Shown: positions 1 through 43,337 of the stretch, piece by piece | Layout of the letters: each line of letters opens with the position of its first letter | Numbering within the stretch: position 1 is the stretch's first letter | DNA from: a virus | Length of the DNA: 43,337 bases | Strand: one strand, 5' to 3' | Virus record (IMG/VR): IMGVR_UViG_3300007509_000014 | Span: 1 to 43,337 of that record | Notes under the pieces: generated by a model | The model's database searches: none | The model's input: the letters and a program-made list of their open reading frames with translations, nothing else | What the model was told of the DNA's origin: nothing | Translations under genes and position numbers: made by a program

Positions 1-285
1 ACTTCCATCTGCATAAAATAATCCTATCGCTTGTCCCGATGAATTATTTATAGTAAGTGGATAAGTGCTATTTCCCGATGCTTGTAGAGTTGTATTCCCA
101 AGAGTTCCTACAGAAGTAAGTGAACTCGCAGTTACTCCACTTGCTAAAGTAGAACCCGATATTGTAGCCGCAGTTACAGTAATAGCATCAGCGACTTTTG
201 CATCAGTTACTGCATCATCATTAATCTTAGCAGTAGTAATGGCTGAGTCTGTAATTCCACCTGTTTTAATTTTAGTTAGTGCCAT
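1..285 (-). CDS. Tail fibre protein, N-terminal part (cut by window edge)
   Basis: This is an open frame of 95 codons that starts with ATG at 285 and runs off the left edge without a stop. The N-terminus (MALTKIKTGGITDSAITTAK) and the following DDAVTDAKVADA-type repeats are typical of phage tail-fibre or appendage proteins, with a beta-rich, Thr/Ser/Gly-rich remainder. The start overlaps the stop of the upstream S74 fibre gene (TAATG), so the two are translationally coupled. It may be the front half of the gene whose C-terminal S74 chaperone end lies at 43238-43337. A direct join of the two window ends puts them out of frame and lacks the middle of the protein, so sequence is missing between them. 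The fibre assignment rests on composition and context. Confidence 0.8.
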   Translation of the reverse strand, partial: MALTKIKTGGITDSAITTAKINDDAVTDAKVADAITVTAATISGSTLASGVTASSLTSVGTLGNTTLQASGNSTYPLTINNSSGQAIGLFYADGS

Positions 286-2510
286 TATGCGTTCTCCAGT
301 GCTGTAACTTTAGCTGAGAGTTCTTGAATTGCTTTTATCATAGGAGTTATCATTCTTGTATATTTTAACGACTTATACTTTATATCTTCAGTATCCATTG
401 TACTTGAATCCTCTACCATCTCAGGAAAATACTTCTCAACATCTTGAGCTGTAAGTCCTGTTTCTGTAACACTATCTCCATTTACATCATATTGAGGTGT
501 ACCTGCTTTCCATTTATAAGTAACTGGTTTTAAACTATTTATCTTATCCAAGCAAGGCTCAAGTTCTTTTACATTCTTCTTCAATCTTTCGTCTGAATTT
601 TCGGTAAGTGTACTTGCTAATGTCAATGCCCCAGACTGATTTAAGGTCATCAAATCAACTTGACTTGAACCACCGTCATTAGCAGATGTTGCCCATTTAC
701 AAACTGCCCCTGATACTTCACTACTATTAGGAAAAAAGTGAACAGTGCTTCCATTATTACCCAATACTATGTTATAAAACTTTGGATTACGAGCCGCTTG
801 TACCCTCATTCCCATTGATGGATTGTCGCCTGTAAGAACAAGCGAGGGGTCAAACCCAATATTGGTTGCAGTATAACCCTCAGATGTAATGTGCATATCT
901 CCACTTGGGAAAAATTCAAATCGTTTACCACCTGAGCAAAGAAAATGTATCTGTTCGTTTCCCCTTCTACATTCAATATTGAATCCATTAGAAGTTTGAT
1001 TTAACAGAGTTCCCCAAGTTGATTTTGTGTTATTATGTTGTCCGAAATCACCTAAAGCTATTGCTCCATCACCATTTCCATTTTGTCCGTAAACGTGCAT
1101 CACATAATCATCATTGAACCACCCATCAGGTGAGTTGACTGCAAGTTTGCCTTTAAAATTAGCTGAAGATGAGGTTAATTTTAATCTTTCTACATCACCC
1201 GTTCTAAATTGTAATGACTCAATAGCATTTAATCTTAAAAATCCATCACTTGCAGATGTGTTATATGCAGATACATAAGCCTGTATAGCATTGGAATTAT
1301 CAGTATCCCTATATTGTATGGTTCTCCAATTACTTCTTGCTTGGTCTATATATAAATCACCCTGTGAGTGTATATCCCCTGTAAATGTAGCTGCACCATC
1401 ATTTGCGATTGTGAACCTATCAACATTGTTTGTTTTAAAATTTATATTACCACTTGAAACGCCTGTTTCATATCCTGCTTCCATTGATATAGAACCATTA
1501 GAGGATTGATTTCCTCTTAGTAATAAATATGCTCCCCTTGCAGGACTAGCACCACCACCACCACATATTTCTAAAACACCATTATCTGAACCATCAGAAG
1601 TTCCTGTGACTATATTTGGATTTCCTGATAAAATTAGTTTTCCTGCAAATGTTCCATCACCCGAACTATTAACTAGAAACTTTTGTGAACCACCATGAGC
1701 ATATCCAAACTCTGCGGAACTTCCTGAGTAAATACCACTTGTACCATCTCCCCCAAATCTTATAGCAGGTGTTGAGGCTGAACCTCTATTAGTTATAAAT
1801 AATTCACTTGCAATAGTTACATCACCTGAAAATGTGGCGTTAGAAGATGTGTCAATATACATTGATTGAGTACTGCCTCTCCATAATTGCCATTCATCGT
1901 CCACCTTTATTTCCCATTCGTTTCCACCAGTAGCACCTTGTTCTTCAAATACAATTCCACATTTATCAGTTGATGCTTTACCTATATGTAAAAATGTACT
2001 CATGCCATTTATAGCAGTAGGTGAAGATTGGTCAATACCAACCTTTTTATCTTGTAAATATATACTAGAGTTTGAAGTTACATTCCCAGTAACTGTTAAG
2101 CTTGTAAGAGTACCTACTGAAGTAATATTAGTTTGAGCTGCTCCTGTTACAGTAGCTGCTGTACCTGTAGTATTCTGATTAAGGGTTGCGACTCTAGCTG
2201 CTGCTAAAGTGCCAGAAGATATGTTTGAAGCATTTGTTGTATCAGTCGTAGCAGAAGTTGCTAGACCATGAGAACCCACAGAAGTCAATGCACCAGTAAG
2301 TTTTGTTGTTGCTATAGAGCCAGCTAAGTGTACATTATCTACTGATCCATCGATAAGTTCAGAACTATCTACAGAATCGGCAGCTAGTTTTGCAGAGGTT
2401 ACTGCATCATTTGCGAGGTCAGCAGTTACGATTGTAGCATCAGTAATCGCTGCTGAATCGACCATTGGGTCTATTAAGACATCCGCTGGAACTTTACCAA
2501 GATAAGCCAC
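285..2510 (-). CDS. Tail fibre/appendage protein with C-terminal S74 chaperone-peptidase
   Basis: This 741-residue protein begins with tail-fibre repeats (ITDATIVTADLANDAVTSAK) and continues as a long beta-rich shaft with repeated 'ATFSGDVTI / FTGDIHSQGDL' type segments. It ends in an intramolecular chaperone of the peptidase S74 family at about residues 635-741. The NSDERLKKN motif marks the self-cleavage site, where the Ser-Asp pair is catalytic. The C-terminal helical stretch (YTRMITPMIKAIQELSAKV) is the usual trimerising end. In the family, the chaperone folds the fibre trimer and then cuts itself off. The gene lies between two other tail genes with 1-nt overlaps at both ends (TAATG), inside the late minus-strand operon. 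Receptor binding is inferred from position and family. Confidence 0.9.
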   Translation of the reverse strand: MAYLGKVPADVLIDPMVDSAAITDATIVTADLANDAVTSAKLAADSVDSSELIDGSVDNVHLAGSIATTKLTGALTSVGSHGLATSATTDTTNASNISSGTLAAARVATLNQNTTGTAATVTGAAQTNITSVGTLTSLTVTGNVTSNSSIYLQDKKVGIDQSSPTAINGMSTFLHIGKASTDKCGIVFEEQGATGGNEWEIKVDDEWQLWRGSTQSMYIDTSSNATFSGDVTIASELFITNRGSASTPAIRFGGDGTSGIYSGSSAEFGYAHGGSQKFLVNSSGDGTFAGKLILSGNPNIVTGTSDGSDNGVLEICGGGGASPARGAYLLLRGNQSSNGSISMEAGYETGVSSGNINFKTNNVDRFTIANDGAATFTGDIHSQGDLYIDQARSNWRTIQYRDTDNSNAIQAYVSAYNTSASDGFLRLNAIESLQFRTGDVERLKLTSSSANFKGKLAVNSPDGWFNDDYVMHVYGQNGNGDGAIALGDFGQHNNTKSTWGTLLNQTSNGFNIECRRGNEQIHFLCSGGKRFEFFPSGDMHITSEGYTATNIGFDPSLVLTGDNPSMGMRVQAARNPKFYNIVLGNNGSTVHFFPNSSEVSGAVCKWATSANDGGSSQVDLMTLNQSGALTLASTLTENSDERLKKNVKELEPCLDKINSLKPVTYKWKAGTPQYDVNGDSVTETGLTAQDVEKYFPEMVEDSSTMDTEDIKYKSLKYTRMITPMIKAIQELSAKVTALENA

Positions 2511-2851
2511 TAGGTAATCTCCATAATTGAAAGTACAACGTCTAAGGCATTAGACGCACTTGCCAAGCATTGCAATGCATCTGATGTTTGTAGGACAATC
2601 TTATTGCCAGACATTACTTCAAGCGAACCTCCTTGAGGGATTGGTGCTCCTTTAATAACATAAACATCATCTCCATTTTCCCCTGACGATGCATTTGTTA
2701 CAATTTTTACATCAGCTGTTATAGCTGCAGAGCTTGTATTGGCTAGAGTACATCCTATTACAATAGCTGTCGTAGAAGAAGGTACTGTGTAGACTGCTGA
2801 TAAGCTTGTTGATACATTCGCATCTGTTTTTAATTTAAATGTGTTTGCCAT
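2510..2851 (-). CDS. Small virion appendage protein (113 aa)
   Basis: This is a 113-residue beta-rich protein with an MANTFKLKTDANVST start and a conserved-looking core (VYVIKGAPIPQGGSLEVMSG). Small proteins of this pattern are common in tail regions of marine podoviruses and myoviruses, where they are annotated only as virion or structural proteins. Its N-terminus resembles that of the next gene (MANTIKLKKDGSS), suggesting shared attachment or common ancestry. It overlaps the downstream S74 fibre by one base and follows the 77-aa gene after three bases, so it belongs to the tail-appendage cluster. No catalytic motif or membrane segment is visible. An adaptor or decorating role is inference from context. 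Confidence 0.75.
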   Translation of the reverse strand: MANTFKLKTDANVSTSLSAVYTVPSSTTAIVIGCTLANTSSAAITADVKIVTNASSGENGDDVYVIKGAPIPQGGSLEVMSGNKIVLQTSDALQCLASASNALDVVLSIMEIT

Positions 2852-2854
2852 TCA

Positions 2855-3088
2855 TCATCCTAAAGCAATTGCAAGAGCCGTCGCATCTCCTTGAACATTA
2901 TCATTATCTGGAAAATAGTTCCTGGAATAAGTGGAACCATTATATTTAGCATAGAAAAGTTTACCGTCCCTATAATTGATAGCAACTTCACCTGTTGCCA
3001 AGCCATTGCTAGTCTCTGACGCATCAGAATTAACTGTAGGTTCGCCACCAGATGAACCATCCTTCTTAAGTTTGATAGTATTTGCCAT
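2855..3088 (-). CDS. Short tail-appendage protein (77 aa)
   Basis: This 77-residue protein has the pattern 'GLATGEVAINYRDGKLFYAK', the N-terminal motif of many phage tail-fibre proteins ([L/T]GE[L/V]A[I/L]N...DGKLYYG). The same motif occurs in the neighbouring 317-aa fibre (LLSGELALNQADKKLYVG). It is essentially a free-standing fibre N-terminal module, usually used to anchor a fibre to the tail. The start is preceded by AGGAGTAATC, a good ribosome binding site. It may be a separate subunit or a remnant of a longer fibre. There is no frameshifted continuation nearby, so a stand-alone gene is favoured. Confidence 0.7.
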   Translation of the reverse strand: MANTIKLKKDGSSGGEPTVNSDASETSNGLATGEVAINYRDGKLFYAKYNGSTYSRNYFPDNDNVQGDATALAIALG

Positions 3089-3096
3089 GATTACTC

Positions 3097-4050
3097 CTAA
3101 TCACTAAATGTTCCGCCATCAATAGTAGCTCCGCTGATAGCTGTAAAATAACCCGTCGCAAACTGACAATCACCGACTGAACCAGATATTACACCAGTAC
3201 TTTCAGTGGCTACTGGAATATAAGTAAATCTATGAGAATTACTATCATCCATTCCAAAGAACATCTTTTTAGCACTACTATCGTAGTACTGACCTAAGAT
3301 ACCTCTGTCTTTGTTGTCATCTGAACCTGGAGCCGCATCTCCACCTAAGGTAAAGATTGGATCATCTATCGTTACAGTTGTCGAGTTTACAGTTGTTGTA
3401 GTTCCGTTCACAGTCAAGTTGCCAGTTACTGTCAGATTATCATCAACCTGAACAGTTCCACCAGCTGAATCTATCACAAGATTACCACTTGAAGTATCTA
3501 TCTCATTACTAGCAGTAACCCCGATTTTCACATCATCTGCTGTTACTCCAGCAAACGATGGGCTATCCGAAGTTGCCACTGCTTGTCCTATAGATATAGT
3601 AGCTGTTGAACCTTCTGCTGGAGTATGACTCACTGTAACACCAGTGCCAGCACTAGTATCTGTCATGTAATTCCCAACAGTTTCCGTTCCTAGAATGACT
3701 CCATTATCCTTAATTGTAACGACCCCAGAACTTACTGCAAAGTTGTCAGAGTTAAACTGAGCTATACCCTTCGCACTAGTTGTAGCAAATACATTAGGAT
3801 CTGTTACATCTACTGCTAAGGTTACAGAGTTATCATTACTTCCAGAAGCTACAGTTCCAGTAACACCATTCCCATAGGTTATATCCTGAAGGGTTGGTAA
3901 GTGAAATACTTCAACACTACTTGTATTATGACGGCCTACATACAGTTTTTTATCAGCTTGATTTAGTGCAAGTTCACCACTTAGTAAACTACCTGGTGCG
4001 TCTGTATCACTATTGCTACTATGGCGTCTAATCTGTATTCTATTAGCCAT
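3097..4050 (-). CDS. Tail fibre protein (317 aa)
   Basis: This 317-residue fibre has an N-terminal anchor motif (residues about 1-50, SGELALNQADKKLYVGRHN) and a beta-rich middle. A segment near residues 200-250 (NLTVNGTTTTVNSTTVTIDD, then PIFTLGGDAAPGSDDNKDRG) is widespread in fibres of marine phages. The end, ISGATIDGGTFSD, resembles the end of the next gene upstream (VSTLNGGTFT), so the two may share an oligomerisation tail. An AGGAGATAAG ribosome site precedes the ATG. The marine flavour is recognised from family patterns and was not tested by search. Confidence 0.85.
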   Translation of the reverse strand: MANRIQIRRHSSNSDTDAPGSLLSGELALNQADKKLYVGRHNTSSVEVFHLPTLQDITYGNGVTGTVASGSNDNSVTLAVDVTDPNVFATTSAKGIAQFNSDNFAVSSGVVTIKDNGVILGTETVGNYMTDTSAGTGVTVSHTPAEGSTATISIGQAVATSDSPSFAGVTADDVKIGVTASNEIDTSSGNLVIDSAGGTVQVDDNLTVTGNLTVNGTTTTVNSTTVTIDDPIFTLGGDAAPGSDDNKDRGILGQYYDSSAKKMFFGMDDSNSHRFTYIPVATESTGVISGSVGDCQFATGYFTAISGATIDGGTFSD

Positions 4051-4062
4051 GCTTATCTCCTA

Positions 4063-4350
4063 TTAAGTAAATGTTCCACCGTTAAGTGTAGAGACTCCAG
4101 CTACAAGGACTTCATTCCAAGAGTCTTCATCTCGAACATAAAAAACATCATTATCTGAATCATAGTGAAGGTCTCCCTCACTGACACCAGAAGTTGGAGC
4201 AGTTGTACCAGTGGTCACTCCTTGTAATGGCAGACTTTGTATTAATACATCTGCACTTCCGTTATCTATATATAGATTCCCATCATCACCCTTAAAGCAA
4301 AGTTTGGTATAGACATCTTTAATTTTATTTGGGGCTGATAATGTACCCAT
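4063..4350 (-). CDS. Small tail-appendage protein (95 aa)
   Basis: This 95-residue protein contains 'GTTAPTSGVSEGDLHYDSDND', a motif common in phage fibre and appendage proteins (P..G...GDL.YD...). Its last residues (TLNGGTFT) resemble those of the adjacent 317-aa fibre. It has no membrane segment or enzyme motif. The start codon overlaps the stop of the 106-aa gene by one base (TAATG), so translation is probably coupled. It is probably a structural part of the tail appendage; the precise role is unknown. Confidence 0.7.
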   Translation of the reverse strand: MGTLSAPNKIKDVYTKLCFKGDDGNLYIDNGSADVLIQSLPLQGVTTGTTAPTSGVSEGDLHYDSDNDVFYVRDEDSWNEVLVAGVSTLNGGTFT

Positions 4351-4670
4351 TAATTCTCTCCCGATATTACTATATCAGTAAATGTAGTAGAACTTATTGA
4401 TTGATCACTATAACTAGTTGACCCTACAGTTACTGCTGTAAATGTAGGTGCGCTAGAAGCTGATACTCCGCTTAGCGATGGAGATGTTGCAGCAGAAACT
4501 GCTGTGTAACTAAAATCGTCAGGAGCATCAACAGCAGTAAAATTATCCGCAGTATAAGAATCAAAGAAATGATTTATGCTAAGCTCATTAAATGACCATG
4601 AAATATCATCCCATTCTGCGAGACCAAAATTGTTAGTCGACCAATCGTATGCTCTAGTATTAATTGCCAT
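4350..4670 (-). CDS. Putative virion structural protein (106 aa)
   Basis: This 106-residue, Ser/Thr/Ala-rich protein starts MAINTRAYDWSTNNFGLAEWDDISW. The second half is repetitive (SLSGVSASSAPTFTAVTVGS, then SYSDQSISSTTFTDIVISGEN), typical of short beta-structured appendage proteins. It is linked by one-base overlaps to genes on both sides. I do not recognise a family. Position between the connector-like genes and the fibres suggests a tail or fibre-attachment part. Confidence 0.6.
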   Translation of the reverse strand: MAINTRAYDWSTNNFGLAEWDDISWSFNELSINHFFDSYTADNFTAVDAPDDFSYTAVSAATSPSLSGVSASSAPTFTAVTVGSTSYSDQSISSTTFTDIVISGEN

Positions 4671-5350
4671 TAATACATCCTTCCACCGCCACTAGGTTTT
4701 TTATAAGCACCCATTCTTCCACCTGGCGGAGCTGATTGTTGCTGTGGAGCTGGCCTACTTTTCAATATTCCCCAATCTTGCAATTTGTCTATCCACCCTC
4801 TTTCAGCTGGTTGGGTTTCTGGAGTATCCCCAGTATAGCCACCATCCGTTACAGGAGCTGCCCCTCTTAAATTTAATCTTGCCATCTCAGGGTCTGTAAA
4901 ATCACCAGAGATACCCATACTTCCTCTTGCTTCATAACGTGATTCTGGAGTTCTATCTGCTTGAGCTCTTCTCAATGCTGATTCTGTCAATCCACCCATC
5001 ATGCCATCTTCTGCTAATGCATTTCCATATTTATCAGTAAAACCAGCTCTATTTAGAGCCCGCTGCATTTCTAAAACTGACTCATTATTAGTTGGATCAA
5101 AACCTCTAGAAAAATCCCACGACTGTCCTCTGTTTGCAGCTTGAGAAATCTTCTCTAAAGCAGGGTCTCCCTGACCAACACCGCCTTCATTGGCAGCTCC
5201 AGAAGCTCTATCATATGCCATTTCAGCTTGTTGAGCTCCTGTCTTCATTCCATACTCTCCGCCAGTCTGAAATTTGGCATGATGATCTTTTATTTTTCCT
5301 AATAATCCTTTTAAGTGTTTTCCTGGGAACCATCCCTGTTCTTCTGGCAT
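4670..5350 (-). CDS. Putative virion protein with a peptidoglycan-binding-like segment (226 aa)
   Basis: This 226-residue Gly- and Gln-rich protein has low-complexity ends (MPEEQGWFPGKHLKGLLGKI; QQQSAPPGGRMGAYKKPSGG). Around residues 90-135 the sequence 'ESVLEMQRALNRAGFTDKYGNALAEDGMMG' followed by 'GLTESALRRAQ' resembles the PG_binding_1 repeat (VxxLQxxLNxxG...DGxxGxxTxxAL), a short three-helix domain that binds peptidoglycan. If correct, the virion would carry a cell-wall-binding module near the tail tip. A ribosome site (AAAGGAGGCTATT) precedes the ATG. The domain call is by motif only. The alternative is a purely structural tail protein. Confidence 0.6.
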   Translation of the reverse strand: MPEEQGWFPGKHLKGLLGKIKDHHAKFQTGGEYGMKTGAQQAEMAYDRASGAANEGGVGQGDPALEKISQAANRGQSWDFSRGFDPTNNESVLEMQRALNRAGFTDKYGNALAEDGMMGGLTESALRRAQADRTPESRYEARGSMGISGDFTDPEMARLNLRGAAPVTDGGYTGDTPETQPAERGWIDKLQDWGILKSRPAPQQQSAPPGGRMGAYKKPSGGGRMY

Positions 5351-5361
5351 AATAGCCTCCT

Positions 5362-5781
5362 TTAAAAATCCACTGGTTTAATGTATTTTACAGTCCCAGC
5401 TCTTGCTCTATATGCATATGCTCTTCCTTCTTTCACGCCCTTTTCAAATTTCTCGTGAAAATACATTGCTAATTGCAACTGCTCTGGTTTCTTCTCATAG
5501 CCAAGCGCAATAGCTTTAGCTACTAAGTAATCATGAAATTGTGCTGGGAAATCGCTTGTAGCTGTCCAAGAAAATGAATTAGAAGAAGGTTCTGTAAAAG
5601 CCGTTGCTTTCTTATAATAAAAAAGCGTTATCTTCTTTCCATTTTGAGATGCAGCTGGAGAAGTGAACTTCTCTGAATTAGGATTAAACTTTGCTATTCC
5701 TATAGCATCTCTCTCTGTCCACCATACCCATTGATTCAGAGCATATTTATTGCTCCAATTATCTACATAAGTACCAGCCAT
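5362..5781 (-). CDS. Connector/head-tail adaptor-like protein, second half-type (139 aa)
   Basis: This 139-residue protein has the end 'FPAQFHDYLVAKAIALGYEK' followed by 'KPEQLQLAMYFHEKFEKGVK'. That pattern matches the C-terminal part of podovirus head-tail adaptor proteins, where a helical 'FH..L...A' segment is followed by a helix that packs on the portal. Together with the 94-aa gene just upstream, which resembles the N-terminal part of the same proteins, the pair looks like an adaptor encoded as two chains. They overlap by one base (TAATG). No frameshift signal was seen at the junction. The assignment is inference from motif shape and position behind portal and capsid. Confidence 0.55.
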   Translation of the reverse strand: MAGTYVDNWSNKYALNQWVWWTERDAIGIAKFNPNSEKFTSPAASQNGKKITLFYYKKATAFTEPSSNSFSWTATSDFPAQFHDYLVAKAIALGYEKKPEQLQLAMYFHEKFEKGVKEGRAYAYRARAGTVKYIKPVDF

Positions 5782-6065
5782 TACGTTAAGTCCCTTCGTA
5801 TTGGTCTACCAACTAGTTTGGGGATATTAACATGGTCTGTGCTACCATCAGCAGCTTCCATATCTACTGATTTAATTTCAAGAATTGCCTCATCTAACGC
5901 ATAGTATCTTTGGTCTGTCGCTAGATCAAACTGAGTGGCTTTTTCAAGCATTCTTGTTCTCTGGCTATACTCCTCTTGTGCAATATTAAGCATCTTTACT
6001 ATTTCAGTAACACCTAAATCTGGATGATGTTGCTGAACCAGTTCAACCATTTCTTTTAATTTCAA
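5781..6065 (-). CDS. Connector/head-tail adaptor-like protein, first half-type (94 aa, TTG start)
   Basis: This 94-residue, mainly helical protein starts MKLKEMVELVQQHHPDLGVT. The section 'IVKMLNIAQEEYSQRTRMLE' followed by 'ATDQRYYALDEAILEIKSVD' is the usual pattern of the first half of phage head-tail adaptors (helix, then a 'Q..Y.LP..i..i..V' beta strand). The TTG start at 6065 overlaps the stop of the 577-aa gene by four bases (TTGA). An ATG five codons later is the alternative start. Its partner is probably the 139-aa gene that follows. A portal-binding role is inferred. Confidence 0.55.
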   Translation of the reverse strand: MKLKEMVELVQQHHPDLGVTEIVKMLNIAQEEYSQRTRMLEKATQFDLATDQRYYALDEAILEIKSVDMEAADGSTDHVNIPKLVGRPIRRDLT

Positions 6066-7795
6066 CGTCTAACTCCTTCTGCTGTACTATCAAGTATACC
6101 AGCTTGTGTATACGGAGTCATAAACTCACTTAGCTCTTGCTTTACAACCTGATATTGACTTTGAAGCCATTGGTAATCTGTGGTCAATTTACTGATAATG
6201 GTTGTATAAAGGCTAATCTTTTTTTGTAAATTAGTAGTATACTCTGAAAGATCATCCTGTAATCTCATAGACTCTTTCTGCAATTCAGTAGTATAAATAG
6301 TTGCTTCATTTTGAACTCTAGCAGTTTCTTTGCCTAATAAATTAGTATATGCAGAAACTTGTTGCTGCATTTGAGAAGTTCTAAGTCCTAATTCAGTCGT
6401 AAATATAGTAGCTTCATTCTGTACTCTTGCAGATTCTTTTTGTAGTTCAGCCTGATAAATACTAACATCTGTACCTGTTCTAGAGGATTCCTTCTGTATC
6501 TCAGCACTATATTCTGCTATCTCCGACTGTATACGAGATGTTTCTTTTTGAATTTCATTACTATATATCTGAGCTTCATTCGCAACTCTTTGCATTTCTT
6601 TCTGTAATTGATCCGAATGTCTTTGACTATCTGCCTGTATTCTTGACGTTTCCTTTTGAATTTCAGATGTGTATTTAGTAACAGTTGCATCAAATTGTTG
6701 CACTTCCTTACTAATCCCAGCTTGAAATTCTGCTAACCACCCAGAAGCTCTTTGCAATTCTTGTGCAGCGGTTTGAATAGTAGCCTGAGCCATTTCTTCG
6801 TCTTCATCAGCTAACCAATATCCAGCACTTTGAGCAGTTGCATCATCCCCACTTCCGCTTGCTTCGTCCGTAGCAATACCGACACTTATAAGGTCTTTTA
6901 CTTTCCCTATTGCATCACCATGCTCAGAGTCGAGAGTAGTAGATATAGTAAGACTTGGTACGTTTTGAGTGAAACTAAAATCACTAGGAGGAGATATCGA
7001 GTTCATATCGATAGCCGTTGGCAGACTACTTGCTATAGTAAAATCACTAGGTAACCCTTTTGTAATACTTATCCCACTTGGTAAAGACTTAGTAATACTT
7101 ATTGCACTAGGTAAATCAGCAGAAACTGAAATAGCAGACGGCAATGCAGTCGATCCCATATTAATAGCCGAAGGTAAGCTACTAGAAACATTTAACGTAC
7201 TTGAATAATCAGCTAGAGCATCAAATACTGTAGTATCCGCATCTAGATCGGTAGGAAGCTTAGCGTTTAAAGAGGCCATCTTGTGGTGTAATAACTGAAC
7301 TGCAGCATATAAAACTACCGCATGATACATCTCAGATGGAAAATTATCTATCGCACTATCTGTACCAGCAACTGAAGTATCTGGTAATACCATACTTATC
7401 TTAGCTGTTTGACTTGCAGTAGGTGTCGGTAAAACAGTTAACACTGCATTATTAATGTAATAAACTGGAGAATTAACACTCGCATAATAGAGACTATCTG
7501 AGTTAGCCGCATTACTTCTAAAAGCTGAATTTATTGGACTACATTTCAAGTCTTCCCCACTACTATCCGCACTTGTTCTCACAACATCTATAATCTTAGC
7601 ATTAGTAGCCAATGTTAAGGTGGGAGAACTATTATTTAAAGTCTGTAATGACGCAAACAATGGTAGCATATCAGGATTAGTCTTCTCTAACATAGAAATA
7701 ACCCACTGTACACCATTCGCTAAGAACTTTGATATAGCATTTGGATACGCATCAGTCTCACCAGCGTAATTACCTATTTCAGCATTAAATGCCAT
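6062..7795 (-). CDS. Adaptor-like virion protein with repeat region and long coiled coil (577 aa)
   Basis: This 577-residue protein has three parts. Residues 1 to about 190 resemble a head-tail adaptor (AKIIDVVR, SDSLYYASVNSPVYYI, VLPTP, NFPSEMYHAVVLYAAVQLL). Residues about 205-290 hold at least seven short repeats of the form LPSAISI/LPSGISI/LPSDFTI spaced 9-10 residues apart. Residues about 345-550 form a long coiled coil built from roughly 20-22-residue repeats such as 'YxxELQKESxRxQNEATI'. The protein may link the portal to tail fibres, with the repeats acting as a rod. It ends with TTGA overlapping the next gene. The combination of adaptor head and coiled-coil rod is unusual. Confidence 0.65.
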   Translation of the reverse strand: MAFNAEIGNYAGETDAYPNAISKFLANGVQWVISMLEKTNPDMLPLFASLQTLNNSSPTLTLATNAKIIDVVRTSADSSGEDLKCSPINSAFRSNAANSDSLYYASVNSPVYYINNAVLTVLPTPTASQTAKISMVLPDTSVAGTDSAIDNFPSEMYHAVVLYAAVQLLHHKMASLNAKLPTDLDADTTVFDALADYSSTLNVSSSLPSAINMGSTALPSAISVSADLPSAISITKSLPSGISITKGLPSDFTIASSLPTAIDMNSISPPSDFSFTQNVPSLTISTTLDSEHGDAIGKVKDLISVGIATDEASGSGDDATAQSAGYWLADEDEEMAQATIQTAAQELQRASGWLAEFQAGISKEVQQFDATVTKYTSEIQKETSRIQADSQRHSDQLQKEMQRVANEAQIYSNEIQKETSRIQSEIAEYSAEIQKESSRTGTDVSIYQAELQKESARVQNEATIFTTELGLRTSQMQQQVSAYTNLLGKETARVQNEATIYTTELQKESMRLQDDLSEYTTNLQKKISLYTTIISKLTTDYQWLQSQYQVVKQELSEFMTPYTQAGILDSTAEGVRR

Positions 7796-7998
7796 TATGA
7801 ACTTTGTCCTAACCTAGCTCTTGAGATTTTCTCTCTTTTAGTCATAGTCTTTCCCTTTTTTGTCGCTCTGCTAACCTTCTTTGCTTGAGAGACCAATTTC
7901 CCTCTAGACATTTTCATCCTCTGAGCCATAGCCTTTATAATAGCTATATTGTTCTTCTTCATAGCTGACATTACTACTTTTGCTACTGCTGAAGTCAT
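7795..7998 (-). CDS. Small basic protein (67 aa)
   Basis: This 67-residue, highly basic protein (MTSAVAKVVMSAMKKNNIAI start; KKGKTMTKREKISRARLG near the end) has no acidic patch or membrane segment. Its ATG overlaps the stop of the 44-aa gene (ATGA) and its stop overlaps the 577-aa gene (TAATG), so it is part of the late operon. Small Lys/Arg-rich proteins next to capsid genes can be DNA-binding or minor head proteins. No family is recognised, so the function remains open. Confidence 0.65.
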   Translation of the reverse strand: MTSAVAKVVMSAMKKNNIAIIKAMAQRMKMSRGKLVSQAKKVSRATKKGKTMTKREKISRARLGQSS

Positions 7999-8129
7999 TT
8001 CTTCCTCTTCTTGGTAACCTTTATCTTACCACGATCTTTTATATTCTGTTGTCGACGGCTATTGTCATTAACTTCTTCTTTTCCAGATTGCCAAGGGCCA
8101 CCGATATCATTACTAGTTACAATTTTCAT
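7995..8129 (-). CDS. Small basic protein (44 aa)
   Basis: This short gene reads MKIVTSNDIGGPWQSGKEEV and ends in a basic tail (KIKVTKKRKK), 44 residues in all. It is preceded by an AAAGGTAGAT ribosome site, and its TGA overlaps the ATG of the 67-aa gene (ATGA), strong evidence that it is translated. It lies between the capsid gene's GC hairpin and the 67-aa gene. The function is unknown; a minor virion or DNA-contacting role would fit the basic end. Confidence 0.65.
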   Translation of the reverse strand: MKIVTSNDIGGPWQSGKEEVNDNSRRQQNIKDRGKIKVTKKRKK

Positions 8130-8146
8130 ATCTACCTTTCCAGTAA

Positions 8147-8167
8147 GGGGGGGCATAAAGCCCCCCC
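8147..8167 (-). terminator. GC hairpin just after the capsid gene
   Basis: This is a perfect 8-bp hairpin (GGGGGGGC, five-base loop, GCCCCCCC) 14 bases after the capsid stop codon. In the transcribed minus sense it is followed by TTACTGG and not by a U tract. It is therefore either a weak/partial terminator or a 3' stabiliser that lets capsid mRNA accumulate above the downstream tail genes. This is the strongest GC helix in the late operon. Confidence 0.6.
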
Positions 8168-8180
8168 ATAAATTACTGAA

Positions 8181-9608
8181 TTATGCGAACTTTAACAAGG
8201 TATGAGTTTCTGGTAAAGATATTTCTAGACCTGCTTCGGTCAAGATTTGATCTTTCCGTCCATCAACATTATTGTTCTGTACATTAGTGATAATGTGCGT
8301 ATCTCTCGATGTGCCATTAGCAGCTAATGGACGATATGCTACGTTCTTAAGATCAACCATAATAGCATAATCTTCCCACATTCCTCTGAATAAAGGCTGT
8401 TCGACCAAGTGTAAATCACCGTAAAGAGTATTTACTCGTGTTACATTATGTCCGAATGAACCTTTAACATTCTGGATATCTACGGAATAACCATTTGATC
8501 CACCGCTAGTTGTAGCTGTATGACCAAGTGCCATTGTGTTGCCTAAGAAAGAGCTTCCGCCAAGTTTGTTAAAGTAACTTAATACTTTACGTGAAGCAAG
8601 TACAAGTTTGTTTCCACTATTACCTGATTCAGGTGAGAAAACATCTTCCATTGCGTCAATAAAGTCATCATACGTTGAGGAAGCATAAGTAAAGGTCTTA
8701 ATCTTTCCATAAGCTTCTGTGTAAGGTACGATTCCCCATGAACGACGAACAGGCCCTGTTGATGTAGAATCATCTGATCCTATACCAAATAACATTGCAT
8801 GCTCTAAGTCCATTTTGTGTTCCATTAACTTTTCTTGCCAGACTCGCTTGTACTCATTGGATACACCACGATAGCGGGTAGCCAATGAAGTTCCACTAAA
8901 TAAAGAGATTGCCGTTTTAAATATCTGACAATATCCTTCTCTATCATAGAACTCGTCTTTCCATCCTTCAGGATCAGTTGATCCCTCAGCCCATGCTGAA
9001 CCTACAACCTGACATTTAGCATCCGCACGATGAATCAACTTGGAAGCAGAAGCTTCAGTTATTTCACCACTAACAGATGATGTAGGTTTGTAGACAACTT
9101 TAATAAAAGTTAAGTCAATCTCAGCATAAGCAGCATTGCTTAAATCTGGATCAGCGTTAACTTTATAATATGCAATTGCAGCAGTTTCTGAACCAACGCC
9201 AGCATCGGTGCCGTTAGCATCATATTCTACTTCAATAGCTACCATTTGCCCACTTAATATAAAATTAGGGGCAACAGCAGTTGTTACAACACGACCATAT
9301 TTGTCATAGAGACAGTCCACCTGCAGATTCGTAAGATTAAAGTTAGAATCTGTTCCACTATGAGCTGAACTAGTCATAGCTGTTTTAACTTCAAAATTAC
9401 GACGCTGCCATTGATGACGCTGCTCTAAAAATTTAAAAACAGGATCATCAGTAGGTTTCTTTGCTACTTTAGACAAATATGTAAAGAATGGAGACTGTTT
9501 AGGAGCGAGTTCAGCAACTTTTTCGCCAAAATTGTACATTCGTCTTGAATGATCAATTGAGGACGATTGCATTCCACCACCACTGGTGATGCTATATACG
9601 TTTGCCAT
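8181..9608 (-). CDS. Major capsid protein
   Basis: This 475-residue protein is the probable major capsid subunit. It directly follows a scaffold-like gene downstream of portal and terminase and has the length and pattern of HK97-fold capsid proteins of podovirus type. The N-terminal part includes the SPFFTYLSKVAKK and PVFKFLEQRHQWQRRNFEV segments. The middle has 'YKRVWQEKLMEHKMDLEHAM' and the C-terminal domain ends LTEAGLEISLPETHTLLKFA. It has a strong ribosome site (AGGAGTTAATA) and is followed by a GC-rich hairpin, consistent with high expression. No protease gene was seen nearby, so maturation cleavage is unlikely or uses another factor. The family assignment is from context and overall pattern. 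Confidence 0.85.
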   Translation of the reverse strand: MANVYSITSGGGMQSSSIDHSRRMYNFGEKVAELAPKQSPFFTYLSKVAKKPTDDPVFKFLEQRHQWQRRNFEVKTAMTSSAHSGTDSNFNLTNLQVDCLYDKYGRVVTTAVAPNFILSGQMVAIEVEYDANGTDAGVGSETAAIAYYKVNADPDLSNAAYAEIDLTFIKVVYKPTSSVSGEITEASASKLIHRADAKCQVVGSAWAEGSTDPEGWKDEFYDREGYCQIFKTAISLFSGTSLATRYRGVSNEYKRVWQEKLMEHKMDLEHAMLFGIGSDDSTSTGPVRRSWGIVPYTEAYGKIKTFTYASSTYDDFIDAMEDVFSPESGNSGNKLVLASRKVLSYFNKLGGSSFLGNTMALGHTATTSGGSNGYSVDIQNVKGSFGHNVTRVNTLYGDLHLVEQPLFRGMWEDYAIMVDLKNVAYRPLAANGTSRDTHIITNVQNNNVDGRKDQILTEAGLEISLPETHTLLKFA

Positions 9609-9627
9609 TATTAACTCCTAGTTAGTT

Positions 9628-10560
9628 TTAACTCCAAGGATTCTGCTTATTATAGTCAGAAATCATACTGTCTATAATCTTATCTTCTATAGAATCCTCA
9701 TTCTGTCCACTTTGAGAAGGCATAACACCCATCGAAGGAGGAACCTGCTGTGCCCTCTTTACCTGCTGAAAATCACCAGAAGGTGTATTCGCTGGTTGTT
9801 GAGGGGAGCTATATCCTTTATCCGAAGCATAAAGTCTCCACAGATTATCAAGATTAATTGAGCTTGGATCAGACATCACTCGAACAAAGTCTTCGGCTAC
9901 CTGTGAGTCAACTTTATATTGACTCATAACATGGCTCTTCACACTTTCCATTTCACGAACTTGTGTCTGCTCCGCTTCACGACGCTGAATATCTTGCTGA
10001 CGTTCAGTCTGTAATTTTTCTCTTTCGTCTTGCATCATTGCCATTTGATATTCAAACTGTAAGTTTTTATATTCATCCATTTGATCACGCCAAGCGTTCT
10101 CCTCCTGGACAAATTTTGCACTTTCAGAAGAAGGATCAGACAATGCTTCATCCATATTGAAATTATAAGGCCTCTGCGGCTTCTCTGGTGGGTCTGGAAA
10201 CTCTGGTTCGGGTTCCGCTACTGGTTCAGACTCTTGCTGAGCAGGTGTCTGCTGAGTTGCAAGCTGATTGAACTGCTGCTGCAGTTGATCACGCTCATTC
10301 TTCATTTTATCAGCCTGAGACTGCCAATATTGGTATCTTACTTCATCATTATCCTTGGGTGCTTCAACTTGAACTTCCTGCTGGGGTGCAGATTCTGGCT
10401 CAGCAATTGCTTGCTCAACTTCATCTGTTCCTTCAAAAGCATCAGCTACAGACCCTTTTTCACCACCGAATATGACATCATCAACTAATGAGCTATCATC
10501 CTGTAAGTCAACTGAATGGACTTCAGGCTGAGAGGTTGTCAATTGTTCTGTTTCTGCCAT
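9628..10560 (-). CDS. Capsid scaffolding protein
   Basis: This 310-residue protein is strongly acidic in its first 90 residues and rich in Glu, Gln and Pro (QVEAPKDNDEVRYQYWQSQA; EPVAEPEPEFPDPPEKPQRP). Two coiled-coil regions lie at about residues 80-105 and 150-215 (EYQMAMMQDEREKLQTERQQ). The C-terminal end is short and helical (SIEDKIIDSMISDYNKQNPW). This composition and the location between portal and major capsid protein are typical of scaffolds, which direct head assembly and leave before DNA packaging. An AGGAGATATT ribosome site precedes the ATG. Confidence 0.85.
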   Translation of the reverse strand: MAETEQLTTSQPEVHSVDLQDDSSLVDDVIFGGEKGSVADAFEGTDEVEQAIAEPESAPQQEVQVEAPKDNDEVRYQYWQSQADKMKNERDQLQQQFNQLATQQTPAQQESEPVAEPEPEFPDPPEKPQRPYNFNMDEALSDPSSESAKFVQEENAWRDQMDEYKNLQFEYQMAMMQDEREKLQTERQQDIQRREAEQTQVREMESVKSHVMSQYKVDSQVAEDFVRVMSDPSSINLDNLWRLYASDKGYSSPQQPANTPSGDFQQVKRAQQVPPSMGVMPSQSGQNEDSIEDKIIDSMISDYNKQNPWS

Positions 10561-10568
10561 AATATCTC

Positions 10569-12761
10569 CTATTTTTTAGACTGCTTCTTCTTAGGGCTTG
10601 AAGAAGGTGAGCCTTGTTTTGAGGCGGCCTCAGCCACCTCTTTTTTTGCTTGCCCTAAAGCGTCATCTAGGCGTTTCTCAAATAGAGTGCCAGACATTTT
10701 AGCCCTATTCTCAGTTCCCTTCAAATTGGACTTTGTTTTTTCGATTTCGGCTTTCATTTTAGCGTGATATATTTCACGCTCTCTTGTTTGCAGGTCTCCC
10801 TGCATTTGCTTGATAGTTTCAGTAGCTTGTTCTAATTGACTTTGCAACTGCTGTATCAAATCTGTTCTTTGCAGGACACCCTGCATATCGAAGACTTCTG
10901 TCTTCTTCAAAACTTCTTGCTTATCTATAATACCTTTCTCATAGGCATCCATATACATCTCTAACTGCGCCATTCTATTTGTCGGCATAGTAGAGCCAGT
11001 AACCACAACTACATCATACTTCCCAACCGTTATATCATTTAAAACTTTTATTTCTCCCGAATGATCATCATAAAGTCTTTTATTCACAGTATACTCATTT
11101 ATAGAATTATTAGGCTGAATAAGTCTGACTATTTTTTGAGTAGTATATAATTGCTGCATTATAGGAATGGTAATCTGACCCAATCTATTTAATCCAGCTT
11201 CAATATCAGCAAGCTTACTTTTCATTTTACGCTGACCAAATTCGTCAAGACTGACTGTAGCTTTGTATGTATGGGGAGCAACAGCGGAGTTTCCCATAGT
11301 CATCTCATAGAGTCCCAATTGATGATCTATATCATTCTTAGCTGTGTTCTCATTCGAATACAATTCGTTCGGTAAGGGAGTTGGCTGAACGGGGGTTGGC
11401 TGCCCTTGATCAAAATCAACCTCGATGGCTACTCCAGGCTGGGCCCATTTCTGCTCAAACTCCCTCATATCTACCGAACCTGATGGTATTAAAATTTTTG
11501 TATTTGTACTTGTAGTAGCATGGGCGATAATAAGACTTCTCGTTTTATTAATGTATTCCTGCATACCTTTGACCATGCGAACATCTGACATAGGATAGGG
11601 GGTTCTGGTATGTTGGTTCATGAAGAACACAATAGGATACTTATCTATGGGGAGGATACGAGAATATAAATGTTTATCGCCCATAATTACGCACTGTTTA
11701 ATTCTTTTTGTCGGAACAATAACTACTTCTATTGCTCCATTTTCGACAAGATCAGCAAAGGTTATTTCCTGTATACTGGGTTCTTCTGGTAACTCTAAAT
11801 TGCCACGAGCTCTCCCTTGCTCTAATTTTTCTTGATATAATGTTTGCAATTGCTGTATTGCTGCTTGTGCCTGCTCTGGCTCTACTACTATCTGTCCCTG
11901 TATAATCCAGGCAGGTTGCTTTAAATATTGCTTATAATCATCTTCGTCTAATAAATCCTCATCACCAGTCATACTCTCAAATACTCTATAGTGATCTATC
12001 ATTAATGGATAATATCTCTCATATCCTCTAATATATTCCTTACTTTCACCAAAATTATGTATTGTCTGGGTCTCTGTTGATTCAGGCCAAGTAGTCTCGC
12101 CATCGTCTTCTCTCCCAGTATTTGGCCTATCCGATAGAAATGTCTCAGTAGTAGCATTCCCAATAGCCTTCTTATACATTGGATATAAAGCCTTCGCCTG
12201 GTCTTTCGTATAAAGTCTTGATATGATTACATTTTCAGCATCATCTGCAAAAGGATGTCTTGAATTAGGATCAATATAAACGTCAAGGGGGTCTACATCA
12301 TGTATACAAACCTCACCTTTGCCCATATCCATCATTGAATCTATAGAAACTAAAGCACACCCAAGACCAGTTACATAGTAATCATCAACAACTCTTCTTA
12401 ATACAGTATTCCCTTCTGATATTTGCCATATATATTCTAGTAACCCATTTATAGCTTGAGCGACTGAATTATCACTATCTTCTCTTGGGGAAACCCTGAA
12501 CTGTGGTTTATTAGCAGTTATTAAAGCTTTTGCTGCTTCAACTGCTGGGTGAATACGATTTACAACTAATGCAGCCTGCCCACGCTCCTCTAAGATACGC
12601 TTTTGGTCAGCTGTCCACTGTTTGCCAAGACGAAACTCCCTGTCTTCTTGAGCATGATTTGCCCAAACTTCACGCTTTTTGGAATATGTTTTCCATATAT
12701 CCTGCGTTTCATCAACGAGTTTTTTGCCACTTTTCTGTGATTTTGAATTGTAAGCCATCAT
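10569..12761 (-). CDS. Portal protein (P22-like length)
   Basis: At 730 residues this matches the larger P22-type podovirus portals and exceeds T7-type portals of about 540. Typical features are the N-terminal 'RILEERGQAALVVNRIHPAV' and 'ANKPQFRVSPR' segments, the 'VDPLDVYIDP' wing motif, and a C-terminal coiled coil (about 640-715) rich in Lys/Glu. The ring of twelve subunits forms the DNA entry channel at one capsid vertex. The gene sits 13 bases after the large terminase. No clear ribosome site precedes the start (ATGATG), so translation may depend on the upstream gene. Confidence 0.9.
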   Translation of the reverse strand: MMAYNSKSQKSGKKLVDETQDIWKTYSKKREVWANHAQEDREFRLGKQWTADQKRILEERGQAALVVNRIHPAVEAAKALITANKPQFRVSPREDSDNSVAQAINGLLEYIWQISEGNTVLRRVVDDYYVTGLGCALVSIDSMMDMGKGEVCIHDVDPLDVYIDPNSRHPFADDAENVIISRLYTKDQAKALYPMYKKAIGNATTETFLSDRPNTGREDDGETTWPESTETQTIHNFGESKEYIRGYERYYPLMIDHYRVFESMTGDEDLLDEDDYKQYLKQPAWIIQGQIVVEPEQAQAAIQQLQTLYQEKLEQGRARGNLELPEEPSIQEITFADLVENGAIEVVIVPTKRIKQCVIMGDKHLYSRILPIDKYPIVFFMNQHTRTPYPMSDVRMVKGMQEYINKTRSLIIAHATTSTNTKILIPSGSVDMREFEQKWAQPGVAIEVDFDQGQPTPVQPTPLPNELYSNENTAKNDIDHQLGLYEMTMGNSAVAPHTYKATVSLDEFGQRKMKSKLADIEAGLNRLGQITIPIMQQLYTTQKIVRLIQPNNSINEYTVNKRLYDDHSGEIKVLNDITVGKYDVVVVTGSTMPTNRMAQLEMYMDAYEKGIIDKQEVLKKTEVFDMQGVLQRTDLIQQLQSQLEQATETIKQMQGDLQTREREIYHAKMKAEIEKTKSNLKGTENRAKMSGTLFEKRLDDALGQAKKEVAEAASKQGSPSSSPKKKQSKK

Positions 12762-12774
12762 TTAATATTACGAA

Positions 12775-14310
12775 TTACATAGTTAACCAGTCAAGTATTT
12801 TATTGCTTTTTATTTCAACCTCTGCTTTAGGGTCAAATTCATCCCTTTTTATTCTACATGGCCTTGAACCTTCAAGGGCAGTCCATACCGCATCCATGAC
12901 ATCATCATTCTTCCCTCTTGGATAAGATAAGAACTCTTGTTGAGCTGTCAAATCCTGGGGTCTGAAATAAAATTGACCCTTAGCAAAGATGGGTACTAAT
13001 GATAACAGTCTTTCACTCTTTCTGTTCCGTGGTTTTACACCTTTTTCTAACCCTGGTATATACAGATTCTTCTCTAACATCAATGCTCTAGTCGCACTCC
13101 TTAGAGCTTCCTGATATGCAACTGTCTCAATTTTCATTCTTTTTGGATGGAATCTTTCATAAATATCAATAATCTTTTGAGGTTGTCTCGCAGGATCGAG
13201 CCTTTCCCTAAAAATGTCGACAACATACTTGTTATTATCAGCATCAATAGCAATGGTAGCAATAACAAAATAGTCAGCACGGGCACTAAGGCTAGATGCA
13301 GGATCAACTCCAGTATAGAGTTCGACTGGTATAATTTTCTTCTCATCTCCCACCTCTCTTACCAAACAAGGTTGGCTATTAATTCTTTCGAAATCGTAAT
13401 GATGTAATTTTATATAGTCTGGCTTAAACGGAGCATCATCTGGTGACTGAGCAATATTCATGTATTCCTGATAGAATCCATTAATATTACCAACACTCTC
13501 AAATTCACTCTTTATTTGTAATATCCTATCTTTGGGGAATCTCTCAGGCCATATGCTCATCTCATCATCATCCCAGATACTATACCACAGTGTCTCCCAA
13601 GCAGGACTATCCTTAGCCCAATATAAGAAACAATCCTCAGAAATAACAGTACCAATCATTATAATTCTTCCATCATCTGATAAGGAGGGGATCACAGCCT
13701 CTGTCATCCACTTTCTATTCTTTGTTCTCCCTTCAGGGGTGAAAGCATTCAATTCAGATTCGAAATCATCTACTATGATAACATTGGGCCTAGTGTCCCC
13801 CTCGATAAAACCACGCACCCTCTGTCCAGTACCCACCGCAACAATACGAGTTCCGTTTTTTAATATGATATCGGTTCCAGTCCATCTCCTGGCTGTTGTA
13901 GAACTATAGTCACCAAAGATTTGTCTAAAATTATCACTATGATCTAAGTGATATTTTATTCTGGATAAAAAGTTTATTGACTGAGCCTGAGATTCGGATA
14001 CAACAACAATAAATAAATCTTCATCTGGCTTTTTGTAAGCTATTTTATAAAGAGGAAATATCAAGGAGCAGACAGTGCTTTTTGCAGTCCCCCTCGGTGC
14101 AGCAATCAAAACACGTTTTGTATCATCATTCTTAAGTTGCTTATATATATCCCTATGAAAAGGAGGAGTTTCCTTGGCGAGTGCTTTAGGAAAACAATAC
14201 TTACCAAACCATCCCATATCTCTTTCAAATTCTTTTCTTTCTTTATCAAGAGCATAAGCGGCCTCATAATCACCGTTTTTTCCCAGACCTTTTTGAATTA
14301 TAGCTTCCAT
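12775..14310 (-). CDS. Terminase large subunit
   Basis: This 511-residue packaging motor has an N-terminal ATPase with a Walker A-like APRGTAKST (residues 71-79) and Walker B VIIVDDFE (177-184). The C-terminal RNase H-like nuclease is marked by the first acidic strand YTGVDPASS and the late 'GKNDDVMDAVWTAL'. It cuts concatemeric DNA and pumps it through the portal. The length and motif order are normal for the family. The ATG overlaps the stop of the upstream 266-aa gene (TAATG), the usual TerS-TerL arrangement. Confidence 0.95.
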   Translation of the reverse strand: MEAIIQKGLGKNGDYEAAYALDKERKEFERDMGWFGKYCFPKALAKETPPFHRDIYKQLKNDDTKRVLIAAPRGTAKSTVCSLIFPLYKIAYKKPDEDLFIVVVSESQAQSINFLSRIKYHLDHSDNFRQIFGDYSSTTARRWTGTDIILKNGTRIVAVGTGQRVRGFIEGDTRPNVIIVDDFESELNAFTPEGRTKNRKWMTEAVIPSLSDDGRIIMIGTVISEDCFLYWAKDSPAWETLWYSIWDDDEMSIWPERFPKDRILQIKSEFESVGNINGFYQEYMNIAQSPDDAPFKPDYIKLHHYDFERINSQPCLVREVGDEKKIIPVELYTGVDPASSLSARADYFVIATIAIDADNNKYVVDIFRERLDPARQPQKIIDIYERFHPKRMKIETVAYQEALRSATRALMLEKNLYIPGLEKGVKPRNRKSERLLSLVPIFAKGQFYFRPQDLTAQQEFLSYPRGKNDDVMDAVWTALEGSRPCRIKRDEFDPKAEVEIKSNKILDWLTM

Positions 14311-15110
14311 TACGCTTCTTCTTTTTTACTCTCTTTTTCTTCTTTTGTTGTCTCTGCCAGCTCATTTGTTTCCTCCGTTTGCGTTGCTTTGAATAACTTT
14401 TTCTTTTCTTGGATATCGGCAAGTGTTGTCTCAACGGTAGAAGCTTCTATCTGCTGAGTGGTAATAATCTTACCCTTACCTTTCATGTCATTCATATCCA
14501 TTAACTTATCTAATACAGATATAGCTATCTTGGGATCACCCTTCGGGCCCATATTATCGCCATCCCAATCCATTACTTTATCTAAAATAGCAGCTAATGC
14601 TCTTGCAGTATCAATTTTCCCTATTGGAAACTGCTCTACAATCTTATCTAGTTCATCCTTTGTCATTTTCCTGAATACCTCCGTTCTCATTGTTTTCTTT
14701 ACCGCATACTTCTTTGAAGATGGTAAAATTCCAAATATTGTTCTTATAGCTACCTCTTTATTCATGCCTGGCTGGGCCATAAGGTATGCTAATTTTTGAA
14801 AGTCATCTCGACCTTTTATATATTTTCCTCGATTATTTTTCCCACTGATTGTGTAATTGTTTGAACGTCCTTCTGATCTTATCTTATCCCGATCATTATA
14901 AATAAAAGAGGGCCCCCAGGGATATTTGACGCTTATCCTCCCATTCTTTAACACAGAACGCCTCAGGCATTCAGCAACTTCATTGTCACTGGAAATACCG
15001 TACTCCCCTTTAGAAACCTCATATGGGTGTTTATATGACAAACCCAGTTCATCCGCTTCCTCCTTTGAATAAACTGGGTATTCTTTTCCTGATACTACTT
15101 CGTATCGCAC
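14310..15110 (-). CDS. Putative terminase small subunit or packaging-associated protein (266 aa, GTG start)
   Basis: This 266-residue protein is directly upstream of, and overlaps, the large terminase gene, the usual place for the small terminase. The middle is helical (FQKLAYLMAQPGMNKEVAIR and MTKDELDKIVEQFPIGKIDT). A long charged C-terminal tail from about residue 215 ends in ETTKEEKESKKEEA. The N-terminus starts with GTG (MRYEVVSGKEYPVYSKEEAD), preceded by only a weak ribosome site. No clear helix-turn-helix is visible, and small terminases diverge fast, so the call rests on position. An alternative is a DNA-binding virion accessory protein. Confidence 0.5.
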   Translation of the reverse strand: MRYEVVSGKEYPVYSKEEADELGLSYKHPYEVSKGEYGISSDNEVAECLRRSVLKNGRISVKYPWGPSFIYNDRDKIRSEGRSNNYTISGKNNRGKYIKGRDDFQKLAYLMAQPGMNKEVAIRTIFGILPSSKKYAVKKTMRTEVFRKMTKDELDKIVEQFPIGKIDTARALAAILDKVMDWDGDNMGPKGDPKIAISVLDKLMDMNDMKGKGKIITTQQIEASTVETTLADIQEKKKLFKATQTEETNELAETTKEEKESKKEEA

Positions 15111-15118
15111 AAATAAAG

Positions 15119-15226
15119 TTACTTGCCTCGTTGGGTATATGCACCACGCACAACCTTAGGGGCTGCTTTAGCTTTCTTTGCTGGTTTTTCTTCAGCTTTC
15201 TTCGCTTCTTTTTTCGCTTTTGCCAT
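15119..15226 (-). CDS. Lys/Ala-rich histone H1-like peptide (35 aa)
   Basis: This is a 35-residue protein starting MAKAKKEAKKAEEKPAKKAK and ending in RGAYTQRGK. The GGAGTAAAAA ribosome site overlaps the end of the lysozyme gene, and the gene fills the 127-base gap between lysozyme and the 266-aa gene. Composition resembles the disordered tails of H1-like proteins, so DNA or RNA binding is likely. Such peptides occur near packaging genes in some phages. The function is inferred from composition only. Confidence 0.7.
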   Translation of the reverse strand: MAKAKKEAKKAEEKPAKKAKAAPKVVRGAYTQRGK

Positions 15227-15236
15227 TTTTTACTCC

Positions 15237-15707
15237 TTACGTTTCCATTGCTCGTCTAATCCAACCAACAATAAAATCAGCTAGTTTAGGCTTTCTTTTT
15301 ATTAGATCAGTATAGAATAAAATTCTATAGACCTTTAATCTAGATGCATCAATCTTCTTCGACTCTCGGATGGTATTCCTACCTATTAGGCCATCGACCA
15401 CCAGTCCGCATCCCTTAGAATTACAAGCCTTCTGTAAAATCTTTACAGCTCTACGCTTACCCATATTCACAACCATGTCAAAATAGGTCTCTCTGAGACT
15501 GCTGGGAAGAGAAGAAGCCCTCGAAGGCTCCCAATAGCTATCTTTATATATCTCAATAGCTCTCTCTGTAGTGAGATTCTTTATATCCTCTTCAGGATGA
15601 CTCCGTTTGGCAATACCATAATTAGTCTCACCACCAGGATCATTAGGATGATCTACATATCCACCTTCCCTGTCTAGAATCCCATGTACTAAATCTTCAA
15701 ATTTCAT
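15237..15707 (-). CDS. Endolysin, GH108 N-acetylmuramidase
   Basis: This 156-residue lysozyme has the glycoside hydrolase 108 signature near its start: catalytic Glu14 in DREGGYVDHP, followed by NDPGGETNYGI (residues 22-32). The second half carries the partner peptidoglycan-binding helices of the PG_binding_3 type (around VDGLIGRNTI). It cleaves the glycan strands of peptidoglycan to release progeny. There is no signal peptide, so it needs a holin, and the membrane protein encoded just upstream with a one-base overlap fits. The length is normal for single-domain members. Confidence 0.95.
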   Translation of the reverse strand: MKFEDLVHGILDREGGYVDHPNDPGGETNYGIAKRSHPEEDIKNLTTERAIEIYKDSYWEPSRASSLPSSLRETYFDMVVNMGKRRAVKILQKACNSKGCGLVVDGLIGRNTIRESKKIDASRLKVYRILFYTDLIKRKPKLADFIVGWIRRAMET

Positions 15708-16018
15708 TACTGTTGTCTCCCATTAATTCTTCCTTTTAAATATGCCAGATCATCGGTTACATCATTCAATTCTTTCACAATATCTTCTCGATGTCTCTGA
15801 GAGGTATCGTCAGATTTATTCCATCTATCAATTAATTTTACTACTATACCCTCAACATTCTCAGTTGTCGTCTCCATTTTTGCAATATGCTGCCGTATAT
15901 TGTCTAAATCTTCATTTTGGAGCTTCTGGCTCTTGATAAGGTTCATAATCATCATTACAAATAATGATACTATTATGCCAATCGCACCGTATTCCATATA
16001 CATTTCCATCATACCCAT
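15707..16018 (-). CDS. Putative holin (single membrane segment plus coiled coil)
   Basis: This 103-residue protein has one N-terminal hydrophobic segment at about residues 9-28 (YGAIGIIVSLFVMMIMNLIK) and a polar coiled-coil remainder rich in Asp/Glu/Lys. It overlaps the endolysin start (TAATG). This architecture resembles small bacteriocin/BhlA-type holins and their relatives. It would form the membrane lesion that releases the endolysin. An AAGGATAA site precedes the ATG. The alternative is a spanin-like or membrane anchor protein. No separate spanin pair was recognised. Confidence 0.6.
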   Translation of the reverse strand: MGMMEMYMEYGAIGIIVSLFVMMIMNLIKSQKLQNEDLDNIRQHIAKMETTTENVEGIVVKLIDRWNKSDDTSQRHREDIVKELNDVTDDLAYLKGRINGRQQ

Positions 16019-16064
16019 TTATCCTTGCATTCATAGTATTATTCATAGCCCAGACACCAAAAGG

Positions 16065-16085
16065 AAAAAGCAGAGGGGCCCCTCT
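16065..16085 (-). terminator. Intrinsic terminator before the late genes
   Basis: A perfect palindrome (AGAGGGGCCCCTCT, 16072-16085) is followed in minus sense by GC and a run of five T. It overlaps the stop codon of the 71-aa gene. It would end transcription of the two small minus genes before the holin, so late transcription must either start in 16019-16064 or read through. Confidence 0.7.
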
Positions 16086-16299
16086 AAAACGGAACTTCAT
16101 CAACATCAGCACTCAAGCTCGCATTGTGCGAGATTTCGTCATTTTCAAAACTCTTAAAGAGCTCGACGACTCTATTGTAATGATCTTCTCTTCTTTTCTG
16201 AGCCATGAAACCCGTTATTTCTTCCATATCTTTGTAAATCTTTTGATAATTCAACGATTCATCGCTCTTAATATAGTCATTTATATCTAAACCAGACAA
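16084..16299 (-). CDS. Small acidic protein of unknown function (71 aa, TTG start)
   Basis: This 71-residue protein begins with TTG (MSGLDINDYIKSDESLNYQK), preceded by a good AGGAGAAAAATA ribosome site that overlaps the stop of the 45-aa gene. It is acidic and probably helical (KDMEEITGFMAQKRREDHYN) and ends DVDEVPF. The DEVPF end resembles the acidic C-terminal peptides by which ssDNA-binding proteins recruit partners, but no OB fold is present in this short chain. It is followed directly by an intrinsic terminator. I do not recognise a family. Confidence 0.65.
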   Translation of the reverse strand: MSGLDINDYIKSDESLNYQKIYKDMEEITGFMAQKRREDHYNRVVELFKSFENDEISHNASLSADVDEVPF

Positions 16300-16309
16300 T
16301 ATTTTTCTC

Positions 16310-16447
16310 CTATTTTCCTTGACCCCTGTATCTCTTGATATATCGCTTCTTAGAGCCTTTATGACTATACTTCGTGTTCTTAGAACTCCCCTGTGAAGTC
16401 TTTTTTCCCCTCTTTTGAGGCTTGTATTCTACTATAGCTTGTCTCAA
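16310..16447 (-). CDS. Small very basic protein ending RGQGK (45 aa, TTG start)
   Basis: This frame starts MRQAIVEYKPQKRGKKTSQG and ends KKRYIKRYRGQGK. The TTG start is the only usable start before an in-frame stop four codons upstream of it (TAA at 16460-16462), and a GGAAGAT site lies just before it. The stop overlaps the ribosome site of the 71-aa gene. Small basic proteins with a 'KRR..K.YRGQGR' end recur in marine podoviruses, which I recall as conserved but uncharacterised. Binding to nucleic acid is likely from charge. It is the first gene of the leftward transcript. Confidence 0.6.
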   Translation of the reverse strand: MRQAIVEYKPQKRGKKTSQGSSKNTKYSHKGSKKRYIKRYRGQGK

Positions 16448-16702
16448 ATATCTTCCAAACGCTTATCCTAAGAGAAATCATTTTATTTTACTTATAATTT
16501 ATATAATAAAATACACTAGATGCAATAGTAAAGTAAACCTTTACACCTCTTTTGTTAAGTCTAGGTATTACCTCGTATAAGGGGAATAGGGAATTTTTTA
16601 AAAAAAATATTTTAGATCAAAGTACGGAATCCTAACATCTTCGTTTTACCAATTTTTTTTCTAGATTGGGAATGCGTGATATACAGGTTGCTACACCCCT
16701 TC

Positions 16703-16740
16703 GAAATTCACTGGGTGGGTTGCCTCCCAGGTTGAATTTC
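16703..16740 (+). promoter_or_regulatory. Strong hairpin in the leader of the first rightward gene
   Basis: GAAATTCA plus CTGGG (16703-16715) pairs with CCCAG and TGAATTTC (16726-16740), giving 13 bp with a two-base bulge and a ten-base loop. It lacks a downstream T run, so it is more likely an RNA leader structure or protein-binding site than a terminator. Confidence 0.55.
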
Positions 16741-16771
16741 TTGTTGTGTTGAGCAAGTTGGCCCCCTACAT

Positions 16772-16786
16772 ACCTCTGCAAGAGGT
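16772..16786 (+). promoter_or_regulatory. Six-bp hairpin with three-base loop
   Basis: ACCTCT-GCA-AGAGGT forms a compact hairpin 62 bases before the ATG of the first rightward gene. Hairpins with 5-7 bp and three-base loops serve as promoters for the N4 virion RNA polymerase. Whether that applies here is unproven. Confidence 0.35.
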
Positions 16787-16793
16787 TTGCAGT

Positions 16794-16818
16794 ATCATAG
16801 ACACATAGTATCTATGAT
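16794..16818 (+). promoter_or_regulatory. Eight-bp hairpin before the first rightward gene
   Basis: ATCATAGA (16794-16801) pairs with TCTATGAT (16811-16818) around a nine-base loop. It lies 18 bases before the ribosome site of the 124-aa gene. It may be a leader structure or operator. Confidence 0.45.
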
Positions 16819-16847
16819 TCTTCACAATCATCCATAAGGTGAACCAT

Positions 16848-17222
16848 ATGAATGAAACAGTTCAGACTAAAGATAACAACGTCGTAGACGATGCTACCTT
16901 TAGCAATACTGCAGCAGGCACCACCTTCCGTGGCGACTTTGAACCAGAGCGTGACCGCACTGGCAAGATTCTTTATACAAAGAACTTCAAAGTACGCACA
17001 CTGCAAGTTGAGCGCACATTCCCAGCTGTTCTAACAGCTAAGACTGTTGCTAAGATTGCCAAAGCTTCTGAGAAGCTTGAGCAAACTCTCAACGTGCAGG
17101 AAGGTGTCGACTACCGCTTAAGTGGCGAACCCACACAGTACGAAGGTACTGATGAGTTACCACCAGCGATGGTCGCCTACTACAAGCCAATCGTCCTTAG
17201 GGACAGCATTAGCTTTTCGTAG
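16848..17222 (+). CDS. Unknown early protein in its own transcription unit (124 aa)
   Basis: I chose the ATG at 16848 because AAGGTGA lies seven bases upstream; a GTG three codons earlier (16839) would overlap that site. The protein (MNETVQTKDNNVVDDATFSN start) has a basic/helical middle (VLTAKTVAKIAKASEKLEQT) and ends YYKPIVLRDSISFS. No family is recognised. The gene is bounded by leader hairpins and a strong terminator, so it forms its own unit. Base use differs from its neighbours: 31 of 60 bases are G or C in 16921-16980, against 12 of 60 in 22021-22080. This suggests either high expression with adapted codons or separate origin. Confidence 0.85.
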   Translation: MNETVQTKDNNVVDDATFSNTAAGTTFRGDFEPERDRTGKILYTKNFKVRTLQVERTFPAVLTAKTVAKIAKASEKLEQTLNVQEGVDYRLSGEPTQYEGTDELPPAMVAYYKPIVLRDSISFS

Positions 17223-17230
17223 CACCTGCG

Positions 17231-17283
17231 AGGAAATGAATAGTAGCGTAGCAAGCAACTGAAACTATTCATTTCCTTTTTTT
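17231..17283 (+). terminator. Strong intrinsic terminator
   Basis: AGGAAATGAATAGT (17231-17244) pairs perfectly with ACTATTCATTTCCT (17264-17277), followed by a run of seven T. It ends the transcript of the 124-aa gene. Confidence 0.9.
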
Positions 17284-17306
17284 ATTGTGTGTATAGTAAC
17301 AGGGTG

Positions 17307-17319
17307 CTATATTGTATAG
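17307..17319 (+). promoter_or_regulatory. Small hairpin with three-base loop
   Basis: CTATA-TTG-TATAG lies 38 bases before the ATG of the 55-aa gene and downstream of the terminator, where a new promoter or operator is expected. The 5-bp stem is short and could occur by chance. It resembles in size the hairpins at 16772 and 20025. Confidence 0.25.
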
Positions 17320-17356
17320 TAGTCGTTAGTACACGTATAAATAAAAGGAGACAATT

Positions 17357-17524
17357 ATGTCTAAGAATAAAAATAAGGACAATCGTTACAGATTGGAGAA
17401 CATTTCCATAAAGGAAATAGTTGATAAATACCCTGATAAGTATGTTGAAACACTGCAAAAAGGGAAGAATACTGTTTTAGTATTGGATACTTGTAAGATA
17501 GTATTCAAGAATGAAAATGATTAG
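17357..17524 (+). CDS. Small basic protein of unknown function (55 aa)
   Basis: This 55-residue protein (MSKNKNKDNRYRLENISIKE start; NTVLVLDTCKIVFKNEND end) has an AAAGGAG ribosome site six bases before the ATG and typical A/T-rich phage codons. It lies after the terminator of the 124-aa gene and directly before the long structured non-coding region. Its stop codon is inside the first base-paired arm of that region. No family is recognised. Confidence 0.65.
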   Translation: MSKNKNKDNRYRLENISIKEIVDKYPDKYVETLQKGKNTVLVLDTCKIVFKNEND

Positions 17525-18549
17525 GACATTTGGCTACCTCACGCCAAGAAGTTAACCAGACAGGGGCTGGTAAGTATGAATAATACGCCACGGTATCAGG
17601 AATTGTGCTGCACTCTACAATATGTTAATAACTGAGTAGATGTTGTGAAGCAGCCTGGCGATAATGTCCTATTATCCTGAGTAAGATATAAAACTACTCA
17701 AAGATTCAATAGTATGTTGAGGGAGGTCTGACGATTAGGAGGACGATGACATCATTTATGATGGGATAAGCGTTCGTGTAAACATATTATTAAATAGAAA
17801 AATATTAAGCATTAACTACTCGTGGATTAACCAGTTGTAGTAGAGAGAATATAGTACTTAATTTCTTTGACTTATGCTTAGGGCAGTTGTTAATCGACTG
17901 GATCGCATTGCAGCAAATGCATATTTTTCTATTTATTAAGGACTCAGTTGAATCCATACATTGTTCGCAGCAATAATTTGGACAACGAATTAACGTCTTA
18001 TGCTGAGTCCTTAAATATTTGCCACTCAGACTAATATCAGTCTTAAGCTATTTGAATACATAAAAGAATAGTTCAGTTAATCGCTGAATAGATTACTATT
18101 ACTTAGTGTAGAATAATAGTGACTGACGATCTACCCAAGTGGAGATACGAACTTGAGTGGCATAAATTTTGAAATTCTTTTTTGCATATAACCTTGGTCG
18201 GCCTATGTAAATAGAATTTCATCACGAATAAATGTCTAACAGCTTTGATAGTGCTACAGAATCTTGGAATAGAAAGCAGACTTCCAAGCATTCATTATTA
18301 TGCGTAAAGGTGGGAGTATGCGTATTCTGGACTAACTGCACCGTTCTAATTACGGACTAATTAGTACCCACCAAACTCTTATCTCATCATGTACAACTCG
18401 GAAATTAATGGTATGGTTGCAATCCCAACGAGAGGAAGAATAAACTTGATGAGCTCAATTAGGTGTAGGAAGTGTATATGAAAACTACATAAATTGATTG
18501 GTCTGACACTACGATTGATACCTAATTCATTTATTCAAGGGAGGATAAA
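17525..18549 (+). ncRNA. Candidate large structured non-coding region (about 1 kb)
   Basis: No open frame above about 11 codons has a usable ribosome site here on the coding strand. Pairings seen: 17522-17530 with 17663-17671 (9 bp); 17678-17683 with 17695-17700; 17791-17805 with 17921-17935 (15 bp, perfect); R1 17936-17947 with 18003-18014; 18095-18101 with 18114-18120; 18170-18178 with 18213-18221; 18263-18269 with 18282-18288; 18309-18314 with 18367-18372; 18346-18352 with 18358-18364; 18457-18464 with 18520-18527. Such density of nested arms suggests one ornate RNA or a string of small ones. Large phage RNAs such as GOLLD and ROOL are possible relatives, but I cannot match their consensus by eye. 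Confidence 0.65.
17936..18014 (+). ncRNA. Structured RNA element R1
   Basis: TTAAGGACTCAG (17936-17947) pairs perfectly with CTGAGTCCTTAA (18003-18014). Inside, TCCA (17953-17956) can pair with TGGA (17979-17982). The loop sequence GTTCG (17963-17967) can pair with CGAAT (17986-17990, one G-U), a pseudoknot-like arrangement. The ends (CTCAGTTG and TATGCTGAG) are shared with R3, and the helix positions covary with R2 and R3. Confidence 0.65.
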
Positions 18550-18753
18550 ATGAGATCATTAAATAAATACAAAGTAAATCTAAGAGTGCATAATGAATTT
18601 ATGCACAATGGAAAAATATATTCGTATAATACACATGTAGCGAATATAAATCATCGAAACAAAACAATAAAGCCAAATGGTTGGTATTCTAAAACAACCT
18701 CAAAGCATATTAACTATGTAGCGAAGGAACTTGGCTATAAAGTAATAAAATAA
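18550..18753 (+). CDS. Small phage protein of unknown function (67 aa)
   Basis: This 67-residue basic protein starts MRSLNKYKVNLRVHNEFMHN and contains 'GWYSKTTSKHINYVAKELGY', a pattern I recall from small early proteins of several phages without a known role. The ribosome site GGGAGGATAAA is strong. A stem (18457-18464 with 18520-18527) ends 12 bases before that site, so its folding might affect translation. It is the first gene of the rightward early operon after the structured region. Confidence 0.75.
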   Translation: MRSLNKYKVNLRVHNEFMHNGKIYSYNTHVANINHRNKTIKPNGWYSKTTSKHINYVAKELGYKVIK

Positions 18754-18775
18754 CCCTTAAACAAAAGGAGTAGTA

Positions 18776-19078
18776 ATGCCATACTATAACACAAATCGCG
18801 AGACTGGGGGAGAACTCCAGGCAAGCAGAAAACAGGCAACAAACCAAAAACGACTTGTATTAGCAGTTTTTGAGACATACCCAAATGAACCATTGACTCC
18901 AGATGATGTTCATAATTTCATAAAAGAAAATAGTGATGATCCAAATTCAAAGTTATGGCCTATCACATCTATACGAAGAGCTATTTCTGACTTAACAAAA
19001 AATAGTAAATTGTATAAAACAGATATTAAGAAAACTGGATCATATGGTAAAAGAGTTCATTGTTGGATAAAAGTATGA
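18776..19078 (+). CDS. Putative winged-helix DNA-binding protein (100 aa)
   Basis: This 100-residue protein has a helix-turn-helix-like layout: helix 'NQKRLVLAVFETYPNEPLTP', then DDVHNFIKEN, then the probable recognition helix 'WPITSIRRAISDLTKNSKLY', and a basic beta wing ending GSYGKRVHCWIKV. Small wHTH proteins with an '(I/V)TSIRRAI..L' recognition helix are frequent in phage early regions. It may regulate the early operon. AAAGGAG precedes the ATG, and the stop overlaps the next start (ATGA). A sequence search was not possible. Confidence 0.65.
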   Translation: MPYYNTNRETGGELQASRKQATNQKRLVLAVFETYPNEPLTPDDVHNFIKENSDDPNSKLWPITSIRRAISDLTKNSKLYKTDIKKTGSYGKRVHCWIKV

Positions 19079-19347
19079 GTATGCAAATAAACCTTGAAGA
19101 TCAATATACTGCACCTGAAGGAGACACAATACTTATGGGTGAAGTCTATGTAAATCGCAAACAATGTTGTGATTTAGATGAATGTGATGGTTCATTTGTA
19201 TTGAATAGGACTGTTAACCCTATAAGTTTTAAATGGCATTACACATTAAGTTGGTTCAAAGAATTGAAAGAACCTCATAAAAGTAAAGCTGAAGAGAGAA
19301 TATTAAAACTATTTAGTGACATAAAAAGAAATAATGGAGGCGAATAA
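19075..19347 (+). CDS. Unknown early protein (90 aa)
   Basis: I chose the ATG at 19075 because it overlaps the preceding stop codon (ATGA); a TTG five codons earlier has no ribosome site. The protein (MSMQINLEDQYTAPEGDTIL start) contains a clustered CC...DEC motif (residues about 31-37) that could hold a metal but lacks a full zinc-finger pattern. The second half (YTLSWFKELKEPHKSKAEER) is charged and helical. No family is recognised. It ends in TAATG shared with the next gene. Confidence 0.7.
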   Translation: MSMQINLEDQYTAPEGDTILMGEVYVNRKQCCDLDECDGSFVLNRTVNPISFKWHYTLSWFKELKEPHKSKAEERILKLFSDIKRNNGGE

Positions 19348-19736
19348 TGAACGGACTATACCAGGATATATTAATTTTGCTCCTTATTGGAGGCTGTGGA
19401 GTTTGGATAATTCATAAATATTATGATTTATTAGAAAGACTCGAAAATAAAGATAAAGAAATAAGAGTAATGCAAGAAAAATTAATAGAATTAATGCAAA
19501 ATGATATTAATATTGACGGCAAATATAAGATAAAGCATAAATGGACAGTTGAAAAGATTGAAGATTTGGTAACAAAATTAGAAAAAGTTATTGAATCCAG
19601 TGATGTTAATAATCAATGTCTAAATACTTTACTTAATACTCTATCTTTGAAAGATTGGTTGAATCATAGTGATAATGAAGATTACATAGATTTTAAAGCA
19701 GCAAATGAAATTAGACAGGATGTTGATGATGTTTGA
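19347..19736 (+). CDS. Membrane-anchored coiled-coil protein (129 aa)
   Basis: This 129-residue protein has one N-terminal membrane segment (residues about 7-24, DILILLLIGGCGVWIIHKYY) followed by a coiled coil (about 28-55, YDLLERLENKDKEIRVMQEK) and an acidic, helical C-terminal part (EDLVTKLEKVIESSDVNNQC). It would be anchored in the host inner membrane. A GGAGGCGAATA ribosome site precedes the ATG, which shares a base with the upstream stop. The role is unknown; early phage membrane proteins often affect superinfection or host membrane functions. Confidence 0.75.
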   Translation: MNGLYQDILILLLIGGCGVWIIHKYYDLLERLENKDKEIRVMQEKLIELMQNDINIDGKYKIKHKWTVEKIEDLVTKLEKVIESSDVNNQCLNTLLNTLSLKDWLNHSDNEDYIDFKAANEIRQDVDDV

Positions 19737-19974
19737 TTGCTGTGAAGAATGTGATTATTGGGAAGATCAGATAGATATTCACATTGATAACCAAATAAAA
19801 GAGTACAAATTAATAAATATTGCGAAGAAGGACTCAAAAGAAACAAAACTTTTAATGATTAAACCTTTTAGTAAAAATACTGAAAGAAGTGATATAGTAT
19901 TAAAAAAAGAGTTTTATAGAGATAGCAATGATCAAGTGATTGCTAAGGTTGGCACCACTTCTTCGCAGAAATAA
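19726..19974 (+). CDS. Unknown early protein with N-terminal cysteines (82 aa)
   Basis: Several in-frame ATGs exist (19705, 19720, 19726, 19729). I prefer 19726 because AGGA lies five bases upstream and overlap with the previous gene stays short. The N-terminus (MMFDCCEECDYWEDQIDIHI) has a CCxxC cluster that might bind a metal with other ligands. The rest is a mixed alpha/beta pattern with 'YKLINIAKKDSKETKLLMIK'. No family is recognised. It is followed at once by the structured RNA element R2. Confidence 0.65.
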   Translation: MMFDCCEECDYWEDQIDIHIDNQIKEYKLINIAKKDSKETKLLMIKPFSKNTERSDIVLKKEFYRDSNDQVIAKVGTTSSQK

Positions 19975-19975
19975 T

Positions 19976-20058
19976 GACATAGGATACAGTCACTGATAAA
20001 GGCAAAAGAGTAGCCACTCATAGCAGAGTTTGAGAAACTCTCACACTGTATCCTTGTC
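19976..20058 (+). ncRNA. Structured RNA element R2
   Basis: AGGATACAGT (19981-19990) pairs perfectly with ACTGTATCCT (20045-20054). After a bulged T the helix continues as GACA (19976-19979) with TGTC (20055-20058). Inside are GGC (20001-20003)/GCC (20013-20015), GAGT (20008-20011)/ACTC (20016-20019) and a 7-bp hairpin AGAGTTT-GAG-AAACTCT (20025-20041). Compared with R1 and R3, base pairs in the closing helix change on both sides. Confidence 0.65.
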
Positions 20059-20082
20059 TCCTAGTGTAATAAAGGAAAATAG

Positions 20083-20319
20083 ATGGCAATTAAAAAAATT
20101 AGTAAAAATGTTATATCTATCGAAGATTCTAATAATAAAGAGATAATATACGTTACACAGTCTTATTGTAATCATAAATACAAGAAAGAACGTGGTCGTG
20201 TTAATCGATATATTAGTAGTTTTTATAGACTTGAAGATGAAATCACAAGACTAAATAAACTTTTAGAAAAACAACATGAGGATATAATTAATTTAAAAAA
20301 GAAAAGGAAGGAGAATTGA
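20083..20319 (+). CDS. Small coiled-coil protein (78 aa)
   Basis: This 78-residue protein has a short beta-like N-terminus (MAIKKISKNVISIEDSNNKE), a basic middle (NHKYKKERGRVNRYISSFYR) and a C-terminal coiled coil (LEDEITRLNKLLEKQHEDII). It is preceded by an AAGGAAAATAG ribosome site, and the stop abuts the next start (TGAATG). No family is recognised. It is the first gene after R2, so R2 lies in its leader if they share a transcript. Confidence 0.7.
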   Translation: MAIKKISKNVISIEDSNNKEIIYVTQSYCNHKYKKERGRVNRYISSFYRLEDEITRLNKLLEKQHEDIINLKKKRKEN

Positions 20320-20565
20320 ATGCGTTTAGATGAAAGTATCTTACAAACTAAAACCGCTGTAATTTTAATAGAAATATTAAAAGAAGTGAGAACTATTACA
20401 AAAAATAATACTAATGCTGCAAAAGCAATAAATGAAAAAATAGAGTATTGTGTTGATAGACATACTAAAGCAATGAATAAAGTAAAAGAAAGACGTAAAG
20501 TAAATAATTTATCAGAGATTGTAAGTGATAATAATTTTTTAGGAACTTATAAAGTAAATCTATAA
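20320..20565 (+). CDS. Small helical protein of unknown function (81 aa)
   Basis: This 81-residue, mainly helical basic protein starts MRLDESILQTKTAVILIEIL. No membrane segment or motif was recognised. The ATG follows the preceding stop codon directly and has a very strong ribosome site (AAGGAAGGAGAA). The A/T-rich codon use matches its neighbours. It is part of the small-gene string leading into the ubiquitin-like cassette. Confidence 0.7.
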   Translation: MRLDESILQTKTAVILIEILKEVRTITKNNTNAAKAINEKIEYCVDRHTKAMNKVKERRKVNNLSEIVSDNNFLGTYKVNL

Positions 20566-20605
20566 ACATACTAATAAACCCCTTAATAAGGGAGAAGGAG
20601 TAATA

Positions 20606-20803
20606 ATGAGCTTATCAGTATTTGAATGTTTAATCTTTGTATCTGGCATAGTTGTCGGATTAGTTGTCTCAATGGTATTTTACCATTGTTCATTAAAAAG
20701 ATTTAAACAACAATTATATAAGTTAAAAGGTCAAGTGTACTATTGGTCAAGACAGATACCAGTAGCTAAAAAACGCGGAAGACCTAGAAAAAAATCTGTT
20801 TAA
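20606..20803 (+). CDS. Membrane protein with AT-hook tail (65 aa)
   Basis: This 65-residue protein combines one membrane segment (residues about 5-27, SVFECLIFVSGIVVGLVVSM) with a basic stretch and a C-terminal AT-hook, KKRGRPRKK (residues 55-63). AT-hooks insert GRP into the minor groove of A/T-rich DNA. With the N-terminus in the inner membrane, the tail would face the cytoplasm and could tether the A/T-rich phage genome to the membrane. GAAGGAG precedes the ATG. It lies 28 bases before the Ubl gene. The tethering role is inference from the two motifs. Confidence 0.75.
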   Translation: MSLSVFECLIFVSGIVVGLVVSMVFYHCSLKRFKQQLYKLKGQVYYWSRQIPVAKKRGRPRKKSV

Positions 20804-20831
20804 CCCCCATTAATACCGATCGGAGGATAAA

Positions 20832-21041
20832 ATGGCTAATGTAACAGTCGTATCATACCACAACGGAGGTATGCCCAGGGATATGGAAGGTTCAACACCT
20901 GCTGAGCTAGCTCAACAGTTGGACATTTCACTCCAAGGGGTGTCAATACATGTAGAACGTAGTGAGGCTAAAGCCAACCAACAGCTTGCCGATGGTCAAT
21001 TTGTATCTTTTCAAAAGAGCAAAGTTGCATCAGGTAAGTAG
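20832..21041 (+). CDS. Ubiquitin-like beta-grasp protein (ThiS/MoaD-like, BilA-position)
   Basis: This 69-residue protein follows the beta-grasp order: strand NVTVVSYHNGG, strand MPRDMEG, helix STPAELAQQLDIS (residues 21-33), strand GVSIHVERSE, then 'QLADGQFVSFQKSKVASGK' (51-69). The last part matches the ThiS ending 'L.DGD.I.LF....GG'. Instead of a terminal Gly-Gly it ends Ser-Gly-Lys, so removal of Lys69 would be needed to expose Gly68 for adenylation. It is the first gene of a Ubl-E2-JAB-E1 run and has a strong ribosome site (GGAGGATAAA). It is GC-richer than the E2 gene (29 of 60 in 20881-20940), hinting at high expression. The fold is inferred from pattern. Confidence 0.8.
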   Translation: MANVTVVSYHNGGMPRDMEGSTPAELAQQLDISLQGVSIHVERSEAKANQQLADGQFVSFQKSKVASGK

Positions 21042-21188
21042 ACTACCGTCTGCATAAAAGAGAAGTGAATAGCATTATTGCTATTTTATGGTCTATCAAT
21101 TTCTGACTTAATTCTTTAGAAATTAAAAGTTTACCAGCTTTTCTTACTTTAACTAAATCAATTAAATTAAACAATAATAGGAGTTACC
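21042..21188 (+). promoter_or_regulatory. Spacer with two hairpins between Ubl and E2 genes
   Basis: This 147-base gap holds AATAGCA (21068-21074) paired with TGCTATT (21079-21085) over a four-base loop and followed by TT, and AATTTCT (21098-21104) paired with AGAAATT (21118-21124). The first could be a weak terminator that would make the Ubl more abundant than its enzymes, as expected for a modifier. Confidence 0.4.
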
Positions 21189-22934
21189 ATGACGTGGGTA
21201 ATTAATAAAACCTTTCCTGATAAGTTGGGTGAAGTAGTAGACTGCAAGGGATTACCATTTGATGTTAATGCTGCAGCTTATGATAATAGATTAAAAAAGA
21301 TTTTTACGAAAATTTTTACTCTATTTGAAGGTCAGATAGATACGTATTGGAATACATTAAAGAAAATGATATCAAATCCTAATGATACATTTGGATTAGT
21401 ATGCATAGATGGATTTCTTAGAGATATGTCTGGTAGTAATGATATTGCATTAATATTTAATATGGGAATACCTAGATTAAGAGGAAAAACAATATATCAT
21501 TTAGATAGAATATATCTTAGATTACCAATAAATGGAGATATAAGATTTTACAATTCTTATCTAGATGATGAAGAGCAATACTATGATATGACTCATAAGG
21601 GAGCAGTAGCATGGCATCCGCATATCCAAAATACCTATCCTTGTTTAGGTGGTTATGGTAATGAATTAACAAGATGGAGATCAGAAGGAAATCCAATTAT
21701 GTATTTAAATGTTATTTATCAATTTTTAAATACATGGAATCGTAATTCACCATTTTGGGATTTGAATCATAAGCAAATAGATCATCTTACACCTGGAGGT
21801 AAAAATTTTAAACAATCTGTAATAGATTGTGCACTTTATTCAAAGGAATTGAGTACTAATAGATTTAATATAAAATTTATATTAAATAATATTGATAAAA
21901 TTAGTACAAAATCATTAAAAAATGATGCACATCTAATTGCGATAATATTAAGAAGATTAATTTCTCAGCAAAGATTGATAGTGAATAAAGTAGAAGATTT
22001 ATTAAATGAATCAGACCAAAACTATTATTATTTGAAAAATATAGTTCAAGAATCTGATGATTATGATGATTCTTCTTATTCAGAAACAAGATGGAGAAAT
22101 TTCTCTATAATAAATGATAATTCAAATAACACTCAAATAATGATCCCTGTTTTTAGACAAAAAAGAACAACAAGAGACATTCATAGATTGAATACAAGTA
22201 AAATAACAAATAATGAAAATTATAGATTATCTAAAAGAGTACTACTTGGTTTAGAAAAACTAATGATTTTCTTATATAGATATGTAAATGATGGAGATAT
22301 TTACAAAATAATATATGAAAATTCTGATTATCCTATCAGATTATATGCTCAATATGTTTTTCCACTACTATCAAAACAAAATAAATTCTATGATAAAATG
22401 ACAAATACCAATTTGTATAAACATAGAGTTGGACATTATACAAATGAAGACGAATCTATTAACAATGAATTAAGTTCTGAAAAAAGTAAAGTTTTTAATT
22501 CATATCAAAATAGATTAATAAGAGTAAATAGAATGATAACTAAATATTATCAAAATATGTTTACATCTGAATTTGTTAATGATCATATAGATAATGTAGT
22601 GAATAAAGCATTTAAATATGAAACTGCAGAGTATGTAAATCATGAAGGACTTACAGTAAAAAGAATAGAAGATAAGGGACAATTTTGGAAATTATTAAAT
22701 GTGTGGGATATAGATGACCTCGGAGAAATAGAATCTATATTTAACAAAAAATTTCCAAGTTCTTTAATTGAGTTAATAAAGTTATATGAAAATATTAAGA
22801 TAGATATGATTAATAAAGAATCTGATTTCTTAATAGAAGAATATAGCACAGTCATAAGGAGTTTAAAACAATATGGCAACGAAACTAATAATACCAAAGA
22901 AGATTCACAACAAGTACACTTATCTTTTGAATAG
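21189..22934 (+). CDS. Large E2-like ubiquitin-conjugating protein (BilB-position)
   Basis: At 581 residues this is much larger than a normal E2 (about 150). Residues about 65-195 carry the E2 pattern: beta strands (NDIALIFNMGI; LDRIYLRLPI), then AWHPHIQNTYPCLGGYG with His143-Pro-His145 and probable catalytic Cys152, then a helix (IMYLNVIYQFLNTWN) ending in an NSP motif. Classical E2s have HPN...G.ICL and then a helical end, so HPH...PCLG fits a prokaryotic E2-like family. The remaining 380 residues are helical, A/T-rich in codons and unrecognised; they may select targets. It is followed, with a 62-base overlap, by the JAB gene. The E2 call is motif-based. Confidence 0.65.
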   Translation: MTWVINKTFPDKLGEVVDCKGLPFDVNAAAYDNRLKKIFTKIFTLFEGQIDTYWNTLKKMISNPNDTFGLVCIDGFLRDMSGSNDIALIFNMGIPRLRGKTIYHLDRIYLRLPINGDIRFYNSYLDDEEQYYDMTHKGAVAWHPHIQNTYPCLGGYGNELTRWRSEGNPIMYLNVIYQFLNTWNRNSPFWDLNHKQIDHLTPGGKNFKQSVIDCALYSKELSTNRFNIKFILNNIDKISTKSLKNDAHLIAIILRRLISQQRLIVNKVEDLLNESDQNYYYLKNIVQESDDYDDSSYSETRWRNFSIINDNSNNTQIMIPVFRQKRTTRDIHRLNTSKITNNENYRLSKRVLLGLEKLMIFLYRYVNDGDIYKIIYENSDYPIRLYAQYVFPLLSKQNKFYDKMTNTNLYKHRVGHYTNEDESINNELSSEKSKVFNSYQNRLIRVNRMITKYYQNMFTSEFVNDHIDNVVNKAFKYETAEYVNHEGLTVKRIEDKGQFWKLLNVWDIDDLGEIESIFNKKFPSSLIELIKLYENIKIDMINKESDFLIEEYSTVIRSLKQYGNETNNTKEDSQQVHLSFE

Positions 22935-23733
22935 ATTTAAGAGCTTTGAGTGGTCTGGCCCTGCATGGTATAAGGTCAAAACAGATAAAGATGGTTTTCC
23001 TGAAGAATGGAAAATTGTTCATTTCCACCCATTAGATTTAGGCAGTCATGCTGCTACTGAGTGGGAAGCTAAAGACTTAGCTAAAATTCTGAAAAGGACT
23101 TATGCTGATATGCCAAGTTTGAAGAAAACTTACATGGGTTTAATACATAGTCATAATACTATGGGAGCATTTCTATCTGGAACAGATATAGACACAATCC
23201 AAGAGATGGCACCTGACGAAGGATTCTACGGCAGCTTGGTGGTCGCCAGTGCTGGCAAAGCTTTGCATGCTTTTGGATTTGGTTATAAAGATCAGTATAA
23301 ATGTGCTCATTCAATAGAAATTGATGAGGAGAATATAAAAATTAATATTCCTGAATTTAAACCAGATGATGAATGGGTTGCTATAGCTGATAAAATCGAA
23401 AAAGATAAACCACAGGTTAAGCCTGGTAATCAAGTGCAATTATGGAATCGTGGTAGATTGCAAACAGTACCAAGTGTTGATAGTATTGCTACTACTAAAG
23501 CCAAGAAAGAACTTGTAGATAAGAGAACTGCTATATTAGATAAATTAACTTCTAAAAAAAGAGAAGTAGCTCTACATATTTTATTACAGAATGAAACAGC
23601 AGTAATGACTGATATAGCAGCTGAAGATGCTCTACAGGAACTTGGAATTAGCTTAATGGATGTATTAACTCTTATGGATGATGGATATAATTACGGATAT
23701 GGATATGGAGGTGCATATAATGGCTACTACTAG
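22873..23733 (+). CDS. JAB/JAMM metalloprotease (deubiquitinase-like, BilC-position)
   Basis: This 286-residue protein contains an intact JAMM zinc site: upstream Glu26 in FEWSGPAWYKV, then His92-Ser-His94, seven residues, Ser102 and Asp105 (IHSHNTMGAFLSGTDID). In the family, two His and the Asp bind zinc, and the Glu polarises water to cut the bond after a ubiquitin-like C-terminal Gly. It could mature the Ubl precursor (...SGK) and remove it from targets. Residues about 150-260 are charged and helical. The end is Gly/Tyr-rich (YNYGYGYGGAYNGYY), and its codons contain the ribosome site of the E1 gene. It overlaps the genes on both sides. Confidence 0.9.
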   Translation: MATKLIIPKKIHNKYTYLLNRFKSFEWSGPAWYKVKTDKDGFPEEWKIVHFHPLDLGSHAATEWEAKDLAKILKRTYADMPSLKKTYMGLIHSHNTMGAFLSGTDIDTIQEMAPDEGFYGSLVVASAGKALHAFGFGYKDQYKCAHSIEIDEENIKINIPEFKPDDEWVAIADKIEKDKPQVKPGNQVQLWNRGRLQTVPSVDSIATTKAKKELVDKRTAILDKLTSKKREVALHILLQNETAVMTDIAAEDALQELGISLMDVLTLMDDGYNYGYGYGGAYNGYY

Positions 23734-24385
23734 ATTCTTAAGAAATAAAGATTTAATACCTCAAAGTAAATTAGATCATATAGGTTTAGTCGGATTAGGA
23801 GGTATCGGTTCACAGCTGGTACCTCTCTTATCCATAATGGGATGGAAGAAAATAGTAGGTTGGGATCATGATACATTAGAAGAACATAATCTGAGTACTA
23901 CAATGTTTCCTCAGGGAGCATTGGGTAAATCAAAAGCTGAAGTAGCTAAGAATGTTTCTAATATGTATTCTGTTAAGCCTGGAAATAATAATTTCTATAG
24001 AGAATATTATGATGAGGCTAGTCCTACACTACCGAAGATGATTACTTGTCTTGATAATATGGAAGGAAGACTTTTAGCTTACAATAAATGGTTAGAGCAA
24101 AGTAATAGACAATTCTTTATTGATTTAAGAATGGGAGCTATGGCTATGGAAATCATTGTAGCTACAAAAGAAAATGACAATTATTTAGACACTTGGTTGC
24201 CTTCGCATGAAATAAGTGAAGAACCCTGTACAATGAAACATACAATCTTTACAGCTTCTATAGTTGGAGGCTTTGGTGTAGATCAGGTTTTCAATATAGT
24301 TGCAAAAAGACCGTATTATTCGTATATTTGGATAGGCTTAATGCCGCTCGAAATGCGAACTGATAATCTCATTATAACACATTAG
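23720..24385 (+). CDS. E1-like adenylating enzyme, ThiF family (BilD-position)
   Basis: I chose ATG 23720 because GGAGGTG lies six bases upstream; an in-frame ATG at 23678 has no such site. The 221-residue protein has the ThiF/MoeB/E1 nucleotide-binding motif GLGGIGS (residues 25-31), Asp49, the 'EEHNLSTTMF' and 'LGKSKAEVA' motifs (Lys70), LDNMEGR (111-117) and 'FIDLRMGAMAMEI'. Cys170 in EEPCTMKHTIFTA is the probable thioester cysteine. It would adenylate the Ubl C-terminus and pass it to the E2-like protein. There is no zinc CxxC pair, as in several prokaryotic E1s. It lies twelve bases before the Sak4-like gene. Confidence 0.9.
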   Translation: MATTRFLRNKDLIPQSKLDHIGLVGLGGIGSQLVPLLSIMGWKKIVGWDHDTLEEHNLSTTMFPQGALGKSKAEVAKNVSNMYSVKPGNNNFYREYYDEASPTLPKMITCLDNMEGRLLAYNKWLEQSNRQFFIDLRMGAMAMEIIVATKENDNYLDTWLPSHEISEEPCTMKHTIFTASIVGGFGVDQVFNIVAKRPYYSYIWIGLMPLEMRTDNLIITH

Positions 24386-24397
24386 ATAAGGATAGTC

Positions 24398-25258
24398 ATG
24401 GTTATACAAGTAAGAAAAGTATCCACTGACTGGACAACATTGCCCACTGGGTTGACTTGGTATTTTATCGGTCAACCCAAAACGGGTAAAACCACACAAG
24501 CCAGTAAATGGAGTCCCAATGGAGCCGAGGGATGTCTATTAATTGATACTGATTTAGGCTCAGATTTTGTTGAGGGAGCAAATACAGTTACCGTTACCTC
24601 ATTGAATACACCAATAAGACCTAAAATGATTGATAATAAGCAAGTTACAGAAAAAGGCAATCCTGTTACAGAAGTAGTGCCTAATGACGAACGTGGTTAT
24701 TATAATCGAACTGGAGAAATTGGTGAACCAATGGAAGTATATTCTATGGTAGAAGTATACTATTGGTTAAAGGATAATTTGAAAAAGTTACCTTATGATA
24801 CTATTGCTATTGATACTATTGATCATATAAATAGATGGATTGAAGCTGAAGTATGTGATGAAAGAGGTCAAGCAGCAATGGGTGAAGGTTCTTCTTGGGG
24901 TGCTGATTGGGCACAAGCAAGAAAAAAGAATCTTGATATTGTAAAAAAGTTTCAAACATTGTGTAAATCATTAGGGAGAAATCTTGTTTTGATTTCACAT
25001 GCGAAAAGTACCGTCATAACTGATGGTAAAAGTCAGTTAGGGCCAGAGCTACCACGAGGTTTAGCTTATGCTTTAACTGCGAGTGCGGACGTGATAGGGT
25101 ACGCTATGGCTAATAAAGAAGATGGAAAATTCTATCTATCTTTTAAAGCATATGATGAAAGAACTGTAGGCAGCAGGCTAAAGCCCTTAGCCCAGAAAGT
25201 TCTTGAATTTGATTACGATAGCGTAATTAATGAAATACTAAAATACAAAGAAGAATAG
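24398..25258 (+). CDS. RecA-like ATPase, Sak4-type single-strand annealing/recombination protein
   Basis: This 286-residue protein is a minimal RecA-fold ATPase: Walker A GQPKTGKT (residues 25-32) after the strand TWYFI, an acidic strand LLIDTD, Walker B YDTIAIDTID (about 128-137) and a later strand NLVLISHAKS. This matches the phage Sak4 family, which promotes single-strand annealing and works with a phage ssDNA-binding protein. The next gene fits that partner. An AAGGATAGTC ribosome site precedes the ATG. A replicative helicase loader is a less likely alternative. Confidence 0.85.
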   Translation: MVIQVRKVSTDWTTLPTGLTWYFIGQPKTGKTTQASKWSPNGAEGCLLIDTDLGSDFVEGANTVTVTSLNTPIRPKMIDNKQVTEKGNPVTEVVPNDERGYYNRTGEIGEPMEVYSMVEVYYWLKDNLKKLPYDTIAIDTIDHINRWIEAEVCDERGQAAMGEGSSWGADWAQARKKNLDIVKKFQTLCKSLGRNLVLISHAKSTVITDGKSQLGPELPRGLAYALTASADVIGYAMANKEDGKFYLSFKAYDERTVGSRLKPLAQKVLEFDYDSVINEILKYKEE

Positions 25259-25267
25259 GAGTAGCAT

Positions 25268-25903
25268 ATGCCGTTCAGAGGTTCTTACGAACAAAGCTCA
25301 AAAGACATGAATATTGCACCATTTCTTGGTTTCCAAGAAGTTGCATTAACAGATGTCGTAGATAAATCAGATGATTATCCAAATATGGATGTATTTTTAG
25401 AAATACATTTTAGAAATGGAAATTCACAGTATCCTTGGAAATATAATCTTATAGGTTCATTTGATAAAGATACTGATGGAACTGTATCTGGTAGTAGCAG
25501 TTTATTAAAAAGAATCTTGTATTTTACAGATGCTATTGGTTGGGCTGGCGGAGTTAATACCAAGGGTAACTGGGTAGATGAGGATGATAAAATTGTCGAT
25601 GATATCGCAGGATTATTAAATCTTCATTATACTTCAGCTAACTATGGTATAGATGATTCTGACACTGAACATAAGTATTACATATTTACTTATAAAAAGT
25701 GGAATGAAAAAGCTGGAAAAGCATACACAAATGTATGTCCCAAAATTGTATTAAATGACGAAAGAGGTCGCAATGATCTTGATAGTTATATAAAATACAT
25801 GAAAGCTAATAAATTCATTGTAGAGCACGATGACACTAAAACACCTGTTTCTAATGGGAATATGACTAGTACCACTACTAGTAATTCTCGTAACATGTTT
25901 TAA
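25268..25903 (+). CDS. Putative ssDNA-binding protein paired with Sak4
   Basis: This 211-residue protein starts MPFRGSYEQSSKDMNIAPFL and has a beta-rich middle (MDVFLEIHFRNGNSQYPWKY; HKYYIFTYKKWNEKAGKAYT). The tail is low in complexity and Ser/Thr/Asn-rich (SNGNMTSTTTSNSRNMF) and ends in Phe. Phage ssDNA-binding proteins next to Sak4-type ATPases have this layout, though their tails are usually acidic, which this one is not. A GGAGTAGCAT ribosome site precedes the ATG. The role is inferred mainly from gene order. Confidence 0.55.
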   Translation: MPFRGSYEQSSKDMNIAPFLGFQEVALTDVVDKSDDYPNMDVFLEIHFRNGNSQYPWKYNLIGSFDKDTDGTVSGSSSLLKRILYFTDAIGWAGGVNTKGNWVDEDDKIVDDIAGLLNLHYTSANYGIDDSDTEHKYYIFTYKKWNEKAGKAYTNVCPKIVLNDERGRNDLDSYIKYMKANKFIVEHDDTKTPVSNGNMTSTTTSNSRNMF

Positions 25904-27736
25904 GTGCAACTTTATCACGAAGTAGCAATAGGGAGTCCTCGTAATAGGGGACTCCTTATTTCTCCAGATGAAATTATTGATGTTATATTAGAACATGGTG
26001 ATAAATATGCCGTTTATAAAAGTCTATATTTATATGATAATGAAGGAAGACAGTATCACAAACTTAGAAAAAGTTTTAAAGATTTTCTAGGCAAAAGATA
26101 CATAAAAGATGTATTAATTGATATAGACAGAGCCGATAATACCGATAATTATACACTTAATAAAACAAAAGGTGTATTATTTGAATTAGAGGAATTAGGC
26201 GTACAAAAACGATCATATAATGTCTATTTTAGTGGAACTGGATATCATATTATAATAAGTGGAGAAGTTTTCAATTTTCCTCAAGGAGATACAGACTTAC
26301 CATTTATTGTAAAAGAAACTATGAACAATTTATTCAGTGACATAGACTTATCAGTATATAATAGAACATCAATATATAGGTGTGAAAATACTTTAAATCA
26401 AAAATCAAATCTTTACAAAATTCCATTAACTCATAATCAAGTTCAAGAATCTGATGCAGAAAGTATATTATTAGATTCTTCAAAACAGATTATACTTGAT
26501 TCTGATCCTATTTGGGGAGATGGTGAATTAGAGAAATACTTAATCAAAGAAGTTCCCAAAATAAGAGTAATGGATTCTAATGTAGAACCGCGTAATATAG
26601 TACCCTGTGTTCAAAAGATGTATAAACTTGGCCCAGAAGAAGGATCAAGAAATAATACTTTGATGCGAATAGCATCCCATTTCTTTAGACATGGTATACC
26701 AAGTGAAGCTGCAAAGGCTTCATTGCTGCATTGGAATAATGATCAGTTAAGAAATGATGTAATAATAAGAAAAGTAGAAGACACCTATCGTGGTGGATAC
26801 AAGTATGGATGTAAAGATGTCTTAATGGCTAAGCATTGTCAAACAAATTGTATCTACTATAGAAGAAAGGATTATCTGATTGATGTAAAAAATAGTGAAG
26901 AGTTACAATCAGAGCTAGCAGAAAGACTTGAAACTGATTTTTCTGGTAGAACAATTGACTTAGCTCAGATTCTTGGAGTACATAACAAAGATGCTACTAT
27001 CTATCCAGGGGAATTAGTAACTATATTTGGATCAACAGGTGCAAATAAAACTGCATTAGCTCAAAATATAGTATTGGGATACAATGCTGAGTATGATCAG
27101 ATAATTAAAGAAAAACAAATACCAACATTATTCTTATCATTAGAGCTTTCTGGATTTGTAATGCACAGAAGGAATTTACAAATTGTAGCAGGTGCAAGTA
27201 AGGATACTGTAATGAGTAATTACAAAAATCTATATGATTACCATAAAGAAGAATTGAGTCATATAATTATGCAATCAATTAGCCCCACAATACCTCAAAT
27301 ACAAGACAAAATAAAACAATTGCAACCTAAATGTGTCGTAATTGACTATATTGACCTTGTAGATGTACCTTTCAATAAAAGAGGAGAGTATGAAAAACTT
27401 AATTATATAAGTCACTCTCTATCAAATATAGCTGTAAATGAAGATATCATTATCATACAGATTTCTCAAGTCTCTAGAGACTATTCAAGAAATCAAATAA
27501 TGGATTTATATGCAGCAAAAGGAAGTGGTGCAATAGAAAATGCCTCAAGGAAAGTAATTGGAATTACAGGCTCTGCTGAAGAAACGGAGAAACAAGTATC
27601 TTTATATAAGAACAGTGATGGCGACCTCTTTGATGTCAAGCTTGAATGGACACCATCATTTAGATTAAAGAGAAAATTTCCCCAAGTAATAGAGAGTAAA
27701 GTGATGAGTAGAAAATTCACTATATTGGAGGAATAA
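25904..27736 (+). CDS. AEP-type primase fused to DnaB-like helicase
   Basis: This 610-residue protein has an archaeo-eukaryotic primase domain: DVLIDIDR with Asp73/Asp75, the SGTGYH motif (Ser110 to His115) and the third motif around Asp146-Ile-Asp148, followed by 'YNRTSIYRCENTLNQKSNLY'. A Cys cluster follows (GCKDVLMAKHCQTNC). The C-terminal RecA-like helicase has Walker A GSTGANKT (376-383) and Walker B 'CVVIDYIDLVD'. The usual second Gly of Walker A is Asn381. It starts with GTG directly after the previous stop and has no ribosome site, so translation is probably coupled. A hairpin of GGAGTCC with GGACTCC lies just after the start. No DNA polymerase is present, so host polymerase would be used. 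Confidence 0.85.
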   Translation: MQLYHEVAIGSPRNRGLLISPDEIIDVILEHGDKYAVYKSLYLYDNEGRQYHKLRKSFKDFLGKRYIKDVLIDIDRADNTDNYTLNKTKGVLFELEELGVQKRSYNVYFSGTGYHIIISGEVFNFPQGDTDLPFIVKETMNNLFSDIDLSVYNRTSIYRCENTLNQKSNLYKIPLTHNQVQESDAESILLDSSKQIILDSDPIWGDGELEKYLIKEVPKIRVMDSNVEPRNIVPCVQKMYKLGPEEGSRNNTLMRIASHFFRHGIPSEAAKASLLHWNNDQLRNDVIIRKVEDTYRGGYKYGCKDVLMAKHCQTNCIYYRRKDYLIDVKNSEELQSELAERLETDFSGRTIDLAQILGVHNKDATIYPGELVTIFGSTGANKTALAQNIVLGYNAEYDQIIKEKQIPTLFLSLELSGFVMHRRNLQIVAGASKDTVMSNYKNLYDYHKEELSHIIMQSISPTIPQIQDKIKQLQPKCVVIDYIDLVDVPFNKRGEYEKLNYISHSLSNIAVNEDIIIIQISQVSRDYSRNQIMDLYAAKGSGAIENASRKVIGITGSAEETEKQVSLYKNSDGDLFDVKLEWTPSFRLKRKFPQVIESKVMSRKFTILEE

Positions 27737-28290
27737 TGGCAACAACAAAAGAAATAGTTGGTGAATTGATTGATGTAAATCAACAAATGGAGCTCATAGA
27801 GCAAAGACCAGACATTGACATGGAAGAGCACAAGCTTCTCGAAGAGAAGCGAGTAGAACTCCACAAAAAAGTCAGGACTAAAATCCAAAACGTCGACTAC
27901 TTTATTGTCGAGCTTAACAAAAAAGAATACACGATTGACGCTGAGGTTGAAGCGTTAAAAGATGAGATTAGCAGATTAAAGTCACGAAGAAAAGGCCTAC
28001 AAAGAACAAAAGACTTCTTTAACAAACAACTTCTTCCAGCTATAATCATGGAAATTGGTAACGATGATGGAGTATATGAAACTGATACCGCCAGGTATAA
28101 GCTTTATGAAACATTTGGCCCAGTTGATATTGATCCTCATCAAATATCGGATGACTTTAAAAAGGTCGAGATAGTTGAGAAATTGGATAAAGTAAAAGCT
28201 AGAAAAGCTGCTATTGCAGCATTTAACGCTGATAAAGATATGCCAGAAGGCATAGCAATAAGAAAAGTTAAGCGAGTAAAGAGATCATAA
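27736..28290 (+). CDS. Siphovirus Gp157-like protein
   Basis: This 184-residue protein has the pattern of the Gp157 family: an N-terminal acidic helix, a coiled coil (EVEALKDEISRLKSRRKGLQ), the strand 'VYETDTARYKLYETFGPVDI', and the end 'ARKAAIAAFNADKDMPEGIA' followed by a basic tail. Members occur in replication/recombination modules of many phages beside Sak-type proteins; their biochemical role is not settled. The ATG shares its first base with the stop of the primase-helicase gene (TAATG). The family call is by remembered pattern. Confidence 0.75.
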   Translation: MATTKEIVGELIDVNQQMELIEQRPDIDMEEHKLLEEKRVELHKKVRTKIQNVDYFIVELNKKEYTIDAEVEALKDEISRLKSRRKGLQRTKDFFNKQLLPAIIMEIGNDDGVYETDTARYKLYETFGPVDIDPHQISDDFKKVEIVEKLDKVKARKAAIAAFNADKDMPEGIAIRKVKRVKRS

Positions 28291-28336
28291 TTTGAACTTA
28301 TTATTATCTCTTGCAACCTCTACGAGTTTAGCTATA

Positions 28337-28416
28337 AATTATATAGGGCTCAGTTGTTCCCATTACTCCCGTGGTGGGACAGTGAGTAAAAACACCTATG
28401 CTGAGCCCTTATAATT
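28337..28416 (+). ncRNA. Structured RNA element R3
   Basis: AGGGCTCAG (28345-28353) pairs with CTGAGCCCT (28401-28409). After one bulged T the helix continues as AATTATA (28337-28343) with TATAATT (28410-28416). Inside, TCCCA (28358-28362) pairs with TGGGA (28375-28379), and the loop TTACTC (28363-28368) pairs with GAGTAA (28384-28389): an H-type pseudoknot, if A28362 is left free as the first loop. Both ends match R1 in sequence. It fills the gap between the Gp157-like and 76-aa genes. Confidence 0.7.
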
Positions 28417-28647
28417 ATGAAAAATAAAAACAATGAAATAATTACTCGTACAAGTAAACTTTATCCGTTAAAATTTTACATATCAATTATGGATGAATCA
28501 TATATTCCAATAAATAAAATATGGGTAAATGAAAGATTAGGGAAATTAGGAACATATGGCGAAATCTTAAATGGTAAACAAGATAGAAAATCCTATAAAG
28601 AATGGTTAAGGAAAAACGAGAGAAGAAAAGATTTTTATTTTTATTAA
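28417..28647 (+). CDS. Unknown small basic protein after R3 (76 aa)
   Basis: This 76-residue protein starts MKNKNNEIITRTSKLYPLKF and has a basic second half (KQDRKSYKEWLRKNERRKDF). No Shine-Dalgarno sequence is visible before the ATG, which follows R3 immediately. Expression would need another mechanism, or the start may be misjudged. Codon use resembles its neighbours, and it occupies an otherwise empty gap in the right direction. No family is recognised. Confidence 0.5.
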   Translation: MKNKNNEIITRTSKLYPLKFYISIMDESYIPINKIWVNERLGKLGTYGEILNGKQDRKSYKEWLRKNERRKDFYFY

Positions 28648-28650
28648 TAA

Positions 28651-29091
28651 ATGAAGTATGATAAAGAAACATTTCGTGAGGTTTTAGAGCCTCATCATCG
28701 AACTTACTGGAAGATTGCTTACACCAAGCTACAGAGGAAAATGCAAAGCCTCAAATCCTCCCTTAAGAAACGATCAGAGGATTCAGGAGTAATATTTGAT
28801 ATTACAATGGATCAGCTGCGTGAAATGTTTTATCATAGATATGGTAAATCATGTAAATACTGTAGAAAAAAAATGACACTGAAAAATATGGTTTGTGATC
28901 ATATTATCCCGCTAGCAAAAGGTGGAGACTCAGTTATAGATAATTTACAGTTAATATGCAAAGCATGTAATACCAGGAAAGGCCCATTAAATGAGATAGA
29001 GTTTGTCGAACTTATCCTATGGGTAGAAACATTAAAAGATGAAACAAAAGAATATGTGCTAAGAAAATTAGCAAAAGGAGGAAGATACTGA
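28651..29091 (+). CDS. HNH endonuclease
   Basis: This 146-residue protein has an HNH nuclease domain: zinc Cys68/Cys71 (CKYC), DHIIPLAKGGD with Asp83-His84, Asn98 in VIDNLQLIC, and the second zinc pair Cys103/Cys106 followed by Asn107 (CKACNTRKG). A basic helical N-terminus (residues 20-45) may contact DNA. It is a free-standing nuclease in the early operon. It could be a homing endonuclease or act on host or competing phage DNA. The stop overlaps the next start (TGATG). No intron is evident near it. Confidence 0.85.
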   Translation: MKYDKETFREVLEPHHRTYWKIAYTKLQRKMQSLKSSLKKRSEDSGVIFDITMDQLREMFYHRYGKSCKYCRKKMTLKNMVCDHIIPLAKGGDSVIDNLQLICKACNTRKGPLNEIEFVELILWVETLKDETKEYVLRKLAKGGRY

Positions 29092-29435
29092 TGAAAGAAA
29101 GAAGAAAATACCCCTGGCCCCCTGCTGGATGGAAAGAAATAAAGGGTGGATTAATGAGCACAAAAGAGTTTTTAGAAGTAAAAACTGACAGAAGAGTAGA
29201 CGATAAAGCGAAGCGAAGATGGCAAGAACAGGCCTATAGAAGAGGATATCGTCATGGATACGATCAAGGCATAGACGATATAATAGATTTTTCTTGGAGT
29301 CAGGCAGCTAAGTTTTTTGATAAAATCTTAATGCCTTGGTCTTATTTTAAGAAAATTCCTAAAAACAAAGATGGTAAAACTGAAACATATTTCCCACCAT
29401 TGTTAAGATTTTGGAAAACTAAGGGAGGGAAATAA
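29091..29435 (+). CDS. Unknown early protein (114 aa)
   Basis: This 114-residue protein starts MKERRKYPWPPAGWKEIKGG. It has a basic helical middle (KAKRRWQEQAYRRGYRHGYD) and the Trp-rich part 'DFSWSQAAKFFDKILMPWSY'. The pattern 'RRGY.HGYDQG' recurs in small phage proteins of unknown role. An AAAAGGAGG ribosome site lies in the end of the HNH gene, and start and stop overlap the flanking genes. The function is unknown. Confidence 0.7.
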   Translation: MKERRKYPWPPAGWKEIKGGLMSTKEFLEVKTDRRVDDKAKRRWQEQAYRRGYRHGYDQGIDDIIDFSWSQAAKFFDKILMPWSYFKKIPKNKDGKTETYFPPLLRFWKTKGGK

Positions 29436-29701
29436 TGAACTTAGATCGTGAACAAGCTGAAATTATAATGACAGCCTTGCAAAACTACAGAGGTGAATTA
29501 TATATAGATGGCAGCAATTCACCAATTTTAGATAAAGTGAACAAACTTGTTTTAGATATTGAAGATGAGATGGAATCTAAAGATGTTGGTCAAAAACGGA
29601 TACCTGTAACTGAAGATATGTATCAAATAGGATCAGAAACTGGTATAGAAGCTGATTATGCTTTACAAGATAAGTCTAAATGTGGAGATTGCGATGAATA
29701 A
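29435..29701 (+). CDS. Small helical acidic protein (88 aa)
   Basis: This 88-residue protein (MNLDREQAEIIMTALQNYRG) resembles short phage helical proteins that begin with a 'L...Q.E.I..AL..Y' helix. It continues with an acidic stretch and ends KSKCGDCDE with a CxxC pair. The start shares a base with the upstream stop (TAATG) and has a GGGAGG ribosome site. It overlaps the next gene by eight bases. No function is assigned. Confidence 0.65.
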   Translation: MNLDREQAEIIMTALQNYRGELYIDGSNSPILDKVNKLVLDIEDEMESKDVGQKRIPVTEDMYQIGSETGIEADYALQDKSKCGDCDE

Positions 29702-30134
29702 TAAACAAATATTGAAAAATAAAGTTACCCACTTAGAACAAGCTTTACTAGAAGCTGACTTTGCTATGAGAACTATGGCTCAAAGAATAGATGAAATGCA
29801 AGCAAAGATGAATAAGTATAAGATAACTGGTGACCTATCTCATTTAGAACAAAACAATGATTTGATCATTAATCTAATAAAGGAGAGATTAAAAATAGGT
29901 GCGGAAAGATACCACCAAAATGTACCTATCTTGCCAAGCGATAATATTACTAGAGATAACTTTTACGAAGCAGTTGAAGAAGCACTGGATTTATCCGTAT
30001 ATTTAGCTGCATATATGTTGAGGCTGATGGAGGAGAAGGAGCGAAGAGAGGGCGAACCGACGACAGCAGACGAACATAATGAAAAATATTTCAAAGAGGT
30101 TGAAGATGACAAAGCTAAGGGAAGCACAGCTTGA
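29694..30134 (+). CDS. Putative MazG-like all-alpha NTP pyrophosphohydrolase (146 aa)
   Basis: I chose the ATG at 29694 because GGAG lies six bases upstream. The N-terminal half is a coiled coil (MNNKQILKNKVTHLEQALLE). The second half has helices with the metal-binding pattern 'LIKERLKIGAERYHQNV' and 'NFYEAVEEALDLSVYLAAYM' (Glu95, Glu96, Asp99), like the EExxD motif of MazG-type nucleotide pyrophosphohydrolases in phages. Such enzymes remove certain (d)NTPs or signalling nucleotides. Only part of the family motif set is visible, so activity is uncertain. It overlaps the next gene by 29 bases. Confidence 0.5.
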   Translation: MNNKQILKNKVTHLEQALLEADFAMRTMAQRIDEMQAKMNKYKITGDLSHLEQNNDLIINLIKERLKIGAERYHQNVPILPSDNITRDNFYEAVEEALDLSVYLAAYMLRLMEEKERREGEPTTADEHNEKYFKEVEDDKAKGSTA

Positions 30135-30309
30135 ATGTGCAAATTGGAATGTGGGGAATTGCCTAGGCTGTAGTTTATATGTTGACAAGGGGTACCTTAA
30201 AAGGAATGGATGGGTACCAGTTTTTCAAACTATAAATACAAAAAAAACAGGCAAGCCTTGTATAGTAGAAAAAGGGTGTAGATACTTCGAAAATTTTATA
30301 TCAAGATAA
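30106..30309 (+). CDS. Small cysteine-rich protein (67 aa)
   Basis: I chose the ATG at 30106, preceded by AGAGGT; an in-frame ATG at 30079 lies deeper in the previous gene. The 67-residue protein (MTKLREAQLECANWNVGNCL) has Cys11, Cys19, Cys22, Cys52 and Cys58, with 'GKPCIVEKGCRYFEN' near the end. This pattern is common in small phage proteins and suggests a metal-binding fold. It is the last gene of the rightward operon, and its stop lies inside the following stem. Confidence 0.75.
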   Translation: MTKLREAQLECANWNVGNCLGCSLYVDKGYLKRNGWVPVFQTINTKKTGKPCIVEKGCRYFENFISR

Positions 30310-30369
30310 ACTGCAGATGTAGAATATCTTAGTTTTTAATACCTTTCTCTAAGATAGAAGCAGTTTATC
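30305..30369. terminator. Long stem at the end of the rightward operon
   Basis: GATAAACTGC (30305-30314) pairs with GCAGTTTATC (30360-30369). Inside it TATCTTAG (30325-30332) pairs with CTAAGATA (30349-30356). It sits between convergent genes. There is no T run after the outer stem in the rightward sense, so it may be a processing or stabilising structure and not a classical terminator. Confidence 0.6.
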
Positions 30370-30376
30370 CCTTCCA

Positions 30377-30423
30377 CAAAAGAGGAGAGCATAAAGGGTT
30401 TAGTAATTGCCCTGCTCTCCTCT
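30377..30423 (-). terminator. Terminator of the leftward ejection-protein operon
   Basis: In minus sense, AGAGGAGAGC (30423-30414) pairs perfectly with GCTCTCCTCT (30390-30381), followed by TTTT. The first arm lies in the last codons of the 476-aa gene. An inner AGGGC...CCCT pairing extends it. In plus sense the stem is followed by ATCTTTAT, so it may act both ways. Confidence 0.75.
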
Positions 30424-31830
30424 ATCTTTATAAGTTCTATCTTTACTTTTATGATAATCTATAAAAGCTCCACTAGCTAAGACAAGTAAAGCAGCCACAC
30501 TCAGGCCTCCAAGACCCATAGCAGCATGTCTCATAAGCCAAAAAGGACTAATCATTTTTCTTTGCAATATTTTCTGCTTTAAATACCCACCATGTTTTTT
30601 TAGTAACTCATCTATTTTAACAGCATCATTTTTATTAATTCCAGGAAACTTATCACTTGTAACTAGTTTTTGCAAATTTTCTTTTTTTGGATATTTTTTT
30701 ATGATCTGTTTTACAGCGTTTTTTTTATTTTCAACAGGTAAGTCATCTTGAATATTTGTTACTATTTCAGGAATACTTATTTCTCTAGGAGCCGCTATAT
30801 TTAAAACGTTTCTTCCGCCAAGCTTCATCCCAAATAAATCTCTTTTATCATTAGCATAAAATTTTACTTTCGTAGGATTTTTTTCATTCCATTCAACAAT
30901 ACCCTGATAACCTCCCCAGTCATAATTAGGTTTTATACCTGGAGAAACCTTAAAAAATATTCTTTCTTCACCTTTTTTACCAAAAGATTTCCATGTTCTT
31001 AAATTACTACCTTTAGCGAAAGCAACTTTAACTTTATTAGCGTTTAGATTTTCCAAACCTTCTTTGTTAAGTCTGACAAACGTATTATAAACGGGCTTAT
31101 CAAATTGTATACCTCTCATTACATCTCCAATTTTAGCCCCCTGCTTATGCTGTAAAAACTTAATTTTGTTTAAATCTTTCATGCCAGGCTGGCTTTCTGT
31201 CATATATTTGGCTATCTCTTCATTACCTCCTAAGCTAACTAAAGCTTTCCTTTTGCTAACTGGTTCGACCCATTGCTTAGCATATCTGGCAACATCGTCT
31301 ATTGCTGGAGGATTTTTTCTATGTAAATATCTATTTGAATAATCATTTATAAGTTTATAATGTTGCTGTCTTTGATTATTGGCAAGAGTTCTCCTAGCTT
31401 CTCTAAATTTTGTTTCAGCTTCTGGACTTTTATATCTGTACTTACCTTCAGAATCTAACTCTATTTGCCTACCCATTCTTTCTTGTAAATTAACATTTTC
31501 ATCTTGCAATTTTAACAATTGATTATAACCCCTAGTAGACATCCCAGTTCTTTTGTAGGCATAGGATGTTCTTGGGTCAACGATATCTCTCATAATAGGC
31601 AAAGCATTAGCCGCTACTTCCCTACCAGTTGCTATGACTTGATTACCCCTTCCACCACCATAAAATCCTCTTAGAAAATTATATGGATACTGAGCCAATC
31701 TTGATCTATTATCTCCAGTCATCATCATGATACCAGCACTACCAGCAGCTGTTAATGCTAATTCTTTATGGTACTCCTCAAGTAAGGCTCGCATATCAAT
31801 CTGCTTATCTTCTGGGACATAAAAAGACAT
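30400..31830 (-). CDS. Putative internal virion/ejection protein with C-terminal membrane segment (476 aa)
   Basis: This 476-residue basic protein is the last gene of the ejection-protein block, directly after the giant protein (TAATG overlap). It is mostly helical and charged, with one hydrophobic segment near the C-terminus (about 440-462, MGLGGLSVAALLVLASGAFI) and weaker ones near the N-terminus (LALTAAGSAGIMMM). Podovirus ejection proteins leave the capsid with the DNA and insert in host membranes, which these segments would allow. The tail HKSKDRTYKDRGEQGNY resembles the end of the 375-aa protein (SQSQKDKKQPKSRWK) in layout. The role is from context. Confidence 0.6.
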   Translation of the reverse strand: MSFYVPEDKQIDMRALLEEYHKELALTAAGSAGIMMMTGDNRSRLAQYPYNFLRGFYGGGRGNQVIATGREVAANALPIMRDIVDPRTSYAYKRTGMSTRGYNQLLKLQDENVNLQERMGRQIELDSEGKYRYKSPEAETKFREARRTLANNQRQQHYKLINDYSNRYLHRKNPPAIDDVARYAKQWVEPVSKRKALVSLGGNEEIAKYMTESQPGMKDLNKIKFLQHKQGAKIGDVMRGIQFDKPVYNTFVRLNKEGLENLNANKVKVAFAKGSNLRTWKSFGKKGEERIFFKVSPGIKPNYDWGGYQGIVEWNEKNPTKVKFYANDKRDLFGMKLGGRNVLNIAAPREISIPEIVTNIQDDLPVENKKNAVKQIIKKYPKKENLQKLVTSDKFPGINKNDAVKIDELLKKHGGYLKQKILQRKMISPFWLMRHAAMGLGGLSVAALLVLASGAFIDYHKSKDRTYKDRGEQGNY

Positions 31831-34800
31831 TATATAATTCTTGGCCTTAAATAATCTGTATCATCTTGATACTTCTTAACTTGTCTGGAAAACTGTTGGT
31901 AAGGTAATCCAGTAGCTTTTTCTATTGATCTACTTGGGTTTTCTATTAAACCACCCTTTCCACCTTCAAATACATTCCCAAATACATCATATCCCATTCT
32001 TCCAAATGGAATCATACTCCACGCATAATATCCACCAAGCCTACTCCAATCATCATTCACCATAGCTCTAAAGGTAGCTGGTACCAATCTTAACGCAGGA
32101 GGTGTAATTAATTGAAGAGGAGCAAGGGCTGTAGGATAAGTACCGAAAAAAGCTCTACTCCTCTCCTTCTCATTCCCAAATGCCCAATCAGCCATATCCT
32201 GTAACCATCCATAGGGTTGTGGCAAAGCATTCTCGAATAATGAATACATAAAGACATTCCCCAACCCGAACATGAGCAAGTCCATAGTAGCCATCCGTTT
32301 AAATTTTTCAAATTCTGGAGTCCCCTGCTTCCAACCTCTTAAAGAAGCCTCCCTAATAACATCGTTTCTAAATCTTACTGAGTTCCAAGCCCATAATTGA
32401 AACCTAGTCATAGCCTTACCCATAGCAGACCTTGCAAAAGCTGGTCTAAAAGGAGCTGAATATAAAAATTGTGTCGATTTTACACCTTCCATGCCAAGCT
32501 TGATAAGCACTGGGTCATCAAATTGCTTTATAGCACCTTCAAAATTGCGTCTACCCTGTAGATAATGGGCCATGAAAGCGTCTCTACGGAGAGTTCTCTC
32601 AGGTCTGCGCATAAACCATGCAGCTTTATTAAATACAGAGTCTATAATACCGTGCTTATTAGCGATATTCCTTAAATTCTTATCTGATAAGTTTGGGTCT
32701 TTTTTTATAGCTGACGTAGCCTCGGACAAGAAGCTTTTAAATCTAGCTCCTTTAAACTTAGGATTAAGTCCAGCTTCATAAATAATAAAATCTTCCACGA
32801 CACCCAATCCTTGAACCCACTTCTCAACATCAGCCATATTTTTCCATTCAGGATTAACATTTGTCCTTAAGAAGTTTATATCTCTAGCGTTCTTAAAGTT
32901 ACCAAATCCAGTTGATATAAGAGTATGGACACTACCACCATATAGGTTAGCAGCAGCACTCTTAGGATGAGCCAATAGGGTGGCTAACTGATACTTGGCC
33001 TCAAGATTCCCCCATCTTGCTAAATTACCAAAATCAATTCCCTTTAACTCTTCTGGGACTCCAGCATCTTTCTTTTTGCCTATGCCAAGCTTACTTCTAA
33101 TACTGTTAACTCTATTCTTAACATTTGTGTCGTTCCACCATGCATAAGGAGTTCCCTTTATTTTCATATCAGGATTATTTAAAATTCTTTCTGGTAATTG
33201 CTGCGGATAACCCAAAGCATCTTGAGCGTACAAATTAAAAAAGTCTACCCAATCATTGGTAAGCTTAGAATCTCCATGTTTTTTAAAGTGTTCAGACTGA
33301 AATTTATGTATATCTGATCTAACCTTAATTTGAGCAGCATGTTGATACATGTTATCAATTACACTTTTCATATATTGAGTATAGACTTCAGGTTCTACAC
33401 TCCAGCCAGGAATATGCGCATCACGTTTATGCTGAGCTCCCACCATTCTATTCTCAGCAAATCCTTTTATTCTTTCGGAAGCTTTACCATTCTTTGCAGC
33501 AATATCCTTTAAAACCTCAAAAGACAAGTTATACTTATCATTTAATTCACCAGTAGGTATCCAATCCCCAGTAATCTGTCTATAATGATAGATAAGCTTA
33601 GCCATTTCCTTACTGCGTTCTTTTTCTGATAGCCTAGTCTCTTTGTTCAGAATCTCTATAGCTTCTCTCAGACCTTTTGCGGCTATCTTAGCATCCCCAG
33701 CAATATGAGGCCAATAACCTTCAGCTCCTAAATCTCCAGTTCTTCCTATCAAAAGATTTTCTTGTATCTGCTTCTTGACATCCTCTCTAGCCTTAGGGAA
33801 ATAAGATATCATTTGACTTTTAGCAATCTCTCTAAGTCCATCAATCCCCTCAGTTAGGTCTACACGCTTACCTTTTAATATGGCTTTATCAAATTTCTTT
33901 AAAAAGTTTTCAACGATATAATAATCAGCAGAAAAACCTTTTTGCTTAGACCTCATTGGCTCATATTGTCTATCCCACTCACTCACACCAAATTCATCTC
34001 TACCCCCAGTCATCCAACCGTGAATCTTGGCGTTCCATCCAGTAATAATTTCATTAATTTTATTAACTATTTCACGACCAGACATTTTTACAACTCTACC
34101 ACCGCCTAACGTGACATCAAACTCCTGTTTCTGAAGCTCAGCCCAATTATATTCCTTTTGTATATTATTCCACTGATCTATATACTCTTTTGATTTTATA
34201 TTATAAGCAGAAGAGCCTTCTTTTTCTCTAATCCTTTTAGGCATAGTTCTAAACTCACGCTCTCTTACAGCTATTCTAAATAGCTTATCACCGCCTACTA
34301 CACCTTCGAGATAAGGTCTAATATCATGGTCAAACTGTCTTTTATTTTCCTCATATAGCTGAGTAGCCTGTTGATTCATAGTATGCACAGCACTTTGCAT
34401 TTTAGTCATCATATTCTCAGGCTGTTTTATGGCACCAGTAGCCCATTCACCAGCTTTATTTTTATAAGGAGCCCTAGCATCAAAAAGAGCTAAATCATAC
34501 CTCATTAAATCTTGGCCTATAGCTTTTGGAAACATTAGCCAATGCCATCCAGTAATCTTAGCTGCCTTATCCCTTACTGGTCTCATAACTCTTTGCCACC
34601 ATGTCCCCTCTCTTGTCATATTAAACCATCTATTGAGTGTATGGAAATCTTCAAGTGACGCAGCATTTAAATCTTTTTTGACAAGCCATCTCATTAAACC
34701 ATTGAGATCAACACTATTCACATTATTATAGTGATCTAGATGACCTTTAATACTTAGAGCTAATTCAGCTTCTTCTTTGCCAAGCTTACCCTCATTAAGG

Positions 34801-37800
34801 CCTATAAACGGCTCATATTCGTCCAATCTCTTCCTAGTTAGGGCACTAGCCTCAGGGTCTTCTACAACGACCTTCTCGGCCTTTTTAGACACCTCTACAG
34901 CTCTTTCTGGCTTAATTACCTCTATACTTGTATCGAATAGCTTTTGATACTCATTTAACATACCCTTAACCGAAGCATCTGGTATAGCCTCAGACGCATA
35001 GCCTACTTTTGATAGGCTTGTTTTCTTAGAATCTTGAATCATAGATTCAAATTCCTTTTTCACGGCATCTGTTCTCGGCTCACCGTATTTCTTAATAAAT
35101 GCACTTCTATCAAATTCGGTACCTCTCCACAATGTACCAAGCATCATAGCATCGAATAAATTTGATTCTTCAGAAGATAAGTTCTTTTTATAATTTTTAA
35201 TTCTGACATCAATACTTGCCTGATTTAAAGCACCAGATTGTTTTTCACCATATATTTGTTGTTGAGCAGCCTCAAGATAAGCTAGCTCTATGGGGTCTAA
35301 TGTAGAATTAGTGCGATCTATTTTTCTTGACTGATTAGCTAAAACATAGCTATTTTTCTTTAAGTAATCAGCAGCTTCGCCAAGTTCTCGTATTCTTGTT
35401 GGAGAAATGTTCTTAGAGAGTTCTGCTATTCTTTTAATACTAGCTATATCGGAGAAATCATTAACAATAAAGTCTTCAGCCTTTTTAACAATATCATTGA
35501 GATATCTCGATCTTTGTTCCAAATTATCTGGATCAAACTTCTCACGCTTATTCTTATTGTAAAAAGAAAATTTTTCACCAGATAAGAGCTTGCGATGATA
35601 AGATGGGTTGTTGGGGTCTAATTGAACTTCCATACCCTCCTTCTCAAAAAGCTTATATTTTAAAACTAAATCTAAATACGGACTCCTAGGCACAGCCATT
35701 GAATCTCTGCCTAACAGCTTCTTTAAAGAGTCTAGTCCCTTTAGATTAGACTCATGACTTTTGTATATTTCAGTAACCTTATCGTAATCAACACGCTTTA
35801 GAATGCCATCACTCCAATCAAGTCCTCTTAAATCATTAGCTATCTTAGGTAAGAATGTATTCCTATACTTTGGCAGTATTCCAACTTTAGTATCATTAAT
35901 CAAATCAAGCTTTTGCTGTATCTCCCACATATTAAATCTTCTATTTTCAGCCCAATTTCTACTATATATAGCTTGATTAATATTTTTCATAAGATTGATC
36001 ACAGCTTCCTTTTTATGCCCAGAGTGTATTACTTTATTTAATCTGGGTATAGGCTTACCGTTTTTATCTACAATCATATATTCAAATAGAGCATTCGTCT
36101 GCTTCTCAAGGAGTTTTTCACCATACTTACCGAAATTTAATCCAGCCTCATCCATCGGATCAGATGCTAACCCAACAGCAGCTCTAGAAACTCCTCTAAA
36201 TGAACGAAGATTATCCTCCCCCTTTTTAGCACGAACCCTTAGCCTAAGAGGATATTTAAAATCTTTATGGTGTATAGTAGTGTAGTAAGTACCATTATCC
36301 ATTGCTCTTATAGAAGAATACGCAGATTTAACATAAGCTGTTTGAGTAACTGCAGTACCCAGCTGACCCCTGCCTTGAGAAGCTGCATCTGAAGCTATTT
36401 GGCGAGCTACGGGAGAATATTGAAGTGCTGGATTAGCTACTTTTTCCTTAACATCACCCTGGGTGGTTAACTCAGTTCTATAGGTCTCACCTTTTTTGCT
36501 AAGCGGGTTGATTGTTTCTTTGTTATGTTCTTCAAAACCATTCTTAACAAACTCATTCCTAGACCAATCATAGGAATCTTTCCATTCCTTTTTAAACCCT
36601 GCTCCTCTACCATCGGACGATTTTCCCCCAAAAAATACAAATGCTTTATCACCATCGAGGTCAGCACCACCCAATGCTTCCATTGTCCTTCCGTGCAATA
36701 AAGAACCAAATCCTCTTACTCCAGAGAATCCAGCAAACTTTAATACATGAGCACCCGACATGGAATCCATAGGTACACGGACTACAACTGCTCTAAATAG
36801 TTCTTCTAATTGCTTGTCCTTTTTGCCACCATCAATATATTCTTTCCAGAGCTCCTCCAATGGCCTTTTCCCCTTTTTGCCAAGCCCAGATACATCAACT
36901 TGCATCTTTTTAAAGCCATCATCTAGGAAAAATATATCATCTTCTTTTTCTAATCTTTTTGTCTCTCCCTCTTTAGACATGCCTATCTCATATGGTCTCA
37001 TTCTCGTAGAACCGCTATTCCCAATTTGAGGTCTAGTTATACCACTTACAATGTAATTTCGTATAACCGACATTCTATAATCACGACTAAATTTATGCAA
37101 GTGCCCAGCTAAGCTATTTGGCATAAGAGATATAATTCTTTCATGAACAGTTTCAAAGTCAGACATTTCATTCCGAATCTGTTCTATCTGCTTATCTGTA
37201 TATTCTCCGTCAGCTCTCATCTCCTCTATAATATCTCTATTAATTTTTTGTATCTTAGAGTATACTGCGTTAGCAAATTTTTCGTTACCCTTAGCCTGTA
37301 CAGCTGTAAGAAGTTCGTGTACTCCTACTTTATCAAGATTACTAAGAACTTTAGGAATATCTTTCTCGTAAGCAGATGGATTTAGCTCTATTTTCTTGAC
37401 CAGTTCATTTATCTCAGCATCCCCCTTTACTCTCTCACCGCTAAGACTAGAATACATATCGTCAATTATCCTACCCATCTCCTTATTATACTCGGCCTCT
37501 GTCTTAAAAGGAGCCTTTGCAGGGTCAAAGAAAGAATATGGACTAAAATTAGTAAACATTTGTTTGGGCATATGCTGTGGTTCAATACTGTGGGAATCTG
37601 TCTTTTCAGACATAATAACTTTTATATCTCTAATTGGGAGATCATAAGTATCAGCTATGACCCTCGGATTGTTTCTGTACCAATCTAATTTGCCTACTTT
37701 ACGCTCACCAATTTGCTTAGCGGCTGATCTAGGTATAATTAAATGGATATTATTCTTTTGCATGTACTTTTCCATCTTAGGAGTGACGGAATGTATCATA

Positions 37801-40301
37801 TACTTGCCCAATAGAGCCCCATATTGGGGGCTAGGAGACACTATAAATGATTTATTGACTCCACCTTCGATGGGTAAGCCTCCCTGCCTATTTAGGCCAT
37901 CTATAACGTCAGAGCGCCCCAAGATGGCACCATCTGTGACTGGGAAATATTTACTGTTAGCAGTACCCAATGGATGGGGAATTTCTTTTCCATTATCTTC
38001 AACTATTTTTATATTTAAATTATCATTAGTTATATCTGATTTCCCTTCTCCTCTAGCCTTCTCAACAGCCAGAATAATATCTTTAGGATCAGAAGAGTAA
38101 CCAGATGTGAACCATATTTGAGACCTTTTATTAAACGCTTTCGCATCATTTATATACCCCTTACCTAAAACTTTATTTATATCTTGTAAACCCCTGTATC
38201 CATTGAGTCTAGCATCATATATAGCATTAGAGACAAATGTCTTGTCAAACATCTCTGCAGCTCTTTCCTTACTCCCGATACCAGAGCTATACTTTTTTAT
38301 AAATTCTTGTTTACTTTTTTCTATTTCCTTTATATTCTCAGCAGAATAACCTGCTTTTTTCATAGCTGTTTTAATTTTAGCTACAGCTTGTTTAATCCCT
38401 GTCTTCCCAGAAGGAGTCTCTGGGTGATATTTAACAAAATAAAGCCTGGAAGCATCTCCTCTACCACCGTAGTAATACATATTATTCTTCTTAGAGTTCA
38501 TAAAGCCCATAAGGTTACCAAGTTCTTTATTATACCTTTGTTGACCAACTTGTAAATCTTCTCTGTTTGGAAAACTTCTCCCATTTCTAGCTGCTTCTCT
38601 TTGGGCTAAGTAATCTGGATATTTATTAAGCTCAAATTCTCTTTGCCCAGTAGGAGTTGATCTTACTACATGATCTAATAAAGCATATACTCCACGAGGT
38701 TCTTTTTCTGCCAAGTTAAATTTCTTATTGTAATCTTGTAAGAATATTTCCTCAATTAACTTTGGCTCCTGACTTAACTGCTTTCTATTTCCAGCGCCAT
38801 TAATAGCTGACCCAGTAGAATCTGTCCGCATCACTCTAGGCTTACCGTTCTCCACTGTAATCATATTAACTGGTCTCTGTTTTATTCTCATAAAGCCAAG
38901 ACCTTGCCAAAAAGCTTTATCCTCTTTTAAGGGACTGAAATCTGGATGCTTCTCAGCTATATAATCCAGCATCTCTTGAGAAGGATTCTCTTTTGATTTT
39001 CTACCTTTTTGAATCAACCCTATCCATTTATTATTCAAATCGGAAGCTACTAATAGTTTCTCTCCAGTAGTTCTACCTTCCATATACTCAGCCATATTTC
39101 TATCTACAAATGATTTTGCATTTATAGATAATCTAGCTGGGATGATCTGAGGATCAACATCACCACCGCTATCTTCCATTTCCTTCAATTCTTCTTTTGT
39201 CAAGTCCCTAAGGGGTTCCCCTTCTTCAGTAAAGGTAATGGATTCCAATTCTTTTTGTTTCTTTAATATTTCCTCAGCTTTAATCCTTGCTTCTTCTGGT
39301 GTAATACCTTTTGTATTCTTAAGTATATCAGCTGCCAAAGCATTGACAGGAGCTTCCATTCTCTCTACTTGCTTTACAACCCAATCCTGCCCTGGTTTAT
39401 CAATCTTATCCCAGCCTTTTACTAACTCAGGGTCTTTAATATCCTTCTTTATCATCTTAGCAAGATGTTGTTGACCCATTCTTCTATGAACTGGCATCTC
39501 GTTCTTACCGAAATAAGCACCTAATAGATATTGATATATCTGCATGGGAGTAGTCTCTCCCCTTAGCGTAGAAGGTAGACCAGTGAATAAAGAACCAGAC
39601 AATGTTTTTAACACAGTATCTGCAGTCTTATCCCCAGTTTGGACAATATTACCTATACCTCTAAATGCAGCTCCAGCGAGGGCACCATGTTTTAAGGAAT
39701 CCATCATCTCATCTACACCGCCCTGCCAAGAACTAACTGCACTAGCAACACCTAAATGGAATGACCCAGAAGCCAAGTCTTGAACTATATTATTCTGCAG
39801 AAAACCTGTAGCTGTTTTACCAGCAGCAGCACGAGCTTCTATAGCTCTACCATAGATAGGGTTAATAACTTTTTTAACACCCTTTTCAGCATATTTAGCT
39901 GCAACCATAGGGACTGATCTTCCCTTTACTGCTTTAGCCGCTTCTGCTAAACGCTTAGCCCCCATTAATTTAAATGGCATTGAAGGAACATATCCAACGA
40001 AACCTGCTAAATGCCCTATATTACGTGCGATAGCTTCTGCATCATCTTTAGGGGGGTCTCCAGTTCTGAATGTAGTAAAGCCTTCAAAGAAACCTTGTCC
40101 AGCTTGTTTCATTACTTCACCGACTTTACCCCCAAAAGATTCACTAGATTCTGCAAAGGGGAGTTTGTAATATTCAGCGTGTTGTTCTAACGCCTGTATG
40201 GTTTGATCGTCAAAACGATCTGGCTGCTGTTCGTACAGCCTTCTATAATCTTTTACCTGCTGAGGTGATAAACTAGGTCGAAATCCTTGAGGAACAGCCA
40301 C
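31830..40301 (-). CDS. Giant virion-module protein with RNA-polymerase-like DLDGD motif (2823 aa)
   Basis: This is one uninterrupted frame of 2,823 residues, GTG start, coupled to the upstream gene. The first 300 residues have hydrophobic stretches (GHLAGFVGYVPSMPFKLMGA). Around residues 1172-1225 it reads 'VVVRVPMDSMSGAHVLKFAG', then a spacer, then 'HGRTMEALGGADLDGDKAFV'. Asp1214, Asp1216 and Asp1218 fit the DxDGD metal site of two-barrel RNA polymerases (beta-prime: NRAPTLHR...NADFDGD). A Lys-containing stretch near 815-835 (NKSF...LGKYM) could belong to the other barrel. The C-terminal 900 residues resemble large polyvalent/ejection proteins, with hydrophobic parts at about 2660-2690. Packaging and injection are inferred from neighbours and size. 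Confidence 0.65.
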   Translation of the reverse strand: MAVPQGFRPSLSPQQVKDYRRLYEQQPDRFDDQTIQALEQHAEYYKLPFAESSESFGGKVGEVMKQAGQGFFEGFTTFRTGDPPKDDAEAIARNIGHLAGFVGYVPSMPFKLMGAKRLAEAAKAVKGRSVPMVAAKYAEKGVKKVINPIYGRAIEARAAAGKTATGFLQNNIVQDLASGSFHLGVASAVSSWQGGVDEMMDSLKHGALAGAAFRGIGNIVQTGDKTADTVLKTLSGSLFTGLPSTLRGETTPMQIYQYLLGAYFGKNEMPVHRRMGQQHLAKMIKKDIKDPELVKGWDKIDKPGQDWVVKQVERMEAPVNALAADILKNTKGITPEEARIKAEEILKKQKELESITFTEEGEPLRDLTKEELKEMEDSGGDVDPQIIPARLSINAKSFVDRNMAEYMEGRTTGEKLLVASDLNNKWIGLIQKGRKSKENPSQEMLDYIAEKHPDFSPLKEDKAFWQGLGFMRIKQRPVNMITVENGKPRVMRTDSTGSAINGAGNRKQLSQEPKLIEEIFLQDYNKKFNLAEKEPRGVYALLDHVVRSTPTGQREFELNKYPDYLAQREAARNGRSFPNREDLQVGQQRYNKELGNLMGFMNSKKNNMYYYGGRGDASRLYFVKYHPETPSGKTGIKQAVAKIKTAMKKAGYSAENIKEIEKSKQEFIKKYSSGIGSKERAAEMFDKTFVSNAIYDARLNGYRGLQDINKVLGKGYINDAKAFNKRSQIWFTSGYSSDPKDIILAVEKARGEGKSDITNDNLNIKIVEDNGKEIPHPLGTANSKYFPVTDGAILGRSDVIDGLNRQGGLPIEGGVNKSFIVSPSPQYGALLGKYMIHSVTPKMEKYMQKNNIHLIIPRSAAKQIGERKVGKLDWYRNNPRVIADTYDLPIRDIKVIMSEKTDSHSIEPQHMPKQMFTNFSPYSFFDPAKAPFKTEAEYNKEMGRIIDDMYSSLSGERVKGDAEINELVKKIELNPSAYEKDIPKVLSNLDKVGVHELLTAVQAKGNEKFANAVYSKIQKINRDIIEEMRADGEYTDKQIEQIRNEMSDFETVHERIISLMPNSLAGHLHKFSRDYRMSVIRNYIVSGITRPQIGNSGSTRMRPYEIGMSKEGETKRLEKEDDIFFLDDGFKKMQVDVSGLGKKGKRPLEELWKEYIDGGKKDKQLEELFRAVVVRVPMDSMSGAHVLKFAGFSGVRGFGSLLHGRTMEALGGADLDGDKAFVFFGGKSSDGRGAGFKKEWKDSYDWSRNEFVKNGFEEHNKETINPLSKKGETYRTELTTQGDVKEKVANPALQYSPVARQIASDAASQGRGQLGTAVTQTAYVKSAYSSIRAMDNGTYYTTIHHKDFKYPLRLRVRAKKGEDNLRSFRGVSRAAVGLASDPMDEAGLNFGKYGEKLLEKQTNALFEYMIVDKNGKPIPRLNKVIHSGHKKEAVINLMKNINQAIYSRNWAENRRFNMWEIQQKLDLINDTKVGILPKYRNTFLPKIANDLRGLDWSDGILKRVDYDKVTEIYKSHESNLKGLDSLKKLLGRDSMAVPRSPYLDLVLKYKLFEKEGMEVQLDPNNPSYHRKLLSGEKFSFYNKNKREKFDPDNLEQRSRYLNDIVKKAEDFIVNDFSDIASIKRIAELSKNISPTRIRELGEAADYLKKNSYVLANQSRKIDRTNSTLDPIELAYLEAAQQQIYGEKQSGALNQASIDVRIKNYKKNLSSEESNLFDAMMLGTLWRGTEFDRSAFIKKYGEPRTDAVKKEFESMIQDSKKTSLSKVGYASEAIPDASVKGMLNEYQKLFDTSIEVIKPERAVEVSKKAEKVVVEDPEASALTRKRLDEYEPFIGLNEGKLGKEEAELALSIKGHLDHYNNVNSVDLNGLMRWLVKKDLNAASLEDFHTLNRWFNMTREGTWWQRVMRPVRDKAAKITGWHWLMFPKAIGQDLMRYDLALFDARAPYKNKAGEWATGAIKQPENMMTKMQSAVHTMNQQATQLYEENKRQFDHDIRPYLEGVVGGDKLFRIAVREREFRTMPKRIREKEGSSAYNIKSKEYIDQWNNIQKEYNWAELQKQEFDVTLGGGRVVKMSGREIVNKINEIITGWNAKIHGWMTGGRDEFGVSEWDRQYEPMRSKQKGFSADYYIVENFLKKFDKAILKGKRVDLTEGIDGLREIAKSQMISYFPKAREDVKKQIQENLLIGRTGDLGAEGYWPHIAGDAKIAAKGLREAIEILNKETRLSEKERSKEMAKLIYHYRQITGDWIPTGELNDKYNLSFEVLKDIAAKNGKASERIKGFAENRMVGAQHKRDAHIPGWSVEPEVYTQYMKSVIDNMYQHAAQIKVRSDIHKFQSEHFKKHGDSKLTNDWVDFFNLYAQDALGYPQQLPERILNNPDMKIKGTPYAWWNDTNVKNRVNSIRSKLGIGKKKDAGVPEELKGIDFGNLARWGNLEAKYQLATLLAHPKSAAANLYGGSVHTLISTGFGNFKNARDINFLRTNVNPEWKNMADVEKWVQGLGVVEDFIIYEAGLNPKFKGARFKSFLSEATSAIKKDPNLSDKNLRNIANKHGIIDSVFNKAAWFMRRPERTLRRDAFMAHYLQGRRNFEGAIKQFDDPVLIKLGMEGVKSTQFLYSAPFRPAFARSAMGKAMTRFQLWAWNSVRFRNDVIREASLRGWKQGTPEFEKFKRMATMDLLMFGLGNVFMYSLFENALPQPYGWLQDMADWAFGNEKERSRAFFGTYPTALAPLQLITPPALRLVPATFRAMVNDDWSRLGGYYAWSMIPFGRMGYDVFGNVFEGGKGGLIENPSRSIEKATGLPYQQFSRQVKKYQDDTDYLRPRII

Positions 40302-40304
40302 ACT

Positions 40305-41432
40305 TTATTTCCAACGACTTTTAGGTTGTTTTTTATCCTTTTGAGACTGAGATAATTCATATAAAGTAAAAAGCGCTGTGGCGCCTATCCCAAGAGGGCC
40401 GCCAAGAAGTCCTAATGCTCTTGCTCCTAATCCCATACCTACTCTAGCACCTAAAGTTTTTCCAACATTTCTTAATGCCATATTTGTAGCCATTTTACCA
40501 GTTGTAGATTTAGCCCCTTGCTTAATAGCTGCTCCCCCTACTCTACTTACTTCTTGCCCTTTAGTTGCTTTAACTGCTTCTTTAGCGGCTTTTTTCGCAC
40601 TAGATATAGACTGAAGTCTACTAAGTCTATTTTCCTTATATAGTTTTAGCTTATCTTGATAGGAGTCTTTAGCTCTTTTATAGGCTGCTCTATTAATCTT
40701 GCCCTTGTTTTTACCTTTTTTATGTTTAAAATCCTTTGTCACTGGAGCAGTTGGCTTAGCAACTGCTTTAGGAATATTTGCATCTGCTTTGTAGTAATCC
40801 TTTACTGTCATTCTTTTTATTCCAGGATTCTTACCGCCTTTTTGGTATTTATAACCAGCTTCTTTTAATGCAGAAAGCTGAGCAGTTGTTGGCTTAGGGA
40901 CTTTAGAGAGATTTTTTACAGCCCTACCCCCCTGTACAGCACTCATTGCTCCAATAAATGCAGCTGTAGAGCCCATACCAGAACTCTTTAATTGAGGATT
41001 AAGTATCCCTCTCTCAACCATATAACCCCTTAGCCCTGGGTTCGCTTCAAACTCATTCCATATTTGCTTATCCGAATACCCACTTTGTCCCATTTGAGCA
41101 ACCTGATTAGCTAAATTCATATCATACATAGATTGACCAGCTTGTACTTTTTGCTGAAACACAACTGGGTCTATACCCCTGCCCCTTGGCATATTAGAAG
41201 CTACTTCATCCCATAAATTAGAAGGGTCTGTAAATCCCTTACCAGCTTTGGATATAGCTTCTCTATTTATAGAACCATCTGTACTATCAAAAAATCTTGC
41301 TATTGGCAAAGCTTCTCTCATTATTCTATCATCAAAAGCTGTATTAGCTCTTGATTCACGAAAATCTGCTCTTGACTCACCAGTACCAACTGCTGCTAAA
41401 AGAGAACTATAATCTGGCATTACTTGCTGCAT
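40305..41432 (-). CDS. Putative ejection protein (375 aa)
   Basis: This 375-residue protein sits just upstream of the giant gene. The first 170 residues are mixed polar (MPDYSSLLAAVGTGESRADF; GFTDPSNLWDEVASN). The middle is very basic (KDFKHKKGKNKGKINRAAYK). A Gly/Ala/Leu-rich hydrophobic segment at about 330-362 (ARALGLLGGPLGIGATALFT) could enter a membrane. This layout fits a podovirus internal virion protein delivered into the cell envelope with the DNA. No lytic transglycosylase motif was seen. No clear ribosome site precedes the ATG. Confidence 0.6.
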   Translation of the reverse strand: MQQVMPDYSSLLAAVGTGESRADFRESRANTAFDDRIMREALPIARFFDSTDGSINREAISKAGKGFTDPSNLWDEVASNMPRGRGIDPVVFQQKVQAGQSMYDMNLANQVAQMGQSGYSDKQIWNEFEANPGLRGYMVERGILNPQLKSSGMGSTAAFIGAMSAVQGGRAVKNLSKVPKPTTAQLSALKEAGYKYQKGGKNPGIKRMTVKDYYKADANIPKAVAKPTAPVTKDFKHKKGKNKGKINRAAYKRAKDSYQDKLKLYKENRLSRLQSISSAKKAAKEAVKATKGQEVSRVGGAAIKQGAKSTTGKMATNMALRNVGKTLGARVGMGLGARALGLLGGPLGIGATALFTLYELSQSQKDKKQPKSRWK

Positions 41433-41447
41433 TATTTCATACTTTCA

Positions 41448-42125
41448 TTAATCTTTGTGTTTCTTCCACCAACTGGGGCCACCTCTTAAGGCTTGCATAA
41501 AGTTTCCACCTAATTGCATTAGGGGGTTGCTCCCTGGGGTAGTCCCAAACATAAATTGGCCTTCGTTAAAATTTTGTTCATTAACATTCTTTAAATCTTC
41601 TTGATACATTGGATTATCTTTCACTCTATTAGCTTTAGCCTTTTCCTCTTTATATTTATCAACATCCAAAACTCCATTAACCATAGAATTTGCCAATACA
41701 TCTTTTTCGGTAGCATCAATTGAATATTTTTCATCGGCTCCAGGCATAAAATAACCCTCTTTTTTTCTATCCTCCAAAGGACTACTAGACTTATCATAGG
41801 GAGATTTATAACCCTTTGGAGCCCATCCACTTGCTGCATAGTTTTCTTCCATTTTTTTATCTATGTTTGAAATGCCACCCTTTAATTGACTCCAAATACT
41901 TCCCATATCTTTTTTTAGGTCTCCAAATTGACCAAACATAGCAGACTGTTGCGGTGATTGTTGTTGAGCTGCTACTGCATTGGCATATTGAGTTGCCCTA
42001 GACTTTTCACTATCTGGATCATACCCTTCCCAAGCTGCTAACTCCTCTGCTTTTAAATCTTTATATGGGGTCATTTTAGCCCCACCAGCCTTACCTTTAA
42101 ACATGTTTAACAAATTAGGCCACAT
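41448..42125 (-). CDS. Putative internal virion protein (225 aa)
   Basis: This 225-residue protein, polar and rich in Lys, Asp, Gln and Gly, starts MWPNLLNMFKGKAGGAKMTP and ends LRGGPSWWKKHKD. It contains a Gln-rich stretch (ANAVAAQQQSPQQSAMFGQF) and charged helices. Start and stop are coupled to neighbours (the ATG overlaps the stop of the 174-aa gene). By position it is part of the gp14-gp15-gp16-like ejection set of short-tailed phages. No enzyme motif is recognised. Confidence 0.6.
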   Translation of the reverse strand: MWPNLLNMFKGKAGGAKMTPYKDLKAEELAAWEGYDPDSEKSRATQYANAVAAQQQSPQQSAMFGQFGDLKKDMGSIWSQLKGGISNIDKKMEENYAASGWAPKGYKSPYDKSSSPLEDRKKEGYFMPGADEKYSIDATEKDVLANSMVNGVLDVDKYKEEKAKANRVKDNPMYQEDLKNVNEQNFNEGQFMFGTTPGSNPLMQLGGNFMQALRGGPSWWKKHKD

Positions 42126-42649
42126 TATCTTTTTATTCCTATACTGCCAAGAACATTCCCAAGTAATCCGTTAGAGCCAAGGCCACCTTCGGGAAGCAAG
42201 CTAGAGCCAAGAGCCATCTGGTTATTCGCCTGTGTCATAGCAATATTATTTGCATATTGTCTTTGGCCCTGCATTTGACCAGATATATCTTCATCCACTA
42301 ATCTTTGCTGGCCTACCATATTAGCCATTCCCTGATTAAACTTATCATAAACACCAGTTAGAGAGCTTCTTTTCATTCTATTCTTTATAGCATTAGCCTG
42401 ACTTCCCCCCATACCCATCATCATAGCATTCTCTACACCTTGGTTGCCTTGCATAGTAGCCAAGTCCATGGCTTGTCCAGAGTATTGATTAAAATTAGTC
42501 ATTCTGTCAAGAAGACCTTGTGTCTTGCCGTAGGATTCATTCCTTATCTCTTCAGCTGATGGTTGATTCGTAGCAATATTGCCCATCTTCTGGTTGCCCT
42601 TATACATGTTATAAAGAGCTGCCCCACCAGAAATCAAAGTTCCTAACAT
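42125..42649 (-). CDS. Putative internal virion protein, T7 gp14-like position (174 aa)
   Basis: This 174-residue Gly/Met/Gln/Asn-rich protein begins with a weakly hydrophobic stretch (MLGTLISGGAALYNMYKGNQ). It continues with Ala/Gln-rich helices (MGGSQANAIKNRMKRSSLTG; ANNIAMTQANNQMALGSSLL). This composition is typical of gp14-type ejection proteins, the first of the internal core proteins to enter the host outer membrane. It is preceded by TTAGGAGATATATAAT, a good ribosome site. The assignment is by composition, length (T7 gp14 is about 196) and gene order. Confidence 0.6.
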   Translation of the reverse strand: MLGTLISGGAALYNMYKGNQKMGNIATNQPSAEEIRNESYGKTQGLLDRMTNFNQYSGQAMDLATMQGNQGVENAMMMGMGGSQANAIKNRMKRSSLTGVYDKFNQGMANMVGQQRLVDEDISGQMQGQRQYANNIAMTQANNQMALGSSLLPEGGLGSNGLLGNVLGSIGIKR

Positions 42650-42650
42650 A

Positions 42651-42725
42651 TTATATATCTCCTAAGAATGGTTTAATACCTTGAAATTTACGAAGGTATG
42701 TATTATTTACAAATAGTTTTTTCAT
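42651..42725 (-). CDS. Possible tiny gene (24 aa)
   Basis: The 77 bases between the 173-aa and 174-aa genes hold an ATG directly after the upstream stop (TAAATG) and a 24-codon frame (MKKLFVNNTYLRKFQGIKPF start) that ends just before the next ATG. There is no independent ribosome site, so only coupled translation is possible. The frame could also be chance. Confidence 0.3.
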   Translation of the reverse strand: MKKLFVNNTYLRKFQGIKPFLGDI

Positions 42726-43247
42726 TTATTCAAAAGTTACCAGAACGAATCTGTCATACGGTGAAACGCTGTTTGAAGGACTGAAAGTATGATCTGTTCC
42801 AGAGATATGTTCTTTACTGAATACATAATCACTAGAATTAGTACTTCTATTTTGTATACGACTTACATATAGACTTCCTGCATCTGACTCATCTATTTCA
42901 ATAGTCCAGTCATCCCCTTCATGTAAAATATCTGAAGAAGTATTATATGTTTTAGACACATAGTAATCACTTCCACCTGAACTTGAGCCCATATAATCAC
43001 CAACATCTCCACTACTTGGAACTGAAAGTATTAAATGAGCATACTCCCAAGTCCCTGCTCCCTCCATAAAGGACACTTCGTTGAAACTGATACTGCCAAT
43101 CTTAAAATCAGCCCACATACTTGTTTGTGCAGTTCCGCTATCTCTCGCACAACTATTTAAACTCGTCTGATTGGTCGTACCTGCATTACCACCCGCAATA
43201 TGACCAAGCTTACCAAGTGATAGATTAGATGGTGTACCTAACGGCAT
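42726..43247 (-). CDS. Small tail/appendage protein (173 aa)
   Basis: This 173-residue beta-rich protein (MPLGTPSNLSLGKLGHIAGG start) is rich in Ser, Gly, Thr and Asp (DYMGSSSGGSDYYVSKTYNT) and ends SPYDRFVLVTFE. It resembles short appendage or tip proteins that follow S74 fibre genes. Its ATG overlaps the end of the upstream fibre gene by ten bases. Codons 1-4 (ATGCCGTTAGGT) contain that fibre's stop in another frame. A receptor-binding or fibre-capping role is inferred. Confidence 0.65.
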   Translation of the reverse strand: MPLGTPSNLSLGKLGHIAGGNAGTTNQTSLNSCARDSGTAQTSMWADFKIGSISFNEVSFMEGAGTWEYAHLILSVPSSGDVGDYMGSSSGGSDYYVSKTYNTSSDILHEGDDWTIEIDESDAGSLYVSRIQNRSTNSSDYVFSKEHISGTDHTFSPSNSVSPYDRFVLVTFE

Positions 43248-43337
43248 TTTGATTTATCCAATCTATCGTTTAATTCTTTTATAGATTCTATTAAAACTGG
43301 AACAAGCTTGGCATAATCAACTGTTAAATGAGTGTCG
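43238..43337 (-). CDS. C-terminal end of an S74-type tail fibre (cut by window edge)
   Basis: The last 100 bases encode, in minus sense from 43336, DTHLTVDYAKLVPVLIESIK followed by ELNDRLDKSKCR and a TAG stop. The 'DYAKLVPVLIESIKEL' helix is the characteristic end of the S74 intramolecular chaperone and parallels the end of the 741-aa fibre (YTRMITPMIKAIQEL). The rest lies beyond the window. It may belong to the same gene as the N-terminal piece at 1-285 if the genome is circular or permuted. Confidence 0.8.
   Translation of the reverse strand, partial: DTHLTVDYAKLVPVLIESIKELNDRLDKSKCR

Follow-up and report, generated by a model that had tools for sequence, protein, structure and literature searches.

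A set of four genes carried by a marine phage and by distantly related crAss-like phages from the human gut, conserved in order, strand and catalytic residues, appears to encode a complete ubiquitin-like tagging pathway. The set occupies positions 20832-24385 of the window, i.e., the whole 43,337-nucleotide stretch analysed here (IMG/VR virus record IMGVR_UViG_3300007509_000014), and consists of overlapping or closely spaced plus-strand ORFs for a ubiquitin-like protein (Ubl), an E2-like protein, a JAB/JAMM metalloprotease and an E1-like enzyme. The reading that best fits the sequences and structural models, with a probability of roughly 0.7, is that of a full Ubl conjugation/deconjugation pathway belonging to the core early/replication module of the phage, the conjugating activity itself being predicted. 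Direct support comes from the assignment of four protein families, the catalytic residues, a beta-grasp and a UBC/UEV-like model, residue invariance, synteny and purifying selection. The original prediction of Ubl-E2-JAB-E1 genes was confirmed at these coordinates, and so was their setting in a phage early/replication operon, with the gene order of the bacterial Bil operons. The features discussed below are:

20606..20803, plus strand: small protein immediately preceding Ubl in the marine clade, with a membrane segment, an invariant YYW and a basic, RGRP-like tail (12 aligned relatives)
20832..21041, plus strand: Ubl, a 69-aa single-domain beta-grasp modifier of ThiS/MoaD-like fold (AF2, fold comparison, family profile)
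21030..21035, plus strand: Ser67-Gly68, invariant and terminating the Ubl domain, with a single residue (K69) beyond it (alignment)
21189..22934, plus strand: E2-like protein, 581 aa, with a UBC/UEV-like N-terminal part (about 22-213) and a fast-evolving helical C-terminal region
21615..21623, plus strand: HPH (143-145) at the position of the E2 HPN motif (second His in 116/116, first His in 107/116)
21642..21644, plus strand: Cys152 in C-x-G, predicted E2 catalytic residue (Cys in 117/117, Gly in 116/116)
22873..23733, plus strand: JAB/JAMM metalloprotease (Prok-JAB), 286 aa, with a conserved core (about 1-150) and a variable Gly/Tyr-rich tail
23146..23187, plus strand: JAMM stretch HSHNTMGAFLSGTD (H92-D105), with H, H, S and D invariant
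23678..24385, plus strand: E1-like ThiF adenylyltransferase, 235 aa (221 aa from ATG 23720; ThiF profile)
23792..23812, plus strand: nucleotide-binding GLGGIGS of E1 (Gly residues in 134/134)
24227..24229, plus strand: predicted E1 thioester Cys184 (Cys170 from ATG 23720) in the motif EEPCTMKHT (Cys in 139/139)
24398..27736, plus strand: replication/recombination genes directly downstream, namely Sak4-like, putative SSB-like (211 aa, unassigned) and primase-helicase (PHROG profiles for the assigned ones)

Catalytic features of the four proteins

The AF2 model of the Ubl, built on a 42-sequence alignment, is a beta-grasp (pLDDT 86) whose closest solved folds are TtuB (Z 9.0) and MoaD (Z 8.6), and the family profile matches ThiS (2cu3, E=8.6e-4). 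The single sequence received no assignment from Pfam, NCBIfam or PADLOC; weak HTH/sigma matches were rejected, since they cover the one helix of a beta-grasp model. Ser-Gly closes the domain in all 104 aligned Ubls and is the predicted point of JAB cleavage and E1 activation. The number of residues that follow it is 0 in 3 Ubls, 1-3 in 51, 4-25 in 11 and more than 25 in 74; thus, a removable tail is present in 136/139 and would provide JAB with a substrate. This tail is limited to 1-2 residues in the marine clade and reaches about 100-200 in crAss-like phages. That the terminus is Ser-Gly rather than Gly-Gly counts against conjugation.

The E2-like protein was modelled with AF2 at pLDDT 88 and pTM 0.83, and the N-terminal part of the model was matched only by UEV/UBC folds (TSG101 UEV, UbcH5c), albeit at modest values (Z 4.6-4.9, rmsd 3.8-4.5 over 114-127 residues). 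Members of the family had no match in Pfam, NCBIfam or PADLOC, sequence profiles detected no link to known E2 families, and all matches to the model in BFVD were viral proteins without a name (best E=3.8e-7). Within a family of otherwise 14-46% identity, HPH (143-145), C152 and G154 are kept. The invariant His residues precede the Cys, no His being conserved after it, and the Asn of HPN is missing, which also speaks against conjugation. Taken as an E2, the protein apparently represents a new family.

JAB matches Prok-JAB at E=9e-4, under Pfam's cut-off, and has all five JAMM residues (E26, H92, H94, S102, D105), which are invariant among its relatives (130-133/130-133). E1 matches Pfam ThiF over residues 34-139 (E=6.7e-12). 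Its likelier start is ATG 23720, since homology begins there; the catalytic residue is then Cys170, as first numbered, and becomes Cys184 if the start is placed at 23678. The entire protein holds only two Cys, hence it lacks the zinc CxxC pairs of the ThiF/MoeB type. As to the checks that came with the original prediction, profile searches succeeded for E1, for Ubl as a family and, below cut-off, for JAB, and failed for E2; fold comparison upheld the beta-grasp and gave E2 its modest resemblance to UEV/UBC.

Distribution, synteny and divergence

A cassette with identical gene content, order and strand was found in 130 loci (101 distinct), which excludes a chance origin. Its order is unbroken in every locus, the remainder being accounted for by contig-end cuts, splits by introns or a frameshift, and an unrecognised gene in the place of E2. 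One such split E2 (L071) looks like a frameshift, since L069 has the gene intact, and a helicase locus lacking the cassette (L230) was rejected as a chimera, its helicase homology starting abruptly at codon 15 and running to the contig end. Since the cassette is present in all marine relatives whose upstream sequence is long enough, it belongs to the core gene set of this clade. E1 was matched in exactly 74 of 50,697 phage records and E2 likewise in exactly 74, with identical organism counts; among 84,980 bacterial species genomes a single match was found, on a phage-like 3.7-kb contig. Carriers include isolated Flavobacterium phages (e.g., Fpv3) and Crassvirales of the crAss001 type, where parts of the cassette are annotated only as 'hypothetical', 'metalloprotease' or 'thiamine biosynthesis protein ThiF'. 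In crAss001 (gp79-gp76) and Fpv3, homologues of all four genes follow one another as in the window and keep the catalytic residues, but their Ubl bears a long C-terminal extension and their E2 reads HSH rather than HPH.

No match resulted from a nucleotide search of phages, from tblastn of the window E2 against phages or from a pattern scan based on E2 alone. The crAss and Flavobacterium E2s were identified by synteny and motif, which a profile alignment later corroborated, its active sites falling in register (E=8.6e-4, probability only 23.5%).

Replication and recombination genes adjoin the cassette, with phrog_124 (E=9e-26) and phrog_19 (E=3.5e-29) among the profiles matched downstream in the window, and primase, uracil-DNA glycosylase, resolvase and exonuclease next to the crAss-like cassettes; flanking genes vary between phage lineages. 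The YYW membrane-segment protein upstream is a possible partner of the cassette.

All cassette genes are under purifying selection, and the catalytic residues (E1 Cys, E2 Cys, Gly and second His, JAMM) are invariant amid wide divergence elsewhere. The pace of divergence in the C-terminal region of E2 greatly exceeds that of the adjacent Sak4 and helicase: among phages with 92-93% identity in E1, residues 190-340 of E2 are only 25-35% identical. A part that binds a target and faces changing pressure would be expected to behave in this way, but relaxed constraint could also be the cause. Group I introns, which favour highly conserved sites, lie at or within 5 codons of the JAMM motif in crAss-like relatives; they fall exactly at its HSH in two loci (L049, L050) and, within E2, at the HSH codons of another (L064).

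Comparison with known ubiquitin-like systems

Bil operons resemble the phage cassette in their Ubl-E2-DUB-E1 order and in the same four activities, but are bacterial and defensive (PMC11354881). BilA consists of two Ubl domains, BilD of two adenylation domains (inactive and active) plus a Cys domain, and the BilB active site is CEHH, with His after the Cys (PMC11354881). In contrast, the phage Ubl is a single domain of 69 aa, the phage E1 is one ThiF domain of 221-235 aa, and the E2 His residues come before the Cys. PADLOC models of BilA, BilB and BilC did not match the cassette proteins, and that of BilD matched only a 63-residue Rossmann stretch of E1 (E=2.8e-3). Kinship with Bil is therefore not supported. 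Moreover, the gene order is not Bil-specific, since PRTRC plasmid systems have it too.

In these systems (type 6d; Iyer 2006), C is the Ubl, B the E2, A the JAB and ThiF the E1. They share with the phage cassette the Ubl ... E2-JAB-E1 order, gene sizes (Ubl 69 aa, E1 about 230-290 aa), the JAMM core and the C-x-G around the E2 Cys. An hhalign comparison of phage E1 with PRTRC ThiF covers 190 columns and brings their catalytic Cys residues into line (98.6%, 6.3e-16). PRTRC E1 is the closest relative found outside phages, although phage E1 scores far below the cut-off of the PRTRC_ThiF model (27.6 bits vs 144.75). Homology between the phage and PRTRC proteins was not detected for E2 and Ubl: against PRTRC B, only the E2 motif falls in register (E=0.08), and B has an Asn 8 residues before the Cys (N-x(7)-C-x-G), where the phage E2 has HxH instead. 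A setting in a mobile element, in PRTRC together with ParB, is likewise shared, but ParB and the PRTRC proteins E and F are all absent from the window and from the flanks of its relatives as annotated.

The phage E1 profile additionally matches the adenylation core of Citrobacter BubCD, identified by its PDB name (E=7e-6), but BubCD is one 458-aa chain, whereas phage E1 and JAB are separate ORFs. Among phages, the Lambda/T1 tail-assembly proteins TAPI and TAPK comprise a JAB peptidase and a Ubl whose C-terminal Gly is conserved (PMC1779556). These lie in a tail module, with JAB joined to NlpC/P60 and no E1 or E2 described, unlike the full cascade in a replication module found here. As far as the surveyed literature shows, viruses were known with only pieces of the pathway, and its occurrence as a whole in viral genomes is new.

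Proposed pathway and its possible roles

In the proposed pathway, JAB would cut the Ubl precursor after Ser-Gly, shedding 1-2 residues in marine phages or about 100-200 in crAss-like ones. E1 would then adenylate the freed Gly with ATP and take the Ubl as a thioester on Cys170, from which it would pass to E2 Cys152, with HPH standing in for HPN. E2 may bind its target through the fast-evolving C-terminal region and attach the Ubl, presumably by an isopeptide bond, in a cassette without an E3. Finally, JAB could take the Ubl off again. The likeliest target, in what is a guess held at somewhat under even odds, is a host protein altered early in infection; failing that, we would guess at a phage replication or assembly protein.

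The latter idea is the strongest rival, although we consider it rather unlikely: the Ubl would tag replication, scaffold or tail proteins of the phage itself, thereby timing replication or assembly. It agrees with a cassette fixed in its clade and always beside replication genes, and in 64 loci E1 is immediately followed by a fifth gene that could be a substrate. However, with a conserved phage protein as target, one would not expect an E2 C-terminal region that outpaces Sak4 and helicase, and the inconstancy of the flanking genes across lineages also argues against it.

Improbable in our estimate is a counter-defence role, in which the phage Ubl and JAB would act against host Bil, Bub or type II CBASS, e.g., by stripping host conjugates or occupying host enzymes. 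JAB belongs to a deconjugase family, and both its tail and the E2 region evolve fast, but this would leave unexplained why E1 and E2 are retained whole, each with its catalytic Cys invariant, and the cassette is fixed whereas such host systems are sporadic. Equally improbable is a sulfur-carrier pathway, in which a thiocarboxylate produced by Ubl and E1 would serve to thiolate tRNA, cofactors or nucleotides and JAB would act as the processing peptidase. TtuB and MoaD are indeed sulfur carriers, and E1 is single-domain, as are ThiF and MoeB; yet the E2-like protein constantly co-occurs, no rhodanese, cysteine desulfurase or thiolase family was found among the window proteins scanned, and E1 lacks the zinc-binding pairs. 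Least probable of all is a Bil-like tool that tags structural proteins of competing phages: despite the shared BilABCD order and activities (PMC11354881), Bil hallmarks and profile matches are absent, the cassette is core and lies in an early operon of phages in which no sign of lysogeny was noticed, and the originally suggested superinfection exclusion, as an accessory trait, fits poorly with a cassette fixed in its clade.

The chances seem about even that several phage lineages, including the crAss001-type gut Crassvirales, possess as a core and ancestral gene set a full Ubl cascade whose E2 family had gone unrecognised, and that the tagging of host or own proteins is routine in infection. 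Bacterial Ubl conjugation is known as an anti-phage weapon, and the only such genes so far ascribed to phages are isolated Ubl/JAB tail genes. A full cascade fixed in phage replication modules reverses this picture, in that this chemistry may also serve viruses in infecting their hosts. Since crAss001 grows on cultured Bacteroides, the pathway is directly testable. Additionally, the E2 family, which seems to be new, and the long tails predicted to be cleaved from Ubl precursors bear on the evolution of the ubiquitin pathway.

Folds and catalytic residues of the four proteins

The Ubl-E2-JAB-E1 cassette (20832-24385, plus strand) likely encodes a Ubl conjugation pathway, a reading to which we give roughly 70%, with its catalytic steps predicted. 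Pfam recognises the E1 (ThiF adenylyltransferase) and the JAB (JAMM protease) of the window, bearing out these two assignments of the original prediction, and recognises neither Ubl nor E2 from single sequences. The predicted ThiS/MoaD-like beta-grasp Ubl was also upheld: its family profile matches ThiS (E=8.6e-4), and the folds nearest to its model (pLDDT 86) are TtuB (Z 9.0, rmsd 2.0, 63 aligned) and MoaD (Z 8.6, rmsd 1.8, 64 aligned). The E2 model has high confidence (pLDDT 88, pTM 0.83); the only matches to its N-terminal part are TSG101 UEV and UbcH5c (Z 4.6-4.9, 114-127 residues, rmsd 3.8-4.5), with low Z because the whole 581-residue model served as query. In the model a helix and strands lead to the active-site loop bearing HPH and Cys, and helices follow, an arrangement that fits an E2 fold; the C-terminal helical region had no clear match in the fold comparison.

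The E1 Gly-rich loop (134/134) and Cys (139/139) are invariant, as are JAB E, H, H, S and D (130-133/130-133). In E2, Cys (117/117), Gly (116/116), the second His (116/116) and mostly the first His (107/116) are kept, with little conservation outside the active-site residues; in spacing, H-P-H-I-x(5)-C comes near the H-P-N-I-x(6)-C of eukaryotic E2s. The Ubl Ser-Gly is kept in 104/104 and is followed by no residues in 3 sequences, 1-3 in 51, 4-25 in 11 and more than 25 in 74. Because residues follow Ser-Gly, nearly all Ubls would need trimming before activation, for which the cassette's JAMM protease would be the enzyme. In crAss-like Ubls, including that of crAss001 (L034 1250-1927), the long C-terminal extension beyond Ser-Gly carries a repeated pattern, ...IK..GL......FGKNFTQ.....L, which looks like a small helical domain and, once freed by JAB, could have its own function.

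Group I introns (Rfam, E about 1e-14 to 1e-15) split three crAss-like loci at these motifs:

L049 5178-5390, at the JAB HSH codons
L050 4582-4841, at the JAB HSH codons
L064 3222-3453, at the E2 HSH codons

Group I introns settle at conserved sites in conserved genes, and their positions thus support, independently, that both motifs matter. A common intron target at the two HSH sites is possible. Similar inserts occur in JAB of L059 and L100. Homing-endonuclease-like ORFs lie inside the inserts of L050, L059, L064 and L100.

Gene order, distribution and related systems

E1 relatives in viral contigs all show identical gene order. Among isolated phages (tblastn), E1 matches of about 30% identity occur in Flavobacterium psychrophilum and crAss001-type phages, preceded in order by a C-terminally extended Ubl, a 394-444-aa H-S-H...C-x-G protein and a JAMM protein. 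Two profile scans gave 240 and 400 confirmed loci, from each of which the best 80 were used. HMMs run over 187 records found Ubl-E2-JAB-E1 on one strand in 130 loci, 101 of them distinct cassettes once duplicates were removed. The remaining loci run off a contig end, are interrupted by inserts or a frameshift, or carry at the E2 position a gene that escaped detection as E2. E2 overlaps JAB and JAB overlaps E1, with median gaps of -67 and -9 bases, in a layout of the translational-coupling type. In the phage collection, E1 and E2 each occur in exactly 74 records, with equal organism counts. A scan with tight patterns, which distant cellular relatives could escape, covered the genomes of 84,980 bacterial and archaeal species and confirmed a single locus, on a 3.7-kb contig; its E1 shares 57% identity with a crAss-like E1.

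A fifth conserved gene, possibly a substrate or target adaptor, begins no more than 60 bases from the end of E1 in 64 crAss-like/Flavobacterium-type loci, and was not detected in the marine clade, the window's closer relatives:

L034 5660-6472, crAss001 gp75

The cassette is not a Bil system. Its gene order, noted earlier as that of Bil operons, is also shared by plasmid PRTRC systems. The alignment of PRTRC ThiF with phage E1 spans 190 columns and keeps the catalytic Cys in register (98.6%, 6.3e-16), and the JAMM cores are alignable, whereas neither E2 nor Ubl aligns. Phage Ubl/JAB were placed in tail modules only, and type 6d assigned to bacteria and plasmids, by Iyer et al. (2006; PMC1779556). 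The crAss001 and crAss-like genome papers, in respective searches, mention neither ThiF/ubiquitin nor JAB/metalloprotease. No earlier description of a complete phage-encoded Ubl cascade was found in the literature searched; other papers could contain one.

Genome setting and core status

The window, a virus record (GC 36%; no tRNA genes found in its 43,337 bases), carries on its minus strand the genes for terminase, portal, major head protein and tail fibre, and on its plus strand an early block that contains the cassette:

20606-20803, directly upstream of Ubl, protein of 65 aa that combines a membrane segment, an invariant YYW and a basic tail of RGRP-like (AT-hook-like) type
within about 12 bases after the cassette, plus strand, Sak4-like annealing protein
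after the cassette, plus strand, 211-aa protein where an SSB is usually encoded, without family assignment
after the cassette, plus strand, downstream primase-helicase

A 2823-aa ORF (31830-40301, minus strand) has zero PHROG matches and lies among other unassigned minus-strand genes. Within the marine clade the YYW protein is always directly 5' of Ubl, and is a possible substrate or partner.

The cassette is core, not accessory: with primase-helicase instead of cassette genes as anchor, E1 is present in every marine locus with sufficient upstream sequence, and the entire cassette in those with still longer sequence. The sole exception, the cassette-less locus L230, was set aside as a contig-end chimera or recombination point, helicase homology starting abruptly around 7001-7040, at codon 15, and extending to the contig end.

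Divergence and the predicted target

All genes are under purifying selection. Against the related locus L001, the window is 78% identical in Ubl, 46% in E2, 83% in JAB, 93% in E1, 96% in Sak4 and 88% in helicase; within E2, identity is 65% for the active-site part and 25% for residues 190-340, and JAB shows 93% in its core against 72% in its tail. L001 and a further locus, L003, have identical Ubls and E2s of just 50% identity. The chemistry is held fixed, with the E2 C-terminal region and JAB tail changing fast. Amid the mostly divergent E2 C-terminal region, the tail TxQVxLSFE (22885-22934), which overlaps the JAB start, is conserved, either as a binding motif or through constraint from the overlap.

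Relaxed constraint is a possible cause of the fast change. We read the fast-changing parts instead as a surface that would face a target or antagonist, and on that reading a host protein is favoured as the predicted Ubl target, at a little under even odds, a phage protein being a distinctly less probable one.
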